From: Thermostichus vulcanus str. 'Rupite'
Lineage (GTDB): Bacteria; Cyanobacteriota; Cyanobacteriia; Thermostichales; Thermostichaceae
Reading direction: 5' to 3'
Assembly (NCBI RefSeq): GCF_022848905.1
Contig: NZ_JAFIRA010000025.1
Location: forward strand, 1-50,100
DNA: 50,100 nt
Shown: piece by piece, positions 1 through 50,100 of the stretch
How the letters are laid out: each line of letters opens with the position of its first letter
Position numbering within the stretch: the first letter of the stretch is position 1
Translations under genes and position numbers: made by a program
Notes under the pieces: generated by a model
The model's database searches: none
Seen by the model: the letters and a program-made list of their open reading frames with translations, nothing else
What the model was told of the DNA's origin: nothing

Positions 1-798
1 CGCCAGTCGCTTAGCGTGCTCTTTACGCTGCCTGCTGACCTTCAGTTCATGTCTAGCTAAACGTTGACGGGCTTTCACCCGATTCTTGGAGCCTTTAGCC
101 TTTCTGCTTAAGCGTCGTTGCAAGCGTCTCCGCCTAACCTGACTCTTCTTGTAGAACTGCTGTATAGGCTCATGATGACCGTTGCTATCGGTGTAGAAGT
201 GCTCTAGTCCTACATCTAACCCCACAGCTTGACCTGTAGGCTGACGGGTGTCTAAAGCAATCGATTCATCAACCGAGACAACAAATTGGACATAGTAACC
301 ATCAGCACGCCTGACGATTCGTACCCGTTTGATTTGCTCAGGTTGGTAGAACCCCAAATCGTAGGTACCAATCAGCCGCACTACGCCAATCTGGAAGCCA
401 TCCGTGAACTGGATGCGCTTCAACCCAAGCAACTTCCAGCCTGAGGTTTTGTACTCCACAGACCGAGCATGTTTCTTAAACTTGGGATACCCAACGGGTC
501 GGATACCTTTTGTGCAGTTGCGTTCGCGCCAGCGGCGACTTGTCGCATAGAAGTTGGAAATTGCTGACCATGCCTGCTCAGCACTGGCTTGTCTTGCTTG
601 AGAGTTGAGCTTTTTTGCCCACTCAAACTCACGAGCCAGCACTTTGCAGTATTTGTTGAGGTCGTACTTATTCTTGCCTTTCTCATCCATCCACAGACGC
701 AAACATTTGTTCCGCACAAACTGTGCAGTCCGAATAGCCTCATTGATGGCGGCGGCTTGAGCGGGTACAACCCTGGCCTTAAATTCCAACACTCTCAT
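1..798 (-). CDS. tnpB: TnpB (IS200/IS605-family OrfB) RNA-guided nuclease, C-terminus beyond window
   Basis: The reading frame is open for 266 codons from an ATG at 798 down to base 1 without a stop, so the gene is partial only because the window ends. It starts MRVLEFKARVVPAQ and has the arginine- and lysine-rich N-terminal part typical of TnpB/OrfB proteins. In the middle it contains the segment AVGLDVGLEHFYTDSNG, which matches the first RuvC-like motif with its catalytic Asp. A basic helical region follows (RRRRLQRRLSRKAKGSKNR). The remaining RuvC residues and the zinc finger would lie left of base 1. Family knowledge: TnpB is a transposon-encoded nuclease guided by an omega-RNA made from the element's 3' end, also outside the window. 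No tnpA is seen beside it, so it may be a solo IS1341-type element. Confidence 0.85.
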   Translation of the reverse strand, partial: MRVLEFKARVVPAQAAAINEAIRTAQFVRNKCLRLWMDEKGKNKYDLNKYCKVLAREFEWAKKLNSQARQASAEQAWSAISNFYATSRRWRERNCTKGIRPVGYPKFKKHARSVEYKTSGWKLLGLKRIQFTDGFQIGVVRLIGTYDLGFYQPEQIKRVRIVRRADGYYVQFVVSVDESIALDTRQPTGQAVGLDVGLEHFYTDSNGHHEPIQQFYKKSQVRRRRLQRRLSRKAKGSKNRVKARQRLARHELKVSRQRKEHAKRLA

Positions 799-859
799 CG
801 GTCTTAGGCTAACCTCTGAAGCACAAAACAGCCATCAGGAAAGAGGCGCAAGGCGCATC

Positions 860-877
860 CCACTCCTAGAGGAGTGG
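860..877. repeat. Hairpin upstream of tnpB, probable IS200/IS605-type end structure
   Basis: A perfect 7-bp stem (CCACTCC / GGAGTGG) with a TAGA loop lies about 60 bases upstream of the tnpB start. IS200/IS605-type elements carry subterminal hairpins instead of inverted repeats, so this is probably the left end of the TnpB element. The exact cleavage point cannot be set from one end. Confidence 0.45.
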
Positions 878-967
878 ATCTTCCCGCGCCATGTTTTTGA
901 TAAGTCCTGAGAAGGAGCTTTTGGCTGACAATGCTGAGATATAGTCAATTCAAATAAGAATGAGACA

Positions 968-1839
968 CTAGCAAGCACAGTAGTTCCGAATCACTTCATC
1001 AATAGAGGTTCCAATGTCAGCATACATCCTTGCCCTCTTGAGAGCACTAAAATCATGCTCTATGTCATTTAGGTCTGGGGAGTACCTGGGCAGAAAGACG
1101 ACTTCATGTCCCCCAGCTTCCACCAACTCCTTTATCCTACCCTTACGATGAATCGGTGCATTATCCATAATTAAAACAGATGGCCTCTCCAAGCTCGGTA
1201 TTAAGTATCGCTCCAGCCACCCTTCAAATCCTTCTGCATTTAAGCTGCCTTGAAAAAGCATAGGTGCTATCAAGTCCTTCTTCTTTTTCCTCCTACCCGC
1301 CACTAGGCTCTCTCTCTTCCCTCGCTTCTCTCCATAAACTTTTTTCCCTCTCTTTGCCCAAGCATAAACACATGTACGTATCTCATCAAACCCCGTCTCG
1401 TCAATATAAACTAAGCTATCACTGCCATATTTCTGTATGAGCTCCCGCAAGACTCTGTAGTATTTGATTCTCTCTTGCCGGTCTCGTTCTCGATACCTTA
1501 ATTCTTTTTTTTTCGCGTTATTTTCATCTGCCTGAGAGCATAATGAATAGCACTCGGTTGAACGCCGAACTTCTCAGCTCTGTCCTTTAACTTAGCTTCT
1601 GGGTACTGCTCCACATGTTCTTTTAGGGCAGCCCAGCTCATTTTTCGCTCCCGTCTTTTGACCACGGTTGGGCTGAGGTCTTCTCGGCCTAGCCAGCGAT
1701 AAATAGTTGCACGACTGACATCGTAGAGCTGGGCAGCTTTCGTTGGACTGCCCCCTTCCTCAACATACTTTACAACTCTCTCCCTCAAGTCTAAGCTGTA
1801 GCTCATGAGGCTCCCTCCAACAGGTTCTATCCACGCCAT
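968..1839 (-). CDS. IS630-family transposase, two frames joined by a -1 frameshift
   Basis: Frame A (1839-1498, 113 aa) starts MAWIEPVGG, or more probably at MSYSLDLRERVVKYVEEGG, and carries the helix-turn-helix (SPTKAAQLYDVSRATIYRWL). It ends at a run of nine A followed by G (1504-1513 on this strand). The heptamer A AAA AAG is in frame there and is a classical -1 slippery site. After a -1 slip, reading continues without a stop as ELRYRERDRQERIKYYRVL into frame B (to 968). Frame B has the DDE catalytic motifs YIDETGF, IMDNAPIH and YSPDLNDIEHDF. The fused product would be about 290 aa, a normal length for the family. Frame B alone has only a TTG start at 1450 and no clear ribosome site, so frameshifting is the simplest reading. 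A disabling mutation is the alternative. Confidence 0.85.
1504..1513 (-). other. Slippery A9-G sequence for transposase -1 frameshifting
   Basis: On the minus strand nine A and a G precede the frame A stop by one codon. The A AAA AAG heptamer is in the zero frame, and the -1 frame is open from here to the DDE domain. That geometry is what makes a programmed shift likely. Confidence 0.7.
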
Positions 1840-1960
1840 CTTACCCTCAATGCTGTCTCACTCCCAACTGAATTGACTATAGTTTCCCGGTCATGTTCTG
1901 GATAGAGCTCTTGATAGTGTTCTAGGAAGGGATCCCGATCGTGTGCACCGCAGGAGGATT

Positions 1961-3235
1961 ATGGATCTGATTTTGCGCCGGGCCAATTTGCCGGATGGTC
2001 GCAAGGGCTTGGATATTGGCATTGAAGCGGGCCGAATCGTTGCCCTGGAAACGAACCTACCAGCCACCGCAGCGCAGGAAATCGATGTCAGTGGTCGGTT
2101 GGTATCCCCCCCGTTTGTGGATGCCCATTTTCATATGGATGCCACCCTCAGCTACGGGATCCCGCGGGTCAACCAATCGGGCACGCTGCTGGAAGGGATC
2201 GCTCTGTGGGGGGAACTCAAACCTCTGCTCACGCCGGAAGCGGTGATCGAACGGGCCTTGGCCTATTGCGACTGGGCGGTGGCACGGGGTATTTTGGCGA
2301 TTCGCACCCATGTGGATATCTGTGATCCCAGCCTATTGGCGGTGCGGGCTCTCTTAGAGGTCAAACACAAAGTGGCCCCCTACCTGGATTTGCAGTTGGT
2401 GGCTTTTCCCCAGGATGGCTATTATCGCTCGCCGGGGGCTGTGGATCTACTGGAGAAGGCCCTCGATTTGGGGGTGGATGTGGTGGGTGGCATCCCTCAC
2501 TTTGAGCGGACGATGGCGGAGGGGGCGGCTTCGGTGCGGGCCTTGTGTGAGATCGCTGCCGCACGGGGCCTGCGGGTGGATTTGCACTGTGATGAGACGG
2601 ATGATCCGCTGTCCCGCCATGTGGAAACCTTGGCCTACGAAACCCAGCGGCTGGGCTTGCAGGGGCGAGTGGCCGGATCCCACCTCACCTCGATGCACTC
2701 GATGGACAACTACTACGTCAGCAAGCTGATCCCACTGATGGCGGAGGCAGAACTGGGGGTGATCTCCAACCCGTTGATCAACATGGTCATTCAAGGTCGC
2801 CACGATACCTATCCAAAGCGGCGGGGCCTCACACGGGTGCCGGAATTGATGGCGGCAGGGCTAACAGTGGCCTTTGGCCATGATTGTGTAATGGATCCCT
2901 GGTATCCCCTCGGCAGTGGCAACATGCTGGAGGTGGCCCACATGGGGATCCATGCCGCCCAACTCACCGGCTATGAGCAGATGCGTCAGTGCTTCTTGGC
3001 GGTAACCGAAAATCCCGCCCGCATTCTCGGGCTGGAGGGGTATGGCTTGCAACCGGGTTGTTATGCGGATGTGGTGGTGTTGCAGGCGGCGGATCCTGTG
3101 GAAGCGATTCGCCTCAAACCGGCCTGTTTGTACGTGTTCCGCCGCGGCCAGCTCATCGCTCAAACCCCGCCCGTCGTCAGTCAGCTCAACCTGCCCAATC
3201 GCCCTAGCGAAGTGGACTTCACCCGCAAACTCTGA
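1961..3235 (+). CDS. codA: Cytosine deaminase (CodA-type amidohydrolase)
   Basis: This is a 424-residue amidohydrolase-fold enzyme that should convert cytosine to uracil and ammonia in the cytoplasm. Metal and active-site motifs are all visible in family order: FVDAHFHMDA near residue 56, RTHVDICD, LVAFPQDG, LHCDETDD, the SHLTSMHSM segment and FGHDCVMDPWYPLGSGNML. The C-terminus returns to the small beta-sandwich with the usual GLQPGCYADVVVL. I chose the ATG at 1961, with AGGAGG three to four bases before it. A GTG at 1943 would add six residues and bury the Shine-Dalgarno sequence inside the gene. The gene stands alone between the IS630 element and a convergent gene. The IS may have replaced its upstream promoter. 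Related triazine or isoguanine deaminases are possible, but the CodA motifs are good. Confidence 0.9.
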   Translation: MDLILRRANLPDGRKGLDIGIEAGRIVALETNLPATAAQEIDVSGRLVSPPFVDAHFHMDATLSYGIPRVNQSGTLLEGIALWGELKPLLTPEAVIERALAYCDWAVARGILAIRTHVDICDPSLLAVRALLEVKHKVAPYLDLQLVAFPQDGYYRSPGAVDLLEKALDLGVDVVGGIPHFERTMAEGAASVRALCEIAAARGLRVDLHCDETDDPLSRHVETLAYETQRLGLQGRVAGSHLTSMHSMDNYYVSKLIPLMAEAELGVISNPLINMVIQGRHDTYPKRRGLTRVPELMAAGLTVAFGHDCVMDPWYPLGSGNMLEVAHMGIHAAQLTGYEQMRQCFLAVTENPARILGLEGYGLQPGCYADVVVLQAADPVEAIRLKPACLYVFRRGQLIAQTPPVVSQLNLPNRPSEVDFTRKL

Positions 3236-3253
3236 CCTTTGATCTTTTGATCT

Positions 3254-3688
3254 TTACCGACGCACTGTACCCGTAAAGCCGCTGGCTTTGAATTGTTCCA
3301 TCGTCAAGGGCAGCGGGTTGGTGACCGGCACCGAAATCCGAATCGAGAAGGGAGTTTCACCGGGAGGAACTTCTTCAATCGCCCCCAGCCGCGTCCGTTC
3401 TGGCATCACATCATTGCCGTTGGCATCGTAAAGACGGCCAAAGACATCCGCATTGACCAAGGTATTTTTGGAGCGATTCACCACCGTACCTTCGATAAAC
3501 AGACACTTGGCTGCCATTGGGTTGGCGGTGCTGGTGACCATGTTCGAGTATTCGGCAGTATCAGGGCAGGGGGTAATGTGGAGATCCTTCAATTGTAGAG
3601 AAGTCGCCCCAAAGCCCATCAGTAGAAAGGCCAACCCCATACAACAGCCGAGCATCACCCGTTTGGCCCGGTTCCAAAATTGGCTCAT
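3254..3688 (-). CDS. Secreted or membrane-anchored hypothetical protein, FxLYD-like
   Basis: The protein has 144 residues. Residues 13-30 form a hydrophobic segment (MLGCCMGLAFLLMGFGA), a signal peptide or membrane anchor, so the rest should be outside the cytoplasmic membrane. The C-terminal two thirds reads like a small beta-sandwich: EGTVVNRSKNTLVNADVF, then RLYDANGNDV, then VPPGETPFSIRISV. This pattern resembles FxLYD-type domains, found in many lipoproteins and secreted proteins. A Cys pair (C41 and C62) could form a disulphide. It converges with codA and lies downstream of the folate cyclo-ligase gene on the same strand. I do not recognise a specific family and assign no function. Confidence 0.7.
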   Translation of the reverse strand: MSQFWNRAKRVMLGCCMGLAFLLMGFGATSLQLKDLHITPCPDTAEYSNMVTSTANPMAAKCLFIEGTVVNRSKNTLVNADVFGRLYDANGNDVMPERTRLGAIEEVPPGETPFSIRISVPVTNPLPLTMEQFKASGFTGTVRR

Positions 3689-3726
3689 CGTTTTTCCTTT
3701 TTCCTTGAATGCCCACCCTCCCTAGT

Positions 3727-4347
3727 CTAGGGGATCCCCGTCCTGTAGAACCTGTTCTCGGTTTGGATCCCGTCTAGGCGCTGATCCCAGTCATCCTGAG
3801 GCAAGGGATCCTCTAGCAGGCAGGCTTGCGGCACAATGCCCCACTTCGGGGTGAGCCGGTTCTGCAAAAAGCGGTCGTAATAGCCACCGCCATAGCCCAA
3901 GCGGCCCCCCACTCGGTCACAGGCAAGGGCCGGCACCAAAATCAAATCGGCAGCATCGGGATCCAGCACTTCACTGCTAGGGGCAGGTTCGAGTAGGCCA
4001 AAGCGATTGCGAACCAGCGCTTCGGGGTTGTAACGGTGCCACTGCATCTGCCGGTGCGGCAAACAACGGGGGATCCCCCAGCGCTTCTCCGGCAAGGCCG
4101 CAAACAGGGATCCCAAATCCACCTCCGAACCAAAGGCCACATAGGCCAGGATCGTTTTCGCCTCTAAAAGGTACGGGTTACGGGCCAAGTGAGCAGAGAT
4201 CTTCTGACTAAGAATGCCCGTATCCAACCCCTGCCGCACCTGGCGAAAGTGTTGCCTGAGTCGAGCTTTCTCCGAAATAGGCTCACCTAGATTGGGTTGT
4301 ACGGCTGGAGAAGGGGCTCCCTGCACAGGCCTACGCTTGAACCACAA
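3727..4347 (-). CDS. 5-formyltetrahydrofolate cyclo-ligase
   Basis: This 206-residue cytoplasmic enzyme converts 5-formyl-THF to 5,10-methenyl-THF using ATP, returning a storage folate to one-carbon metabolism. The N-terminal helix has KARLRQHFRQVRQGL. The folate and ATP sites are seen in WGIPRCLP, the FGLLEPAP segment, LILVPALACDRVGGRLGYGGGYYDRFL (the glycine-rich phosphate loop, shown here in part as RLGYGGGYYDRF) and the C-terminal PQDDWDQRLDGIQTE. Length and motif order fit the YgfA/MTHFS family. It is not in an obvious operon; the next gene upstream, an FKBP isomerase, starts over 400 bases away on the same strand. Confidence 0.93.
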   Translation of the reverse strand: MWFKRRPVQGAPSPAVQPNLGEPISEKARLRQHFRQVRQGLDTGILSQKISAHLARNPYLLEAKTILAYVAFGSEVDLGSLFAALPEKRWGIPRCLPHRQMQWHRYNPEALVRNRFGLLEPAPSSEVLDPDAADLILVPALACDRVGGRLGYGGGYYDRFLQNRLTPKWGIVPQACLLEDPLPQDDWDQRLDGIQTENRFYRTGIP

Positions 4348-4391
4348 GTATGAAAAAAAGTATGAACGAGTAAAATATGGCGGCTCATCAG

Positions 4392-4847
4392 CTACTGAAT
4401 GCCCAGCAATTCCACCTCAAAATCCAAGGTGGCATTGGGCGGGATCACACCACCGGCCCCACGGCTGCCATAGGCCAACTCGGGCGGAATACGCAACTGC
4501 CGCTTGCCCCCCACTTGCATGGTGGCCAGACCTTCCTCCCAACCGGGGATCACTTGGCCCACTCCATAGGTGAAGGCGAAGGGCTGATTGCGTTGGTAGG
4601 AGCTATCAAACACGGTGCCATCCTGTAGCTTGCCTACGTAGTTCACCACCACTGTTTGCCCCGGTTCAGGAGAAGGCCCGCTGCCCTGGGTGATGTCGTA
4701 GTATTGCAACCCAGAATCGGTGGTGATGAAATCGCTCGACTGTACATTCACAACGGGATTATCCTTGGCTCGTGAAAAAGCCATAACCGGGTTGCCCCAT
4801 CCCCACAACAGGAGCAAGCCCAACATCAGTACCAGTATCCGCTTCAT
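4392..4847 (-). CDS. FKBP-type peptidyl-prolyl cis-trans isomerase, exported
   Basis: The 151-residue protein begins with a signal peptide or membrane anchor ([18 protein letters not shown]), so it probably folds proteins in the periplasm or thylakoid lumen. The FKBP domain covers roughly residues 45-151, with the conserved segments [65 protein letters not shown] and [14 protein letters not shown]. The drug-binding and active-site residues (Y, F, D, F, V-I, W, Y) are all in place. I chose ATG 4847 because translation from the upstream start at 4901 would put 18 mixed residues before a perfect signal sequence. Cyanobacterial FKBPs of this type are known in the lumen. Confidence 0.93.
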
Positions 4848-4939
4848 AAAACAGCACCCCAAAGCCCACGTGATTTTTCCAGAGTATTTTTCCGGTTGCA
4901 TGGGTATTTCCTAGGATCCTAAGGGATCCCACCGGCCCA

Positions 4940-5650
4940 TTAACCCTTCATCTCAGCAAATTCAATGATCTGTCCCTGTTCATCCCGCACCCAAAACACA
5001 AATGGCTTCTCGGAACGAACGCTGTTGCGGATCCCTTGCTTGTTGATGCGCTTCAAGAGAGCTTTCAAGGATTCTCGCTCATGGCTGGTGTGCCGATAGC
5101 GCACTCCGCCACCTGCAGAAGTAGAGGAAGAACCAGGGTATCCCGTGCCGTAGGAGCTGCTTCCGTAAGCGCCATAAGCAGTCGTGGCAGAAGTTGCAGG
5201 TGTAGAGGCATAGGTCTCCGTAACCCCAGGGATCACGTGCAATTGTGCATTGTCGGAGAGTTGATACCAAAGGCCGGGAGTATCCACTCGGGGAGGAGCG
5301 GCAGTTGGGCGAGCTTGGGAATCAAAGCGAGGGCTAAGACCAATATCCCCTGGGAAATAGACGGATCCCAGGCTGGAACTCACCATGCTCTGCTCGTAGC
5401 CGTAATAGTACTGCAGCGGTAGCTCTGCTTCCGGTAACTTCAGTACCTTCTCATAAAAGCCTCTGGCTTGCTCCAGATCCGGCACGATGATCGTGTGTAC
5501 CCGGGGTGCTCCACTTAAAAAAGTCCACATCGCCCCGCCGTAGGCCGAGAGCAACAAAAACATCAATCCCTTGGTGGAGAGCAAAATCTCCAGCGGGATC
5601 AAAGGCAACATCAATCCGGGCGGGGTCAGCATCAGCAGGCATCCATCCAC
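4940..5650 (-). CDS. Membrane-anchored VOC (glyoxalase-like) domain protein
   Basis: The 236-residue product starts with two hydrophobic stretches (LMLPLIPLEILL and GLMFLLLSAYGGAMWTF). It then has a vicinal-oxygen-chelate half-domain: RVHTIIVPDLEQARGFYEKV is the standard first beta-alpha unit. The middle is a low-complexity Ser/Gly/Tyr/Ala linker (about residues 150-180). The second half-domain ends FVFWVRDEQGQIIEFAEM, with the usual glyoxalase C-terminal Glu. It resembles cyanobacterial glyoxalase-like proteins of unknown substrate. The linker and membrane anchor are unusual for a metabolic glyoxalase. No function beyond the fold can be claimed. Confidence 0.75.
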   Translation of the reverse strand: MDGCLLMLTPPGLMLPLIPLEILLSTKGLMFLLLSAYGGAMWTFLSGAPRVHTIIVPDLEQARGFYEKVLKLPEAELPLQYYYGYEQSMVSSSLGSVYFPGDIGLSPRFDSQARPTAAPPRVDTPGLWYQLSDNAQLHVIPGVTETYASTPATSATTAYGAYGSSSYGTGYPGSSSTSAGGGVRYRHTSHERESLKALLKRINKQGIRNSVRSEKPFVFWVRDEQGQIIEFAEMKG

Positions 5651-5820
5651 AGGGCTTCTCTACTCCAGTATAGGATCCCGGCTCCTTCGGCCCGCTGGGA
5701 TCCCTGAAATTGTACAGTTCCTGACTTGGCAAGTTAGGCTCCTAATGCCCACAGCTTTATCGTAGAAGGGATAGGTGGATGTGTTGAGGTCAGAGCCAAG
5801 TAGCCTAGGAACCCTAGCTC

Positions 5821-8454
5821 TCAAGACGGGATCCCTAACAAATCCTCAATTTTGGGCATTTGATCCAACGGAATCACCCGACCCTCATCCTCAAAGTTGG
5901 GGATCTCATTAAAGTTGAGATAGCGGTACAGTTCCCCAGCAAAAGGCTGAAGTTTGTTGGAAACAATATCTTGATACTCTGTAGGGGTTGGGATCCGTCC
6001 TAGCAGGGCACAAGCCGCCGCAAGTTCCGCAGATCCGAGGTAAACTCGTGCATCTTTGCCCATGCGATTGTTGAAGTTACGAGTGGAGGTGGACATCACC
6101 GTGGCACCATCTTCCACACGGGCTTGGTTGCCCATACACAGGCTACAGCCAGGCATTTCCGTGCGAGCACCCACGGCTGCAAAGGTGCCATACACTCCTT
6201 CTGCCCGCAGTTGGGATTCATCCATACGAGTTGGGGGGCAGATCCAAAATTGACGCACTTTGGCCCGACCTTGACCTTCCAAAATCTTGGCAGCAGCTCG
6301 ATAGTGACCAATATTGGTCATACAAGAGCCGATAAACACTTCATCAATCTTGATGGGGGTGTCGGGGTTACCCGCTGCATTTTGTGCATAAACCTCGCTC
6401 AGGGTCATCACCTTATCCGGGTCATTGGGGGCACAAACAATCGGCTCAGTGATGGTATTCAAATCAATCTCAATAACCTCAGCATATTCGGCATCTGGAT
6501 CCGCCTCCATTAAGCTTGGATTGGCCAGCCACTCTTCCATTTTGACGATGCGCCGCAGCAGGGTTCTTGCATCCTGATAGCCGCGCGCAATCATGTTTTT
6601 CAGCAACACAACGTTGGAACGCAGATATTCTGCAACCGTTTCAATGCTGAGCTTGATGGTACAACCGGCACAGTTGCGCTCCGCCGAAGCATCGGTAAAC
6701 TCAAAGGCCTGTTCCACTTTCAAATCGGGTAAGCCCTCAATTTCCATGATCCGTCCGGCAAAAACGTTCTTTTTGCCCTTTTTCTCGACGGTCAACAGGC
6801 CCTTTTGAATGGCTACATAGGGAATGGCGTGGACAATATCCCGCAGGGTGATCCCTGGCTGTAACTGGCCCTTAAACCGTACCAAAACGGATTCCGGCAT
6901 ATCCAAGGGCATCACCCCTAGTGCCGCCGCAAAGGCCACTAGGCCAGATCCGGCTGGAAAGGAAATCCCCAAAGGGAAACGGGTGTGAGAGTCCCCCCCG
7001 GTGCCAACCGTATCCGGCAGCAGCATCCGGTTCAACCAGGAGTGGATGATGCCATCCCCAGGACGCAGAACCACTCCCCCCCGTGAGGCAAAAAAGTCCG
7101 GCAGTTCTTTGTGGGTTTTGATATCAACCGGCTTAGGATAGGCTGCCGTATGGCAGAAGCTCTGCAGCACCAAATCGGCGTTAAAGCCCAGACAGGCCAG
7201 CTCTTTCAGCTCGTCCCGCGTCATCGGCCCAGTGGTGTCCTGGGATCCCACTGTCGTCATCAAGGGTTCACAGCTCGTACCTGGACGCACCCCCGCTAGG
7301 CCACAGGCTTTGCCGACAATTTTTTGGGCCAGGGTATAGCCTTTACCGGTTTCTTGGGGTGGCTTGGGCCGGATAAACAGCGGGGAGGGATCCCAACCCA
7401 AGGCTTGGCGGGTTTTGTCGGTGAGGGCACGGCCAATCAACAGCGGGATCCGACCCCCGGCCCGCACTTCGTCGGTGAGGGTTTCTGGCTTGAGGTGGAA
7501 GGTGGAGAGGGTCTGGCCTGACTCAGAGGTGATCACACCCTGGTAGGGATGGATGGTGACCACCATGCCGGTTTCCAACCCGGACACATCGCATTGAATG
7601 GGTAGCGCCCCGGCATCTTCAGCAGTGTTGAAGAAAATGGGTGCGATTGTCCCCCCCAGGATCACCCCTCCAGCCCGCTTATTGGGGACATGGGGAATGT
7701 CATGGCCGATATGCCAAAGCACCGAGTTAATGGCGGATTTACGGGAGGATCCCGTCCCCACTACGTCCCCCACAAAGGCGACAGGATACCCCTTTCGCTT
7801 CAGTTCGGCAATGGTTGCCAGGGATCCCGGTGCGCGCGACTCCAGCATGGCCAAGGCATGCAGGGGGATATCCGGGCGGGTGGTGGCATGAGAGGCGGGC
7901 GAGAGATCGTCGGTGTTGATCTCCCCTGCCACTTTAAAGATCGTCACGGTGATCGCTTCAGCCAAGGGAGCTTTGGCAGTAAACCATTCCCCATGGGCCC
8001 AGGACTCAATCACCTGCTGAGCATAGACATTGCCGGCTTGGCTCAGCCCCAACACATCGTGAAAGGCATCGAAAATCAGCAGCGTATGGCTGAGGGCCTT
8101 GGCAGCAGCAGCGGCAATCTCTGCTCGTTCATCCGCCAACAGCTCCACCAAGATCTGGACGTTGTAGCCCCCCAGCATTGTGCCCAAAATCTCCACTGCC
8201 CGCAGCGGGGTGATCAAGGGAGACGTGACCTCTCCCTTGACCAAGGAGGCCAAAAAGCTGGCCTTCACATAGGCTGCTTCATCCACCCCCGGCGGGATCC
8301 GCTCCGTAAGCAGATGCAACAAAAAAGCCTCCTCCCCGGCAGGTGGAGCTTTGAGCCAATCGCACAATTGGCTGGTCTGAGTTGCATTAAGAGGTAATGG
8401 CGGGATCCCTTGCGCCTCACGGGCAGCAGCATGGGTGCGATAGTCGGCCAGCAT
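5821..8454 (-). CDS. acnB: Aconitate hydratase B / 2-methylisocitrate dehydratase
   Basis: This 877-residue enzyme isomerises citrate and isocitrate in the TCA cycle. It has the AcnB order of domains: an N-terminal HEAT-like helical domain, the swivelling domain 4 (around residues 170-370, with [19 protein letters not shown]), then the catalytic domains 1-3. The three [4Fe-4S] ligands can be placed by codon count at C711 (IGSCMTNIG) and C770/C773 (GCSLCMGNQ), one residue off the positions I recall for E. coli Acn[20 protein letters not shown] and [13 protein letters not shown], which bind the substrate, are intact. It is monocistronic, with more than 160 bases before the VOC gene. Aconitase B is the usual aconitase of cyanobacteria. 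Confidence 0.97.
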
Positions 8455-8710
8455 AGGTATCCCCTCCGCAAATCGGGATGAAATACGATAAGGATCCCCA
8501 TTTTACGTCTGGAGCGGGGATCCGAGGTGTTTGGGGTGAACCTAGCTTGTCAGTCTTGTGTTGGATAACTGCGTGACAGACTTCCCCACAGACTTCTGCC
8601 ACTGACCGCTGAGCCAGTTATTGCTACCCAACGCTGCGCCTACGCCACCAACGCAGACTTCTCTTGCGAGCCATTAACAAAGCCTGTGCATAAAACTTCC
8701 TGTTCAGCAG

Positions 8711-9490
8711 CTACAAAGTCACGATGACAGGGGTATGATCACTGGGTTTTTCAGCTCGCCGCGGCTCAATATCGATCCAACAGGCCGTGGCCTTTTCGTA
8801 CAGATCGGGAGAAAGATACTGGTGATCGATGCGCCAACCGCGGTTACGTTGGAACCCACCGGAGCGATAATCCCACCAGCTAAAATGACCGGGTTCCGCC
8901 GTAAACTTGCGAAAGGCATCTTGAAACCCCAAAGCCAAAATCTCTCGTAGCGCCTGTCGCTCCGGTTCTGAAGCCATGATTTCTCCCGCTTTTTTGGGAT
9001 CATAAATATCTCGATCTTCGAGGGCAATGTTGAAATCACCGCACATGAGGATTGGCTCTTTTTGCTGTAGTGCCACCGTTAGATACTGTTTGAGTAGGGC
9101 TAACCAACGCAATTTGTAGGCATATTTTTCTGATCCCACCTCAGAGCCATTCGGCACATACAAGTTAAGAATGCGGATCCCTTGATAGACAGCGCTGATC
9201 ACCCGCTTTTGCTCATCCCAATCTTCTACTGAACCCAGCAGCGGCGCAAACCCCCGTTCCACCTTTTCCAAGGGATCCCGGCTGATCAGCGCCACGCCGT
9301 TGTAGGACTTTTGGCCGTAAACCTCTACCCAATAACCCCGTTCCTGGAAAGCCTCTCGCGGAAATTCTTCATCCACCACCTTGGTTTCCTGTAAGCAGAG
9401 CACATCCAGGGATCCCTGCCTGTCCAACCAGGCCAAAACCTGGGACAGACGGGTACGAATGGAGTTGACATTCCAGGTGGCAATTTGCAT
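8711..9490 (-). CDS. xthA: Exodeoxyribonuclease III (AP endonuclease)
   Basis: This is a 259-residue Mg2+-dependent endonuclease/exonuclease/phosphatase-fold enzyme of base-excision repair, acting at abasic sites. The motifs in order are TWNVNSIRTRLSQVL, LCLQETKVVDEEFP (catalytic Glu), SYNGVALISR, CGDFNIALEDRDIYDPK (Asp/Asn pair), FSWWDYRSGGFQRNRGWRID and SDHTPVIVTL (catalytic Asp-His). Full length is present. It begins 10 bases after the stop of the URC1-like gene, so the two are probably co-transcribed, although they have no obvious functional link. Confidence 0.95.
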   Translation of the reverse strand: MQIATWNVNSIRTRLSQVLAWLDRQGSLDVLCLQETKVVDEEFPREAFQERGYWVEVYGQKSYNGVALISRDPLEKVERGFAPLLGSVEDWDEQKRVISAVYQGIRILNLYVPNGSEVGSEKYAYKLRWLALLKQYLTVALQQKEPILMCGDFNIALEDRDIYDPKKAGEIMASEPERQALREILALGFQDAFRKFTAEPGHFSWWDYRSGGFQRNRGWRIDHQYLSPDLYEKATACWIDIEPRRAEKPSDHTPVIVTL

Positions 9491-9499
9491 GGATCCCGC

Positions 9500-10759
9500 T
9501 CACTCCACCCATGCTCGTCCTTGGGTTTGGGCCAGTCGTTCTGCATCCGGCACCTCACCTTCGGTATAGTAGCCAGCCGCTTTCTTGGCTTCGATCTCCA
9601 CGCGAGCATCTGCTGGGATCAAGTCTTCTGGGATAGGCACCCTCTGGATCACCTCAATGCCAGAGCTGGTGATGGCCCGATACTTTAGGTCGCTCATGGA
9701 AATCAGGCGATCGATCCGGGTGATGCCCAGCCAGTGGAGCACATCCGGCATCAACTCCTGAAAGCGCATATCCTGCACTCCCGCCACGCATTCGGTACGG
9801 GCAAAATAGGCATCGGCCCGATCCCCTCCCTCCTGGCGTTTGCGGGCGTTATAGACCAGAAACTTGGTCACTTCTCCCAGCGCACGGCCCTCCTTGCGCA
9901 GGTACACAATCACCCCAGCTCCACCCGCCTGTGCCGTTCTAATGCATTCCTCGATGCCATGAACCAGATAGGGACGGCAGGTACAAATATCGGAACCAAA
10001 CACATCCGATCCATTGCATTCATCGTGTACCCGCACCGCCAGGGGCAGAGCCGGATCGGTGATAGCGGCCACTTGCCCGACGATATACACCGTCTGACCA
10101 CCAATGGGCGGCAAAAACACCGATAAATCTGAGCGGGTCACCAATTCTGGAAACATCCCTCCCGTTTGCTCAAAAAGAGTCCGTCGCAGCAGACTTTCGC
10201 TCACCTGAAGCCGTTTGGCAATCCCCGGCAAATACCAGACCGGTTCAATCGCCGCTTTGGTCACCACCAGGTCGCCATTGTCCTTCAAGATTCGGCCATC
10301 CACCTGTAACCGCCCTTTGCTCACCGCCTCCTGCAGCTCCGGCATGTTGATGTGGGCACGGGTGATGGCAATGGTAGGCCGAATATCGTAACCCTGGGCA
10401 TAAAAGGGGGCAAAGACTTCCCCAACAATCGCTCCCCAGGGATCCAAAGACACAATCCGATCCGCATCTCCCCAACTGGCATAGGGGCCAATCGACACCA
10501 CAGGGGCAGTATTGGTCAGATCCGCCCGGTGATCCGGTTGCAAAGATCCACTGGCCACCGCCAAGGCTCGGTAAAGCGCATAGGCCCCCGCATGGGTTCC
10601 AATGACGTTGCGATGGGCAGGATTGGTCAGGGTACCCACCACGGGGCCACGCTGTAGCGGATCGAGGGATCCCCAGCGGATCGGCTGGGTTTGTGCGCCA
10701 TGAGGGGAGGGATGGGAGGTAAGGACAATGTGACGGGGACGGGAGGAAGGTTCGGCCAT
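9500..10759 (-). CDS. GTP cyclohydrolase II homologue, URC1/Urg1 type (uracil catabolism)
   Basis: The 419-residue protein has an extra N-terminal domain of about 190 residues before a GTP-cyclohydrolase-II-like domain, the layout of fungal Urc1/Urg1 and its bacterial relatives rather than of RibA. The zinc ligands are kept (HDECNGSDVFGSDICTCRPYL contains the three Cys of RibA). The glycine-rich YLRKEGRALGEVTKFLVY matches the RibA YLRQEGRGIGL segment with changed residues, and the region GDRADAYFARTECV replaces RibA's DTVEANxxLG. This argues for an altered substrate or product. Urc1 is known genetically from a yeast uracil-degradation route; its chemistry is only partly understood. No DUF1688 (URC4) gene lies next to it. 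Riboflavin synthesis is the less likely alternative. Confidence 0.8.
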   Translation of the reverse strand: MAEPSSRPRHIVLTSHPSPHGAQTQPIRWGSLDPLQRGPVVGTLTNPAHRNVIGTHAGAYALYRALAVASGSLQPDHRADLTNTAPVVSIGPYASWGDADRIVSLDPWGAIVGEVFAPFYAQGYDIRPTIAITRAHINMPELQEAVSKGRLQVDGRILKDNGDLVVTKAAIEPVWYLPGIAKRLQVSESLLRRTLFEQTGGMFPELVTRSDLSVFLPPIGGQTVYIVGQVAAITDPALPLAVRVHDECNGSDVFGSDICTCRPYLVHGIEECIRTAQAGGAGVIVYLRKEGRALGEVTKFLVYNARKRQEGGDRADAYFARTECVAGVQDMRFQELMPDVLHWLGITRIDRLISMSDLKYRAITSSGIEVIQRVPIPEDLIPADARVEIEAKKAAGYYTEGEVPDAERLAQTQGRAWVE

Positions 10760-10848
10760 AGCCCAAACGTTGGGGAAAACAGCATTTTAGGCGATCCCCA
10801 GCCCTTTTCTGCAGCCATTTCAAGACAGCCCCATTGTCTTTCGGCAGC

Positions 10849-11580
10849 CTAATCCACTGCTGGATTCACCAGTTTGGCCAACCCGAGGGGACGGATCCCT
10901 TCCGGTGCGATCTCGAAGCGGTAGGGCAACATCTCCACCCCGGCCTCTACCGCCTGCCAAAACAACTGGGCGTAGCGGGGATCCCGTTCGGCACCAGGGG
11001 CAAATTCGCTGCAATCACTACGGTTGATCAGGTAAATCAAAAGGGCACGGTGTCCCTGTCGGCGCACCTCCATCAGCTCCTGCAGATGTTTTTGACCGCG
11101 GGTGGTCACCGTATCTGGGAATAGAGCCCGGGATCCCGTGGCCCAGGTGGTATTTTTAATCTCCAGATAGGCCAAGCCAGATTCTCCTGTCAGCAGAAAG
11201 TCGATTTTGCTCTTGCCATAGGTTACCTCCCGTTGCCACCGAGAAAAGCCCGTCAATTGTGGGAACCACCCCTGCTCCAACCCCCATGCCACCAGCCGGT
11301 TGGGTAAACCCGTGTTGATCCCGACCCACACCCCATCAACCTGGATCATTTCCCAGGTGTAGGCCAGCTTCCGCTTTGGATCGCTGTGATGGGAAAGGTA
11401 CACCGGCGCCCCTACCTGACACACCCCACTCATCGGCCCCGTATTTGGACAATGGGCGGTGACCCGTTCGCCGTTCGCCAGCTCTATATCGGCAAAAAAT
11501 CGTTTGTAGCGGCTCAGTAACACCCCCGAGTGTAGCGCTGTCGGGAAGCGGTAGGGGGCTTGGGGAGCCCCAGACTGCAT
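10849..11580 (-). CDS. sfsA: SfsA family DNA/RNA nuclease-like protein
   Basis: The 243-residue protein is SfsA, recognisable by ALHSGVLLSRYKRFFADIEL, HCPNTGPMSGVCQVGAPVYL, INTGLPNRLVAWGLEQGW and the endonuclease-like core KSKIDFLLTG, YLEIKNTTWATG, FPDTVTTRGQKHLQELMEV. The E-x-K motif and the D upstream form a PD-(D/E)xK-like site. The family was named from sugar-fermentation effects in E. coli; an N-terminal OB fold binds nucleic acid. I chose the ATG at 11580; the frame stays open for 45 codons upstream, but that extension is low in family-like residues. It reads away from the NYN gene. Confidence 0.88.
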   Translation of the reverse strand: MQSGAPQAPYRFPTALHSGVLLSRYKRFFADIELANGERVTAHCPNTGPMSGVCQVGAPVYLSHHSDPKRKLAYTWEMIQVDGVWVGINTGLPNRLVAWGLEQGWFPQLTGFSRWQREVTYGKSKIDFLLTGESGLAYLEIKNTTWATGSRALFPDTVTTRGQKHLQELMEVRRQGHRALLIYLINRSDCSEFAPGAERDPRYAQLFWQAVEAGVEMLPYRFEIAPEGIRPLGLAKLVNPAVD

Positions 11581-11767
11581 TGGCAAAGGCCATCCTCCAG
11601 TAGGTATTTTTTCTATAGGATTTCTGGAGATCTTCTCTCGGATTCCTCGTCCTGCGCTAGGGTGAGAAACGTGTCTCAGGGTCTGAGGCCCACTGTATTT
11701 GCGCTTAATCCTCATTTAATAGCTCTTTTTTCTGCCCCTTTGTGAAACCCTGGAGAAGAAACCCCGA

Positions 11768-12364
11768 ATGCTGCGTCTTGAGCCTGATCCCGGCTTTCAG
11801 TCTGCGGATCCCTTGCAGGACAACCGTGGACGTGTAGCCATATTCATCGATGGATCTAACCTGTTCTATGCGGCCCTGCAACTTGGCATTGAGATCGACT
11901 ACACGCGCCTGCTCAAGACGTTGAGTGGCCGTTCCCCCCTCTTGCGTTCATTCTTTTACACCGGTGTCGATCGCAATAATGAGAAGCAACAGGGGTTTTT
12001 GCTCTGGATGCGCCGGAATGGCTACCGCGTTGTCACCAAAGACCTAACTCAATTGCCCGATGGCTCCAAAAAGGCCAATCTGGATGTAGAAATTGCCGTC
12101 GATATGCTGTCTTTGGTGCGTTGGTATGAGACCGCCGTGCTGGTGAGCGGCGATGGCGATTTGGCTTATGCGGTCAACGCGGTGAGCTACCAGGGAGTAC
12201 GGGTCGAGGTGGTTAGCCTACGCTCTATGACCAGTGATCAATTGATCAACCTGGCGGATCGCTACATCGATTTGGAATCCCTAAAAGATCAAATTAAGAA
12301 GACCAATCGCCCTTCTTACCTGTACCGACCGGGGTTCACCACCGACGAAGAGGACGAAGGATGA
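11768..12364 (+). CDS. NYN domain (LabA/DUF88 family) PIN-like protein
   Basis: The 198-residue protein has the NYN fold: VAIFIDGSNLFYAALQLG supplies the first Asp and the Asn, KKANLDVEIAVDMLSL the second acidic residues, and VLVSGDGDLAYAVNAV the GDGD motif. These are the metal-binding positions of PIN-like nucleases. Cyanobacterial members include LabA, which tunes circadian output through KaiC in Synechococcus elongatus. Whether this copy does so is inferred only from family membership. It is a single gene divergent from sfsA. An acidic tail (DEEDEG) follows the domain. Confidence 0.85.
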   Translation: MLRLEPDPGFQSADPLQDNRGRVAIFIDGSNLFYAALQLGIEIDYTRLLKTLSGRSPLLRSFFYTGVDRNNEKQQGFLLWMRRNGYRVVTKDLTQLPDGSKKANLDVEIAVDMLSLVRWYETAVLVSGDGDLAYAVNAVSYQGVRVEVVSLRSMTSDQLINLADRYIDLESLKDQIKKTNRPSYLYRPGFTTDEEDEG

Positions 12365-12400
12365 AATCCTTTGAGTCGTAGCAAGAAAGGGGGGAGATCT

Positions 12401-13669
12401 CTAGGGCTTCCTCATGTTTTGTGATGAAGGGATCCCTTGCAGCAAGTAAACCGGGTTCAAGGGAGCAAAACGGGTACCCTCCGCCAGGGGGATTGAACGG
12501 GAGATCTGAATGTGCTCTACCCTGACTTGCCAGCCCTGAGAGCGTAGCCATTGCAGAGTCTCGCTACAGGTTTCCAGCGTGGCGAAGTTGGCCACCAAAA
12601 CCCCTTGGGGCCGTAGCCGGGCTTGCAACAGGGGCAGTAGGGATCCCATCGCTTTTCCTCCCCCCCCTAGCAAAACGCGATCCGGATCCGGCAAGGACTC
12701 CAACACCTCCGGGGCCGCACCGGCAATCACCTGGACATTTTCAAGACCAAAGCGCTCAATATTGCGCTCGATCAAGCGAACCCCCATGGCGTTGCGCTCA
12801 ATCGCGTACACCTGCAGCCCTGCCGATAATCGCGCCATTTCGATAGCCACTGAACCTGTGCCTGCGCCAATGTCCCACACCACTCCTGTTTGGGGCAGTT
12901 GCAGGGATCCCAAGGTGAGCAGACGAATCGCTTGTTTGGTGATTAGGCCCGGTTGATCCGGAAAGGTATGAAACTGATCGTCCGGGATCCCCACCAGCGG
13001 CCAGTGACTGGGATCTGGCTCCCGTTCCACCCGCCGCAGCACCATCAGATTGGGACTGGGGAAGGTTTGAGCTTGGCCCTCCTCCAGGGGAACTATCTGT
13101 TCCTGAGGGGATCCCAGTTGACTACAGACCCAGGCTTGATAGTGGGTGGGCAAGCGTAAATCCCGGATCAATTGCGCCAGTAGGTAGGGAGAATGCTGTG
13201 GATCCGTCAGCACCACAACCGGGGAGGATCCCTGTTTGAGGATGGATTCCAGCTGCTCCAACCCTCGCCCGTGCACACTGAGAATCGTTGCCTCCTGCCA
13301 AGGGATCTGCAATCGATTCAGGGCCAACTGTACCGAGCTGACCTGAGGGTAAAAGGCCAATTGCTCGGGGGGAAAATGCTCAGTCAACAGTCGCCCAATG
13401 CCAAAAAAGAGGGGATCCCCGCTGGCTAACAGCACCAGAGATCCTTGGGCCAGTTCCTGTTTCAGGAGCGGGATCCAGCTCTCCACAGCTCCGGTCAAAG
13501 GCACCTTGCGAGCCGGATGATCGGCAAAGTGGGTCAGGAGACTGGGCACCCCGATCAAGGTTTGCGCCTCGGATAGAGGTGGGATCCCCCAAGAGGCAAC
13601 GGAACCATCCAAGGCTACCCCCACCACCGCTAGCTTTGGGTGCTGGCCAGATGGATTCACTGTAACCAT
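12401..13669 (-). CDS. cobL: Precorrin-6Y C5,15-methyltransferase, decarboxylating (CbiE-CbiT fusion)
   Basis: This is a 422-residue cobalamin enzyme with two fused methyltransferases. Residues about 10-200 are the CbiE-type tetrapyrrole methylase (LVLLASGDPLFFGIGRLL is the substrate and SAM loop). Residues about 215-405 are the CbiT-type Rossmann methyltransferase, with VVWDIGAGTGSVAIEMARL, VYAIERNAMGVRLIERN and DRVLLGGGGKAM. The fusion methylates C5 and C15 and removes the C12 acetate carboxyl. The next gene upstream (13670) follows with no gap, and cobH lies just beyond it, so the three are probably one operon. Confidence 0.95.
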   Translation of the reverse strand: MVTVNPSGQHPKLAVVGVALDGSVASWGIPPLSEAQTLIGVPSLLTHFADHPARKVPLTGAVESWIPLLKQELAQGSLVLLASGDPLFFGIGRLLTEHFPPEQLAFYPQVSSVQLALNRLQIPWQEATILSVHGRGLEQLESILKQGSSPVVVLTDPQHSPYLLAQLIRDLRLPTHYQAWVCSQLGSPQEQIVPLEEGQAQTFPSPNLMVLRRVEREPDPSHWPLVGIPDDQFHTFPDQPGLITKQAIRLLTLGSLQLPQTGVVWDIGAGTGSVAIEMARLSAGLQVYAIERNAMGVRLIERNIERFGLENVQVIAGAAPEVLESLPDPDRVLLGGGGKAMGSLLPLLQARLRPQGVLVANFATLETCSETLQWLRSQGWQVRVEHIQISRSIPLAEGTRFAPLNPVYLLQGIPSSQNMRKP

Positions 13670-14134
13670 TCAACGCTCAATGGGTGGATGGTAATGGCGT
13701 ATAGGATTGAGAAAATCCAGACGCAGCTCGGCCATTTCCCGCTGCATTTCCCGCATAAACCCCAGTTGAGCCTCGATCAGACGGCCATCCCGTTCCCGAA
13801 ACTGCTGCATCATCAGGGCTTGGGCTTCTCGCAGTTCTGCAAACCCGGCCTGCATTTGGAATTGAGCTTCGGAAGCCTGGCGTTTGGCTCGCATCTCGGC
13901 CATTTGGGCCTCAAACCGTTCGGCAGAGTGCCGATGTTCACTCCACATATCCGCGATTTGGGCTGCCAATCCTTCCCCCAGCTCCCGCGTTGGGTTCTCA
14001 ACCTGTGCTGGGGTCTGCTGGAGTTGCAGATGGAATTCCTCTTGCCGTTGCCGATTCTCGGCCCGCATCTCCTGCAGTTGCTCCTGTTGCTGCTGAAGAT
14101 TGCGGATCAGCCATTCCTCTTGTTCCGGGGTCAT
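13670..14134 (-). CDS. Small Gln/Glu-rich coiled-coil protein between cobL and cobH
   Basis: The protein is 154 residues from the ATG at 14134; a TTG at 14167 would add 11. Nearly the whole chain is predicted helical and charged, rich in Gln, Glu, Arg and Met, with heptad-like runs such as LQQQQEQLQEMRAENRQRQE and a nearly repeated segment pair FEAQMAEMRAKRQ / FQMQAGFAELREAQ. There is no membrane segment or catalytic motif. It abuts the cobL start with no gap and lies about 40 bases after cobH, which implies co-transcription with cobalamin genes. I do not recognise a family. A structural or scaffolding role is only a guess. Confidence 0.65.
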   Translation of the reverse strand: MTPEQEEWLIRNLQQQQEQLQEMRAENRQRQEEFHLQLQQTPAQVENPTRELGEGLAAQIADMWSEHRHSAERFEAQMAEMRAKRQASEAQFQMQAGFAELREAQALMMQQFRERDGRLIEAQLGFMREMQREMAELRLDFLNPIRHYHPPIER

Positions 14135-14173
14135 GAGGTGCGCCTGTCCCTGAAGACTTACCCCCAATTCTAG

Positions 14174-14797
14174 TTAGTTTGGGATGGGATCCCGTTGGGC
14201 TGCTATCAGCAGGGCATTGACAATCGCCGCAGCCACTGGGGATCCCCCTTTACGCCCGTCCACCCGAATTTGGGGAACATTCGTTTGGGCCAAGGCCTGC
14301 TTTGCCTCTTCCACCGCCACAAACCCCACTGGCACCCCGATCACCACACAGGGCTGGACTCGCTCAGCCCGAATCTCATCCACCAAGGCCAGCAGGGCGG
14401 TGGGAGCATTGCCGATCACAAATAGGGCTTCTGGGTAGAGTTGCGCTAAGTTCAGCATTCCGTTGGCAGTGCGGGTTTGCCCAGGTAAGCGGGGTTCTTC
14501 TACCCAGTCCAGGGCACAATGCAACGGGATCCCAGCGGCCACCAGTCGAGGGTGGATCCCAGCAGCCACCATGCTGACATCAACAATAACAGGCCGTTTC
14601 TCCCGCAGGGCGACCAGCGCTTGTTCAACGGCGTTTGGGCTGAAAACAAAGCGATCCCGCAATTCAAAGTCGGCAGTTGCATGAATGGCTCGTCGTACCA
14701 CTTCGTACTGGATCCCTTGCCACGGGTGCGGGCCAATTTCATGGTCAATTTGGCGAAAGCTGGCTGCTGTAATTGGGTCAACCCAGGCTTCATTCAT
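14174..14797 (-). CDS. cobH: Precorrin-8X methylmutase
   Basis: The protein has 207 residues from ATG 14797; a GTG at 14809 would add four. It moves a methyl group from C11 to C12 in corrin synthesis, giving hydrogenobyrinate or its cobalt form. Family signatures are YEVVRRAIHATADFEL, VDVSMVAAGIHPRL, LFVIGNAPTALLALVDEI, VIGVPVGFVAVEEAKQAL and RKGGSPVAAAIVNALL. The catalytic His lies in VRRAIHATAD. It heads the cobH / coiled-coil / cobL run. No strong Shine-Dalgarno sequence is seen at either start. Confidence 0.94.
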   Translation of the reverse strand: MNEAWVDPITAASFRQIDHEIGPHPWQGIQYEVVRRAIHATADFELRDRFVFSPNAVEQALVALREKRPVIVDVSMVAAGIHPRLVAAGIPLHCALDWVEEPRLPGQTRTANGMLNLAQLYPEALFVIGNAPTALLALVDEIRAERVQPCVVIGVPVGFVAVEEAKQALAQTNVPQIRVDGRKGGSPVAAAIVNALLIAAQRDPIPN

Positions 14798-14945
14798 TAA
14801 GACATTCACAAGATATTCACAGTTGTTGTGAGAGGAGATCCGGTGGCACTGTCATGCTGACATGTTTTGCATCATGAATAGATGGCTAACTCACACCAGA
14901 AAAGCAGCAGCAGGCTCTCCCAGCTCAAGCTTCCTGAGACTCGCT

Positions 14946-17198
14946 TCAGTCCAAGCTTGATCTAAGAGTCTGCACTCCCCGCCGCGACCAACTGACCGCC
15001 CCGGAGCGATCCGCCACGTAGAGAGGCCGCTGTCTTTGCCGGAACCAGGCAGCAACGGTCTCATTGCTAGGGCCAGAGGTGATGCCCGCCTGCACCTGAA
15101 AGCGCTCCAACAGATCCAACACCACGGCTCCTCCATCCCACCACAACCAATCAATTTGCGGGGGCAACAAAGGGGATCCGGTGACCTCCGCCTGTACATT
15201 TGTCCCTGCTGAACCCAAGAGCAACCAACGGGATCCCTCCGTCTCCAAAGTCAGCACCAGGGGGTTGGTATGCACCGCCTGGAGCGATAGCCGCTCCCCA
15301 ACCGGGATCCGATCCCCCGGTCGCAACACCTGATAGGGGATCCCCGCCGATTGCACCGCACTTAAAGAACGCAGGTAACTTTCAGAAGCGGCATTGACCC
15401 CTCCCCCATCCCAAAACTGGCGGATGGCAAGGGCAGGCAACAAAGTTGCCCAACCCCCATTGGCGGATCCGGCGGAGGTCATGGAAACCGCCCCGTCCAA
15501 GTGGTGAATCCCCCGCTGACGCAAATAGGGCAGCACCGTCCGTTCAGCCAAGCGGGGATCCCCGCTATTCATAAGCAGATGGCGGCCTTCTGCATGAATG
15601 GCCAAAATGGGAGTCCGCCCGCTAGCCAAAGCGGTGATTTGTACGGGTGGCCCCGGCCACAACCCCGGCCCGATTAGGATCCCGATCATGACCAAAGCCG
15701 TGCCCTGCCAACGCAAAGCCCGTTGCCAACGGGGCCAAAAGGTAACCGCCACCAGAGCGCCGTATAGCAACAGACACTGCAGGAGAGAAATGGCCCCTGT
15801 GTAATAGGAGCTGAAGGGCCAACTGGCGATCCACCCCACCCAATTGATCAGGGGGGTCAGCAGCAGCGTCAGCGGTTGCACCAACAGGGATCCCAGCCCT
15901 GGTGATAGCAAGGCCACAAAGGCCACCGCAAACCCAGCCACCAGCAAGGGTAGCAACAGAGCTGTCAGGAGTGGGTTGGCCAATAGGGAATAGGTGGGAA
16001 TGCGCCCGAAGGTTACAATTTGCAGCGGCAAGGTCCACATTAAAGCCGCCAGCGGAATGGCCAGAGCAGCCGCAATGGTAGGGGGGAGAAAACTGAGCCG
16101 CAAGACAATTGGAGCGGTGCCCACCAACAACCCCAACGTGGCGGTAAAGCTCAGTTGAAAGCCGAGATCCGTAATCCAATTGGGTTGATAAACCAACAGC
16201 ACCACCGCCGCCAACAGCAACGTGCCCAAGGGATTCAGTTTCACCTTGCCCTGTAGACGAGGCTCCGTCAGCACCGCCATTGCTGCCACACCCATCAGCG
16301 CGGCCCGCAAGACGGAGGGGCTAAATCCGGTCAGGGTGAGGTACAAAGCCAGTACTGCCAGGATGATCACCTGTTGAGCTCGCACCGCCAATGGGCGAGT
16401 CAGCACAAAGACGACCCCCACCAATAGCGACACATGAAACCCAGAGGCTGCCAAAGCATGGGCCATACCGATTTCTCGGAAGGCATCCTGCAGGTCAAAG
16501 TCCAGCTGAGCAGCACGGGATCCCAACACCAGCGAGGCCAGTAAATTGCCTTCTCGTTCCCCCAAGCCCCGGATAAACGCCTGGCGAATGCGGCGGCGCA
16601 ACGTCCACCCCCCCCAGCTCCGCCCTCCTGCCTGCGGCACCACTTCCTGAGCACTCAGCCCGGCAAAGGCTCCCTGTCGCTGTAAATAAGCTTGAAAATC
16701 GAAGGCACCGGGATTCAAAGCGGGACTGGGTAAATAAAGGGATCCCGTCAGCCGTACCCGTTGGCTGGGGTGTAAATCTTGCTTTTGAGTGATAGCCGGG
16801 TCGGTAGTAACATAGAGCTTGCCAGAAACCAGACGAGCCGTTTGATCCGCGTGCAAAACCTGCTCAGCCTGTAGCCAAAATTGCAGCCGTTCGCTGCGAG
16901 TCAGCCGGGGCTCGGAGGTGATCTCACCAATAATACTGATCCCTTGTTGGGGTGCCAGCAGACTAATATCCGTTGGGCTAGGGAAAGGTTGTCGCCAGCC
17001 CAAGTAACCCCAAGCAGCCCAGCCCACCAACCCCATGACTAGCCAGGTGCGCAGCAGGCGCGGTCGCCGCCGGCACAGCAGGGATCCCAGCAAACCCAAC
17101 CCCAACGGCACTCCCCAACCCCAGCCAGCCCCCTGTGGCCAGGCCCGCATCAGTAGACCCAAAATCCAACCCAATCCCAGCAAATAGGTGCTGTCCAT
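14946..17198 (-). CDS. comEC: ComEC/Rec2 DNA-uptake channel protein with degenerate metallo-beta-lactamase domain
   Basis: The protein has 750 residues. Several membrane helices at the N-terminus are followed by a DUF4131-type OB domain (about residues 60-190) and the Competence channel domain (about 210-500), with LVLGSRAAQLDFDLQDAF, GMAHALAASGFHVSLLVG and FSPSVLRAALMGVAAMAVL. The C-terminal 220 residues align with the ComEC metallo-beta-lactamase domain. Its HxHxDH metal motif, normally just before a GG, is replaced by SMTSAGSANGGW, so zinc binding there is probably lost. ComEC carries single-stranded DNA across the inner membrane in natural transformation. It stands alone, divergent from cphA. 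Confidence 0.9.
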   Translation of the reverse strand: MDSTYLLGLGWILGLLMRAWPQGAGWGWGVPLGLGLLGSLLCRRRPRLLRTWLVMGLVGWAAWGYLGWRQPFPSPTDISLLAPQQGISIIGEITSEPRLTRSERLQFWLQAEQVLHADQTARLVSGKLYVTTDPAITQKQDLHPSQRVRLTGSLYLPSPALNPGAFDFQAYLQRQGAFAGLSAQEVVPQAGGRSWGGWTLRRRIRQAFIRGLGEREGNLLASLVLGSRAAQLDFDLQDAFREIGMAHALAASGFHVSLLVGVVFVLTRPLAVRAQQVIILAVLALYLTLTGFSPSVLRAALMGVAAMAVLTEPRLQGKVKLNPLGTLLLAAVVLLVYQPNWITDLGFQLSFTATLGLLVGTAPIVLRLSFLPPTIAAALAIPLAALMWTLPLQIVTFGRIPTYSLLANPLLTALLLPLLVAGFAVAFVALLSPGLGSLLVQPLTLLLTPLINWVGWIASWPFSSYYTGAISLLQCLLLYGALVAVTFWPRWQRALRWQGTALVMIGILIGPGLWPGPPVQITALASGRTPILAIHAEGRHLLMNSGDPRLAERTVLPYLRQRGIHHLDGAVSMTSAGSANGGWATLLPALAIRQFWDGGGVNAASESYLRSLSAVQSAGIPYQVLRPGDRIPVGERLSLQAVHTNPLVLTLETEGSRWLLLGSAGTNVQAEVTGSPLLPPQIDWLWWDGGAVVLDLLERFQVQAGITSGPSNETVAAWFRQRQRPLYVADRSGAVSWSRRGVQTLRSSLD

Positions 17199-17456
17199 GT
17201 CCCCAAAGCCTGTTTGCCCCCCACTGTACCGTCGTGGTCAAACGGGATCCTTTCGCTAGCCTTAACCTGACCCAAGTTTGCTAAGTCCTTCTCAAGATTC
17301 CTGCTTGATTCCTACCCGGCATCCTGGCAAAGCGTATTGAAAAATACTCTTTCTCGGCTGGCTCAAAGGGAGTGTAGATTAGGGCAGAGTGCGTCCTGAA
17401 GGGGATCCCACCCTCAGTGCGTCCTTTGTCTTTTCCAATCTGTTCTCCCCGACTTT

Positions 17457-20189
17457 ATGCGCATTCAATCCATCCGCGTTCTCAGTGGCCCCAACTACTG
17501 GAGCATCCGTCGTCACAAACTGATTCAAATGCGGCTTGATCTAGAAGATCTACAGGAGCGGCCCACCAACAAGATCCCGGGGTTCAAAGAGGGGTTGGAA
17601 GCGTTGTTGCCGGGTTTATGGGAACATCACTGCTCCCGCGGCTGCTATGGTGGCTTTTTGCAACGGGTGGAAGAGGGTACCTGGATGGGGCATGTGATCG
17701 AGCATGTAGCTCTGGAACTGCAGACGATGGCCGGGATGAAAGTGGATTTTGGCCGCACCCGCGAAACCTCGGTTCCCGGCATCTACAACGTCGTGTTTGA
17801 GTATCAAGAGGCGGAAGCTGGGCGGTTTGCCGCCAAGGCAGCGGTGTATCTCTGTCAGGCGTTGGTGGATGGCGAGGACTATCGCCGTGATCTGGAACTG
17901 GATATTCAAGAGCTGCGGGAAATTCGGGAGGCTGTCCGCTTTGGCCCCAGTACCCAATCTTTGCTGGATGAAGCGACGCTGCGGGGGATCCCCCATCTGC
18001 GCCTGAATCAGGGATCCCTGGTGCAACTGGGCTACGGGGTGTATCAAAAGCGCATAGAAGCCACCACCACCGAAAGAACCAGCATCATTGCCGCTGACTT
18101 AGCGGCAGACAAGCGAGCCACCAAAGAACTCCTGCAGGACATGGGGATCCCGGTGCCGAAGGGGTATACGGTGCGTCGTCGCAGCGAACTGGAAGCCACC
18201 ATCGAAGATGTGGGGGGCTATCCGGTGGTGATCAAGCCCCTGAATGCCAACCATGGCAAAGGGATCACCGTCAATATCACCAGTCTCGAAGCTGCCGAAA
18301 CCGCCTACGATGCTGCCAGCCAATACTCCGATGTGGTGTTGGTGGAAAAGCACCTGGTGGGGGATGATTACCGTCTGTTGGTGATCAACAACAAACTGGT
18401 GGCGGTCGCCAAACGGATCCCGGCCTACGTCGTCGGAGATGGCCGCTCCACCATTCGAGAACTGATCGATGAAGTGAATAAAGATCCCCGCCGGGGCTTC
18501 GGCCATGAAAATGTCTTGACCTTAATCAGCGTCGATGACATGACCCTTCGAGTGCTGGAGGGCAAGGGCTACACTTTAGATACGGTGCTGCCCCGAGGGG
18601 AACACTGCACCCTCAAATCCACCGCCAACCTCAGTACCGGTGGCATTGCCGTCGATTGCACCGATATTATCCACCCCTACAATCTCTTTATTGCCGAGCG
18701 AGCCGCCCAAATTGTCGGCCTGGATGTGGCCGGGATTGACCTGATCTGCCCGGATATTACCCAGCCCGTGAACGAAACCGGCGGCGGCATTGTGGAAGTG
18801 AATGCCTCTCCAGGCTTGCGCATGCACCTAGCCCCCAGTGAAGGGATCCCGCGCAACGTGGCGGAGCCGATCATCGATATGCTTTTCCCCCCCGGCAGCC
18901 ATACCCGCATCCCGATCCTGGCGGTCACCGGCACCAACGGCAAAACCACCACCACCCGTTTGATCGCCCACATCCTCAAGGGCATTGGCAAGCGGGTTGG
19001 CTTTACCACCACCGATGGGGTTTACATCCAAAACCATCAAATTGCCAAAGGGGACATGACAGGGCCCTACAGTGCTCGTCTGGTGCTCCGGGATCCCACG
19101 GTGGAGGTGGCGGTGTTGGAAACGGCACGGGGGGGCATTTTGCGGGAGGGGCTGGGCTTCCCCGAATGTGATATTGGGGTAGTGCTGAATGTTACTTCCG
19201 ATCACTTGGGTATTGGCGATATCGACACCCTGGAGGAAATGGCCCGCGTCAAATCGGTCTTGGTGGAGGCGGTGCACAAGCAGGGCTATGCCGTCCTCAA
19301 CGCTGATGATGGCTTGGTGGCGAGCATGGCCGAAAACGTGAAGGCGACGGTGGCCTACTTCAGCATGAACCCGGAAAACCCCCTCATTCAAAAGCACATT
19401 TCCAGCGGCGGTACGGCAGCCGTTTACGAAGAGGGCTACATCTCAATTTTGAAGCGGGGCTGGAAGTTGCGCATTGAGGATGTCACCAACATTCCCCTCA
19501 CCCTCTCCGGCAAAGCCAGCTTTATGATTCAAAATGCTCTGGCGGCCACCCTGGCAGCCTTCCTGCATGGGGTTTCCATCGACGACATTCGCATGGCGCT
19601 GGGCACCTTCACCAGTTCTGTGGCCCAAACCCCCGGCCGCTTGAACCTGTTCGATGTCGGTGGCTATCAGGTCTTGGTGGATTATGCCCACAATGCGGCA
19701 GGATACGAGGCCATTCAAACCACCCTGGAGCGCTGGGATTGTCAGCAAAAAATAGGCGTTATCGGTGGGCCTGGGGATCGGCGCAATAGCGACCTGCGGG
19801 AGCTGGGGGTCTTGGCGGCACGGATGTTTGACCGAGCGATCGTTAAAGAAGACGATGACCGTCGTGGACGGGAGCCGGGGGAAGTGGCGGCCCTGATCCG
19901 AGAGGGTTGGGAGCAGGAAAAAGCAGGGGGCAGTTTGCAGGAGCTCTTGGATGAGGCAACTGCCATTGAAACGGCTCTAGATAAGGCGGAGCCGGGAGAT
20001 CTGGTGGTGATTTTTCCAGCGGATGTGCAGCGCACTATCCAGATCATTGGTCGCTTTCAGGACAAGCTCAACCCCAAACCCAGTTACCGCGGCTCCTCCT
20101 ACAGCATGGGGCCAGACTTTGTGCCTCATCTCCACAGCAGCAAACCCTCAGAGGTCGATGGCATCGCTCCCACGGGATCCCCAGAGTAA
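17457..20189 (+). CDS. cphA: Cyanophycin synthetase
   Basis: The 910-residue enzyme makes the nitrogen store cyanophycin by adding Asp and Arg to a growing chain with ATP. It has the three CphA1 parts: the N-terminal domain (GPNYWSIRRHKLIQMRLDLE), the ATP-grasp module (about residues 210-480, with GYPVVIKPLNANHGKGITV and GGIVEVNASPGLRMHL) and the Mur-ligase-like module, whose P-loop VTGTNGKTTTTRLIAHIL is near residue 490. The last module also has VDYAHNAAGYEAI and GDRRNSDLRELG. Length is normal. A 258-base gap to comEC holds the divergent promoters. I saw no GTA-N8-TAC box there. Confidence 0.97.
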   Translation: MRIQSIRVLSGPNYWSIRRHKLIQMRLDLEDLQERPTNKIPGFKEGLEALLPGLWEHHCSRGCYGGFLQRVEEGTWMGHVIEHVALELQTMAGMKVDFGRTRETSVPGIYNVVFEYQEAEAGRFAAKAAVYLCQALVDGEDYRRDLELDIQELREIREAVRFGPSTQSLLDEATLRGIPHLRLNQGSLVQLGYGVYQKRIEATTTERTSIIAADLAADKRATKELLQDMGIPVPKGYTVRRRSELEATIEDVGGYPVVIKPLNANHGKGITVNITSLEAAETAYDAASQYSDVVLVEKHLVGDDYRLLVINNKLVAVAKRIPAYVVGDGRSTIRELIDEVNKDPRRGFGHENVLTLISVDDMTLRVLEGKGYTLDTVLPRGEHCTLKSTANLSTGGIAVDCTDIIHPYNLFIAERAAQIVGLDVAGIDLICPDITQPVNETGGGIVEVNASPGLRMHLAPSEGIPRNVAEPIIDMLFPPGSHTRIPILAVTGTNGKTTTTRLIAHILKGIGKRVGFTTTDGVYIQNHQIAKGDMTGPYSARLVLRDPTVEVAVLETARGGILREGLGFPECDIGVVLNVTSDHLGIGDIDTLEEMARVKSVLVEAVHKQGYAVLNADDGLVASMAENVKATVAYFSMNPENPLIQKHISSGGTAAVYEEGYISILKRGWKLRIEDVTNIPLTLSGKASFMIQNALAATLAAFLHGVSIDDIRMALGTFTSSVAQTPGRLNLFDVGGYQVLVDYAHNAAGYEAIQTTLERWDCQQKIGVIGGPGDRRNSDLRELGVLAARMFDRAIVKEDDDRRGREPGEVAALIREGWEQEKAGGSLQELLDEATAIETALDKAEPGDLVVIFPADVQRTIQIIGRFQDKLNPKPSYRGSSYSMGPDFVPHLHSSKPSEVDGIAPTGSPE

Positions 20190-20499
20190 GAAGGCCGCTG
20201 ATGCTCAGCCCTGCGGAAAAAGTTAAGACTGGGTAAAGATGACCCACAAGCCCGTATTGGCGATATTCTGGGTTCAGGCTTTCCGACGGGTGGGCCGGTT
20301 TGGAGAATTCTGTCTCGGTCGTCTCGCCAAGGGGTGGGCCTGGGGCTTGCGGTTTTGCCATCAGGACTTCCTAGTTTTTAAGGAACCTTAAGCGTTTCTA
20401 AAATTGTCTAAGGGCTGCGGATAGAACGTTACGGATCCAGAGGGGCCTTCGGAATGTCGGTAGGGTAATAGTGAGCTTCGCAAGGTAGGGAAACGGCTC
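20190..20499. other. Gap of 310 bases without a supported gene
   Basis: The stretch after cphA holds one open frame, 20239-20391 (+), 50 codons from ATG. It is Arg/Trp/Gly rich, has no clear ribosome site and resembles nothing I know. Near its end is a short inverted repeat (TTAAGG AA CCTTAA, 20377-20390) without a T-run, so it is not a clear terminator. Confidence 0.4.
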
Positions 20500-20700
20500 A
20501 TGGACAGCGCTTTGGTTCAAGCAGCTCGCCAGATTTATCAATTCCATCTGCAATATCGACCGGATGTGCTGGAGCAAACGCCGCGGGGAGTCGTTATCCA
20601 TCGCCGTACGCTGCGGGGAGACTTGATCTTTTCAGATTTTCCTGTCCTGTTGCCCCAGGAAACCTTTATCCCCATTCAGCAGTTGGAACAGGTGGCCTGA
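20500..20700 (+). CDS. Small hypothetical protein
   Basis: This 66-codon frame starts MDSALVQAARQIYQFHLQ and ends PIQQLEQVA. It has the amino-acid balance of a real protein and no membrane segment. A weak purine stretch (AGGTAGGGAAA) precedes the ATG by some ten bases. It lies 84 bases before the prepilin peptidase gene on the same strand. I recognise no family; it could still be a chance frame. Confidence 0.5.
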   Translation: MDSALVQAARQIYQFHLQYRPDVLEQTPRGVVIHRRTLRGDLIFSDFPVLLPQETFIPIQQLEQVA

Positions 20701-20783
20701 GGCTCCTCTGCTGGTTCTCTCTGACGGGCTCCTGATCCGGATAGGATGCAGGACAGATCCGCTCGTTCTTCGGATAGCTGCTG

Positions 20784-21626
20784 ATGCTCAACCTTCTCCT
20801 TACCTCCTGGGAGTTTCGCCTGCTGGGTTGGGTGGCGATGTTGCTGTTGGGGGCTTGTGTCGGCAGTTTTTTGAATGTGGTGGTTTACCGCCTGCCGAAG
20901 GGGATGTCGTTGATTCATCCGGGATCCCATTGCCCTGCTTGCAAAACTCCCCTGGGGCCAACCGAGAATATCCCCATTTTGGGTTGGTTTTTGTTGCGGG
21001 GGCGCTGCCGTCACTGTGGGGTGTCCATTAGCTGGCGCTATCCAGCGGTGGAAGCGCTGACGATGGGGTTATTTGCCCTCAGTATCGGGGTTTTAGGATT
21101 TTCTCCCCAAGGGATCCTCACCTGTGTTTTGTTCAGTTGGTTACTGGCTTTGGCCCTGATTGATTTGGATACTTTTTTGCTGTTGGAGGAACTGACCCGC
21201 TCGGGATTGCTAATGGGCCTTGTGGCTCGCTTGGCTTTGCCTTGGCTAGAGGGATCCGGATCGGGGGCGGCTATAGGGATGTCGCTGTTGGAGGGGATTG
21301 CGGGGGCAGTGCTGGGGATTTGGCTGCTAGAAGGCATTGGTCTCTTGGCCCGTTGGGTGCTGAAGCGGGAAGCGATGGGCTTGGGGGATGGTAAGCTGAT
21401 GGCTTTGATCGGCATGTGGTTGGGGTGGCCGGGGGTGGTGGTGACCCTGCTCGGGGGCTGCCTGTTGGGGTTGTTGGGTAGTGGTCTGGCGATGCAGCGG
21501 GGGCAGGCTCGTTTGGGTAAGCCGATCCCGTTTGGTCCCTACCTGGCCATGGGTGGGGTCGTGGCAGCCTTGGCGGGATCCCAGTTGGTGGAAGGTTACC
21601 TGCGCTGGTCAGGGCTGCTGGAATAG
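20784..21626 (+). CDS. pilD: Prepilin peptidase / N-methyltransferase (A24A)
   Basis: The 280-residue integral-membrane aspartyl protease cleaves and N-methylates type IV pilins. The N-terminal domain has CVGSFLNVVVYRLPKGMSL, then the four-Cys zinc site (CPACKTPLG and CRHCGVSISWRYPAVE). The two catalytic Asp are in FSWLLALALIDLDTFLL and KREAMGLGDGKLMALIG (the G-x-G-D motif). Six or more further hydrophobic segments follow. Type IV pili power phototaxis and DNA uptake in cyanobacteria, so this enzyme and ComEC, 4 kb away, serve related processes. Confidence 0.95.
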   Translation: MLNLLLTSWEFRLLGWVAMLLLGACVGSFLNVVVYRLPKGMSLIHPGSHCPACKTPLGPTENIPILGWFLLRGRCRHCGVSISWRYPAVEALTMGLFALSIGVLGFSPQGILTCVLFSWLLALALIDLDTFLLLEELTRSGLLMGLVARLALPWLEGSGSGAAIGMSLLEGIAGAVLGIWLLEGIGLLARWVLKREAMGLGDGKLMALIGMWLGWPGVVVTLLGGCLLGLLGSGLAMQRGQARLGKPIPFGPYLAMGGVVAALAGSQLVEGYLRWSGLLE

Positions 21627-21694
21627 ACAAGGAATTCTTCAACGGCAACCGGATTACAGGTTGTACTCAGCCAAGAGGATCAAGATCAAAACCC

Positions 21695-22087
21695 ATGACA
21701 GAACCTTTCCAAACCCGAACCCTTCCTGAATCTGTGGATGCCATTGCTCCTGACCAATCGGAAATTCGCTTTTTGGTGCAGGTTGAGGGGGGCAGTATGG
21801 TGCATTGTTGCTTGCCGGTCGGGGCCGTTTCTTTGGCTGTAACCCATCGCACCGTTGAGGAGGTGTGGTACGTGCTATCGGGACAGGGGGAACTGTGGCG
21901 GCAACAGGGGGAACAGCAGCAGATTGTGACGTTACAGCCAGGGCTTAGTCTGTCCATTCCTTTGGGTACCCACTTTCAATTTCGCAATACGGGAAGGGAT
22001 CCCTTGCAGTTCATCATTGTCACGATGCCCCCTTGGCCTGGGGCGGATGAAGCGGTGCGGGTGCCGGATTACTGGCCAACTTCTTAA
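21695..22087 (+). CDS. Single-domain cupin protein
   Basis: The 130-residue protein has a cupin barrel. Motif 1 is VTHRTVEEVWYVLSGQGELW (H-x4-E type) and motif 2 is LSIPLGTHFQFRNTGRDPL (P-x-G-x3-H). These provide a probable metal site with two His and a Glu. Cupins of this size range from isomerases to dioxygenases to sugar-binding regulators, so the substrate cannot be named. It lies between pilD and dihydroorotase, 68 and 58 bases from each, on the same strand. Confidence 0.8.
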   Translation: MTEPFQTRTLPESVDAIAPDQSEIRFLVQVEGGSMVHCCLPVGAVSLAVTHRTVEEVWYVLSGQGELWRQQGEQQQIVTLQPGLSLSIPLGTHFQFRNTGRDPLQFIIVTMPPWPGADEAVRVPDYWPTS

Positions 22088-22145
22088 AATTTCTCGGGTA
22101 AGGTGGGTGGTATGTTGAAACCGCTCTGGAGACGAGGATAGGGCT

Positions 22146-23468
22146 TTGTCAGACGATCTGTTGATTCGTAATGCAGAACTTCTCGTGCCAGAAGGGGATC
22201 CCTGGCGGGGAGATGTCTGGGTGCGGCAGGGGATCATCGCCCAAATGGATCGTTCGATTGCCCCAGAAGGAATAACACAGGTCATTGAGGCAGAGGGCAA
22301 AACGCTGATGCCAGGGGTGATTGACCCACAGGTGCATTTTCGGGAGCCAGGTCGAGAACACAAAGAAGATCTGCAAACGGGCTCCTGGGCCTGTGCCCGC
22401 GGTGGGGTAACCAGCTTTTTGGAGATGCCCAATACGGATCCCTTGACGATTAACCAAGCGGCTCTTGATGACAAATTGGCCCGTGCTGCCAGCAAATGCG
22501 TAGTCAATTACGGCTTTTTTATCGGGGCTACCGTCGATAACCTAAAGGATCTGCAAACGGTGCAGGGAGCCTGTGGGATCAAGATCTTTATGGGATCCAT
22601 GCACGGCCCTTTGCTTGTGGATGATCAGGCGGCCCTCGAGCGTATTTTCGCTGAAACGGATCCAAAGTTTTTAATTGCGGTTCATGCCGAAGATCTCACC
22701 CGGATTCGCGCCCGTCAGGCCATTTTTGCCGGACAGACGGATGTAGCCATTCACTCCCAAATTCAGGATGAAGAATCGGCACTGATCGCCAGCCAACGGG
22801 CATTGGATTTATCCACTCGCTACCAGCATCGCCTGCATATTTTGCATCTGTCCACTGGTCTAGAAGTGGAGTTATTACGGCAGCACAAACCCACTTGGGT
22901 AACGGCGGAAGTCACACCGCAACACCTTCTCCTCAGCACCGCCGACTATGCCCGCCTCGGCTCTCTTGTCCAGATGAACCCACCCCTACGGGATCCCAGC
23001 AACAATGAACAACTGTGGCAGGGTTTACGAGATGGCATTTTGGACTGCATCGCCACCGATCATGCCCCCCACACCCTAGAGGAAAAAGCCCAACCCTACC
23101 CGCAATCCCCCTCAGGCATGCCGGGTGTAGAAACCGCTTTGCCCCTGATGCTGACGGCAGCTCAACAGGGTCGGTGTACCCTGGCCCAGGTGGTGCAGTG
23201 GATGTGTGAAGCACCGGCCCGTTTATACGGGATCCCCAATAAGGGGCGCTTGCAGGTGGGGTACGATGCGGATTTGGTGCTGGTGGATCTGCATACCCCC
23301 CAACCAGTGCGGCGGGAGGAGGTCTTGTCCAAGTGTGGCTGGAGTCCTTTTGAGGGGTGGGAACTGGTGGGTTGGCCGCAGGTGACGGTGGTGGGTGGAC
23401 AGATTGCCTTTCGTGAAGGGAAGGTGGATCCGATGGTGCGGGGTCGGGCCTTACAGTTTCAGCGCTAG
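22146..23468 (+). CDS. pyrC: Dihydroorotase, class I
   Basis: The 440-residue amidohydrolase closes carbamoyl-aspartate to dihydroorotate, step three of pyrimidine synthesis. Motifs are MPGVIDPQVHFREPG, ARGGVTSFLEMPNTDPLT, GIKIFMGSMHG (carbamylated Lys), VHAEDL, HILHLSTGLEVELL and CIATDHAPHTLEEK (catalytic Asp). The first His of the usual H-x-H metal pair is Gln here. I recall this variant as common in cyanobacterial and Bacteroidetes dihydroorotases, so it need not mean inactivity. The start is TTG at 22146, with GAGGA about nine bases upstream. No ATG suits the conserved N-terminus. Confidence 0.92.
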   Translation: MSDDLLIRNAELLVPEGDPWRGDVWVRQGIIAQMDRSIAPEGITQVIEAEGKTLMPGVIDPQVHFREPGREHKEDLQTGSWACARGGVTSFLEMPNTDPLTINQAALDDKLARAASKCVVNYGFFIGATVDNLKDLQTVQGACGIKIFMGSMHGPLLVDDQAALERIFAETDPKFLIAVHAEDLTRIRARQAIFAGQTDVAIHSQIQDEESALIASQRALDLSTRYQHRLHILHLSTGLEVELLRQHKPTWVTAEVTPQHLLLSTADYARLGSLVQMNPPLRDPSNNEQLWQGLRDGILDCIATDHAPHTLEEKAQPYPQSPSGMPGVETALPLMLTAAQQGRCTLAQVVQWMCEAPARLYGIPNKGRLQVGYDADLVLVDLHTPQPVRREEVLSKCGWSPFEGWELVGWPQVTVVGGQIAFREGKVDPMVRGRALQFQR

Positions 23469-23492
23469 ATCATCAGATGGGCACTGCCCCGC

Positions 23493-24161
23493 TCAAATCC
23501 GCCTCAAAATACTAGGGCCGTGGGAGTCGGTACCGCAGGTTTTCAGAAGGCCGTAGCTGGCTGCCATCCGCTCTGCCAAGTCGGTCACTTCCGGGCTAGG
23601 GACCCAAACCGCTGGGTTTTTATAGGCATAGTACACCTCTAGGCCATCCACCCCCAGCTCCGCCGCCGCCGCAACCACTTCCTCCGCAGGCACAAGATAG
23701 CGGAAGGGGTGGGCCAAGACCGCCAAGCCTCCAGCTGCTTGAATCGCTTGAATGGCCTCACCAGTAGGCAGTTCCGGGATCCGTTCCCCTCGAGTAAAGG
23801 GATCCAGGGTAGAGTCCGTGGGGTCGAACCCATAGCCGAGAATATGTACTTCACAACCCAGCAATTCTGTGGTGATCTCAATTCCAGGCCAAAGGATGGG
23901 ATCCCCAGGTTGATTCAGGTAAGACCGAGCTTGCTCGTAGCCTTTGAGGGTATGGTGGTCGGTAATGGCCAATCCTTTCAGCCCCTGTTGGCGGGCTTGC
24001 TCCGCTAGGTCTAAGGGATCCATCTGACCATCCGAACAGTGGGTGTGGAGGTGAAAGTTGTAATGCAAAGGACAGGAGAGAGGGCCAATCCCCTGCAACA
24101 CCCGCCGCAACTCCGCAGCCGCAGCACCCACACGGGGATCCCGTTCCAAACTGACAACCAT
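23493..24161 (-). CDS. PHP-domain phosphoesterase (TrpH/YciV-like)
   Basis: The 222-residue protein has all PHP metal motifs: FHLHTHCSDGQMDPLDLA, LAITDHHTLKGY, WPGIEITTELLGCEVHILGY, LAVLAHPFRYLVP and KTCGTDSHGPSI. Characterised relatives remove the 3' phosphate from nucleoside 3',5'-bisphosphates or trim RNA 5' ends (RNase AM). Either is plausible here. The chain is somewhat shorter than the E. coli enzyme, lacking part of the C-terminal region. It converges with pyrC. Confidence 0.85.
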   Translation of the reverse strand: MVVSLERDPRVGAAAAELRRVLQGIGPLSCPLHYNFHLHTHCSDGQMDPLDLAEQARQQGLKGLAITDHHTLKGYEQARSYLNQPGDPILWPGIEITTELLGCEVHILGYGFDPTDSTLDPFTRGERIPELPTGEAIQAIQAAGGLAVLAHPFRYLVPAEEVVAAAAELGVDGLEVYYAYKNPAVWVPSPEVTDLAERMAASYGLLKTCGTDSHGPSILRRI

Positions 24162-24300
24162 GACTACCCTTGGGTAGAGAACAGGTGCAAATCCTCAGAA
24201 GCAAGCCTCTGAAGTTTTATTAAGCATGTCTCCCCATTTTAGCGACGCGGATCGTTCCGTGCCATGTGTCAAAGGCTACCCATTTTCAATGTCTAAGGGC

Positions 24301-25461
24301 TTAGCTGTGGGCCAGAACATCAGCCGCTGCACGTGTCCCTGCTCCAGGGGTGAATTCGCTATAGCCTACGGTGTGCAAGGCAGCCTCTAGGGTGGCCATC
24401 GTCATCAACACATCACGGTCACTGATGAAGCCCAAATGTCCAATTCGGAAGATCTTGCCCTTGAGGTGGTCTTGTCCAGCAGCCGTGGCCAAGTCAAATT
24501 GCTTCTTCAAGACGCTGCGGATCATATCGGCATTAATTCCCTCGGGGGCCATGACAGCCGTCACAGCAGGGCTAGCGGCAGATTCCGGCTCAACCAGGAG
24601 CTTTAACCCCAGTGCTTTAACCCCAGCACGGGTGGCTTGAGCCAGCTTGGCATGACGCTGGTAGATCGCCTCTAGGCCCTCAGCCCGCATCATTTGCAGG
24701 GTCATTTGTAGGGCGTAAAACAGGTTTACCGCTGGCGTGAAGGGGGTTGTGCCTTGTTTGAGGGATTTTTGGGCCAGCTCAAAGCTCCAGTAGTACTTGG
24801 GAAAGGTGGAGCGCTGTGAGGCTGCCATTGCCCGTTCGCTAACGGCCACAAACCCCAAACCGGGCGGGATCATGTAGCCCTTCTGGGATCCGGAGGCCAC
24901 CACGTCCAAGCCCCATTCATCCATCAGCACCGGCATCGCCCCAACACTGGTCACCCCATCCACGATCACCAGCGCTTCTCCATGGGCACGGGCAGCGGCG
25001 GCAATCGCCTGCACATCGTTGGCGACCCCGCTGGAGGTTTCGGAATGGGTAAGGATAACGGCTTTGATGGTTTTCTCGTGGTCGGCAGCTAGCTTTTCCT
25101 GGAAAATCTCCACGGGGTAAGGGATCCCCCAGGGGGTTTCAATGCGCTCGCAGTTGAGGCCAAATTGCTCGGACATCTCCGCCCAGCGCTCGCCAAACTT
25201 GCCATTCACCCCCACCAAGACCCGCTCCCCAGGGCTCAGGGTGTTGAGGATCCCGGCTTCCATCGCCCCGGTACCGCTGGCGGAGAAGACAAAGACATCG
25301 GAGGTGGTCTGGTGTAGCCAGCGCAACCCGTCGGTGACTTCTTCCAAGATGGCGGTGAAATCCTTGCTGCGGTGCTCGATCGGGCCACGCGCCATAGCCA
25401 AAAGGGCGCTCTCCGGAACGGGGGTCGGGCCTGGGATCATCAACATCAACTTGTCTTTCAT
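24301..25461 (-). CDS. Alanine/serine-glyoxylate aminotransferase (class V, PLP)
   Basis: The 386-residue enzyme starts MKDKLMLMIPGPTPVPESAL, the standard opening of the class V alanine-glyoxylate family. The PLP Lys is in VVASGSQKGYMIPPGLGF, the PLP-contacting Asp in LVIVDGVTSVGAMPV, and the substrate Arg near HLKGKIFRIGHLGFI. In cyanobacteria this family detoxifies photorespiratory glyoxylate to glycine. Older annotations call it the small subunit of soluble hydrogenase, which is a misnomer. It is monocistronic, followed by 139 bases before the PHP gene. Confidence 0.92.
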   Translation of the reverse strand: MKDKLMLMIPGPTPVPESALLAMARGPIEHRSKDFTAILEEVTDGLRWLHQTTSDVFVFSASGTGAMEAGILNTLSPGERVLVGVNGKFGERWAEMSEQFGLNCERIETPWGIPYPVEIFQEKLAADHEKTIKAVILTHSETSSGVANDVQAIAAAARAHGEALVIVDGVTSVGAMPVLMDEWGLDVVASGSQKGYMIPPGLGFVAVSERAMAASQRSTFPKYYWSFELAQKSLKQGTTPFTPAVNLFYALQMTLQMMRAEGLEAIYQRHAKLAQATRAGVKALGLKLLVEPESAASPAVTAVMAPEGINADMIRSVLKKQFDLATAAGQDHLKGKIFRIGHLGFISDRDVLMTMATLEAALHTVGYSEFTPGAGTRAAADVLAHS

Positions 25462-25520
25462 GCTCGCCCCGATTGGGATCTGCCCACTTAGGTTTCACTT
25501 AGGTTTATAAGGTGGTTAAA

Positions 25521-25592
<72 letters not shown>

Positions 25593-25763
25593 CTGCCACT
25601 CAACCAGAGAAGACATTCTAGCTGAAAAAGGGATCCCTGTTCCAATACCTCTTTTCTCAATAGCCCATTTCAATAGCCCAGCCGCGAAGGGTAGCAGGGG
25701 ATTCTCTCCTTCAGGAGCTGTTGACTAGGATGAGTCATCAAAGTTATTGCTGATCTTCCTGTT

Positions 25764-26750
25764 ATGCAAACTGCTGCCTCCCCGCAACCTACCCTGCCCA
25801 CAATCGCCCCCATCTGGAAAGACGGGATCCTCTATGGCTGCGGTCTCTTGGGATTGGGCTTAATCTTGCTCCGCACCAGCGGCGAGATGGATACAGCCAC
25901 TACGCCAGAATCGGGCTGGTTTTTGCCGTGGGTCTTGCTGGCCACTTCAGTGGGGGGAATGGGGTGTTGGGGCTTGGCCCGTCGCGGGCGTGGCTGGGGG
26001 CCGCCACTGCTCATTTTGCTGTTGGGCTTGATGCTGACCCAAACGTTGCTGTTGGGGTACCGGGTGCCGCCGGGATTGATGCCAACGCCCACACGGGTGA
26101 TTCGAGCGGTTTGGATGGCACGGGCAGCCCTGATGCGGGATGTGGTGCAAACCTTTGTGCGGCAGGCTTTGGTAGGGTTTGGCTGCGGAGTCGGATCCGG
26201 CCTGTTGTTGGGGGTGCTGCTGGCCCGCTTTCAGAAGATCGAACAGGGGCTCTTACCCTACTTGGCGGCCTTGTCGAGCATTCCGATTCCAGCCTTGGCA
26301 CCGGTGATGGTGGGAGCATTTGGCATTGATTGGCCCTCCAAGGCGGCGGTGGTGACGGTGGTGGTGCTGTTTCCGGTGGTGATCAACACAGTGCGGGGGT
26401 TGCGAGCGGTGGATCCCAGCCAATTGGATTTGATGCGCTCCTATGGGGCCAGTGCTTGGCAGGTGTTTCGGCAGGTGCGGCTACCACAGTCGCTACCCTA
26501 CATCTTTAATGCCCTCAAATTGGCGATTACCTTGGCGATGATTGGGGCGATTGTGGGGGAATTTTTTGCAGCACCGGGAGTTGGTCTGGGCTTTCGCATC
26601 AAGATCGAGGCGGCCCGGTTTAATTTCGATATTGTCTGGGCGGCCATTATCTATGCGACGGTGATTAGCACTCTGGCCTACGGGTTGATCCTGAGAATTG
26701 AACGACGCCTCACCTTCTGGCACAGCTCGATTCGTTCTCGGGGCCGTTAG
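25764..26750 (+). CDS. ABC transporter permease, SsuC/ThiX-like, with N-terminal membrane extension
   Basis: The 328-residue membrane protein belongs to the nitrate/sulfonate/taurine-type permeases. The EAA loop that contacts the ATPase is DLMRSYGASAWQVFRQVRLP. The usual SIPIPALAPVMVGAFGID and AIVGEFFAAPGVGLGFRI segments are present. About 70 extra N-terminal residues, with at least three hydrophobic segments, exceed the usual 250-270 length. No ATPase or binding-protein gene lies next to it. It could share partners with the 29.7-34.8 kb transporter, or with genes elsewhere. The ligand is unknown. Its end overlaps the convergent next gene by four bases. Confidence 0.88.
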   Translation: MQTAASPQPTLPTIAPIWKDGILYGCGLLGLGLILLRTSGEMDTATTPESGWFLPWVLLATSVGGMGCWGLARRGRGWGPPLLILLLGLMLTQTLLLGYRVPPGLMPTPTRVIRAVWMARAALMRDVVQTFVRQALVGFGCGVGSGLLLGVLLARFQKIEQGLLPYLAALSSIPIPALAPVMVGAFGIDWPSKAAVVTVVVLFPVVINTVRGLRAVDPSQLDLMRSYGASAWQVFRQVRLPQSLPYIFNALKLAITLAMIGAIVGEFFAAPGVGLGFRIKIEAARFNFDIVWAAIIYATVISTLAYGLILRIERRLTFWHSSIRSRGR

Positions 26751-27283
26751 CGGGGAGAAGGACTGTTCCAAATCAGGATCCCGATCACCCCATCCCAAGC
26801 CAGCAACAGCAGCGCAAACAGGCCCAGCAGCCCATACATCCAGGGTTGAACATAGGGCCTTAAAGTACCCATATTCAGGCCAGTGTATTTCTGCACCTCA
26901 GCCAACAGCTGCTTAAAATGAGCCACCCGCATCGGCAGCAGTACCCGATCCCCAGCTTGGGTAACCAAATAGTAAACCACACCCCCCTGACTGGTGGATC
27001 TTGGCTCCATCCGTTCCACGTCTACCCACTGAACTTGCCATTCTTGCCGCAAAAAAGCAGGCACCCAACCGGGATAGGTGGCTCGCATGCCCTGAGCATC
27101 CACAATCACCTGCTGACTCAGGGATCCCAGGAGCAATCCCCACCCCATCCCCAGGGTCACCAGCAGGGATCCCACCCAAACCGGATCCGCCTGTCGGGAG
27201 AGCAATAGGGGCAGCGGCAGCACCAAAGCCCAATAGAGCGCTTGCAGGGCAAAGCGAATAAGCGGGGAGAGGGGGAAGCGCAT
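26747..27283 (-). CDS. Membrane protein with PH-like middle domain, unknown function
   Basis: The 178-residue protein has two N-terminal helices (FALQALYWALVLPLPLLL and VWVGSLLVTLGMGWGLLLG). A soluble section of about 80 residues of alternating strands follows (VIVDAQGMRATYPGW, QVQWVDVERMEPRS, VVYYLVTQAGDRVLLPM). One C-terminal helix closes it (GLLGLFALLLLAWDGVIGIL). The strand pattern recalls bacterial PH-like membrane proteins. I know no function. It lies convergent with the permease and divergent from the Rieske gene. Confidence 0.75.
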   Translation of the reverse strand: MRFPLSPLIRFALQALYWALVLPLPLLLSRQADPVWVGSLLVTLGMGWGLLLGSLSQQVIVDAQGMRATYPGWVPAFLRQEWQVQWVDVERMEPRSTSQGGVVYYLVTQAGDRVLLPMRVAHFKQLLAEVQKYTGLNMGTLRPYVQPWMYGLLGLFALLLLAWDGVIGILIWNSPSPR

Positions 27284-27523
27284 GACCTCGGGAGAACATT
27301 TTCTTCGCTAGCTTAGCCAACCTGAGTAGACCCGTTGCGGCAGGGTGAGGGTTTATGGCCAGGCTGACCCCGGATCAACCCAGCTAGAGAACTGAGCAAG
27401 GATCTCAAGCCGGTTCGTTCATACCCGACGGGATCCCTGAGTTAAGTTGGTTGGACAGCAGGTCTTTCCCCTTTTTGCCGGGATCCAGCCTTCCTTTTTG
27501 ACACCTCCCTGTGACATCCCACC

Positions 27524-28636
27524 ATGACTGCCTTCTATCCCGCCACCGTTCAAGCGGGTGCCCGCACCCTACCCGGTCATTACTATGTCTCTCCCAGCCG
27601 CTTTGAGGCGGAGATTGAGCAAATTTTTTATCGCCAGTGGTTTTGTGTGGGGCGCAGCGCCGATTTTGCTCAACCGGGAGACTTTCTGCAGGTGCAGGTG
27701 CTGGGTGAAAGTCTAATTTTAGTCCGGGATCCCCAAGCTCAGGCCCATGCCTTTTTTAATCACTGCCGCCACCGTGGAACGCGCCTTTGTAGCGAATCGC
27801 AAGGGCATTTTTCGGATGGGATCCCGTGCCCCTATCATGCCTGGCGGTATGGGTTGGATGGACAGCTGCTGGCGGCCCCGCAAATGCAGGAGGTGGAAGA
27901 TTTTCGTCGGGAAGACTATCCTCTCCACCCAGCTGCCCTGGTGGAGTGGGAAGGCTTTGTCTGGGTGAATCTCAGCCGCAATCCCCAACCCTTTGCCGAG
28001 GTTTTTGCCCCCTTGCAAGGGCGTTTTCGGGAATGGAACTTGTCAGCTTTGCGACGGGGATATCGCATCGAATACGACATTCAGGCCAATTGGAAGTTGC
28101 TGTTCGAAAACTATTCCGAGTGTTACCATTGCCCCCTCATTCACCCAGAACTGGCCCGTCTTTCCCCAGCCCGCAGTGGCCGGAATGACCTAATGGAAGG
28201 CCCTTTTTTGGGGGGGTATATGTTGCTCAACCCAGGGGTTACCAGCCTGAGTATGAACGGCCAACGCACCTTACCCCTAATCTCCACTGTGGGGGATGAA
28301 AACCAACGGCGGGCCTACTACTACACCCTCATGCCCAACCTGTTTTTGAGCTTGCAGCCGGATTATGTCATGACCCACACCCTTTGGCCGCAGGGATCCG
28401 CCCGGACGCGCGTTGTCTGTGATTGGCTGTTTGAGCCGGAAACATTGACGCAAGCAGACTTTGATCCGAGTGAAGTGATCGAACTGTGGGATCGCACCAA
28501 CCGACAGGACTGGCACCTCTGTGAGCTGACCCAACAAGGGGTGGGATCCCGTGCCTACGAAGCCGGCCCCCTCTCCCATGCGGAGGGGTTGATCCAAGCC
28601 TTTGGGCGGGAGTATCGTCGTCAGATGCAAGAGTAG
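27524..28636 (+). CDS. Rieske non-haem iron oxygenase, alpha subunit (betaine/choline/carnitine type)
   Basis: The 370-residue enzyme has the Rieske [2Fe-2S] site NHCRHRGTRLC / CPYHAWRYG (residues about 82-110). The catalytic iron site is in FENYSECYHCPLIHPELAR (two His), and a later Asp lies in NRQDWHLCELTQQGVGSRAY. The residue joining the two metal centres is Glu in ENYSECYH. From memory this is seen in carnitine and glycine-betaine oxygenases, while ring-hydroxylating enzymes use Asp. N-demethylation or C-N cleavage of a small quaternary or N-methyl compound is therefore more likely than aromatic dihydroxylation. No reductase or beta-subunit gene is nearby. It ends 100 bases before the convergent GntR gene. 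Confidence 0.88.
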   Translation: MTAFYPATVQAGARTLPGHYYVSPSRFEAEIEQIFYRQWFCVGRSADFAQPGDFLQVQVLGESLILVRDPQAQAHAFFNHCRHRGTRLCSESQGHFSDGIPCPYHAWRYGLDGQLLAAPQMQEVEDFRREDYPLHPAALVEWEGFVWVNLSRNPQPFAEVFAPLQGRFREWNLSALRRGYRIEYDIQANWKLLFENYSECYHCPLIHPELARLSPARSGRNDLMEGPFLGGYMLLNPGVTSLSMNGQRTLPLISTVGDENQRRAYYYTLMPNLFLSLQPDYVMTHTLWPQGSARTRVVCDWLFEPETLTQADFDPSEVIELWDRTNRQDWHLCELTQQGVGSRAYEAGPLSHAEGLIQAFGREYRRQMQE

Positions 28637-28737
28637 ACCGAAGCGAAAACTGCGGAAGCTGTCTTGTGAACACTGCCATCAATATCCGTAAGAAGGCTTG
28701 CGGCTTCTGGGATTGGAAACCAGCGCCCTACTACTAC

Positions 28738-29442
28738 TTAGAGGTTGGTGTTTGGCAGTTCACTCAGTGCCTCCCGAGCAGCCTCTAAAGTTGAGTTGAT
28801 GTGAGCAACAGCAATGGCAGCAGCCTGCTCAGGATTTCGACGACGATACGCACTGAGGATCTGACGATGTTCTCGCTCAGACGACTGTCGTTGCAGAGGC
28901 TTTTTAGAAAATGAAAGATTGATGTAGAGATCGGCCAAGTCGGCCAGTTGCTGCAGTATCTGGAAAAGCCTAGTGTTGGAGTGAGCTTTGTAAAGCAGTT
29001 CGTGAAACTTTCGGTTGAGATCGATCCAGGTGGCCGGATCCGACTCACCTTCCATCTCGTCAAGAATCTCTTCCGCCTTATCAAGCATGCTGTCTTCAAT
29101 ACGATAAACCCCTTGTCGGATGTTAAGAGGCAACAGAGCTGCCCGGATTTCGAAAATCTCCTCAAGTTCAGTCAGGGTGGGGGTATGAACCACAGCACCT
29201 CGAAAGGGATCCAAATCTACCAACCCAATCGCTCCCAGTTCTCGTAAGGCCTCTCGAATTGGGGTGACACTAATGTTGAGAGTAGAGGCTAGTTCTGCCT
29301 GAATCAGGCGAGTGCCAGGGGGCAGCTGCCCTGAAACAATAGCATGCCGCAGGAATAAAGTGACATTTTCCTGGGCTGTCCGTAGTGAAAATCCAGGATG
29401 CTCAAGGGAAAGTTTGCCAGACAAACCGTTGACCTCAATCAC
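28738..29442 (-). CDS. GntR-family transcriptional regulator, FadR/FCD subfamily
   Basis: The 234-residue regulator has an N-terminal winged helix (about residues 22-90, with GQLPPGTRLIQAELASTLNI and VTPIREALRELGAIGLV). A C-terminal all-helical FCD ligand domain follows. Probable metal ligands of the FCD are Asp and His in WIDLNRKFHELLYKAH and the His of SEREHRQILSAY and AVAHINSTLEAA. FCD regulators usually sense small organic acids made by the pathway they control. It sits at the end of the transporter operon and reads the same way, with its own 306-base upstream gap and a tandem repeat in its promoter. I infer that it controls itself and the adjoining catabolic genes. Confidence 0.9.
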   Translation of the reverse strand: MIEVNGLSGKLSLEHPGFSLRTAQENVTLFLRHAIVSGQLPPGTRLIQAELASTLNISVTPIREALRELGAIGLVDLDPFRGAVVHTPTLTELEEIFEIRAALLPLNIRQGVYRIEDSMLDKAEEILDEMEGESDPATWIDLNRKFHELLYKAHSNTRLFQILQQLADLADLYINLSFSKKPLQRQSSEREHRQILSAYRRRNPEQAAAIAVAHINSTLEAAREALSELPNTNL

Positions 29443-29748
29443 ACTTTTCTAGTTGTCTACCTTTGTCTACCTGAACCTGTATCTCTTTAAGGCGGATTCT
29501 ACACAAGCTAAGGGACAATGCCTCAAACATTGCGTATTGACAAAACCATCAATGGCCATGAGGAGCAACTTATATCCTTATATCATATACAGAAAGTGGT
29601 TAAATATTTTCTGGAAAGTAAGGATTTAGCTGAAGCTGAGGCTTGCTTGATAATGAGCACCTTTCAACTTCATTGTGTCAGGCATTGGCTTCACAACTAT
29701 GGCCAGGCTTTGACAAGAAATCTCTTCGTCGTCGGTTCATCAAGGAGG
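29443..29748. other. Control region upstream of the GntR gene, no supported gene
   Basis: It holds the GntR promoter and the tandem 10-mer at 29453-29472. A + strand frame (29518-29769, 83 codons, starting MPQTLRIDKTING) is open but runs into the 3' end of the opposing permease gene. It has no recognisable domain and I do not call it. The part from 29550 to 29700 is AT-richer than its surroundings. Confidence 0.5.
29453..29472. promoter_or_regulatory. Tandem 10-mer, candidate GntR operator
   Basis: TTGTCTACCT occurs twice without a gap, 10 to 20 bases upstream of the GntR start. Each copy contains a GT-CT-AC core, like the GT-NN-AC cores bound by some FCD-type GntR proteins. One helical turn separates the copies, so two dimers could sit on the same face. 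The role is inferred from position only. Confidence 0.4.
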
Positions 29749-30561
29749 TCACTTGGCCCAGTGGGTTAGCCATCGCTCCAGAGTCGCCACTAACCAAAAC
29801 ACCCCCAGTGCCAGGAGTGTGCTCAGGATCACAACCGCCCATAGGAGCCCTTGATCTCGACGGGAAGCTGCATTAATGATCATGTAGCCCAGCCCTTGGG
29901 TGCCTGTCAGCCACTCCGCCAGCATGGCCCCCAAAATGGCTGCCGGTGCCGCCGCCCGCAAGCCTGTAAACAGATGGGGCAGAGCAAAGGGTACCCGCGC
30001 CCACCAAAAGATTTGCCAGGGATCCGCTCCACACACATGAAATAACTCCTGCACCGTTCGTTGGGTGCTTTTGAACCCTTGCACCGCATTCACCAGCATG
30101 GGAAAAAAGCAGACGATGGTGGCCACCACAATGCTGGTGCCCAGACCGCGGCCCACCAGCAGGGTAATCAGGGGGGCTATGGCCACAACGGGAATGCTGC
30201 GCAAGGTGATGGCAAAGGGCATGATGGTGCGCTCTGCCGCCACTGAACGGGTACACAGCCCCGCTAGCACTAGGGCAAAGGTGGATCCCACTCCCAGACC
30301 TGCCACCATCTCCCAGAGGGTGACCCCCGTATTGCGCCATAACACTTGTTTCTCCCGCAGAAGGGCATTCCAGGTCATCTGAGGAGAAGCCATTAGGTAA
30401 GGCGGGATCCCAAAGGCGAGGATGATCCCCTGCCAGAGGGCGATAAAAAATACTGCACCCAGTACGCTCCAAGCTAAAGACCCAAAGGTGGGTCGGATCC
30501 AGTGTCTCCAAGCAGGTGATCTCACGATTGACCGGAGAGTGGGTTGGACATTTGCTGTCAT
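29749..30561 (-). CDS. ABC transporter permease 2 of the N-heterocycle island (SsuC/ThiX-like)
   Basis: The 270-residue permease has five to six membrane helices, with VVAIAPLITLLVGRG, the EAA-loop LFHVCGADPWQIFWWARVP and ILGAMLAEWLTGTQGLGYMI. I start it at the ATG at 30561, whose ATGA overlaps the stop of permease 1. A longer frame back to 30654 is not needed. Translational coupling to permease 1 suggests a heterodimeric channel. By family the ligand may be a nitrate, sulfonate, thiamine-precursor or pyrimidine-like compound. Confidence 0.9.
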   Translation of the reverse strand: MTANVQPTLRSIVRSPAWRHWIRPTFGSLAWSVLGAVFFIALWQGIILAFGIPPYLMASPQMTWNALLREKQVLWRNTGVTLWEMVAGLGVGSTFALVLAGLCTRSVAAERTIMPFAITLRSIPVVAIAPLITLLVGRGLGTSIVVATIVCFFPMLVNAVQGFKSTQRTVQELFHVCGADPWQIFWWARVPFALPHLFTGLRAAAPAAILGAMLAEWLTGTQGLGYMIINAASRRDQGLLWAVVILSTLLALGVFWLVATLERWLTHWAK

Positions 30562-31370
30562 GCTTGCCTCCTGCCCATGCAAACCTGCTCGGCAAACGAC
30601 ACCACGGCAAAGCTGCCCACTGCCATAGCGGCACTGGTGAGCATGGTCAGCCACACCTGCGGCACATCGAAGGAAAATAGGGCGAAGGTCATCATCATGC
30701 CCAACCCCCGGTCAGCCCCCGTCCACTCTGAGATAATCGCCCCCAGGACCGCACTGGCTGCTGCTGCCTTCAGCCCTGCAAAAAGATAGGGCAGAGCTGC
30801 TGGCCATTGCAGATGGCAAAACATCTGCCAGCGATCGGCAGAGAGCAACTGAAAGAGCTCCTGGGCTTGTTCATCGGTGGCCTTGAAACCCTGAATAGCT
30901 CCCACCATAATCGGGAAAAAAGAGGCAATAGCTGCAATCACCACCCGTACTGAGGAGCCCGTACCCAGCCAGATGACCAACAGTGGGGTAAGGGCGATGA
31001 GGGGCACGCTGTAGACGATCACTGCCAGGTTGTAGAGGAGCCCTTCGGCGGGGGGCACAAACACCGCCAGCATTCCCAACCCCAAGGCCAGTCCACAGGC
31101 GGCGGCATAGCCTACTAACGCGGCCACTCCTGTGGCCTGCGCATGAAACCAGAGCACCTCATGCCATCGTCTCAGAGCCAGAGCCACTTGCCAGGGGGTG
31201 GGCACCGTAATGGGCAACCAACCCCACATCCCCATCGCTTGCCAGAGCAGCAGGGATCCTAGGCCAATCATCAGAGACCAGCGATAAGCTCGGATCCCTT
31301 GCCAGAGCCGTGAGCTGACCCCTTGCAGGAGCTGGTGGAGGAGCAAACAGGAGTTGAGACTGAGGGACAT
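30558..31370 (-). CDS. ABC transporter permease 1 of the N-heterocycle island (SsuC/ThiX-like)
   Basis: The 270-residue permease carries SVPLIALTPLLVIWLGTGSS, the EAA-loop segment LFQLLSADRWQMFCHLQWP and VLGAIISEWTGADRGLGMMM. I chose ATG 31370, preceded by GAGGA about nine bases upstream. This gives the same length as permease 2. A TTG start at 31454 would add 28 residues with no membrane character. It follows the ATPase gene by about 100 bases from this start. The two permeases differ clearly, so they are not a recent duplication. Confidence 0.88.
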   Translation of the reverse strand: MSLSLNSCLLLHQLLQGVSSRLWQGIRAYRWSLMIGLGSLLLWQAMGMWGWLPITVPTPWQVALALRRWHEVLWFHAQATGVAALVGYAAACGLALGLGMLAVFVPPAEGLLYNLAVIVYSVPLIALTPLLVIWLGTGSSVRVVIAAIASFFPIMVGAIQGFKATDEQAQELFQLLSADRWQMFCHLQWPAALPYLFAGLKAAAASAVLGAIISEWTGADRGLGMMMTFALFSFDVPQVWLTMLTSAAMAVGSFAVVSFAEQVCMGRRQA

Positions 31371-31469
31371 AGGGAAATATCCTCGATAACTCTCCAGGTC
31401 GTTTGGAGGACGAGCAACCTTCAGATAGTCTTCACGGATAACTTTCAAATTCAAAGGATTGGGATATCT

Positions 31470-32291
31470 TCATACTTGAGTTGGTAAGGCTCTCGGCTGC
31501 AGACTAGGGGGCTCTTGAGCTATCTCTTGAGTGAATAGGGCATCACGGACACGGTTCTCGGTTTCAAAAAAAACCTGCTCCCGCATCAAACCCAGGTGAC
31601 GAGGACGAGCCAGTGGAACCGGAACTTGCTCGATGATGCGTCCAGGACGCGCTGACATGACAAAGATCTGATCGGCCATCAACACTGCTTCTGCAATGCT
31701 GTGGGTGACCAACAGAGTGGTGATACCCGCCTCCGACCAGATGCGCAACAATTCTAGGTTCATGCGCTGGCGGGTGATCTCATCCAGGGCCCCAAAGGGT
31801 TCATCCAGCAGCAACACCTCCGGCTGCAACACCAAAGCTCGGGCAATGGAAACCCGTTGGCGCATCCCTCCCGACAGTTGGCTGGGCAGAGCCTGCTCAA
31901 ACCCCTCCAGCCCCACCAGCCGGATCAGCTCCTGGGGCGATGCTGCCGAGGGTAAACCAGATTTGCGAGCGATCTGGATGGGCAACCGCACATTGTCTAT
32001 CACGGTTCGCCAGGGCAGCAGGGTGGCCTCCTGAAAGACAAAGCCGATGGCATGTCGCTTGCGGACGCGGCTGGGGGGATCCCCGCCGATGGTTAAGGTG
32101 CCAGCAGTGGGTTGCAGGATATCGGCGATCAAGCGCAGTAGGGTGGATTTGCCGCAGCCGCTGGGGCCGATCAACGCCCCGAACTGCCCTCGCTGCAACT
32201 GTAGATCTACCTGATCCAAAACCGTAATGGACTGAGGTTTAAGACGAAATTGATGGCTGACCTGCCGCGCCTCGAGATGAGGTTCCCTCAT
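31470..32291 (-). CDS. ABC transporter ATP-binding protein (SsuB/TauB/ThiZ-like)
   Basis: The 273-residue ATPase has Walker A GPSGCGKSTLLRLIADILQP, the Q-loop FVFQEATLLPWRTVIDNV, the signature LSGGMRQRVSIARALV, Walker B VLLLDEPFGALDE and the switch His in LLVTHSIAEAVLMAD. It powers the two downstream permeases. Its start overlaps the end of the amidohydrolase gene by four bases (ATGA), so binding protein, amidohydrolase and ATPase are translationally coupled. The close operon form makes the amidohydrolase a likely enzyme for the imported compound. Confidence 0.95.
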   Translation of the reverse strand: MREPHLEARQVSHQFRLKPQSITVLDQVDLQLQRGQFGALIGPSGCGKSTLLRLIADILQPTAGTLTIGGDPPSRVRKRHAIGFVFQEATLLPWRTVIDNVRLPIQIARKSGLPSAASPQELIRLVGLEGFEQALPSQLSGGMRQRVSIARALVLQPEVLLLDEPFGALDEITRQRMNLELLRIWSEAGITTLLVTHSIAEAVLMADQIFVMSARPGRIIEQVPVPLARPRHLGLMREQVFFETENRVRDALFTQEIAQEPPSLQPRALPTQV

Positions 32292-33814
32292 TGGGTCACC
32301 TCCTGAGCCACCGCCGGCCTCTGAGTATGCTGGCCTTGGGCGTAGAAGCGGCGAATCTGGTCTTGAAAGGAACGCACCAAGGGTTGCAGGGCATAAACCT
32401 GAGCTGAGGCAGCTTGGGCTTGGGCGATGAGCTCCGTGCGGATGGCCGCTTCATCCACCCCAACCACCCGGCCCTGTTGCACGACTGGCTGCCCCCCAAT
32501 GATCAAACCGACCACATGCTCAGCTCGGGCTCTCCCCAATACCAGGTCTGTCTCATCACAGATATCTGGCAACACATCTTCCGATAGGGATCCATAGTTC
32601 AAAAAGAGCACATCTGCCGGGGATCCCACCTCCAGAGTTCCTGCCGTGGTCAAGCCTGTGACTGCCCTGGTCCCATGACGCATCGAGGCAGCAAAGATCT
32701 GGGCTGGAGTCACCGCCACATCCAGCCCCACCCCCGCATGGAGGGCATAGGTCAGCCGCAGCTCCCGCAGGGCGTCCTCGTCGTCATCCAGCGACATACC
32801 GTCCATCCCCAGCGCCACCGGGATCCCAGCCTTGAGCATGGGGGCTAGTGGTGCCAGACCGGAGCGTAAGCGCAAATTCGAACTGGTGTTCACCGATACG
32901 ATCACCCCTCGTTCCGCCAAGAGGTGCCACTCATCGGGCCGCAGCCAAACTCCATGGGCCACCGTCAACCTTGGGGAGAGCAATCCAATCTTGTCCAGAT
33001 AGCAGAGCAACCCCTGGGGATAGGTGGCATCTGCCCACTCTCGTTGGTAGCGGGTCTCAAACAGGTGCATATGTACCCGACGATTTTGGGCGGCTGAAGC
33101 GGCAGCTACCGCCTCGAGCAAGGGCTCCGAACACCATTGGGGGCCAATTGGGCCAAATTGCACCGACACCCGTTCGCTCTCGCAGCGAGCAGCAATAGCA
33201 GGCACCAAGGCCACTTGTTCTGCCACAGGCAACGGAGGTTGATCCCAAATATTGCGAATGGCCTGTTGCTGCTGGGCACTCAGGCCTGCCAATACCTGCC
33301 CATCCCCACCATAGGCCAGACGATTGCGGTCGCTCAGGGGTACTACAAAGGCCATCCGTAGGCCAACCTCCTGGGCAGCTCGACAAGCCGAGTTAGCCTC
33401 TTGCATCAGGGACTCGGGATCCGAACCTTGGGGATTGTGGCAGTGCACCACCGAGCCAACGCCACTGCGGGCCAGCTTAGCTAAGGCGTAGGCAGTCAGC
33501 AGATAGGGATCCACCTGAGGTTGGGCTCGTAATGCTGGGATCCAAAGCTCTAAAGCCTGATCCACTGCCCCAAAAGCTAGCGTAGGCAACCCCCGCCCAT
33601 GATCGTGGGCATTGGCTAAGGGAGGCATAGCCAGCAGCGACGTGGCCGACCCAGCGAGAGGATTAGATACAGCTGGAGAATCATCAAGGGCCGAATCCAA
33701 GGCTGTAATCTGGCCATGCCACCAGCTCAATCGCAGCGAATGACGGGCGGGCTGCACCCCAGGGTGGGTTAAAACCCGCTCCACAGCGATACTACTGACA
33801 ACTGACTCACTCAT
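32288..33814 (-). CDS. Amidohydrolase, cytosine deaminase / AtzB-like, embedded in a transporter operon
   Basis: The 508-residue amidohydrolase-fold enzyme has metal ligands in PPLANAHDHGRG (H-x-H), HMHLFETRYQREW, RLTVAHGVWL and VALGMDGMSLDDDEDALREL (catalytic Asp). This is the single-metal pattern of deaminases and N-dealkylating or dechlorinating hydrolases such as cytosine deaminase, AtzB and TrzN. C-terminal to the barrel is an extra helical tail of about 60 residues, rich in Gln and Ala. It lies between the binding protein and ATPase genes, each with a four-base ATGA overlap. I infer hydrolytic removal of an amine or side group from the imported ring compound. The substrate is not known. 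Confidence 0.85.
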   Translation of the reverse strand: MSESVVSSIAVERVLTHPGVQPARHSLRLSWWHGQITALDSALDDSPAVSNPLAGSATSLLAMPPLANAHDHGRGLPTLAFGAVDQALELWIPALRAQPQVDPYLLTAYALAKLARSGVGSVVHCHNPQGSDPESLMQEANSACRAAQEVGLRMAFVVPLSDRNRLAYGGDGQVLAGLSAQQQQAIRNIWDQPPLPVAEQVALVPAIAARCESERVSVQFGPIGPQWCSEPLLEAVAAASAAQNRRVHMHLFETRYQREWADATYPQGLLCYLDKIGLLSPRLTVAHGVWLRPDEWHLLAERGVIVSVNTSSNLRLRSGLAPLAPMLKAGIPVALGMDGMSLDDDEDALRELRLTYALHAGVGLDVAVTPAQIFAASMRHGTRAVTGLTTAGTLEVGSPADVLFLNYGSLSEDVLPDICDETDLVLGRARAEHVVGLIIGGQPVVQQGRVVGVDEAAIRTELIAQAQAASAQVYALQPLVRSFQDQIRRFYAQGQHTQRPAVAQEVTQ

Positions 33815-34848
33815 GAGATGCGGGTGGCTCCTTGATAGGCGGCCTCCAAAATCGCTGCCGTCATCACATCCGACGGCTCGAGAGCACTCTCGATGGCCGC
33901 AAAGTCGTTGGCTAGCAGGTCAATGCTCTGGGCGAACACCTCCTCGCTGATCCAGCACAGGCCCCGTTCTTCCGCCAACCCACCGGCGATCAGCTCCACT
34001 TGAGCCTTGGCTTCAGCAATTTGAGCCTCTAGATCCAGCCCCCGCTGCCCATAGGTATCTACCATCAACCGAGCTGTCTCCTCGGGGTTCTCCACGGCAA
34101 ACTGCCAACCTTTGATATCCGCCCGTAACCAACGCACCAACAGATCCGACTGGGTTTCTAGCACCTTGTCGGTGGTGAAGAAGGCGTTGCCATACTCCAC
34201 AAGGCCAAGATCATAGGTGTAGGCGATCTCAATCTCGACCCCCCGTTCCTGCAGAATGATGCCCTGGTTGGTGGCATAGCCGAAGTAGCCATCCACCTGC
34301 CCGGTGGCCAAGATAGCCGGATCTGTCCCCACCGGCACGAAAGTGACATCTGACTCCGACAGACCGTTTTTCTGCAACAGGGCAATGATCGGGGGACGCG
34401 AAAAATCCGGAATGGCAATGGTCTTGCCTGCCATTTCAGGCACAGAGAGAATGGGGGACTTCTTCAGACTCATCAGGGCAAATGGGGTTTTTTGAAAAAT
34501 GCAGGCAAACGCCTTAATGGGGGTGCCCTGGGCCCGGGCAATGATGATGTCGTTGCTGCCGGCATCCCCCAGCATCACCTGACCACTGGCCACCAGACTG
34601 ATGGGATCAATATTGGGGCCGCCGGTTTTGAAATCGGCTTCGATGCCTTCCTCGGCAAAATAGCCGTTTTCGATGGCGGCAAAGTGCCCCCCAAACTGGA
34701 CGCTCTTGACCCAGCCCAACTGAAAATCTACCGACTCGAAACTCTGGGCCTGGGCGGTTCGGGACAGGAGCCGAGAAGCTGACGACAGTGACAACACAGC
34801 GCCCCCTGCAAACATGCCCCCTTGAAGAAACTGCCGACGCTTGAACAT
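33811..34848 (-). CDS. ABC transporter substrate-binding protein, NMT1/THI5-like, Tat-exported
   Basis: The 345-residue protein starts MFKRRQFLQGGMFAGG, a twin-arginine signal (RRQFL) followed by a hydrophobic stretch and AQAQS cleavage region, so it should be exported folded. The mature part is an NMT1/THI5-like periplasmic binding protein: FQLGWVKSVQFGGHFAAIEN, ADFKTGGPNIDPISLVASGQ and GDAGSNDIIIARAQG. The family binds nitrate, sulfonates, taurine or pyrimidines such as thiamine precursors. It is the first gene of the leftward operon and overlaps the amidohydrolase by ATGA. An NtcA-type box lies 56 bases upstream. A TTG start at 34863 would add five residues. Confidence 0.9.
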   Translation of the reverse strand: MFKRRQFLQGGMFAGGAVLSLSSASRLLSRTAQAQSFESVDFQLGWVKSVQFGGHFAAIENGYFAEEGIEADFKTGGPNIDPISLVASGQVMLGDAGSNDIIIARAQGTPIKAFACIFQKTPFALMSLKKSPILSVPEMAGKTIAIPDFSRPPIIALLQKNGLSESDVTFVPVGTDPAILATGQVDGYFGYATNQGIILQERGVEIEIAYTYDLGLVEYGNAFFTTDKVLETQSDLLVRWLRADIKGWQFAVENPEETARLMVDTYGQRGLDLEAQIAEAKAQVELIAGGLAEERGLCWISEEVFAQSIDLLANDFAAIESALEPSDVMTAAILEAAYQGATRIS

Positions 34849-34903
34849 AGGTTTCAGGATCAACGGTTGAGTATGACTCTCCCAAGAAGATTAAGAACCT
34901 TTC

Positions 34904-34917
34904 GTATCTGCGGTTAC
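34904..34917. promoter_or_regulatory. NtcA-type box in the divergent binding-protein / NicX-like promoter region
   Basis: The bases read GTA-TCTGCGGT-TAC, the full GTA-N8-TAC consensus for the nitrogen regulator NtcA. Rightward, TAATAT (34942-34947) fits TAN3T at a 24-base spacing, within the accepted range. The box also faces the leftward transporter operon, though the -10 on that side is weak (CATACT, about 28 bases off). Confidence 0.6.
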
Positions 34918-34987
34918 CCTTTAGCCAGAAAGTGGCCCAAATAATATATGAAATAATATCAGGCCTCTGAATGTGGCCAGGAGCACC

Positions 34988-36034
34988 ATGAAGCTGTCGC
35001 TGATGACCGAATCGCGGTCGGAGTACTACGCTTTTGAGCTAGCGGCTGCGGCCCGTCGCCTTGCTGAAGAAGTGCTGGAGATTCAACCCGGCCAAGAGGT
35101 CTTAATCACTGCCGATACCCTCAGTGATGCTCGCGTAGTGCAGGCTACAGCTCAGGCTTGTTTTGCCGCTGGTGGGATCCCAGTGGTTATGACCTATCCC
35201 ACCGCCGCCAAGCCCCAATCGGAGCCTCCTGCTTCCGTAGCAGCGGCCCTAGCCTCTGCCGATATTTGGATCGAATACAGTCACGCCTACATTATGTACA
35301 CCCACGCTTGGCAGCGGGCAGTGGCTGCGGGAGTGCAATACTGCGCCTTTGGGGATATGGATGTGGACGGCCTTGTGCGCTGTTTTGGGCGGGTGAAGGT
35401 GCCGCTTCTAGAGACCTTTGGGGACTGCTTAATCGATCTACTCACCAACAGCCGTGACTTTCACCTCACCACAGAATTGGGCACAGACCTCCATTTCAGC
35501 AACGAGGGAGTTCCCATCGGTGCGTTTAGGATGAAGGCCAACCCCAAGCACATTCCCATCATGTTGGCTGGGCAGGTGTCGTGGTCGCCAGTGGCACAAA
35601 CCATGCAGGGTCGTTTTGTGGCGGACGGCATCCTCTATCCTCCTGAGGAGGTGGGCATCTTAACTGATAGGGTTATTCTCACGGTAGAGGCGGGTACTAT
35701 CACTCAGATCGAGGGAGGACGGGAAGCGCAGCTTCTCCAGAAGTGGATCGATAAACTGGCAGATCCCACCCTCTATAAAATTGCCCATACCTCCTACGGT
35801 TTCAACCCTGGTATCATGCAACCTACGGGCCGTATCACTGAAGACGAGAGAGCTTTTGGCTGTTTTAACTGTGGTTGGGGCGCTTGGGTCGATCGTCCCG
35901 CAGCGGGGCATTTTGATGTTACTGCCCTGCAGGTGAGCAGTTGGGTGGACGGGATCCCGTTGGCCAAGAATGGCCTTTTCGTCCATCCTGACCTGGCTGC
36001 CCTCTGCCGTGAGATGGGAGTGCCAGGACACTAA
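34988..36034 (+). CDS. M29 aminopeptidase / 2,5-dihydroxypyridine dioxygenase (NicX)-like protein
   Basis: The 348-residue protein resembles the family that joins M29 leucyl aminopeptidases and NicX, the iron enzyme opening 2,5-dihydroxypyridine. The last third has YKIAHTSYGFNPG, ITEDERAFGCFNCGWG and AGHFDVTALQVSS. The His of the first and the His-x-Asp of the last fit the iron ligands I recall for NicX. An ordinary M29 peptidase should show more metal-binding Glu and His, so I favour a NicX-like ring-cleaving or related role, without certainty. I chose ATG 34988 with AGGAG six bases before it; a GTG at 34973 is the alternative. It is the first gene of the rightward unit. Confidence 0.75.
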   Translation: MKLSLMTESRSEYYAFELAAAARRLAEEVLEIQPGQEVLITADTLSDARVVQATAQACFAAGGIPVVMTYPTAAKPQSEPPASVAAALASADIWIEYSHAYIMYTHAWQRAVAAGVQYCAFGDMDVDGLVRCFGRVKVPLLETFGDCLIDLLTNSRDFHLTTELGTDLHFSNEGVPIGAFRMKANPKHIPIMLAGQVSWSPVAQTMQGRFVADGILYPPEEVGILTDRVILTVEAGTITQIEGGREAQLLQKWIDKLADPTLYKIAHTSYGFNPGIMQPTGRITEDERAFGCFNCGWGAWVDRPAAGHFDVTALQVSSWVDGIPLAKNGLFVHPDLAALCREMGVPGH

Positions 36035-36124
36035 AAGGTGGTTTAGAAGGTGGTTTCGGTAGGTGGTACTGAGACGATAAGTACAAAGGATTCAGATGAT
36101 CTCCAGCCAATATCTGGGAGTGCC

Positions 36125-36895
36125 ATGTCAATGTCGGTAGATCCTGAGTGCTTTTCCCACAAAGTAGTTCTGGTCACGGGTGCTAGTTCTGGCATTGGTC
36201 AAGCTGTGGCCCTGCGCTTAGCCGCTCGTGGAGTCAAGGTGGGGGTGGCCGGGCGCTCAACCCAAGGGATCCAGCAGACCCTTCACCGATTGCAGGATGC
36301 CGGGGGACATGGGATCCCGTTGCCGATGGATGTGGGGATCCCGGAGCAGGTGGAAGGTGCTGTCGCTCAGCTAGAAGATACCTTTGGGGGTCTCGACTGG
36401 ATCGTCTGTGCGGCAGGCATCAGCCCCATGGGTAGCGTTTTGGAAACATCCTTTGATCTGTGGCAGGAGACGCTGCGGGTGGATTTGACGGGGGTGTTTC
36501 TTACCTGCAAAGCGGGGATCCCAGCGCTAATCAGGCGAGGGGGCGGGGCCATCGTCACCATTGCTGGCACTCTCGGCCTTTACGCCATGCCCCAGAAGGC
36601 CGCCTACTGTGCAGCTAAGGCGGGAGTGGTCAACCTCACCCGTCAAATGGCAATCGACTATGGCAAACAGGGGATTCGGATCAACTGCATTTGCCCTGGC
36701 TTCATTGAGACCCCGATCAACGCAGATTTAGACCCAGTCGTGAAGGAGCACTTCTTGGGCAAGTTGCCCCTACCTCGGGCTGGCTCAGCTGATGATGTCG
36801 CCTCAACAGTCCTTTTTTTGCTCAGTGAGGCCTCGACCTACACCACCGGAGCTGTGTTGTCGGTGGACGGGGGCCAGGGCTTGGGGCTGTTGTGA
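36125..36895 (+). CDS. Short-chain dehydrogenase/reductase with Gly at the catalytic Ser position
   Basis: The 256-residue SDR has the nucleotide motif VLVTGASSGIGQAVAL, CAAGISPMGS in place of NNAG, the Tyr-x3-Lys pair at Y161 and K165 (AAYCAAKAGVV) and CPGFIETPIN. The classical catalytic Ser should lie 13 residues before the Tyr. That position is G148 in TIAGTLGLY, with T149 next to it. Activity may be changed, or T149 may take over. The ATG at 36125, with GGGAG upstream, is chosen over a frame start at 36050 because the extension reads as noise. It follows the NicX-like gene by 90 bases and should oxidise or reduce a pathway intermediate with NAD(P). Confidence 0.85.
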   Translation: MSMSVDPECFSHKVVLVTGASSGIGQAVALRLAARGVKVGVAGRSTQGIQQTLHRLQDAGGHGIPLPMDVGIPEQVEGAVAQLEDTFGGLDWIVCAAGISPMGSVLETSFDLWQETLRVDLTGVFLTCKAGIPALIRRGGGAIVTIAGTLGLYAMPQKAAYCAAKAGVVNLTRQMAIDYGKQGIRINCICPGFIETPINADLDPVVKEHFLGKLPLPRAGSADDVASTVLFLLSEASTYTTGAVLSVDGGQGLGLL

Positions 36896-36923
36896 GTTGT
36901 AGATCCTGCAAGATCCCGTATCG

Positions 36924-36965
36924 GTAGCTGCCAATACAGTCCTACTCAAGGAGGTTGTTTATGGT
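36924..36965 (+). promoter_or_regulatory. NtcA-activated promoter of the 2OG oxygenase gene
   Basis: GTA-GCTGCCAA-TAC (36924-36937) is a perfect GTA-N8-TAC box. Exactly 22 bases later comes TATGGT (36960-36965), matching TAN3T. This is the canonical class II NtcA promoter arrangement. Transcription would begin near 36972, some 65 bases before the chosen start codon at 37037. Confidence 0.7.
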
Positions 36966-37036
36966 CAAGGCAATAAATCGTATATGTTATGCGATTTTGT
37001 GGTTTGTGTAACTTGTCTGAGGCGGTAGGAGGTGGC

Positions 37037-38098
37037 ATGGTTGCCGTTCAAGATCCCCATTCACGGCCTCAACCTCGCCAGGGGTGGGGTGGGCGCGACC
37101 CTGACGCAACGTTACAAGCTCCAGAGATTCCAGTCATTGATATTGGAGCGTTGGGATTTACGGATGAGCCGGACTCGGGACAGGCCGTTGCCCAGGCTAT
37201 CGGTCGAGCCTGCCAGGAGATTGGTTTTTTCTATGTGGTCAATCACGGGGTTCCTCAAGATTTGCGGGAGCAGGTATTTGTCGAAGCCAAGCGGTTTTTT
37301 GCTCTCCCCCTGGAAGAGAAGCTGAAGATTCCCGCCACCCGCGATCATTACCGGGGTTATCTGGCTCTACAAAGTAAAGGCTATGCCAATGGCAAAGGGG
37401 ACTTTTTTGAGGGCTTCAAGATGCAACTGGATCTGGGGCCTGAGGATCCCGATGTGAGGGCGGGCAAACCTTTGCATGCCCCCAACAAGTGGCCCGAGAA
37501 CCTGCCAGGATTTCGTGAAACCCTATTGACTTACCAAGCTGCCATGCACGAGCTGGCTGATCGTATTGCCCAGGGGTTTGCCTTGGCGTTAGGGGTAGAC
37601 CGCTATTTCTTTCGACCCTTTTTTCAAAAACCCCTCACTCAGCTCAGTCTGATGCACTACCCGCCCCAGCCCCCGGAAACGTTGGGAGACTACTTTGGGG
37701 TGCATCCCCATTCCGATACAGGTGCCTTCACCATTCTGATGCAGGACGAAACCGGTGGCCTCGAGGTGGGGCATCGCTCGGGGGAATGGGTCAGTGCTCC
37801 CCCCATTCCAGACACCTATTTGATCAACATTGGGGATATGATGGCCCGCTGGACAAACGACCGGTTTACTTCAACCCCTCATCGCGTCATTAACCGAGCC
37901 AACCAAAATCGCATCTCGGTACCCTTTTTCGTCAATCCTGACTACGACGCTGTGGTGGAGTGTATTCCCACCTGCCAGTCGGCAACGGTTCCCGCTCGCT
38001 ACCCCGCCACCCATGTGGGGGACTACATCTTGGGGGTTTACACCTCAGGCTGGCAAGGAGAGGAGGGCTTTCAAAAGGAATCCACCAGCTTGGTCTAA
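37037..38098 (+). CDS. 2-oxoglutarate/Fe(II)-dependent oxygenase (isopenicillin N synthase-like)
   Basis: The 353-residue enzyme has the DIOX_N region (EIPVIDIGALG, then EIGFFYVVNHGVP). The catalytic domain has iron ligands HPHSDTGAFTIL (H-x-D) and TSTPHRVINR (His), and the 2-oxoglutarate Arg-x-Ser in NRISVPFFVNP. The fold includes thymine-7-hydroxylase, flavonoid and gibberellin oxygenases and the ethylene-forming enzyme, so hydroxylation of a heterocycle is plausible but not shown. I chose the ATG at 37037 because AGGAGGT precedes it; 36989 lacks a ribosome site and adds a Cys-rich stretch. It is preceded by the textbook NtcA promoter and converges with the OPRT gene. Confidence 0.88.
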   Translation: MVAVQDPHSRPQPRQGWGGRDPDATLQAPEIPVIDIGALGFTDEPDSGQAVAQAIGRACQEIGFFYVVNHGVPQDLREQVFVEAKRFFALPLEEKLKIPATRDHYRGYLALQSKGYANGKGDFFEGFKMQLDLGPEDPDVRAGKPLHAPNKWPENLPGFRETLLTYQAAMHELADRIAQGFALALGVDRYFFRPFFQKPLTQLSLMHYPPQPPETLGDYFGVHPHSDTGAFTILMQDETGGLEVGHRSGEWVSAPPIPDTYLINIGDMMARWTNDRFTSTPHRVINRANQNRISVPFFVNPDYDAVVECIPTCQSATVPARYPATHVGDYILGVYTSGWQGEEGFQKESTSLV

Positions 38099-38179
38099 GC
38101 CCCTGATCTTCACGGATGGGGTTCCCGTGATCAGTTCACTTTCAAGCGATCTTGAAACAACACTGTACACCTTCTATAT

Positions 38180-38755
38180 CTACCCACTCAACGGGATCCC
38201 TTGTTGACAGAGGGGACAATCCTGAGGATCCACGGCATCCATGCCCTGAAGCTCAAGGAGCACCTCTGTGGGGCATCCTAGGTCGATGGCAAAGATCCCC
38301 TTGGTGGCGACTAACCCCACTCCCACAGGGATCCCATTAGCTTGCCGCACAATCTCTACCAATTGCTTGGCAGTTCCCCCTGTTGTGGTAATGTCATCGA
38401 CTACTAGAACTCGAGCGCCAGGGACTAGTTCAAATCCCTCGATCAGCCGGTAACGCTGCTCGTCTTGGCTTTGGCGGGCAATAGCGACTTCAGCCCCTAA
38501 CCGTCTGGCGAGCTCAAAGGCCAAAATACTGCCTGCTTCATTGGCTCCCATCACCACATCAGGGCTTTGAGCCTGGAACCGACAAGCCAGCTCTACAAAA
38601 AGGGCCTCACAGGCGTTGGGATCCTGAAACAGCTTGATGCAGCGAAAAAAGCGGCTAGCATGAAGGCCGCTGGCCAGCTTGAAGTGCCCCTTTTGCAGGG
38701 CCCCCGAACGCTCTACCCACGCCAATAACGCTGCTGTGTCAGACAAGACAGACAA
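38180..38755 (-). CDS. Orotate phosphoribosyltransferase or close relative
   Basis: The 191-residue type I phosphoribosyltransferase has the PRPP loop RVLVVDDITTTGGTAKQLV and the FKLASGLHASRFFRCIKLF segment typical of orotate enzymes. GANEAGSILAFELARRLGAE is the pyrophosphate loop, and there is a C-terminal CPLCQQGIPL motif as in many PyrE proteins. It would join a pyrimidine base to PRPP. It ends the leftward unit, five bases after the GlcG-like gene, which follows the ring-opening amidohydrolase. Either it is the cell's PyrE placed here, or a second copy adapted to a related ring; whether pyrE occurs elsewhere would settle that. Confidence 0.88.
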   Translation of the reverse strand: MSVLSDTAALLAWVERSGALQKGHFKLASGLHASRFFRCIKLFQDPNACEALFVELACRFQAQSPDVVMGANEAGSILAFELARRLGAEVAIARQSQDEQRYRLIEGFELVPGARVLVVDDITTTGGTAKQLVEIVRQANGIPVGVGLVATKGIFAIDLGCPTEVLLELQGMDAVDPQDCPLCQQGIPLSG

Positions 38756-38760
38756 GATCT

Positions 38761-39189
38761 CTAGTTCTCCTGATGTTTAAGCGCCTGCATCAAAGCATCA
38801 ATCCCAGCCTGCCCTACCTCGACATCTTGATCGCCAGTGCCGGATCCCACCCCGACGGCGCCAATCACCTGCCCCTGAACCACAATGGGCAACCCACCCT
38901 TCAAGTTGGTTAGTTGTCCACCAGTTACCAAGCCCAGCTTCAGCTCCAGATCAGCAGGCACCAACCCCGTTGCCCCCCGTGATGAGGCTGCTGTTACCGC
39001 CTTTTGGGTTGAGGATAGCTGGCTCAGTACCTTGGCCCCATCCATACGCGCATAGGCTAGTAGATTGCCCGCCGGATCCACCACGGCAATACATTGGGGT
39101 ACCCCCATGGCTTTGGCTTTGGCGATGGCCCCGTTGAGTACTACTAGGGCCCCCTCACAGGTCAGCTCCGTCTTTTGGCAAAGATACAT
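38761..39189 (-). CDS. GlcG/HbpS family protein
   Basis: The 142-residue protein is a single GlcG/HbpS domain: LNGAIAKAKAMGVPQCIAVV, DPAGNLLAYARMDGAKVLS, TGGQLTNLKGGLPIVVQGQV and IGAVGVGSGTGDQDVEVGQAG. The family appears in many catabolic clusters and binds small ligands or haem; its biochemical part is mostly unknown. It lies between the ring-opening amidohydrolase and OPRT genes in one tight operon, so I infer an accessory role in the same pathway. Confidence 0.88.
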   Translation of the reverse strand: MYLCQKTELTCEGALVVLNGAIAKAKAMGVPQCIAVVDPAGNLLAYARMDGAKVLSQLSSTQKAVTAASSRGATGLVPADLELKLGLVTGGQLTNLKGGLPIVVQGQVIGAVGVGSGTGDQDVEVGQAGIDALMQALKHQEN

Positions 39190-39243
39190 CTCCCCCTCAC
39201 CCCAAATGTTTCATCGTTCACTTTCTTTGCATCTCGATTGTCT

Positions 39244-40368
39244 TCAGTGCACCCGTGCGATAGCCGCCACCAGATTACTCCCTGGTGGGCCCTGATGTTC
39301 AAATCCTGCTGAGGCGAGAATCATGGGATCCCCTACAACGGAGGCCACCACCGCATTGGCCACTGCTTTAGCCATGATGCCCGCATAGCCTGCTAAAAAG
39401 TCGCTGTGGATGGTGTGCCGTCGGCCCCGCACTGACGTGACTGCATCGGCCCCACAATTGACGAACACCTGAGCAATGCGCTTCTGCTCCTCTGGTGTCA
39501 GCGGAAAGGTCTCTAGCCCAGCTCCTTTCAGAGCAGTGTGGATCCCGGACGTATCGAGCTGATCTTGCATGACCCCATGTCCGATGCGATAGGGACTAAT
39601 GGAGTGAGACGAATTGCCGATCACAAGGACTCGACAAGCCGACTGCTCCCCGCCTGCCGATACTGAACCTCGGGTGGTGTAGAGGTTAAAATCGCGGTTG
39701 ATGGCGGCATCACTGATGCGCTCGGCGGGGATTTCTCCCAAGGCCACCCCCACCCCCAAGGCACAGGCGGCCTTGGAAAAGGAGGAGGCTTGCCCAAGGT
39801 TAGTGCTGACCAAAGATTGTCCCCGCGCTTGAGCATCTGCCATCCGGGCGGGTGTCATGGCCGGACATTTGACTTCCACACAATGCACATCCTCCAAATC
39901 TGAAATACCCGCCTTCTGGATGGCCTCCTGTACGGCCATCGCGACTTTTTCCACCTGAGTGGTGCGGCCATAGTCCTCGGGCAACAGTTTGGGAGTATTG
40001 GCCACCCCAATGGCTAGCCTCTTCCCAGAAGGGGGATCCTGAGGAGGTAAGACAGTCCGCCTAGTAAAGATAGTGTAGTGGGGACTCATCAGACCGCCAC
40101 AAAGACCGATCATCATCAACGGGATCCGCTCAAACACCTCTTCTGTAGAGATCCCTAGAGACTGTGCCAACACCAGCTGCATACACAGAGCGGCGTAACC
40201 CCGGGCATAGCCTGTGCCTTCCGTCTGGGCAATGATAGCTTGGATCTCCTCGGCTTTGAGTTGGCCTTCCTGAAGCAGTGCTTGGAGACCTGTTACATCA
40301 TCAGGCGAGGACATCGGCAGGCGAAACACCTCGACATCGATCCAATCTGGCTCTCCGATCGGCACCAT
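39244..40368 (-). CDS. Ring-opening amidohydrolase, cyanuric acid hydrolase / barbiturase family
   Basis: The 374-residue protein belongs to the small AtzD/barbiturase family, which opens cyanuric acid or barbiturate. From memory of AtzD, the fold is three repeats, each with a Lys-Ser pair. Counted from ATG 40368, the second repeat keeps K167 (VEVKCPAMT) and S237 (SVSAGGEQ). The third keeps S353 (ASAGFEHQGP), with RGRRHTIHSD before it. The first is altered: K becomes Q48 (AQTEGTG), and the SGGTEG motif reads IGLCGGLMSPH. This suggests a distinct branch. I prefer ATG 40368 (GGAAAG before it) because it gives the family's length; the frame is open to 40518. It heads the GlcG-OPRT unit. Confidence 0.82.
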   Translation of the reverse strand: MVPIGEPDWIDVEVFRLPMSSPDDVTGLQALLQEGQLKAEEIQAIIAQTEGTGYARGYAALCMQLVLAQSLGISTEEVFERIPLMMIGLCGGLMSPHYTIFTRRTVLPPQDPPSGKRLAIGVANTPKLLPEDYGRTTQVEKVAMAVQEAIQKAGISDLEDVHCVEVKCPAMTPARMADAQARGQSLVSTNLGQASSFSKAACALGVGVALGEIPAERISDAAINRDFNLYTTRGSVSAGGEQSACRVLVIGNSSHSISPYRIGHGVMQDQLDTSGIHTALKGAGLETFPLTPEEQKRIAQVFVNCGADAVTSVRGRRHTIHSDFLAGYAGIMAKAVANAVVASVVGDPMILASAGFEHQGPPGSNLVAAIARVH

Positions 40369-40696
40369 AAGCTTTCCACTCCGTTCAGGATGGGGATCTT
40401 CGACTTTATAGAATATATGATTTTTTGAGAATTTTTTGAGACCTGCTGCGAGTTCCCGACAATAGCCTTTGGGGGAAAGCCCCCCTTGACTGCTCACTAA
40501 GCCAAGGCCCGCAATCATTAGATGGGAGGACGATTATTCCACCCTTCTGGGAATTGGAGCCAGAGGATGGGACTCTTCGGCTTTCGCAAAATAGAAGTCA
40601 GCAAAAAAATTCAATCTTTGGCAAATCTTTGAGAAGTCGGAAGCATTTTTGCCGGGTGAGTTGTCTAGAATGCACTCATCTTCATTAAAGTAAGCA
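40369..40696. other. 328-base control region between the ring-opening and cas units
   Basis: It contains 50 in-frame codons upstream of the chosen ring-opening start (with a possible start at 40518 that lacks a ribosome site) and AT-rich sequence at 40595-40650. Its right edge holds a GTA-N8-TAC box that overlaps the WYL start codon. No RNA gene or separate ORF is seen. Confidence 0.5.
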
Positions 40697-40703
40697 ATGC
40701 TAC
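40690..40703. promoter_or_regulatory. NtcA-type box at the WYL gene start, facing the ring-opening operon
   Basis: The bases read GTA-AGCAATGC-TAC, a full GTA-N8-TAC match that covers the ATG of the WYL gene. Leftward, exactly 22 bases away, lies TAGACA, which has the TA but not the final T of TAN3T. It may activate the ring-opening unit, repress the cas operon, or be chance. It is weaker than the other two boxes. Confidence 0.4.
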
Positions 40704-41671
40704 GCCAGTTAGAACGAGTTTTGAAACTGGATATGCTTCTCCGCTCTGGGCAAAAGCAGACGGCCACTATGCTGGCTCAGGCTTTGGAGGTCAGCGAACG
40801 GACGGTGCGGGCGGATATTGATTTCTTGAAAGACCGCTTTCAAGCGCCGATTCAAACGAACCGGAAAGTAGGGTATCACTACACGGATCCGGACTGGCGG
40901 TTGCCGTCAATTCGGCTGACACAAGGGGAGCTGTTTGCCCTGACGCTGGGAGCCAGGATGCTGGAAGCCTATGCCGGTTCGGCCTATCGTTCTCAGCTTC
41001 AGTCGGCCATTGACCAGTTGGCGGAGCGGATCCCGGAGCAAGCTTGGGTGGATCTGCAACAGTTGGCCCAGGAGCGCATCCTGTTTCGGGTGGGAGCCGA
41101 GTTGGATCTGGATCCTCACATCTGGCAGGTGTTGGAGCAGGCGTGTCAGCAGCAGCGGCGGGTGTGGATACGCTATGCCACTCCGGGTAAGCCCATCTCT
41201 GAGCGGGAGCTGGATCCCTATGTGTTGCATTTCTCGCGCAGTAATCCCTATGTGACGGGCTGGTGTCACTTGAGGGGAGAGCCCCGCTGGTTTCGGATCG
41301 ACCGGATCCGGGAGATCAAGCTGTTGGAGGAGCGATTTGAGGTGAATCCCAACTTTGACCGGGAGGCGCATTTGGAGTCGGCCTTTCAACATGAGGTGGG
41401 CGGGATCCCTCAGGAGGTGGTGATTGAGTTTAATCCGGCTACGGCTCCCTACATTCGGGAGCGGCGCTGGCATCCTACTCAACAGATTGAGGAACATCCC
41501 GATGGATCCCTGAGGTTACACCTGGTGGTGCGGGGGCTCAATGAGGTGAAGCGGTGGGTGTTGTTTTATGGCAAGGGGGCGAGGGTGCTGGGGCCACCGC
41601 AATTAGTAGCGATGGTGCGGGATGAGGTTGAAGGAATGCAGGCTCAGTATCAGCGGGAGGAAGGGCAATGA
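40697..41671 (+). CDS. WYL-domain transcriptional regulator heading the cas operon
   Basis: The 324-residue protein has a DeoR-like winged helix at residues 1-60 (RSGQKQTATMLAQALEVSER, then TVRADIDFL). A WYL domain covers about residues 130-220 (RRVWIRYATPG, SRSNPYVTGWCHLRGEPRWF, then RIDRIREIKLLEE) and a C-terminal extension follows. WYL domains sense nucleic acids or other ligands, and WYL proteins often control CRISPR-Cas systems. Its stop overlaps the cas3 start (ATGA), so it is made with the Cas proteins. That supports a role as the operon's own regulator. It starts 328 bases from the divergent ring-opening gene. Confidence 0.9.
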   Translation: MLRQLERVLKLDMLLRSGQKQTATMLAQALEVSERTVRADIDFLKDRFQAPIQTNRKVGYHYTDPDWRLPSIRLTQGELFALTLGARMLEAYAGSAYRSQLQSAIDQLAERIPEQAWVDLQQLAQERILFRVGAELDLDPHIWQVLEQACQQQRRVWIRYATPGKPISERELDPYVLHFSRSNPYVTGWCHLRGEPRWFRIDRIREIKLLEERFEVNPNFDREAHLESAFQHEVGGIPQEVVIEFNPATAPYIRERRWHPTQQIEEHPDGSLRLHLVVRGLNEVKRWVLFYGKGARVLGPPQLVAMVRDEVEGMQAQYQREEGQ

Positions 41672-44391
41672 ACCAGCCAAGATTTTGGGCGAAGACGGGC
41701 AAGGCAGAGTTTGAAAACGGTCAGCCCAAGTACCATCCGGTGATTTGTCACTTAGCGGATACCGCAGCAGTGGCAATGGAGATTGTGCGATCGCACCTCA
41801 GCCCCATTGCCCGCCAGCATCTTGCCGAAGGCTTAGGATTACCTGATGGCGAGTCTCTAGTGCGCTTCTGCGGGTTCATGGCGGGGAGCCATGACCTAGG
41901 CAAGGTCAGTCCTGCCTTTCAGTTTCAGGTCAGTGATGTGGGAAAAGCCTTGGTGGGGGCAGGTCTGTATGACGGATGGGCTTCCTTGCCCTCGGAACGT
42001 CGCAGATCCCAAAATGCCCCTCACGGATTGGTGACTGCGGCCACATTGCCCGATTTTCTGGTGACCCTTGGAGTTGGTCGAGAGTTGTCTAAGCGTCAAG
42101 CCAAGCGATTGGCACGGAAACTGGGCACTATCGTTGGTGGGCACCATGGGTTCTTCCCTGCTCAGCCAGAGATTGATGAGCTGGATAGCGCGATCGCAGG
42201 TACCGATGAGCGTAGCGTCTGGCGACAGCACAGCCTCAGAATCTTTCAGCAACTTCAGTCCTTTGTGCAACTCACTGCTGAGGATTTACCCAGTCAGTGT
42301 GACAACGCCGCCGCCATGATTTTGGCAGGGTTAACGACGGTATCTGACTGGATAGCCTCCAATTCTGATAGTTTTCCCTACGCCAACGATGAACCGTTTG
42401 AGACTTATCAGACAGGGCTGGCTGACAAAGCAAAGCACGCTCTCAAGACCCAGGGCTGGCAACGCCCCACCACCGGGCATCCGCTCCCCTTCTCCAAACT
42501 TTTTGATTTCATTACCAAGCTTCGGCCTCTGCAATCTGCGGCAGTACAGCTCACTGAGAGCCTAATACCTCCCTGTCTGGTAATGGTGGAAGCCTCGATG
42601 GGGGAGGGCAAAACCGAAGCGGCGCTCTACCTGGCGGATCATCTACAACACCAAACGGGTGCGGGGGGCTTCTATATCGGCTTACCGACTCAAGCAACTA
42701 GCAACGCCATGTTTGAGCGAGTCAGAGCGTTTCTGCAAAAACGTTATGCCGATGAGGTGGTGAATCTCACCCTCAGCCACGGAGCCGCTGCTCTGAAAGG
42801 GGACTATCAAGAAACCGTCTGTCGACTGGATCAGGTTTACGACGAGGAGGGGCGAGGGGTTTTTGCCAGTGAATGGCATACGGCTCGCAAGCGCACGCTG
42901 TTGAGTCCCTATGGGGTGGGGACATTGGATCAAGGTTTGATGGGGGTGGTGCGATCGCGCCATCAATTTGTCCGGCTCTTTGGCTTAGCAGGGCGCACGA
43001 TCATCCTGGATGAGATTCACGCCTACGACTTGTACACCAGCACGCTCCTAGAGCGGTTTCTAGAATGGGCCGCGGTGCTAGGTTCTCCGGTGATTGCCCT
43101 CTCGGCCACGTTGCCCGCCAGTACCCGCCAGCGCTTATTGACCGCCTACGCGACTGGGTGTAACCAACCCGTTCCGCCTTTACCAGAGGCTCCCTACCCT
43201 CGCATGACGGCCTTTGCCAATGGGACAGCCGTAGCCCGATCCTTTTCTGCCTCGGATCATGTGTGTCGGCAGTTGGGCATTCACTGGATTCAAGATGATA
43301 ACTGGCCTGTAGCTCTCTCTCAGGTGCTCAAGGACTCCGGCGGCTGTGTAGCCGTCATTTGCTCTACGGTGAACCGCGCCCAGGCAGTGTACCAACGGTT
43401 GCAAGCGTTCTTTTCCTCGGAAGAACTTGGACTCTTCCATGGTCGCTTTCTATTCAAAGACCGGGAGAGGATTGAGGCCGATTGTTTGCGGCTATTTGGC
43501 AAAGGGGATGAGCATCGGCCCCAACGCTTTGTGCTGGTGGCTACCCAGGTCATCGAGCAAAGCCTGGATGTGGACTTTGATCTAATGATTAGCGATTTGG
43601 CTCCCATTGATCTGTTGCTTCAACGCTCTGGGCGGCTGCATCGCCACGTTCGGGATAAGCGGCCTCCAGGGTTGGAGTCTCCTCATTTGTGGATTGTGGA
43701 TCCCTCTTTCAATGACCAGGGCAAGGCTGACTTTCAAGAGAGTGGCTGTATCTACGACCGTCATATTTTGCTCAGAAGCTGGCTTACTCTGCGGCAGCGT
43801 CCCCAGGTGCAACTGCCTGAAGAGATGGATGCGTTGATCGAGTCGGTGTATGACCTGGATATGCCTATCCCTGAAGATTTAGAGCCGGTTCATGCCGAGG
43901 ATTGGGCAAACTCCCTGGAGAAGTACAAGACCGAAGAGGCTGAAGCAAAACAAGCCCAAGCCAATCGGGTGAAGATCCCACCGCCCCATGGAGATATCCA
44001 GCCAGACCAGTTCACCTATCTGAAAAAGGAGGACGACGAAAGCGCAATTGCCGCCGCTACCCGGCTGGGGGATCCCTCTGTGGCTACCATCTTTTTGCAG
44101 CGCACTGCGGCTGGATTGGTGTTTCCAGGATCCCAAGAACAGGTCAACCTTAATGCCCGTCCCGATCTGGCTTTGATCCGCAAACTGCTGGCCCACAGCA
44201 CTCGCATCTCCAAACGAGAGGTCGTCCAAAGCTTGTCGGCCCAAGAGAACCCGAACAATTGGACATCGGCATTGCTACGGAATTGCCGTTGTGTGGAGGT
44301 TGATGACCAGGGCATGGCAAGGGTGGGGGATTGGCGGCTGACGCTGGATCCCTTGTTGGGGGTTGTGATCGAGAAAGACGTGAACGATTGA
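41668..44391 (+). CDS. cas3: CRISPR-associated helicase-nuclease Cas3 (type I-E)
   Basis: The 907-residue protein degrades DNA marked by Cascade. The HD nuclease domain is at residues 1-220: CHLADTA (His28), MAGSHDLGKVSPAFQFQ (H75-D76) and GGHHGFFP. The helicase follows, with Walker A EASMGEGKTEAALYLAD near 312, DEIHAYD near 447, SATLPAST, and motif VI QRSGRLHRH. The C-terminal accessory domain starts about residue 740. The HD and helicase motifs are intact. Three classical HIP1 sites (GCGATCGC) lie in this gene. It is followed by cas8e after 16 bases. Confidence 0.96.
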   Translation: MNQPRFWAKTGKAEFENGQPKYHPVICHLADTAAVAMEIVRSHLSPIARQHLAEGLGLPDGESLVRFCGFMAGSHDLGKVSPAFQFQVSDVGKALVGAGLYDGWASLPSERRRSQNAPHGLVTAATLPDFLVTLGVGRELSKRQAKRLARKLGTIVGGHHGFFPAQPEIDELDSAIAGTDERSVWRQHSLRIFQQLQSFVQLTAEDLPSQCDNAAAMILAGLTTVSDWIASNSDSFPYANDEPFETYQTGLADKAKHALKTQGWQRPTTGHPLPFSKLFDFITKLRPLQSAAVQLTESLIPPCLVMVEASMGEGKTEAALYLADHLQHQTGAGGFYIGLPTQATSNAMFERVRAFLQKRYADEVVNLTLSHGAAALKGDYQETVCRLDQVYDEEGRGVFASEWHTARKRTLLSPYGVGTLDQGLMGVVRSRHQFVRLFGLAGRTIILDEIHAYDLYTSTLLERFLEWAAVLGSPVIALSATLPASTRQRLLTAYATGCNQPVPPLPEAPYPRMTAFANGTAVARSFSASDHVCRQLGIHWIQDDNWPVALSQVLKDSGGCVAVICSTVNRAQAVYQRLQAFFSSEELGLFHGRFLFKDRERIEADCLRLFGKGDEHRPQRFVLVATQVIEQSLDVDFDLMISDLAPIDLLLQRSGRLHRHVRDKRPPGLESPHLWIVDPSFNDQGKADFQESGCIYDRHILLRSWLTLRQRPQVQLPEEMDALIESVYDLDMPIPEDLEPVHAEDWANSLEKYKTEEAEAKQAQANRVKIPPPHGDIQPDQFTYLKKEDDESAIAAATRLGDPSVATIFLQRTAAGLVFPGSQEQVNLNARPDLALIRKLLAHSTRISKREVVQSLSAQENPNNWTSALLRNCRCVEVDDQGMARVGDWRLTLDPLLGVVIEKDVND

Positions 44392-46050
44392 AGGAGACGA
44401 TTGACAGATGTCATTTAATTTGCTGAACCAGCCCTGGATCCCAGTGATTACCCAGGACTTCCAAATCCAGGAGGTATCCCTGACTCAGCTCTTCCAAACC
44501 TGGGAAACCCTGCGGGAGCTCCAGGCGGATAATCCACCGACTACATTGGCTCTCTACCGCTTTCTACTGGCAATTCTCCATCGGGCCTATCAAGGGCCAC
44601 GCAATGCTGACCACTGGGAAGAAATCTTTGAGGACAACGGACAGAAAGCGATCACATATCTGGGACTCCAACGGGATCGCTTCGACTTGCTCCATCCTGA
44701 GCACCCTTTTATGCAGGATCCCGACTTGCCTCTGGAGAAAGCAGTTCCTATCTATGCCATCCATACCATGAGCACTTCTGAGGTGTTCTCCCATGAACAC
44801 GAGTGGAGTGGCTACAGCCTTTCGCTGGCCCAAGCGGCTCGTTTACTAGTGCGACTCCAAGGCGTGGATATCACTAGCCTGAGAGCGTTCTATGTTGGGC
44901 AAACCAGCGGCAATCGTTCAGCCGTCAATACTCCCACTATCAATGTTGCCAATGTGCTGGTGCGGGGCAGCACTTTGAAGCAGACCCTTCTGCTGAACTT
45001 GATGTGCTATGACCCAGCTTCTGAGGTGCCCAGTGTGGTTTCAGGAGAGGATTTACCTGCCTGGGAAACAAGCTATGGTGGCAAACCGAAGAAGACAATA
45101 CCAGAAGGCTATATCAGCTACCTCACCTTTCCCTGGCGGCGGTTGCGACTCTTTCCAGAGGGTGATCAGGTGAGCCAGTTGGCAATTACGATGGGTCACT
45201 CCCTGCCGGATAAAGTATCTCCCCAACAGTGGGAATGTGGAGTCGCCTACCGGGACGATAAGCCCGTGCGCCTGTCCCTGAGTAAACAGCTTTGGCGCGA
45301 TGCTGATAGCTTTCTGTTGACGGCAGAAAAGCAACATCGGCCCCGCATTGTCGATTGGCTGGCTGACCTGAAATCTGAAGACCTAGTTGATGATGTCGTA
45401 ACTTTCCAAGTCTCTGGCCTCAGCGCTGATAAGGCTAAGCCCCTGGGCTGGAGTTGGGAGCATTTTTCGGCCCCGATTCAGTATGTGACTGATGGGGACT
45501 TGGCTCAAACATTGAAGATTGCGATCACAATCGCCGAAGACCACCAACAAATCTTCCGCTCCTCTCGAGGTAGCCCCTACTTTGCCCTGGCAGAGGCTCT
45601 CAAGAACGGGGATCCTGGTAGTCTTGCCAATGCCTTGGATGGGGAATCCCGCTACTGGGCCAGGTTAGATCGTGCTTTTCCTGAGCTGCTTAACGCCCTG
45701 CCCCAGGATAAGCAGACGGGAGCTGATGGCATCATCCGTTATGGGTTTAAGGAACTTCCCGCCTGGACTCAAACCGTCCAAACCGCCGCTCGGGGAGCCT
45801 TTACCGAGTCGATTGAGTCCATTCGCAACTACAAGGCTAGAGCCGTTGCTCTCCGCACCCTGGAGTGGAAACTTGCAGATTTGCGAGCCAGCCCAGAGGA
45901 GAAGGAGGCCAAAAAAGCAAAAGCTGCCGCCAAGAAAAACACCAAGAAAAAACAAGCCGTTGCCCAATAGGAGCTTGGTTCATGACCACAACCCAGACCC
46001 CACCTCGACTAGAGCGAGAAACAAAATTCCTACAGGCGATTCGCGATCGC
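41787..46050. repeat. Four classical HIP1 palindromes (GCGATCGC) confined to the cas operon
   Basis: They start at 41787, 42190, 42951 (all cas3) and 46043 (cse2). I found no others in the window, whereas GGGATCCC is the common octamer elsewhere and is also present here. The clustering suggests that this stretch evolved in a genome that uses the standard HIP1. Confidence 0.75.
44408..45970 (+). CDS. casA: Cascade large subunit Cas8e (Cse1/CasA)
   Basis: The 520-residue protein begins MSFNLLNQPWIPVI, the standard Cse1 opening. It continues with ALYRFLLAILHRAYQG, RFDLLHPEHPFMQDPDL and LQGVDITSLRAFYVGQTSG, all Cse1-like. The C-terminal four-helix bundle ends in a very Lys-rich tail (KKAKAAAKKNTKKKQ), unusual in degree. 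Cse1 recognises the PAM, contacts Cse2 and recruits Cas3. It lies between cas3 and cse2, with small gaps. Confidence 0.95.
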   Translation: MSFNLLNQPWIPVITQDFQIQEVSLTQLFQTWETLRELQADNPPTTLALYRFLLAILHRAYQGPRNADHWEEIFEDNGQKAITYLGLQRDRFDLLHPEHPFMQDPDLPLEKAVPIYAIHTMSTSEVFSHEHEWSGYSLSLAQAARLLVRLQGVDITSLRAFYVGQTSGNRSAVNTPTINVANVLVRGSTLKQTLLLNLMCYDPASEVPSVVSGEDLPAWETSYGGKPKKTIPEGYISYLTFPWRRLRLFPEGDQVSQLAITMGHSLPDKVSPQQWECGVAYRDDKPVRLSLSKQLWRDADSFLLTAEKQHRPRIVDWLADLKSEDLVDDVVTFQVSGLSADKAKPLGWSWEHFSAPIQYVTDGDLAQTLKIAITIAEDHQQIFRSSRGSPYFALAEALKNGDPGSLANALDGESRYWARLDRAFPELLNALPQDKQTGADGIIRYGFKELPAWTQTVQTAARGAFTESIESIRNYKARAVALRTLEWKLADLRASPEEKEAKKAKAAAKKNTKKKQAVAQ

Positions 46051-46518
46051 ATCAAAAATGATACTGGTGCCAGAGCAACCTTCAAACGGGCACTCTCCGG
46101 TGAACACCACCATCTTCGTAAAGTTTATCCCTTTACACTGCCCTATTTGGCAGGCATCCACGAGTGGCAACAGGATATTTGGATCTTTGTGGCGTGTTTA
46201 TCTACCTACCACGCTCAAGAAAAAGAGCCTACCCCCCGCAGTTTTGCCCAAAGTTGCTTGGATTTACACAACAGCAGTGCATCCAAGGGAGTAGAGCGAC
46301 GATTTCGATCCCTGCTGGATACAGATTTGGTCGATATTCAATCGCCAATCACAGCGTTGGTACGGTTGATCAAAAGTAAAAAGGACAAGAAAATCCCCGT
46401 CTACTATCCCCAACTCATTGCCGATCTCTGTTTCTGGGATCATCCCGATCAATTTATCCAAGACCAGTGGGCTAAGACATTTTGGGGGGCAACACCGCTT
46501 AACGAGGTTAAACCATGA
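45982..46518 (+). CDS. casB: Cascade small subunit Cse2 (CasB)
   Basis: The 178-residue all-helical protein runs from ATG 45982 (MTTTQTPPRLERETKFLQAI), 11 bases after the cas8e stop. Family-like segments are RIKNDTGARATFKRALSGEH, GVERRFRSLLDTDLVDI and LIADLCFWDHPDQFIQDQWA, followed by KTFWG. A longer frame starting at 45865 lies within cas8e and is not needed. Cse2 dimers hold the non-target strand in Cascade. A 103-base gap with no clear gene follows. Confidence 0.93.
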   Translation: MTTTQTPPRLERETKFLQAIRDRIKNDTGARATFKRALSGEHHHLRKVYPFTLPYLAGIHEWQQDIWIFVACLSTYHAQEKEPTPRSFAQSCLDLHNSSASKGVERRFRSLLDTDLVDIQSPITALVRLIKSKKDKKIPVYYPQLIADLCFWDHPDQFIQDQWAKTFWGATPLNEVKP

Positions 46519-46621
46519 AACTGTTGAGATTTACCAGCCATGCCTGAAAGGATATGAACAGGGCAAGAGCAATGAAGATGAGTCTGGCTTTATTCACCTA
46601 ACCCAATTTGAGGAAATTACC

Positions 46622-47755
46622 ATGCAACTCGAACTCCATTTGATCCAAAGCTTCCCCCCCGCCAATTTGAACCGGGATGAAAATGGTATGCCTAAATCCA
46701 CCGTTTTTGGTGGTCGTCCGCGTGCCCGCATCTCTAGCCAGTGTCAAAAGCGGGCGGTGAGAAAGTTTTATCAAGACTATGCTGACCTCGACCCTGCCCA
46801 ATTTGCCGATCGGTCTCGCAACTGGATCCCACAGTTGAAATCTAACCTAGTTAAGGCAGGGATCCCTGCTGAACAGGCTGAGATCGCTGCTCGACTCGCT
46901 TTGCAGGAAGGACTCAAGCTCGAGTTCAACGATAAACAAGAAGCCAAAACGATTGTGTTTTTGGGAAGAACAGAACTTGATGCAATGGCCAACATCTTGA
47001 CCAAAAACTGGACCGCTATCGAACCTGGCCTATCCGGGGATAAGCCAGAGTTTCCCACGGAGATTGCAAAGACTATCCAAAAGGCTTTAATCGAAACGGG
47101 TAAACCCGGTGATGTCGCCCTCTTTGGCCGCATGATGGCTTCATTGCCCACGGTGAATGTGGATGCTGCTGTGCAAATGGCCCATGCCATTAGCGTCAAC
47201 ACCTTGCAACAGGAGTTCGATTTCTTTACGGCTGTGGATGATCTGGGCAGCAGTGAAGATACCGGAGCTGACCATATGGGAGAAACTGGCTACAACAGCT
47301 CCACCTATTACCGCTTCGCTACCCTCGATACTGAGCAATTGGCTCGCAATTTGGGCGGAACCGAGCATCTGGGATCCATTGTGAAAGCCTTTGCCGAGGC
47401 GTTTATTCATGCCATTCCATCTGGGCATCAAAATGGCTTTGCGGCTCACACACGACCGGCAGCAGTCATGGCGGTGGTGCGGCAAGGACAGCCCATCTCT
47501 TTAGTGGATGCTTTTGAAGAGCCGGTTGCACCTAAGGGAGGCAAAAGCTTGCTTGAAAATGCAGTTAAGGCGCTTGATGTTCACTGGACTGACCTGACCA
47601 AAATGTATGGTGAAATGGGTGTGAAATATAAGGGCATCGTCACCCGTACAACGCTGGCAAAACAGCTTGAAAGCCTTGCCCCTGTGCTAAAGGAATCGGT
47701 AGATGCGCTGCTAAAAGAAGCTCTGGAAGCAGCTCTCATCAATGGAGGGAAATAA
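46622..47755 (+). CDS. casC: Cascade backbone Cas7e (Cse4/CasC)
   Basis: The 377-residue protein starts at ATG 46622 (MQLELHLIQSFPPANLNRDE), with GAGG ten bases upstream. FGGRPRARISSQCQKRAVRK is the conserved RNA-binding start of the family. FGRMMASLPTVNVDAAVQMA, HAISVNTLQQEFDFFTAVDD and IPSGHQNGFAAHTRP are further Cas7e marks. Six copies wrap the guide RNA in Cascade. The frame is open to 46418 but the extension overlaps cse2 and has no homology I know. Confidence 0.96.
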   Translation: MQLELHLIQSFPPANLNRDENGMPKSTVFGGRPRARISSQCQKRAVRKFYQDYADLDPAQFADRSRNWIPQLKSNLVKAGIPAEQAEIAARLALQEGLKLEFNDKQEAKTIVFLGRTELDAMANILTKNWTAIEPGLSGDKPEFPTEIAKTIQKALIETGKPGDVALFGRMMASLPTVNVDAAVQMAHAISVNTLQQEFDFFTAVDDLGSSEDTGADHMGETGYNSSTYYRFATLDTEQLARNLGGTEHLGSIVKAFAEAFIHAIPSGHQNGFAAHTRPAAVMAVVRQGQPISLVDAFEEPVAPKGGKSLLENAVKALDVHWTDLTKMYGEMGVKYKGIVTRTTLAKQLESLAPVLKESVDALLKEALEAALINGGK

Positions 47756-47756
47756 A

Positions 47757-48404
47757 ATGCCAACTCTCTTGATGCGGCTGCGGGCACCGATGATGAGCTG
47801 GGGTGACCACAGTCAGTTTGGGCACCGGGATAGCCGCCGCGAACCCACTAAATCTGCGGTGATAGGGATCCTCTGTGCTGCTCTCGGTCGGCCCCGCTGG
47901 GATCCTGTGGCTGACTTGGCTGCCCTCAAGATGGGGGTGCGGGTCAACAAAGAAGGGATCCTGCAACGGGACTACCACACCATCCAAGACAACATCCGGG
48001 ACAAGAATAAAGCCAGTACTACCTTAAGCGAACGCTATTACGTAGCGGATGCAGATTATCTGGTGGGCCTAGAGGGTGAGCTAGGCTTGTTACAGCAGTT
48101 GGATCAAGCTCTAGAACAACCCCGCTGGCAGCTATTCTTAGGCCGAAAAAGTTTCATTCCCAGTCATCCCATTCGGGTGGGAGTGGTTGATTTACCTTTA
48201 CTAGATGCCTTGTGCCACCGAGCCTATGAGCATCGCGGACGTAAAGATCCTCCCTCTCAGCTCCGTTTTGTGATGGAAGTGCAGGATGGCACCGATATTC
48301 GTCAGGATGTGCCGTTGGATTGGCAGAATCGCCGCTTTGGTCGTCGTGCGGTGACAACTCAATACTTTAATGTGCCGGAGGTGATATGTACCTTTCCCAG
48401 CTAA
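47757..48404 (+). CDS. casD: Cascade subunit Cas5e (CasD)
   Basis: The 215-residue RAMP protein starts MPTLLMRLRAPMMSWGDHSQ, the hallmark of Cas5e, and continues GHRDSRREPTKSAVIGILCA and FLGRKSFIPSHPIRVG. It caps the 5' handle of the guide RNA. ATG 47757 lies one base after the cas7e stop (TAAAATG), with AGGGA just upstream. Its 3' end overlaps cas6e by 19 bases. Confidence 0.95.
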   Translation: MPTLLMRLRAPMMSWGDHSQFGHRDSRREPTKSAVIGILCAALGRPRWDPVADLAALKMGVRVNKEGILQRDYHTIQDNIRDKNKASTTLSERYYVADADYLVGLEGELGLLQQLDQALEQPRWQLFLGRKSFIPSHPIRVGVVDLPLLDALCHRAYEHRGRKDPPSQLRFVMEVQDGTDIRQDVPLDWQNRRFGRRAVTTQYFNVPEVICTFPS

Positions 48405-49003
48405 TTCTCAATGAGCGACTGCCGCAGGTTTATCGAGATTTAAGTAATGCTCATGCTTTCCACCAACGAATTATGAATGGGTTTCCAGATCAGCCCACAG
48501 AAACTCCTCGCTCAGACTGGCATATTCTCTATCGTCAGGAGCCTGATAGCTACAAAGTTTTGGTGCAATCTGCCATTGAGCCAGATTGGTCTTGTCTGCC
48601 CGACAGATATCTTGAGTGCAATGTAAAGGTTAAGCGGTTTGACTTGAACCCTGCTAGATGGAGAGAAGGACAGTTATTTCAGTTTCGGCTGAGGGCAAAT
48701 CCCAGCAAAAGAGATAAGCAAACCCATAAAATAGTGGGTTTCTATCGGCGCGAGGATCAATTGGCTTGGCTAGCTCGCAAGGGGAAGAACTATGGCTTTT
48801 CTTTGATGTCAGTGGATGCGATCCCATCGGCCAATGTGTTTGCAAAGAAAAAAAATGATCAAGCTCCCATTCGGATCCATACTGTTTTGTTTGAAGGGGT
48901 CTTGCAAGTGGTGGAACCAACGGCTCTTGTTAAGGCGGTGCAACAGGGAATTGGGCGGGGACGGTCGTATGGCTGTGGGTTATTGTCCCTAGCACGGATG
49001 TAG
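48386..49003 (+). CDS. casE: CRISPR RNA endonuclease Cas6e (CasE/Cse3)
   Basis: The 205-residue protein cuts the repeat RNA and stays bound to its hairpin. It opens MYLSQLILNERLPQVYRDLS, then has NAHAFHQRIMNGFPD with the catalytic His at residue 26 of the AHAFHQ segment. RLRANPSKRD is the central basic strand. The glycine-rich loop is GIGRGRSYGCGLLSLARM at the end. It overlaps cas5e and is followed by cas1 after 33 bases. Confidence 0.95.
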   Translation: MYLSQLILNERLPQVYRDLSNAHAFHQRIMNGFPDQPTETPRSDWHILYRQEPDSYKVLVQSAIEPDWSCLPDRYLECNVKVKRFDLNPARWREGQLFQFRLRANPSKRDKQTHKIVGFYRREDQLAWLARKGKNYGFSLMSVDAIPSANVFAKKKNDQAPIRIHTVLFEGVLQVVEPTALVKAVQQGIGRGRSYGCGLLSLARM

Positions 49004-49036
49004 AGAACTCGGCCAACCTTAGTCTGGAGATTGACC

Positions 49037-49966
49037 ATGTCTTCATTACGCAGTATCCCGAAGATTCGGGACAGTATTAGCTATGTCTATGTGGAGCGAT
49101 GCCGCATTGAACAGGATGCCAAAGCAATTGCGGTTTTGCAGGAGCAGGGGCGCTATGTGATTCCTTGTGCCAGTTTGACGACATTAATGCTTGGCCCTGG
49201 CAGTGTGATCACCCATGCCGCGATCAAGAATCTGGCGGATAGTTCTTGTTCGGTACAGTGGGTTGGTGAAGATGGACTACGGTTTTATGCCAAGGGATCC
49301 CATCCCTCCAGCAGTGTGGAACGACTTTATCACCAGGCGAAATTGTGGGCGGATCCGGTTCAACATTTGGCTGTGGTGCGGCGGATGTATCTGTTTCGGT
49401 TTGCCGAGCCTCTGGAGGAGGGCTTGACGCTTCAACAGATCCGGGGGCTGGAGGGGGTGCGGGTACGCACGACCTATAGCCGTCTACGCAAAGAGACCGG
49501 TGTGGAGTGGAAAGGGCGAGATTATAAGCTAAGTAAATGGGAGGATTCTGATCCCATCAATCGGGCTTTGTCTGCGGCTAATGCGTGTCTGTATTCAGTC
49601 TGTCAGGCTGCGTTGCATGCGGTGGGCTATTCAACGGCTTTAGGATTTATTCATACAGGCAAACCGTTATCCTTTGTCTACGATGTTGCAGATCTCTACA
49701 AGACAGAGACAACAATTCCAGCAGCTTTTGAGGCAGCATCTGAATCGCCAATGAATGTTGAGTCGAGAACTCGGCAGTTGTGCCGAGAAAAATTTATCGA
49801 ACAGCAATTGATGCAAAGGATTGTGGAGGATGTGGATACTATCTTGGGCCTAAAGAATATCAAAGAAGAGGCAGATCCAGTAGGTCGCTTGTGGGATGAC
49901 AAACGAGGCTCTGTTGATGGGGGCCAAAGCTATGGCGAGGATATGCAGGAAGGGGGATCCGGTTGA
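49037..49966 (+). CDS. cas1: CRISPR integrase Cas1 (type I-E)
   Basis: The 309-residue protein starts MSSLRSIPKIRDSISYVYVE at ATG 49037; a TTG at 49031 would add two residues. It has the Cas1e segments LTTLMLGPGSVITHAAIKNL, ADSSCSVQWVGEDGLRFYA and GFIHTGKPLSFVYDVADLYK. The metal residues Glu (in RLRKETGVEWKG), His and Asp are in their usual order. Cas1 inserts new spacers with Cas2. Its stop overlaps an ATG (TGATG), as at normal cas1-cas2 junctions, but cas2 is then cut short. Confidence 0.95.
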   Translation: MSSLRSIPKIRDSISYVYVERCRIEQDAKAIAVLQEQGRYVIPCASLTTLMLGPGSVITHAAIKNLADSSCSVQWVGEDGLRFYAKGSHPSSSVERLYHQAKLWADPVQHLAVVRRMYLFRFAEPLEEGLTLQQIRGLEGVRVRTTYSRLRKETGVEWKGRDYKLSKWEDSDPINRALSAANACLYSVCQAALHAVGYSTALGFIHTGKPLSFVYDVADLYKTETTIPAAFEAASESPMNVESRTRQLCREKFIEQQLMQRIVEDVDTILGLKNIKEEADPVGRLWDDKRGSVDGGQSYGEDMQEGGSG

Positions 49967-49974
49967 TGGTGGTC
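49965..49974 (+). pseudogene. cas2: Start of cas2, interrupted after three codons
   Basis: ATG GTG GTC overlaps the cas1 stop. M-V-V is the usual Cas2e N-terminus (M-x-VVV-x-EN). After base 49974 the sequence no longer encodes Cas2 and stops in frame after 13 codons. The break coincides with what looks like an insertion sequence end. Confidence 0.55.
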
Positions 49975-50100
49975 GGCTCTCCTGACATTTTGGTGTCGAT
50001 AGTATAATGAGATACTGAGTTCCATGACGAACATTGGTTCCTCTTGATAAGTTATTGGGTCTTGCTGGAGTCAAAATCCAAGAGTTTGTAGAGTTAGAAC
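49975..50100 (+). mobile_element. Left end of a probable ISL3-family insertion sequence in cas2
   Basis: GGCTCTCCTGACATTTTGGT begins at 49975, like the GG-started terminal repeats of the ISL3 family. From TTG 50034 a frame open to the window end reads MVPLDKLLGLAGVKI, then QEFVELE. That resembles the N-terminus of ISL3 transposases, though a start in MTNIGS (50024) is one base out of frame with it. The preceding eight bases (TGGTGGTC) would be the target duplication. The rest of the element is outside the window. Confidence 0.45.

Follow-up and report, generated by a model that had tools for sequence, protein, structure and literature searches.

Positions 36924-36965 of the DNA analyzed here from Thermostichus vulcanus str. 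'Rupite' (a stretch of 50,100 nucleotides, referred to as the window) probably form a moderately strong NtcA-activated class II promoter. The candidate promoter lies within a run of genes for an M29 aminopeptidase-like protein, a short-chain dehydrogenase (SDR) and a 2OG-Fe(II) oxygenase, which is part of a likely nitrogen-ring scavenging cluster. A GTAN8TAC motif, a TAN3T box at the class II spacing of the clade (22-23 bases) and a gene for NtcA are all present.

The candidate site and its setting

It had been predicted from the DNA that GTA-N8-TAC is followed after exactly 22 bases by TATGGT, that the motif lies in an intergenic gap, and that it points to a 2OG oxygenase gene with an AGGAGGT ribosome site. 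These points were confirmed: GTAGCTGCCAATAC-N22-TATGGT occupies the gap between the SDR stop codon and the oxygenase gene, AGGAGGT is found at 37027-37033 ahead of the likely start codon, and the gene product contains DIOX_N and 2OG-FeII_Oxy domains (Table 1). Among solved chains, the best match of the oxygenase was the ethylene/succinate-forming enzyme 9ovh, and thymine dioxygenase was also matched. The original prediction further invoked the fact that 2-oxoglutarate is both the effector of NtcA and the co-substrate of this oxygenase. This coincidence carries no weight as evidence, because the co-substrate is common to every 2OG oxygenase.

Table 1. Features of the candidate promoter and of the surrounding gene cluster (window coordinates)
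Feature	Position	Strand	Basis or remark
ABC transporter genes, TRZ/ATZ-type amidohydrolase, NMT1-type binding protein	29749..34863	-	Pfam
NtcA-like site GTATCTGCGGTTAC with TAATAT 24 bases on	34904..34947	+	Divergent gap at cluster head
M29 aminopeptidase-like protein, first gene of run	34973..36034	+	Weak PF02073 match, 22.2 bits (below cut-off of 27)
SDR, upstream gene of same run	36050..36895	+	Pfam
NtcA-like site GTAGCTGCCAATAC (GTA-N8-TAC)	36924..36937	+	Sequence inspection, shuffle test
AAGGAGGT Shine-Dalgarno and mini-ORF MVKAINRICYAILWFV	36948..37011	+	Sequence; overlaps putative -10 box
-10 like box TATGGT (TAN3T)	36960..36965	+	22 bases 3' of GTAGCTGCCAATAC site
2OG-Fe(II) oxygenase (DIOX_N, 2OG-FeII_Oxy)	37037..38098	+	Pfam; likely start ATG 37037
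Phosphoribosyltransferase, HbpS-like protein, ring-opening amidohydrolase	38180..40518	-	Pfam, relatives

NtcA and its promoters in the clade

One clear NtcA was identified in the genome (TIGR03697, 392.7 bits against a cut-off of 244.95), which is close over its whole length to the solved NtcA chains 8h3v, 3la2 and 2xgx. Its recognition helix is almost identical to those of solved NtcA chains, and the matching stretch includes SHQAIAEAIGSTRVT. In seven of eight family genomes, the ntcA promoter pairs an exact GTAN8TAC and a TAN3T box 23 bases further on, and the layout was present at all seven nirA loci found. For glnA, the spacer was 22 at three exact and three one-mismatch loci and 21 at one locus; the glnA promoter of the genome itself has one mismatch and a spacer of 22. 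The -10 boxes TAGGAT, TACTTT, TAAGGT and TAGGGT occurred in the clade at 22-23 bases. The layout was seen at none of the 16 amt loci examined, and it therefore does not mark every nitrogen gene.

The nirA promoters of two sister genomes, G001 and G005 (L259, L260), have a core, GTAACTGCCAATAC, that is one base from that of the window site, which argues against a chance motif in the window. They also share a TAN3T box with it, and the distances to the gene start are of the same order. They differ in the spacer (23 in nirA, 22 in the window) and in the right flank, which is A-rich in nirA (CAAAGT) but not at the window site; in addition, the nirA site is conserved across 7 loci, whereas no counterpart was found for the window site. 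The glnA promoter of the clade resembles the window in its spacer of exactly 22 and its TAN3T box (TAGGAT), although its core, GTATCAGAAACTAC, is set in T/A-rich flanks and the flanks in the window are not A-rich. In Anabaena sp. PCC 7120, the canonical NtcA promoters described in PMC3898017 have GTAN8TAC and TAN3T in common with the window. The preferences for C5, A10 and A11 stated there agree with the window site, which has G4 instead of the preferred T4 and carries A or T at four of the six named flank positions.

When the flanks were scored separately, those of the 36924 candidate reached -10.4 bits with an oriented matrix (19 sites) and -3.4 bits with a symmetric matrix. Both values were below those of all left-out true sites, which scored at least 1.5 bits (oriented) and at least -1.9 bits (symmetric). 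An AAA tract directly follows 18 of the 19 training sites and is absent at the candidate; flanks rich in A/T support an assignment to this promoter class and do not define it. With a matrix trained without nirA, the whole candidate site scored 8.3 bits, and this value was reached by 4 of the 54 GTAN8TAC sites within genes and by 11 of the 31 between genes; the latter proportion counts in favor of a chance motif.

Enrichment over chance

GTAN8TAC occurred eight times in the window compared to a shuffle mean of 2.06, and none of 100 shuffles contained eight or more. When spacers of 20-24 bases were allowed, the complete layout had 47 matches in the 3.72 Mb genome. A pattern read backward was more frequent genome-wide (97 matches versus 47 forward), in the direction against enrichment; this control was set aside because it tested CAT/ATG triplets and its composition was unmatched. 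Matched controls retained the GTA and TAC triplets with other N lengths between them. At spacers of 22-23 in the whole genome, N8 was found 23 times, compared to 7 for N6, 7 for N7, 16 for N9 and 6 for N10, and the fairly common N9 control is a point against the promoter reading.

The window and 40 further stretches of this genome (800 kb) together contained 62 oriented intergenic GTAN8TAC sites (31 places), compared to 14-40 for each of the remaining N lengths between N3 and N14 in the same set. With the window excluded (800 kb), 4 N8 sites combined an intergenic position, a -10 box at 22-23 bases and a downstream gene at a distance of 20-250 bases, and the eleven other N lengths yielded a single case between them; all of these are small counts based on genes called by a simple codon-usage script rather than on annotation. 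Such rarity of the layout ahead of genes for other N lengths argues against a chance origin. On balance, given its layout and position, the site is more probably real than accidental.

The earlier description of a full class II architecture stands in so far as NtcA is encoded, the ntcA, glnA and nirA promoters of the clade share the layout, and the layout is enriched before genes. The word textbook was too strong, given the non-consensus flanks, a mini-ORF overlapping the -10 box and a rival promoter upstream at 34904-34947.

A second site at the cluster head and the possibility of read-through

The main rival explanation is read-through past a silent motif: transcription of the oxygenase gene would begin at the promoter upstream of M29 (34904-34947), and the 36924 motif would be a chance or residual one, at most a weak and silent NtcA site. 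We consider this rather unlikely. In its favor, the M29, SDR and oxygenase genes all point the same way and are separated by 15 and about 141 bases, and the 34904 site outscores the 36924 candidate and is followed by a near-consensus TAATAT. However, the spacer of 24 at this site is longer than the 21-23 of known promoters. A sigma-70 promoter scan of the + strand from 34700 to 38300 found none.

The 34904 site is identical in 13 of 14 positions to a site elsewhere in the genome (L233:13563), which is flanked by a formamidase gene and an ABC gene. Further high-scoring intergenic sites adjoin two amidohydrolase genes, one of them accompanied by a gene for a PnrA-like binding protein. These sites fit an NtcA regulon in which scavenging of organic nitrogen is prominent, and they count in favor of the promoter reading at 36924. 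A third intergenic GTAN8TAC of the cluster, at 40690, was rejected as it overlaps the start codon of the WYL gene; five relatives were aligned there, and among the four compared (all but L174), L173 retains the site and L175, L176 and L178 lack it. Elsewhere in the genome, a broken 2OG-oxygenase fragment, L160 (G000:C64:6892-6934, minus strand), has GTAN8TAC-N23-TAN3T just ahead of it. This match likely arose by chance, because it is probably inside the region of the gene's own missing front part.

A Shine-Dalgarno sequence in the spacer and an overlapping mini-ORF

The 22-base spacer of the candidate promoter contains AAGGAGGT (36948-36955), a perfect Shine-Dalgarno sequence five bases ahead of an ATG at 36961 that falls within TATGGT. 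It is better spaced to this ATG than the AGGAGGT of the oxygenase is to its own start. The resulting mini-ORF (36961-37011, 16 codons) was absent from the earlier description. These features could indicate that AAGGAGGT and the ATG begin a 16-codon leader peptide on a longer transcript and that TATGGT is not a -10 box; consistent with this idea, the start codon at 36961 could not be on a transcript beginning at 36972. We regard a translated leader as very unlikely, however. The 850 kb set contained 5 occurrences of AAGGAGG-N4-8-ATG, of which only one was in frame with a called gene, so strong sites of this kind seldom mark genes here, and GGAGG or AGGAG was found near one of the first four starts in only 126 of 741 called genes (about 7% expected). 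RNA structure at the leader was not outstanding (z -0.93), and an RNA structure element in the 36924 region was rejected on this value.

Finally, a 20-bp imperfect palindrome, GTATCGGTAGCTGCCAATAC (36918-36937), with matches in 8 of 10 arm pairs and no second copy in the window, is hardly credible as an operator bound by a different regulator, for example the GntR protein (28738-29442), and was rejected, since it has no copy at the other promoters of the cluster and is expected by chance, 24 equally good palindromes being present in the window.

Gene content and distribution of the cluster

The ring-opening amidohydrolase is of the cyanuric acid amidohydrolase/barbiturase family. Judged by its genes, the cluster likely functions in nitrogen-ring scavenging, nitrogen-rich ring compounds being its putative substrates. 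A Rieske ring-hydroxylating oxygenase and an FCD-type GntR regulator are encoded near the transporter genes (27524-29442), and the latter is a possible local regulator of the cluster. The window also contains a complete-looking type I-E CRISPR-Cas operon (Cas3e, Cas8e, Cas11e, Cas7e, Cas5e, Cas6e and Cas1e) behind a WYL regulator (40697-49966) and an IS630-type transposase split over two frames (968-1839).

The cluster was not found in the genus and family relatives searched, and phylogenetic footprinting of the 36924 site failed as these relatives offered no syntenic, orthologous locus. The oxygenase has relatives elsewhere, mostly in Alphaproteobacteria, the best of which are about 50% identical; synteny of the cluster was not found around its best relatives. 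Among 388 genomes of the class, the M29 gene was detected in one, the genome studied here. G006 has AtzD and PRT-HbpS genes, and no exact GTAN8TAC was found near them. A relative of the M29 protein on a Variovorax plasmid (27.6% identity) was considered, and the same cluster was not shown there. A literature search judged mostly on titles and abstract openings found nothing on this locus.

Proposed mechanism and implications

If positions 36924-36965 indeed act as an NtcA-activated class II promoter, nitrogen shortage would lead to a rise in 2-oxoglutarate, and NtcA would bind GTAGCTGCCAATAC about 41.5 bases ahead of a predicted transcript start near 36972. Bound NtcA would then increase transcription of the oxygenase gene, and this would add to read-through from the 34904-34947 promoter. 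Tentatively, and at less than even likelihood, we further suggest that a cluster for the breakdown of nitrogen rings (of the cyanuric acid, barbiturate or pyrimidine type) was laterally gained and wired to NtcA via two sites, one at its head and one inside, such that ring nitrogen might be scavenged when cells are starved; the other cyanobacteria sampled lack the M29 gene of this cluster.

The NtcA class II promoter device itself is already known. If the proposed reading is true, scavenging of organic ring nitrogen would join the functions under NtcA control in a cyanobacterial lineage, and the locus would provide an example of a gained catabolic cluster tied to the nitrogen sensor of its host.

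What the first reader, a model, noticed from the sequence alone, without database searches (positions are those of the whole stretch)
39244..40368. AtzD/barbiturase relative lacking the first Lys-Ser pair
The family is small and its members have three repeats with Lys-Ser dyads. Here repeat 1 has Gln (AQTEGTG) in place of Lys and IGLCGG in place of SGGTEG, while repeats 2 and 3 keep their Ser and repeat 2 its Lys. SSG is SAG in repeats 2 and 3. This suggests a third branch with a new substrate. The alignment is from memory.
Basis: partly seen in the sequence, partly recalled or inferred. Interest (0 to 1): 0.75.

Follow-up and report, generated by a model that had tools for sequence, protein, structure and literature searches.

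The report
One-dyad relative of cyanuric acid hydrolase
A cyanobacterial ring-opening enzyme of the cyanuric acid hydrolase family has lost two of its three matching catalytic pairs in exactly the same way as eight relatives in other cyanobacteria and proteobacteria, which points to a distinct branch that opens a different, less symmetrical ring and offers a natural test of which pair does the chemistry.

Summary
The gene (39244-40368, MINUS strand) is a full-length AtzD/TrzD/barbiturase-family protein (PF09663 439 bits; 46% identical to Moorella cyanuric acid hydrolase). A proper alignment gives Lys1->Gln, Ser1->Ile and also Lys3->Asn, Arg2/Arg3->Lys and the metal-ligand Glu->Gly; Lys2, Ser2, its Glu partner, Arg1 and Ser3 are kept. 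It is not error or decay: nine proteins (six cyanobacterial, three proteobacterial) carry the identical active-site pattern and form one clade (100/99 support even without active-site columns); none of 43 other members shares it. The single remaining dyad is the one that Azorhizobium and Moorella studies call catalytic, so a Ser-Lys hydrolase is still likely; the clade argues against the rival Ser85-Lys42 assignment. Neighbours are conserved: an HbpS-like gene (7 of 9 loci), pyrimidine-type transporters, deaminase-like amidohydrolases, and in all three proteobacterial loci FdrA+AllG, subunits of oxalurate (acylurea) transcarbamylase. Best reading: a hydrolase opening an asymmetric cyclic ureide to an acylurea acid; exact substrate unknown. 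'Third branch' is inaccurate: six groups were already described and missing dyads reported in some. New variant of a known kind.

The parts
39244..40368 (-). divergent (single-dyad) AtzD/TrzD-family ring-opening amidohydrolase; family homology spans 39253-40335
   Evidence: PF09663 439 bits, TIGR02714 334 bits (cut-off 153), NF052395 CAH equivalog 350.5 below its cut-off 360; 46% identity to 6BUM
40225..40227 (-). codon of Gln37 (residue numbers count from Val at 40335) in place of AtzD Lys42 (repeat 1)
   Evidence: alignment, 9/9 clade members Gln
40108..40110 (-). codon of Ile76 in place of AtzD Ser85 (repeat 1)
   Evidence: alignment, 9/9 Ile
39868..39870 (-). codon of Lys156, predicted general base of the remaining dyad (AtzD Lys162)
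   Evidence: alignment, 9/9 Lys
39658..39660 (-). codon of Ser226, predicted nucleophile (AtzD Ser233)
   Evidence: alignment, 9/9 Ser; role from PMC4051656 and PMC6557486
39646..39648 (-). codon of Glu230, partner of the Lys of dyad 2
   Evidence: alignment, 9/9 Glu
39457..39459 (-). codon of Asn293 in place of AtzD Lys296 (repeat 3)
   Evidence: alignment, 9/9 Asn
39451..39453 (-). codon of Gly295 in place of the metal-ligand Glu298
   Evidence: alignment, 9/9 Gly; ligand role from PMC3758960, PMC6557486
39310..39312 (-). codon of Ser342 (AtzD Ser344), kept without its Lys
   Evidence: alignment, 9/9 Ser
38761..39189 (-). HbpS/GlcG-like protein (PF03928), next gene downstream; adjacent to the clade member in 7 of 9 loci
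38180..38755 (-). orotate phosphoribosyltransferase-like protein; orthologue near the Kaiparowitsia clade member
   Evidence: TIGR01367 112.8 bits, below cut-off 150; 245 bits to L016 4330-4863
33811..34863 (-). NMT1/THI5-type substrate-binding protein; nearest solved relative binds a pyrimidine
   Evidence: PF09084 160 bits; 3IX1, E 3.8e-25
32288..33814 (-). deaminase-like amidohydrolase; relative (383 bits) in the Burkholderiales locus of the same clade
   Evidence: PF01979
29749..32291 (-). ABC permeases (29749-30654, 30558-31454) and ATPase (31470-32291) of the same transporter
   Evidence: PF00528 for 30558-31454
28738..29442 (-). GntR/FCD regulator; orthologue stands directly upstream of the clade member in Gloeocapsopsis, Kaiparowitsia, G392 and G405
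   Evidence: 248-292 bits

Best explanation
It is a working ring-opening amidohydrolase of the AtzD (Toblerone) fold that runs on one Ser-Lys dyad, Lys156-Ser226 with Glu230, contributed by the middle repeat. Lys156 deprotonates Ser226, which attacks one carbonyl of a cyclic ureide; water then frees an open-chain acylurea acid (R-CO-NH-CO-NH2). Repeats 1 and 3, which in cyanuric acid hydrolase each supply a further dyad for the three-fold symmetric ring, here only bind: Gln, Ile, Asn and two Lys replace Lys, Ser, Lys and two Arg, so the pocket suits an asymmetric ring such as a barbiturate-type pyrimidine-trione or a parabanate/hydantoin-type ring. The acylurea is then phosphorolysed by a FdrA/AllG transcarbamylase in the proteobacterial hosts, or hydrolysed by other amidases in cyanobacteria. 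SHOWN here: family membership, residue pattern, clade, conserved neighbours, purifying selection. INFERRED: activity, nucleophile, acylurea product, substrate class.
For: Lys156, Ser226 and Glu230 are retained in 9/9 members; these match the only dyad conserved through the family and the one whose Ser->Ala costs most, about 10^9-fold (PMC4051656; PMC6557486). The replacements at the lost positions are themselves fixed in 9/9: all 15 active-site columns are invariant against 36% of columns overall, hypergeometric P about 1e-7 (such columns are always more conserved than average, so this is a guide only). dN/dS about 0.07 for one close pair. Clade 100/99 without any motif columns. FdrA and AllG lie within 0.3-8 kb of the gene in 3/3 proteobacterial loci, while AllG occurs in 35 of 372 sampled Alphaproteobacteria; AllFGH acts on the acylurea oxalurate (PMC11326118). 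An HpxZ 'oxalurate catabolism' protein lies in the Rhodoplanes operon (195 bits, cut-off 135). Carbamate kinase near two of the three loci. Deaminase-like amidohydrolases and NMT1 or BMP transporters lie nearby.
Against: No activity has been measured. In cyanuric acid hydrolase, single Ala mutants of Lys40, Lys285 or Ser79 already lose 10^4 to 10^8-fold activity (PMC4051656), so the loss of three of the six dyad residues could also mean loss of hydrolysis. Cyanobacterial hosts carry no AllG, so the acylurea route is not shown for the window genome itself. FdrA-AllG also neighbours an ordinary three-dyad member in one alphaproteobacterium, so it marks the family's product type, not this branch's substrate. 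The AlphaFold model was too poor to use (mean pLDDT 61.8).
Confidence: 0.55

Rival explanations
1. It is simply a barbiturase or cyanuric acid hydrolase with altered residues and a known substrate.
For: 39-46% identity to cyanuric acid hydrolases and 37% to barbiturase; Lys at 325 as in barbiturase; in Gloeocapsopsis it stands next to an ordinary cyanuric acid hydrolase-like paralogue.
Against: Misses the CAH equivalog cut-off (350.5 against 360); lacks two dyads, two Arg and the metal ligand; lacks the barbiturase signature Asn195/His321/Val345. All five other cyanobacterial genomes with it also keep an ordinary paralogue, which would be redundant if it opened cyanuric acid.
Confidence: 0.2
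2. It is no longer a hydrolase: a binding, sensing or scaffold protein that works with the HbpS-like partner.
For: Three of six dyad residues and the metal ligand are gone; HbpS-like relatives include EfgA (a formaldehyde sensor, own knowledge) and haem-binding proteins; HbpS-like gene directly downstream in 7 of 9 loci.
Against: The whole repeat-2 catalytic set (Lys, Ser, Glu, with the KCPAMTP and SAGGE motifs) is invariant; the loci are rich in catabolic enzymes and transporters that leave a ring-opening step to be filled.
Confidence: 0.15
3. A special case of the best explanation: the substrate is a five-membered ring, parabanate or a hydantoin, whose opening gives oxalurate or another ureido acid.
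For: FdrA and AllG, carbamate kinase and HpxZ (oxalurate catabolism) next to it in Rhodoplanes; FdrA and AllG in the other two proteobacterial loci.
Against: AllF/AllG paralogues may act on other acylureas such as ureidomalonate; AllH was not looked for; no AllG in the cyanobacteria.
Confidence: 0.2
4. Assembly error or decaying gene.
For: Found in only one genome of its genus: five other sampled same-genus genomes lack it.
Against: Open frame throughout; identical pattern in nine independent genomes of three classes; dN/dS about 0.07 for one pair.
Confidence: 0.01

Closest known systems
Cyanuric acid hydrolases AtzD, TrzD, Azorhizobium CAH, Moorella CAH (PF09663; 4BVQ, 5T13, 4NQ3, 6BUM)
   Same: Full-length homology over all three repeats, 39-46% identity; repeat-2 Lys-Ser-Glu set, Arg of repeat 1, Ser of repeat 3
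   Different: Lys1, Ser1, Lys3, Arg2, Arg3 and the metal-ligand Glu replaced; four-residue deletion after QTEGTG; different neighbourhood
Barbiturase (5HWE, group VI)
   Same: Lys at position 325; 37% identity
   Different: Barbiturase keeps all three dyads and the metal Glu; its Asn195/His321/Val345 signature is absent here
Group V members of unknown substrate: Frankia 5HY0 and the second A. caulinodans member (L043, very probably AZC_3203, inactive on cyanurate and barbiturate according to PMC3758960)
   Same: Lys/Arg at 325, Gly/Ala at 345 and Gly at 346 fit the published group V signature; Frankia also lacks the metal Glu; SAGGE motif shared with L043
   Different: Both keep all three dyads; L043 groups apart from this clade and Frankia's place is unstable
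AllFGH oxamic transcarbamylase of E. coli (related to the neighbours, not to the protein itself)
   Same: FdrA and AllG homologues beside the proteobacterial members
   Different: In E. coli the ring compound is allantoin, opened by an unrelated allantoinase; no PF09663 protein rings in the control genomes

Membership tests
AtzD/TrzD/barbiturase superfamily (PF09663, TIGR02714) | full-length profile match above curated cut-off | tested here: met
   439.4 against 25 bits; 333.8 against 153.1 bits
AtzD/TrzD/barbiturase superfamily (PF09663, TIGR02714) | family-wide Lys-Ser dyad of repeat 2 with its Glu | tested here: met
   Lys156, Ser226, Glu230, 9/9
AtzD/TrzD/barbiturase superfamily (PF09663, TIGR02714) | Toblerone fold | tested here: inconclusive
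   46% identity to 6BUM implies it; own model too weak
Cyanuric acid hydrolase | NF052395 equivalog cut-off | tested here: not met
   350.5 against 360 bits
Cyanuric acid hydrolase | three Ser-Lys dyads | tested here: not met
   one complete dyad; Ser without Lys in repeat 3; neither in repeat 1
Cyanuric acid hydrolase | three substrate-binding Arg | tested here: not met
   Arg54 kept, Arg195 and Arg325 are Lys
Cyanuric acid hydrolase | metal site with Glu298 | tested here: not met
   Gly295 in 9/9
Cyanuric acid hydrolase | hydrolysis of cyanuric acid | not testable with these tools
   needs purified enzyme
Barbiturase (group VI) | Asn195, His321, Lys325, Val345, Ser/Ala346 | tested here: not met
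   Lys, Ala, Lys, Ala, Gly at these columns (position 321 lies beside a gap and is uncertain)
Group V (AZC_3203/Frankia) | Lys/Arg325, Gly/Ala345, Gly346; position 195 absent | tested here: inconclusive
   325, 345 and 346 fit, but residue 195 is present as Lys
Group V (AZC_3203/Frankia) | same clade | tested here: inconclusive
   AZC_3203-like proteins fall elsewhere; Frankia is next to the clade in one tree (99/92) and outside it in another, on a very long branch

The most novel reading that the evidence does not exclude
A new enzyme activity: a single-dyad Toblerone hydrolase opening an asymmetric cyclic ureide (barbiturate-, parabanate- or hydantoin-like) to an acylurea, coupled in proteobacteria to a FdrA/AllG transcarbamylase and carbamate kinase that recover ATP, and serving as a natural demonstration that the repeat-2 serine is the family's nucleophile.
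Probability: 0.4. Interest if true: 0.72.

Novelty: new variant of a known kind. Interest (0 to 1): 0.55.

Why it matters
Two lines of published structures disagree about which of three equivalent Ser-Lys pairs is catalytic (Ser85-Lys42 in PMC3758960; Ser226-Lys156 in PMC4051656 and its equivalent in PMC6557486). A natural clade that keeps only the second pair makes the question directly testable. It also suggests how a three-fold symmetric active site can be reshaped for an asymmetric ring, and it points to a possible route for N-heterocycle catabolism in cyanobacteria and proteobacteria that ends, in the latter, in transcarbamylation.

Tried and rejected
Error or pseudogene: rejected by nine orthologues. 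Shifted alignment hiding a Lys or Ser: rejected, no candidate residue near the lost sites. Cys79 of IGLCGG as a new nucleophile: rejected, it is Val in the proteobacterial members. Group V identity: AZC_3203-like proteins (identified because the same genome holds the 4NQ3 sequence letter for letter) keep all dyads and fall elsewhere. HpxZ-like gene of the window genome: it lies beside a phosphofructokinase-like frame, not in a catabolic operon. Viral contigs: no relative. Plasmids: only matches under 60% identity, best 42%, all carrying names of ordinary members where annotated. Papers: the key 2012, 2016 and 2017 family papers are not held, so which of the ten clades of PMC4051656 lack dyads could not be read.

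Full report
OBSERVATION. The window protein is on the minus strand, 39244-40368. It matches PF09663 over its whole length at 439 bits and TIGR02714 at 334 bits, but scores just under the cut-off of the cyanuric acid hydrolase equivalog NF052395, 350.5 against 360. Residue numbers below count from Val at 40335. Aligned with six solved family members (pieces; alignments), repeat 1 has Gln37 for Lys42 of AtzD, Ile76 for Ser85 and Gly80 for Glu89, with four residues missing after QTEGTG. Repeat 2 has Lys156, Ser226 and Glu230 intact and Lys188 for Arg195. Repeat 3 has Asn293 for Lys296, Gly295 for the metal ligand Glu298, Lys323 for Arg325, and Ser342 intact.

NOT CHANCE. Close relatives exist in Gloeocapsopsis crepidinum, Kaiparowitsia implicata and a Synechococcaceae MAG (70-72%), and in a Burkholderiales MAG and Rhodoplanes serenus (56 and 53%); two further cyanobacterial genomes and one further alphaproteobacterium (G1248) bring the number to nine. 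All nine share the same residue at all 15 inspected active-site columns, while 43 other family members collected here, including Frankia 5HY0 and barbiturase, keep Lys and Ser of repeats 1 to 3. The nine form one clade at 100/99, also without the motif columns. dN/dS of a close pair is about 0.07. The branch is rare: family members of any kind occur in 5 of 386 genomes of the phylum sample above the cut-off, this type in 1 of 349 sampled Burkholderiales (the starting genome itself) and 2 of 385 sampled Alphaproteobacteria (one of them the starting genome). In the window's own genus five other sampled genomes lack it, so the gene is patchy.

MECHANISM. In Azorhizobium cyanuric acid hydrolase all three dyads matter, but S226A costs most, and that dyad alone is conserved throughout the 119 sequences then known, with Glu230 beside the Lys (PMC4051656). 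The Moorella structures favour the equivalent pair (PMC6557486). PMC3758960 favours Ser85-Lys42. The present clade keeps exactly the first-named pair with its Glu and has fixed Ile and Gln at the other. If these proteins are active, the Ser85 hypothesis cannot hold for them. The loss of the metal-ligand Glu (PMC3758960, PMC6557486) and of two of the three substrate-binding Arg breaks the three-fold symmetry that matches cyanuric acid, so a less symmetrical ring is expected (inference).

NEIGHBOURHOOD. In 7 of 9 loci the next gene is an HbpS-like protein (window, Gloeocapsopsis, G392, G405, Burkholderiales, Rhodoplanes, G1248); it is absent beside the Kaiparowitsia and SM2_3_1 genes. A GntR/FCD regulator of the window's own type stands directly upstream in four cyanobacterial loci. 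An NMT1/THI5-type binding protein, whose nearest solved relative binds a pyrimidine, occurs in the window, Gloeocapsopsis (in two pieces), Kaiparowitsia, Burkholderiales and G1248 loci. The window's deaminase-like amidohydrolase has a 383-bit relative in the Burkholderiales locus. In Rhodoplanes the order is FdrA and AllG (divergent), this gene, HbpS-like, LOG-type nucleotide hydrolase, HpxZ, with a second AllG and a carbamate kinase some 5-8 kb on. In Burkholderiales and G1248 the FdrA-AllG pair is again close. AllFGH of E. [quoted passage not shown] Family ring opening yields acylureas (carboxybiuret from cyanurate; ureidomalonate from barbiturate, own knowledge), so the pairing is chemically coherent (inference). 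One ordinary three-dyad member also sits beside FdrA-AllG, which supports the product class but not a specific substrate. The cyanobacterial hosts have no AllG.

RELATION TO ORDINARY PARALOGUES. Five of the six cyanobacterial genomes with this type also carry an ordinary three-dyad paralogue, in tandem in Gloeocapsopsis and beside an isochorismatase-family gene with 252 bits to biuret hydrolase in G405 (similar gene in G392). The window genome has only the single-dyad gene. Redundancy therefore speaks against cyanuric acid as the substrate, weakly.

KNOWN OR NEW. The fold family, its six groups, unknown-substrate groups and the variability of dyads 1 and 3 in some subgroups are published (PMC3758960, PMC4051656). 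Not found in the papers that could be read: this clade, its fixed replacements, its loss of the metal ligand, and its coupling to HbpS-like and FdrA-AllG genes. The 2012, 2016 and 2017 family papers and the figure listing the ten clades could not be read, so part of this may already be drawn there. Verdict: real, a new variant of a known kind; substrate unknown; interest moderate to good because it makes the nucleophile question testable.

Noticed in passing
window 41668-49966 (+): Type I-E CRISPR-Cas genes: Cas3, Cse1, a small ORF at the Cse2 position, Cas7, Cas5e, Cas6e, Cas1e, preceded by a WYL/HTH-like regulator gene at 40697-41671; Cas2 and the array are not seen before the contig end.
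   Followed up: partly
window 9500-10759 (-) and 1943-3235 (+): A GTP cyclohydrolase II-like protein (NF005536, 772 bits; of the kind used in the URC uracil pathway, from memory) and a strong cytosine deaminase (NF005748, 806 bits): further pyrimidine-type genes in the same contig.
   Followed up: no
window 34973-38098 (+): An M29-peptidase-like protein below its Pfam cut-off, an SDR and a 2-oxoglutarate/Fe(II) dioxygenase in a row, facing the divergent AtzD cluster; with the Rieske oxygenase at 27524-28636 they suggest oxidative catabolism of a small ring compound.
   Followed up: partly
L004/L008 (G170): The ordinary cyanuric acid hydrolase-like gene is split in two frames near its end: a frameshift or sequencing error.
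   Followed up: no
L005/L009 (G008): Only a fragment of a family member remains, joining positions 189-251 to 338-357 of the profile: a remnant gene.
   Followed up: no
L100 (G1186:C268): Ordinary three-dyad family member with a transporter-like gene and FdrA-AllG on one 6 kb contig: a possible transcarbamylase route for cyanuric acid products.
   Followed up: partly
L072-L076 (A. caulinodans and relatives): Group V-like members lie beside BMP-type ABC transporters, and three of them are followed by GatA-type amidases, suggesting nucleobase-like substrates for that unknown group too.
   Followed up: partly
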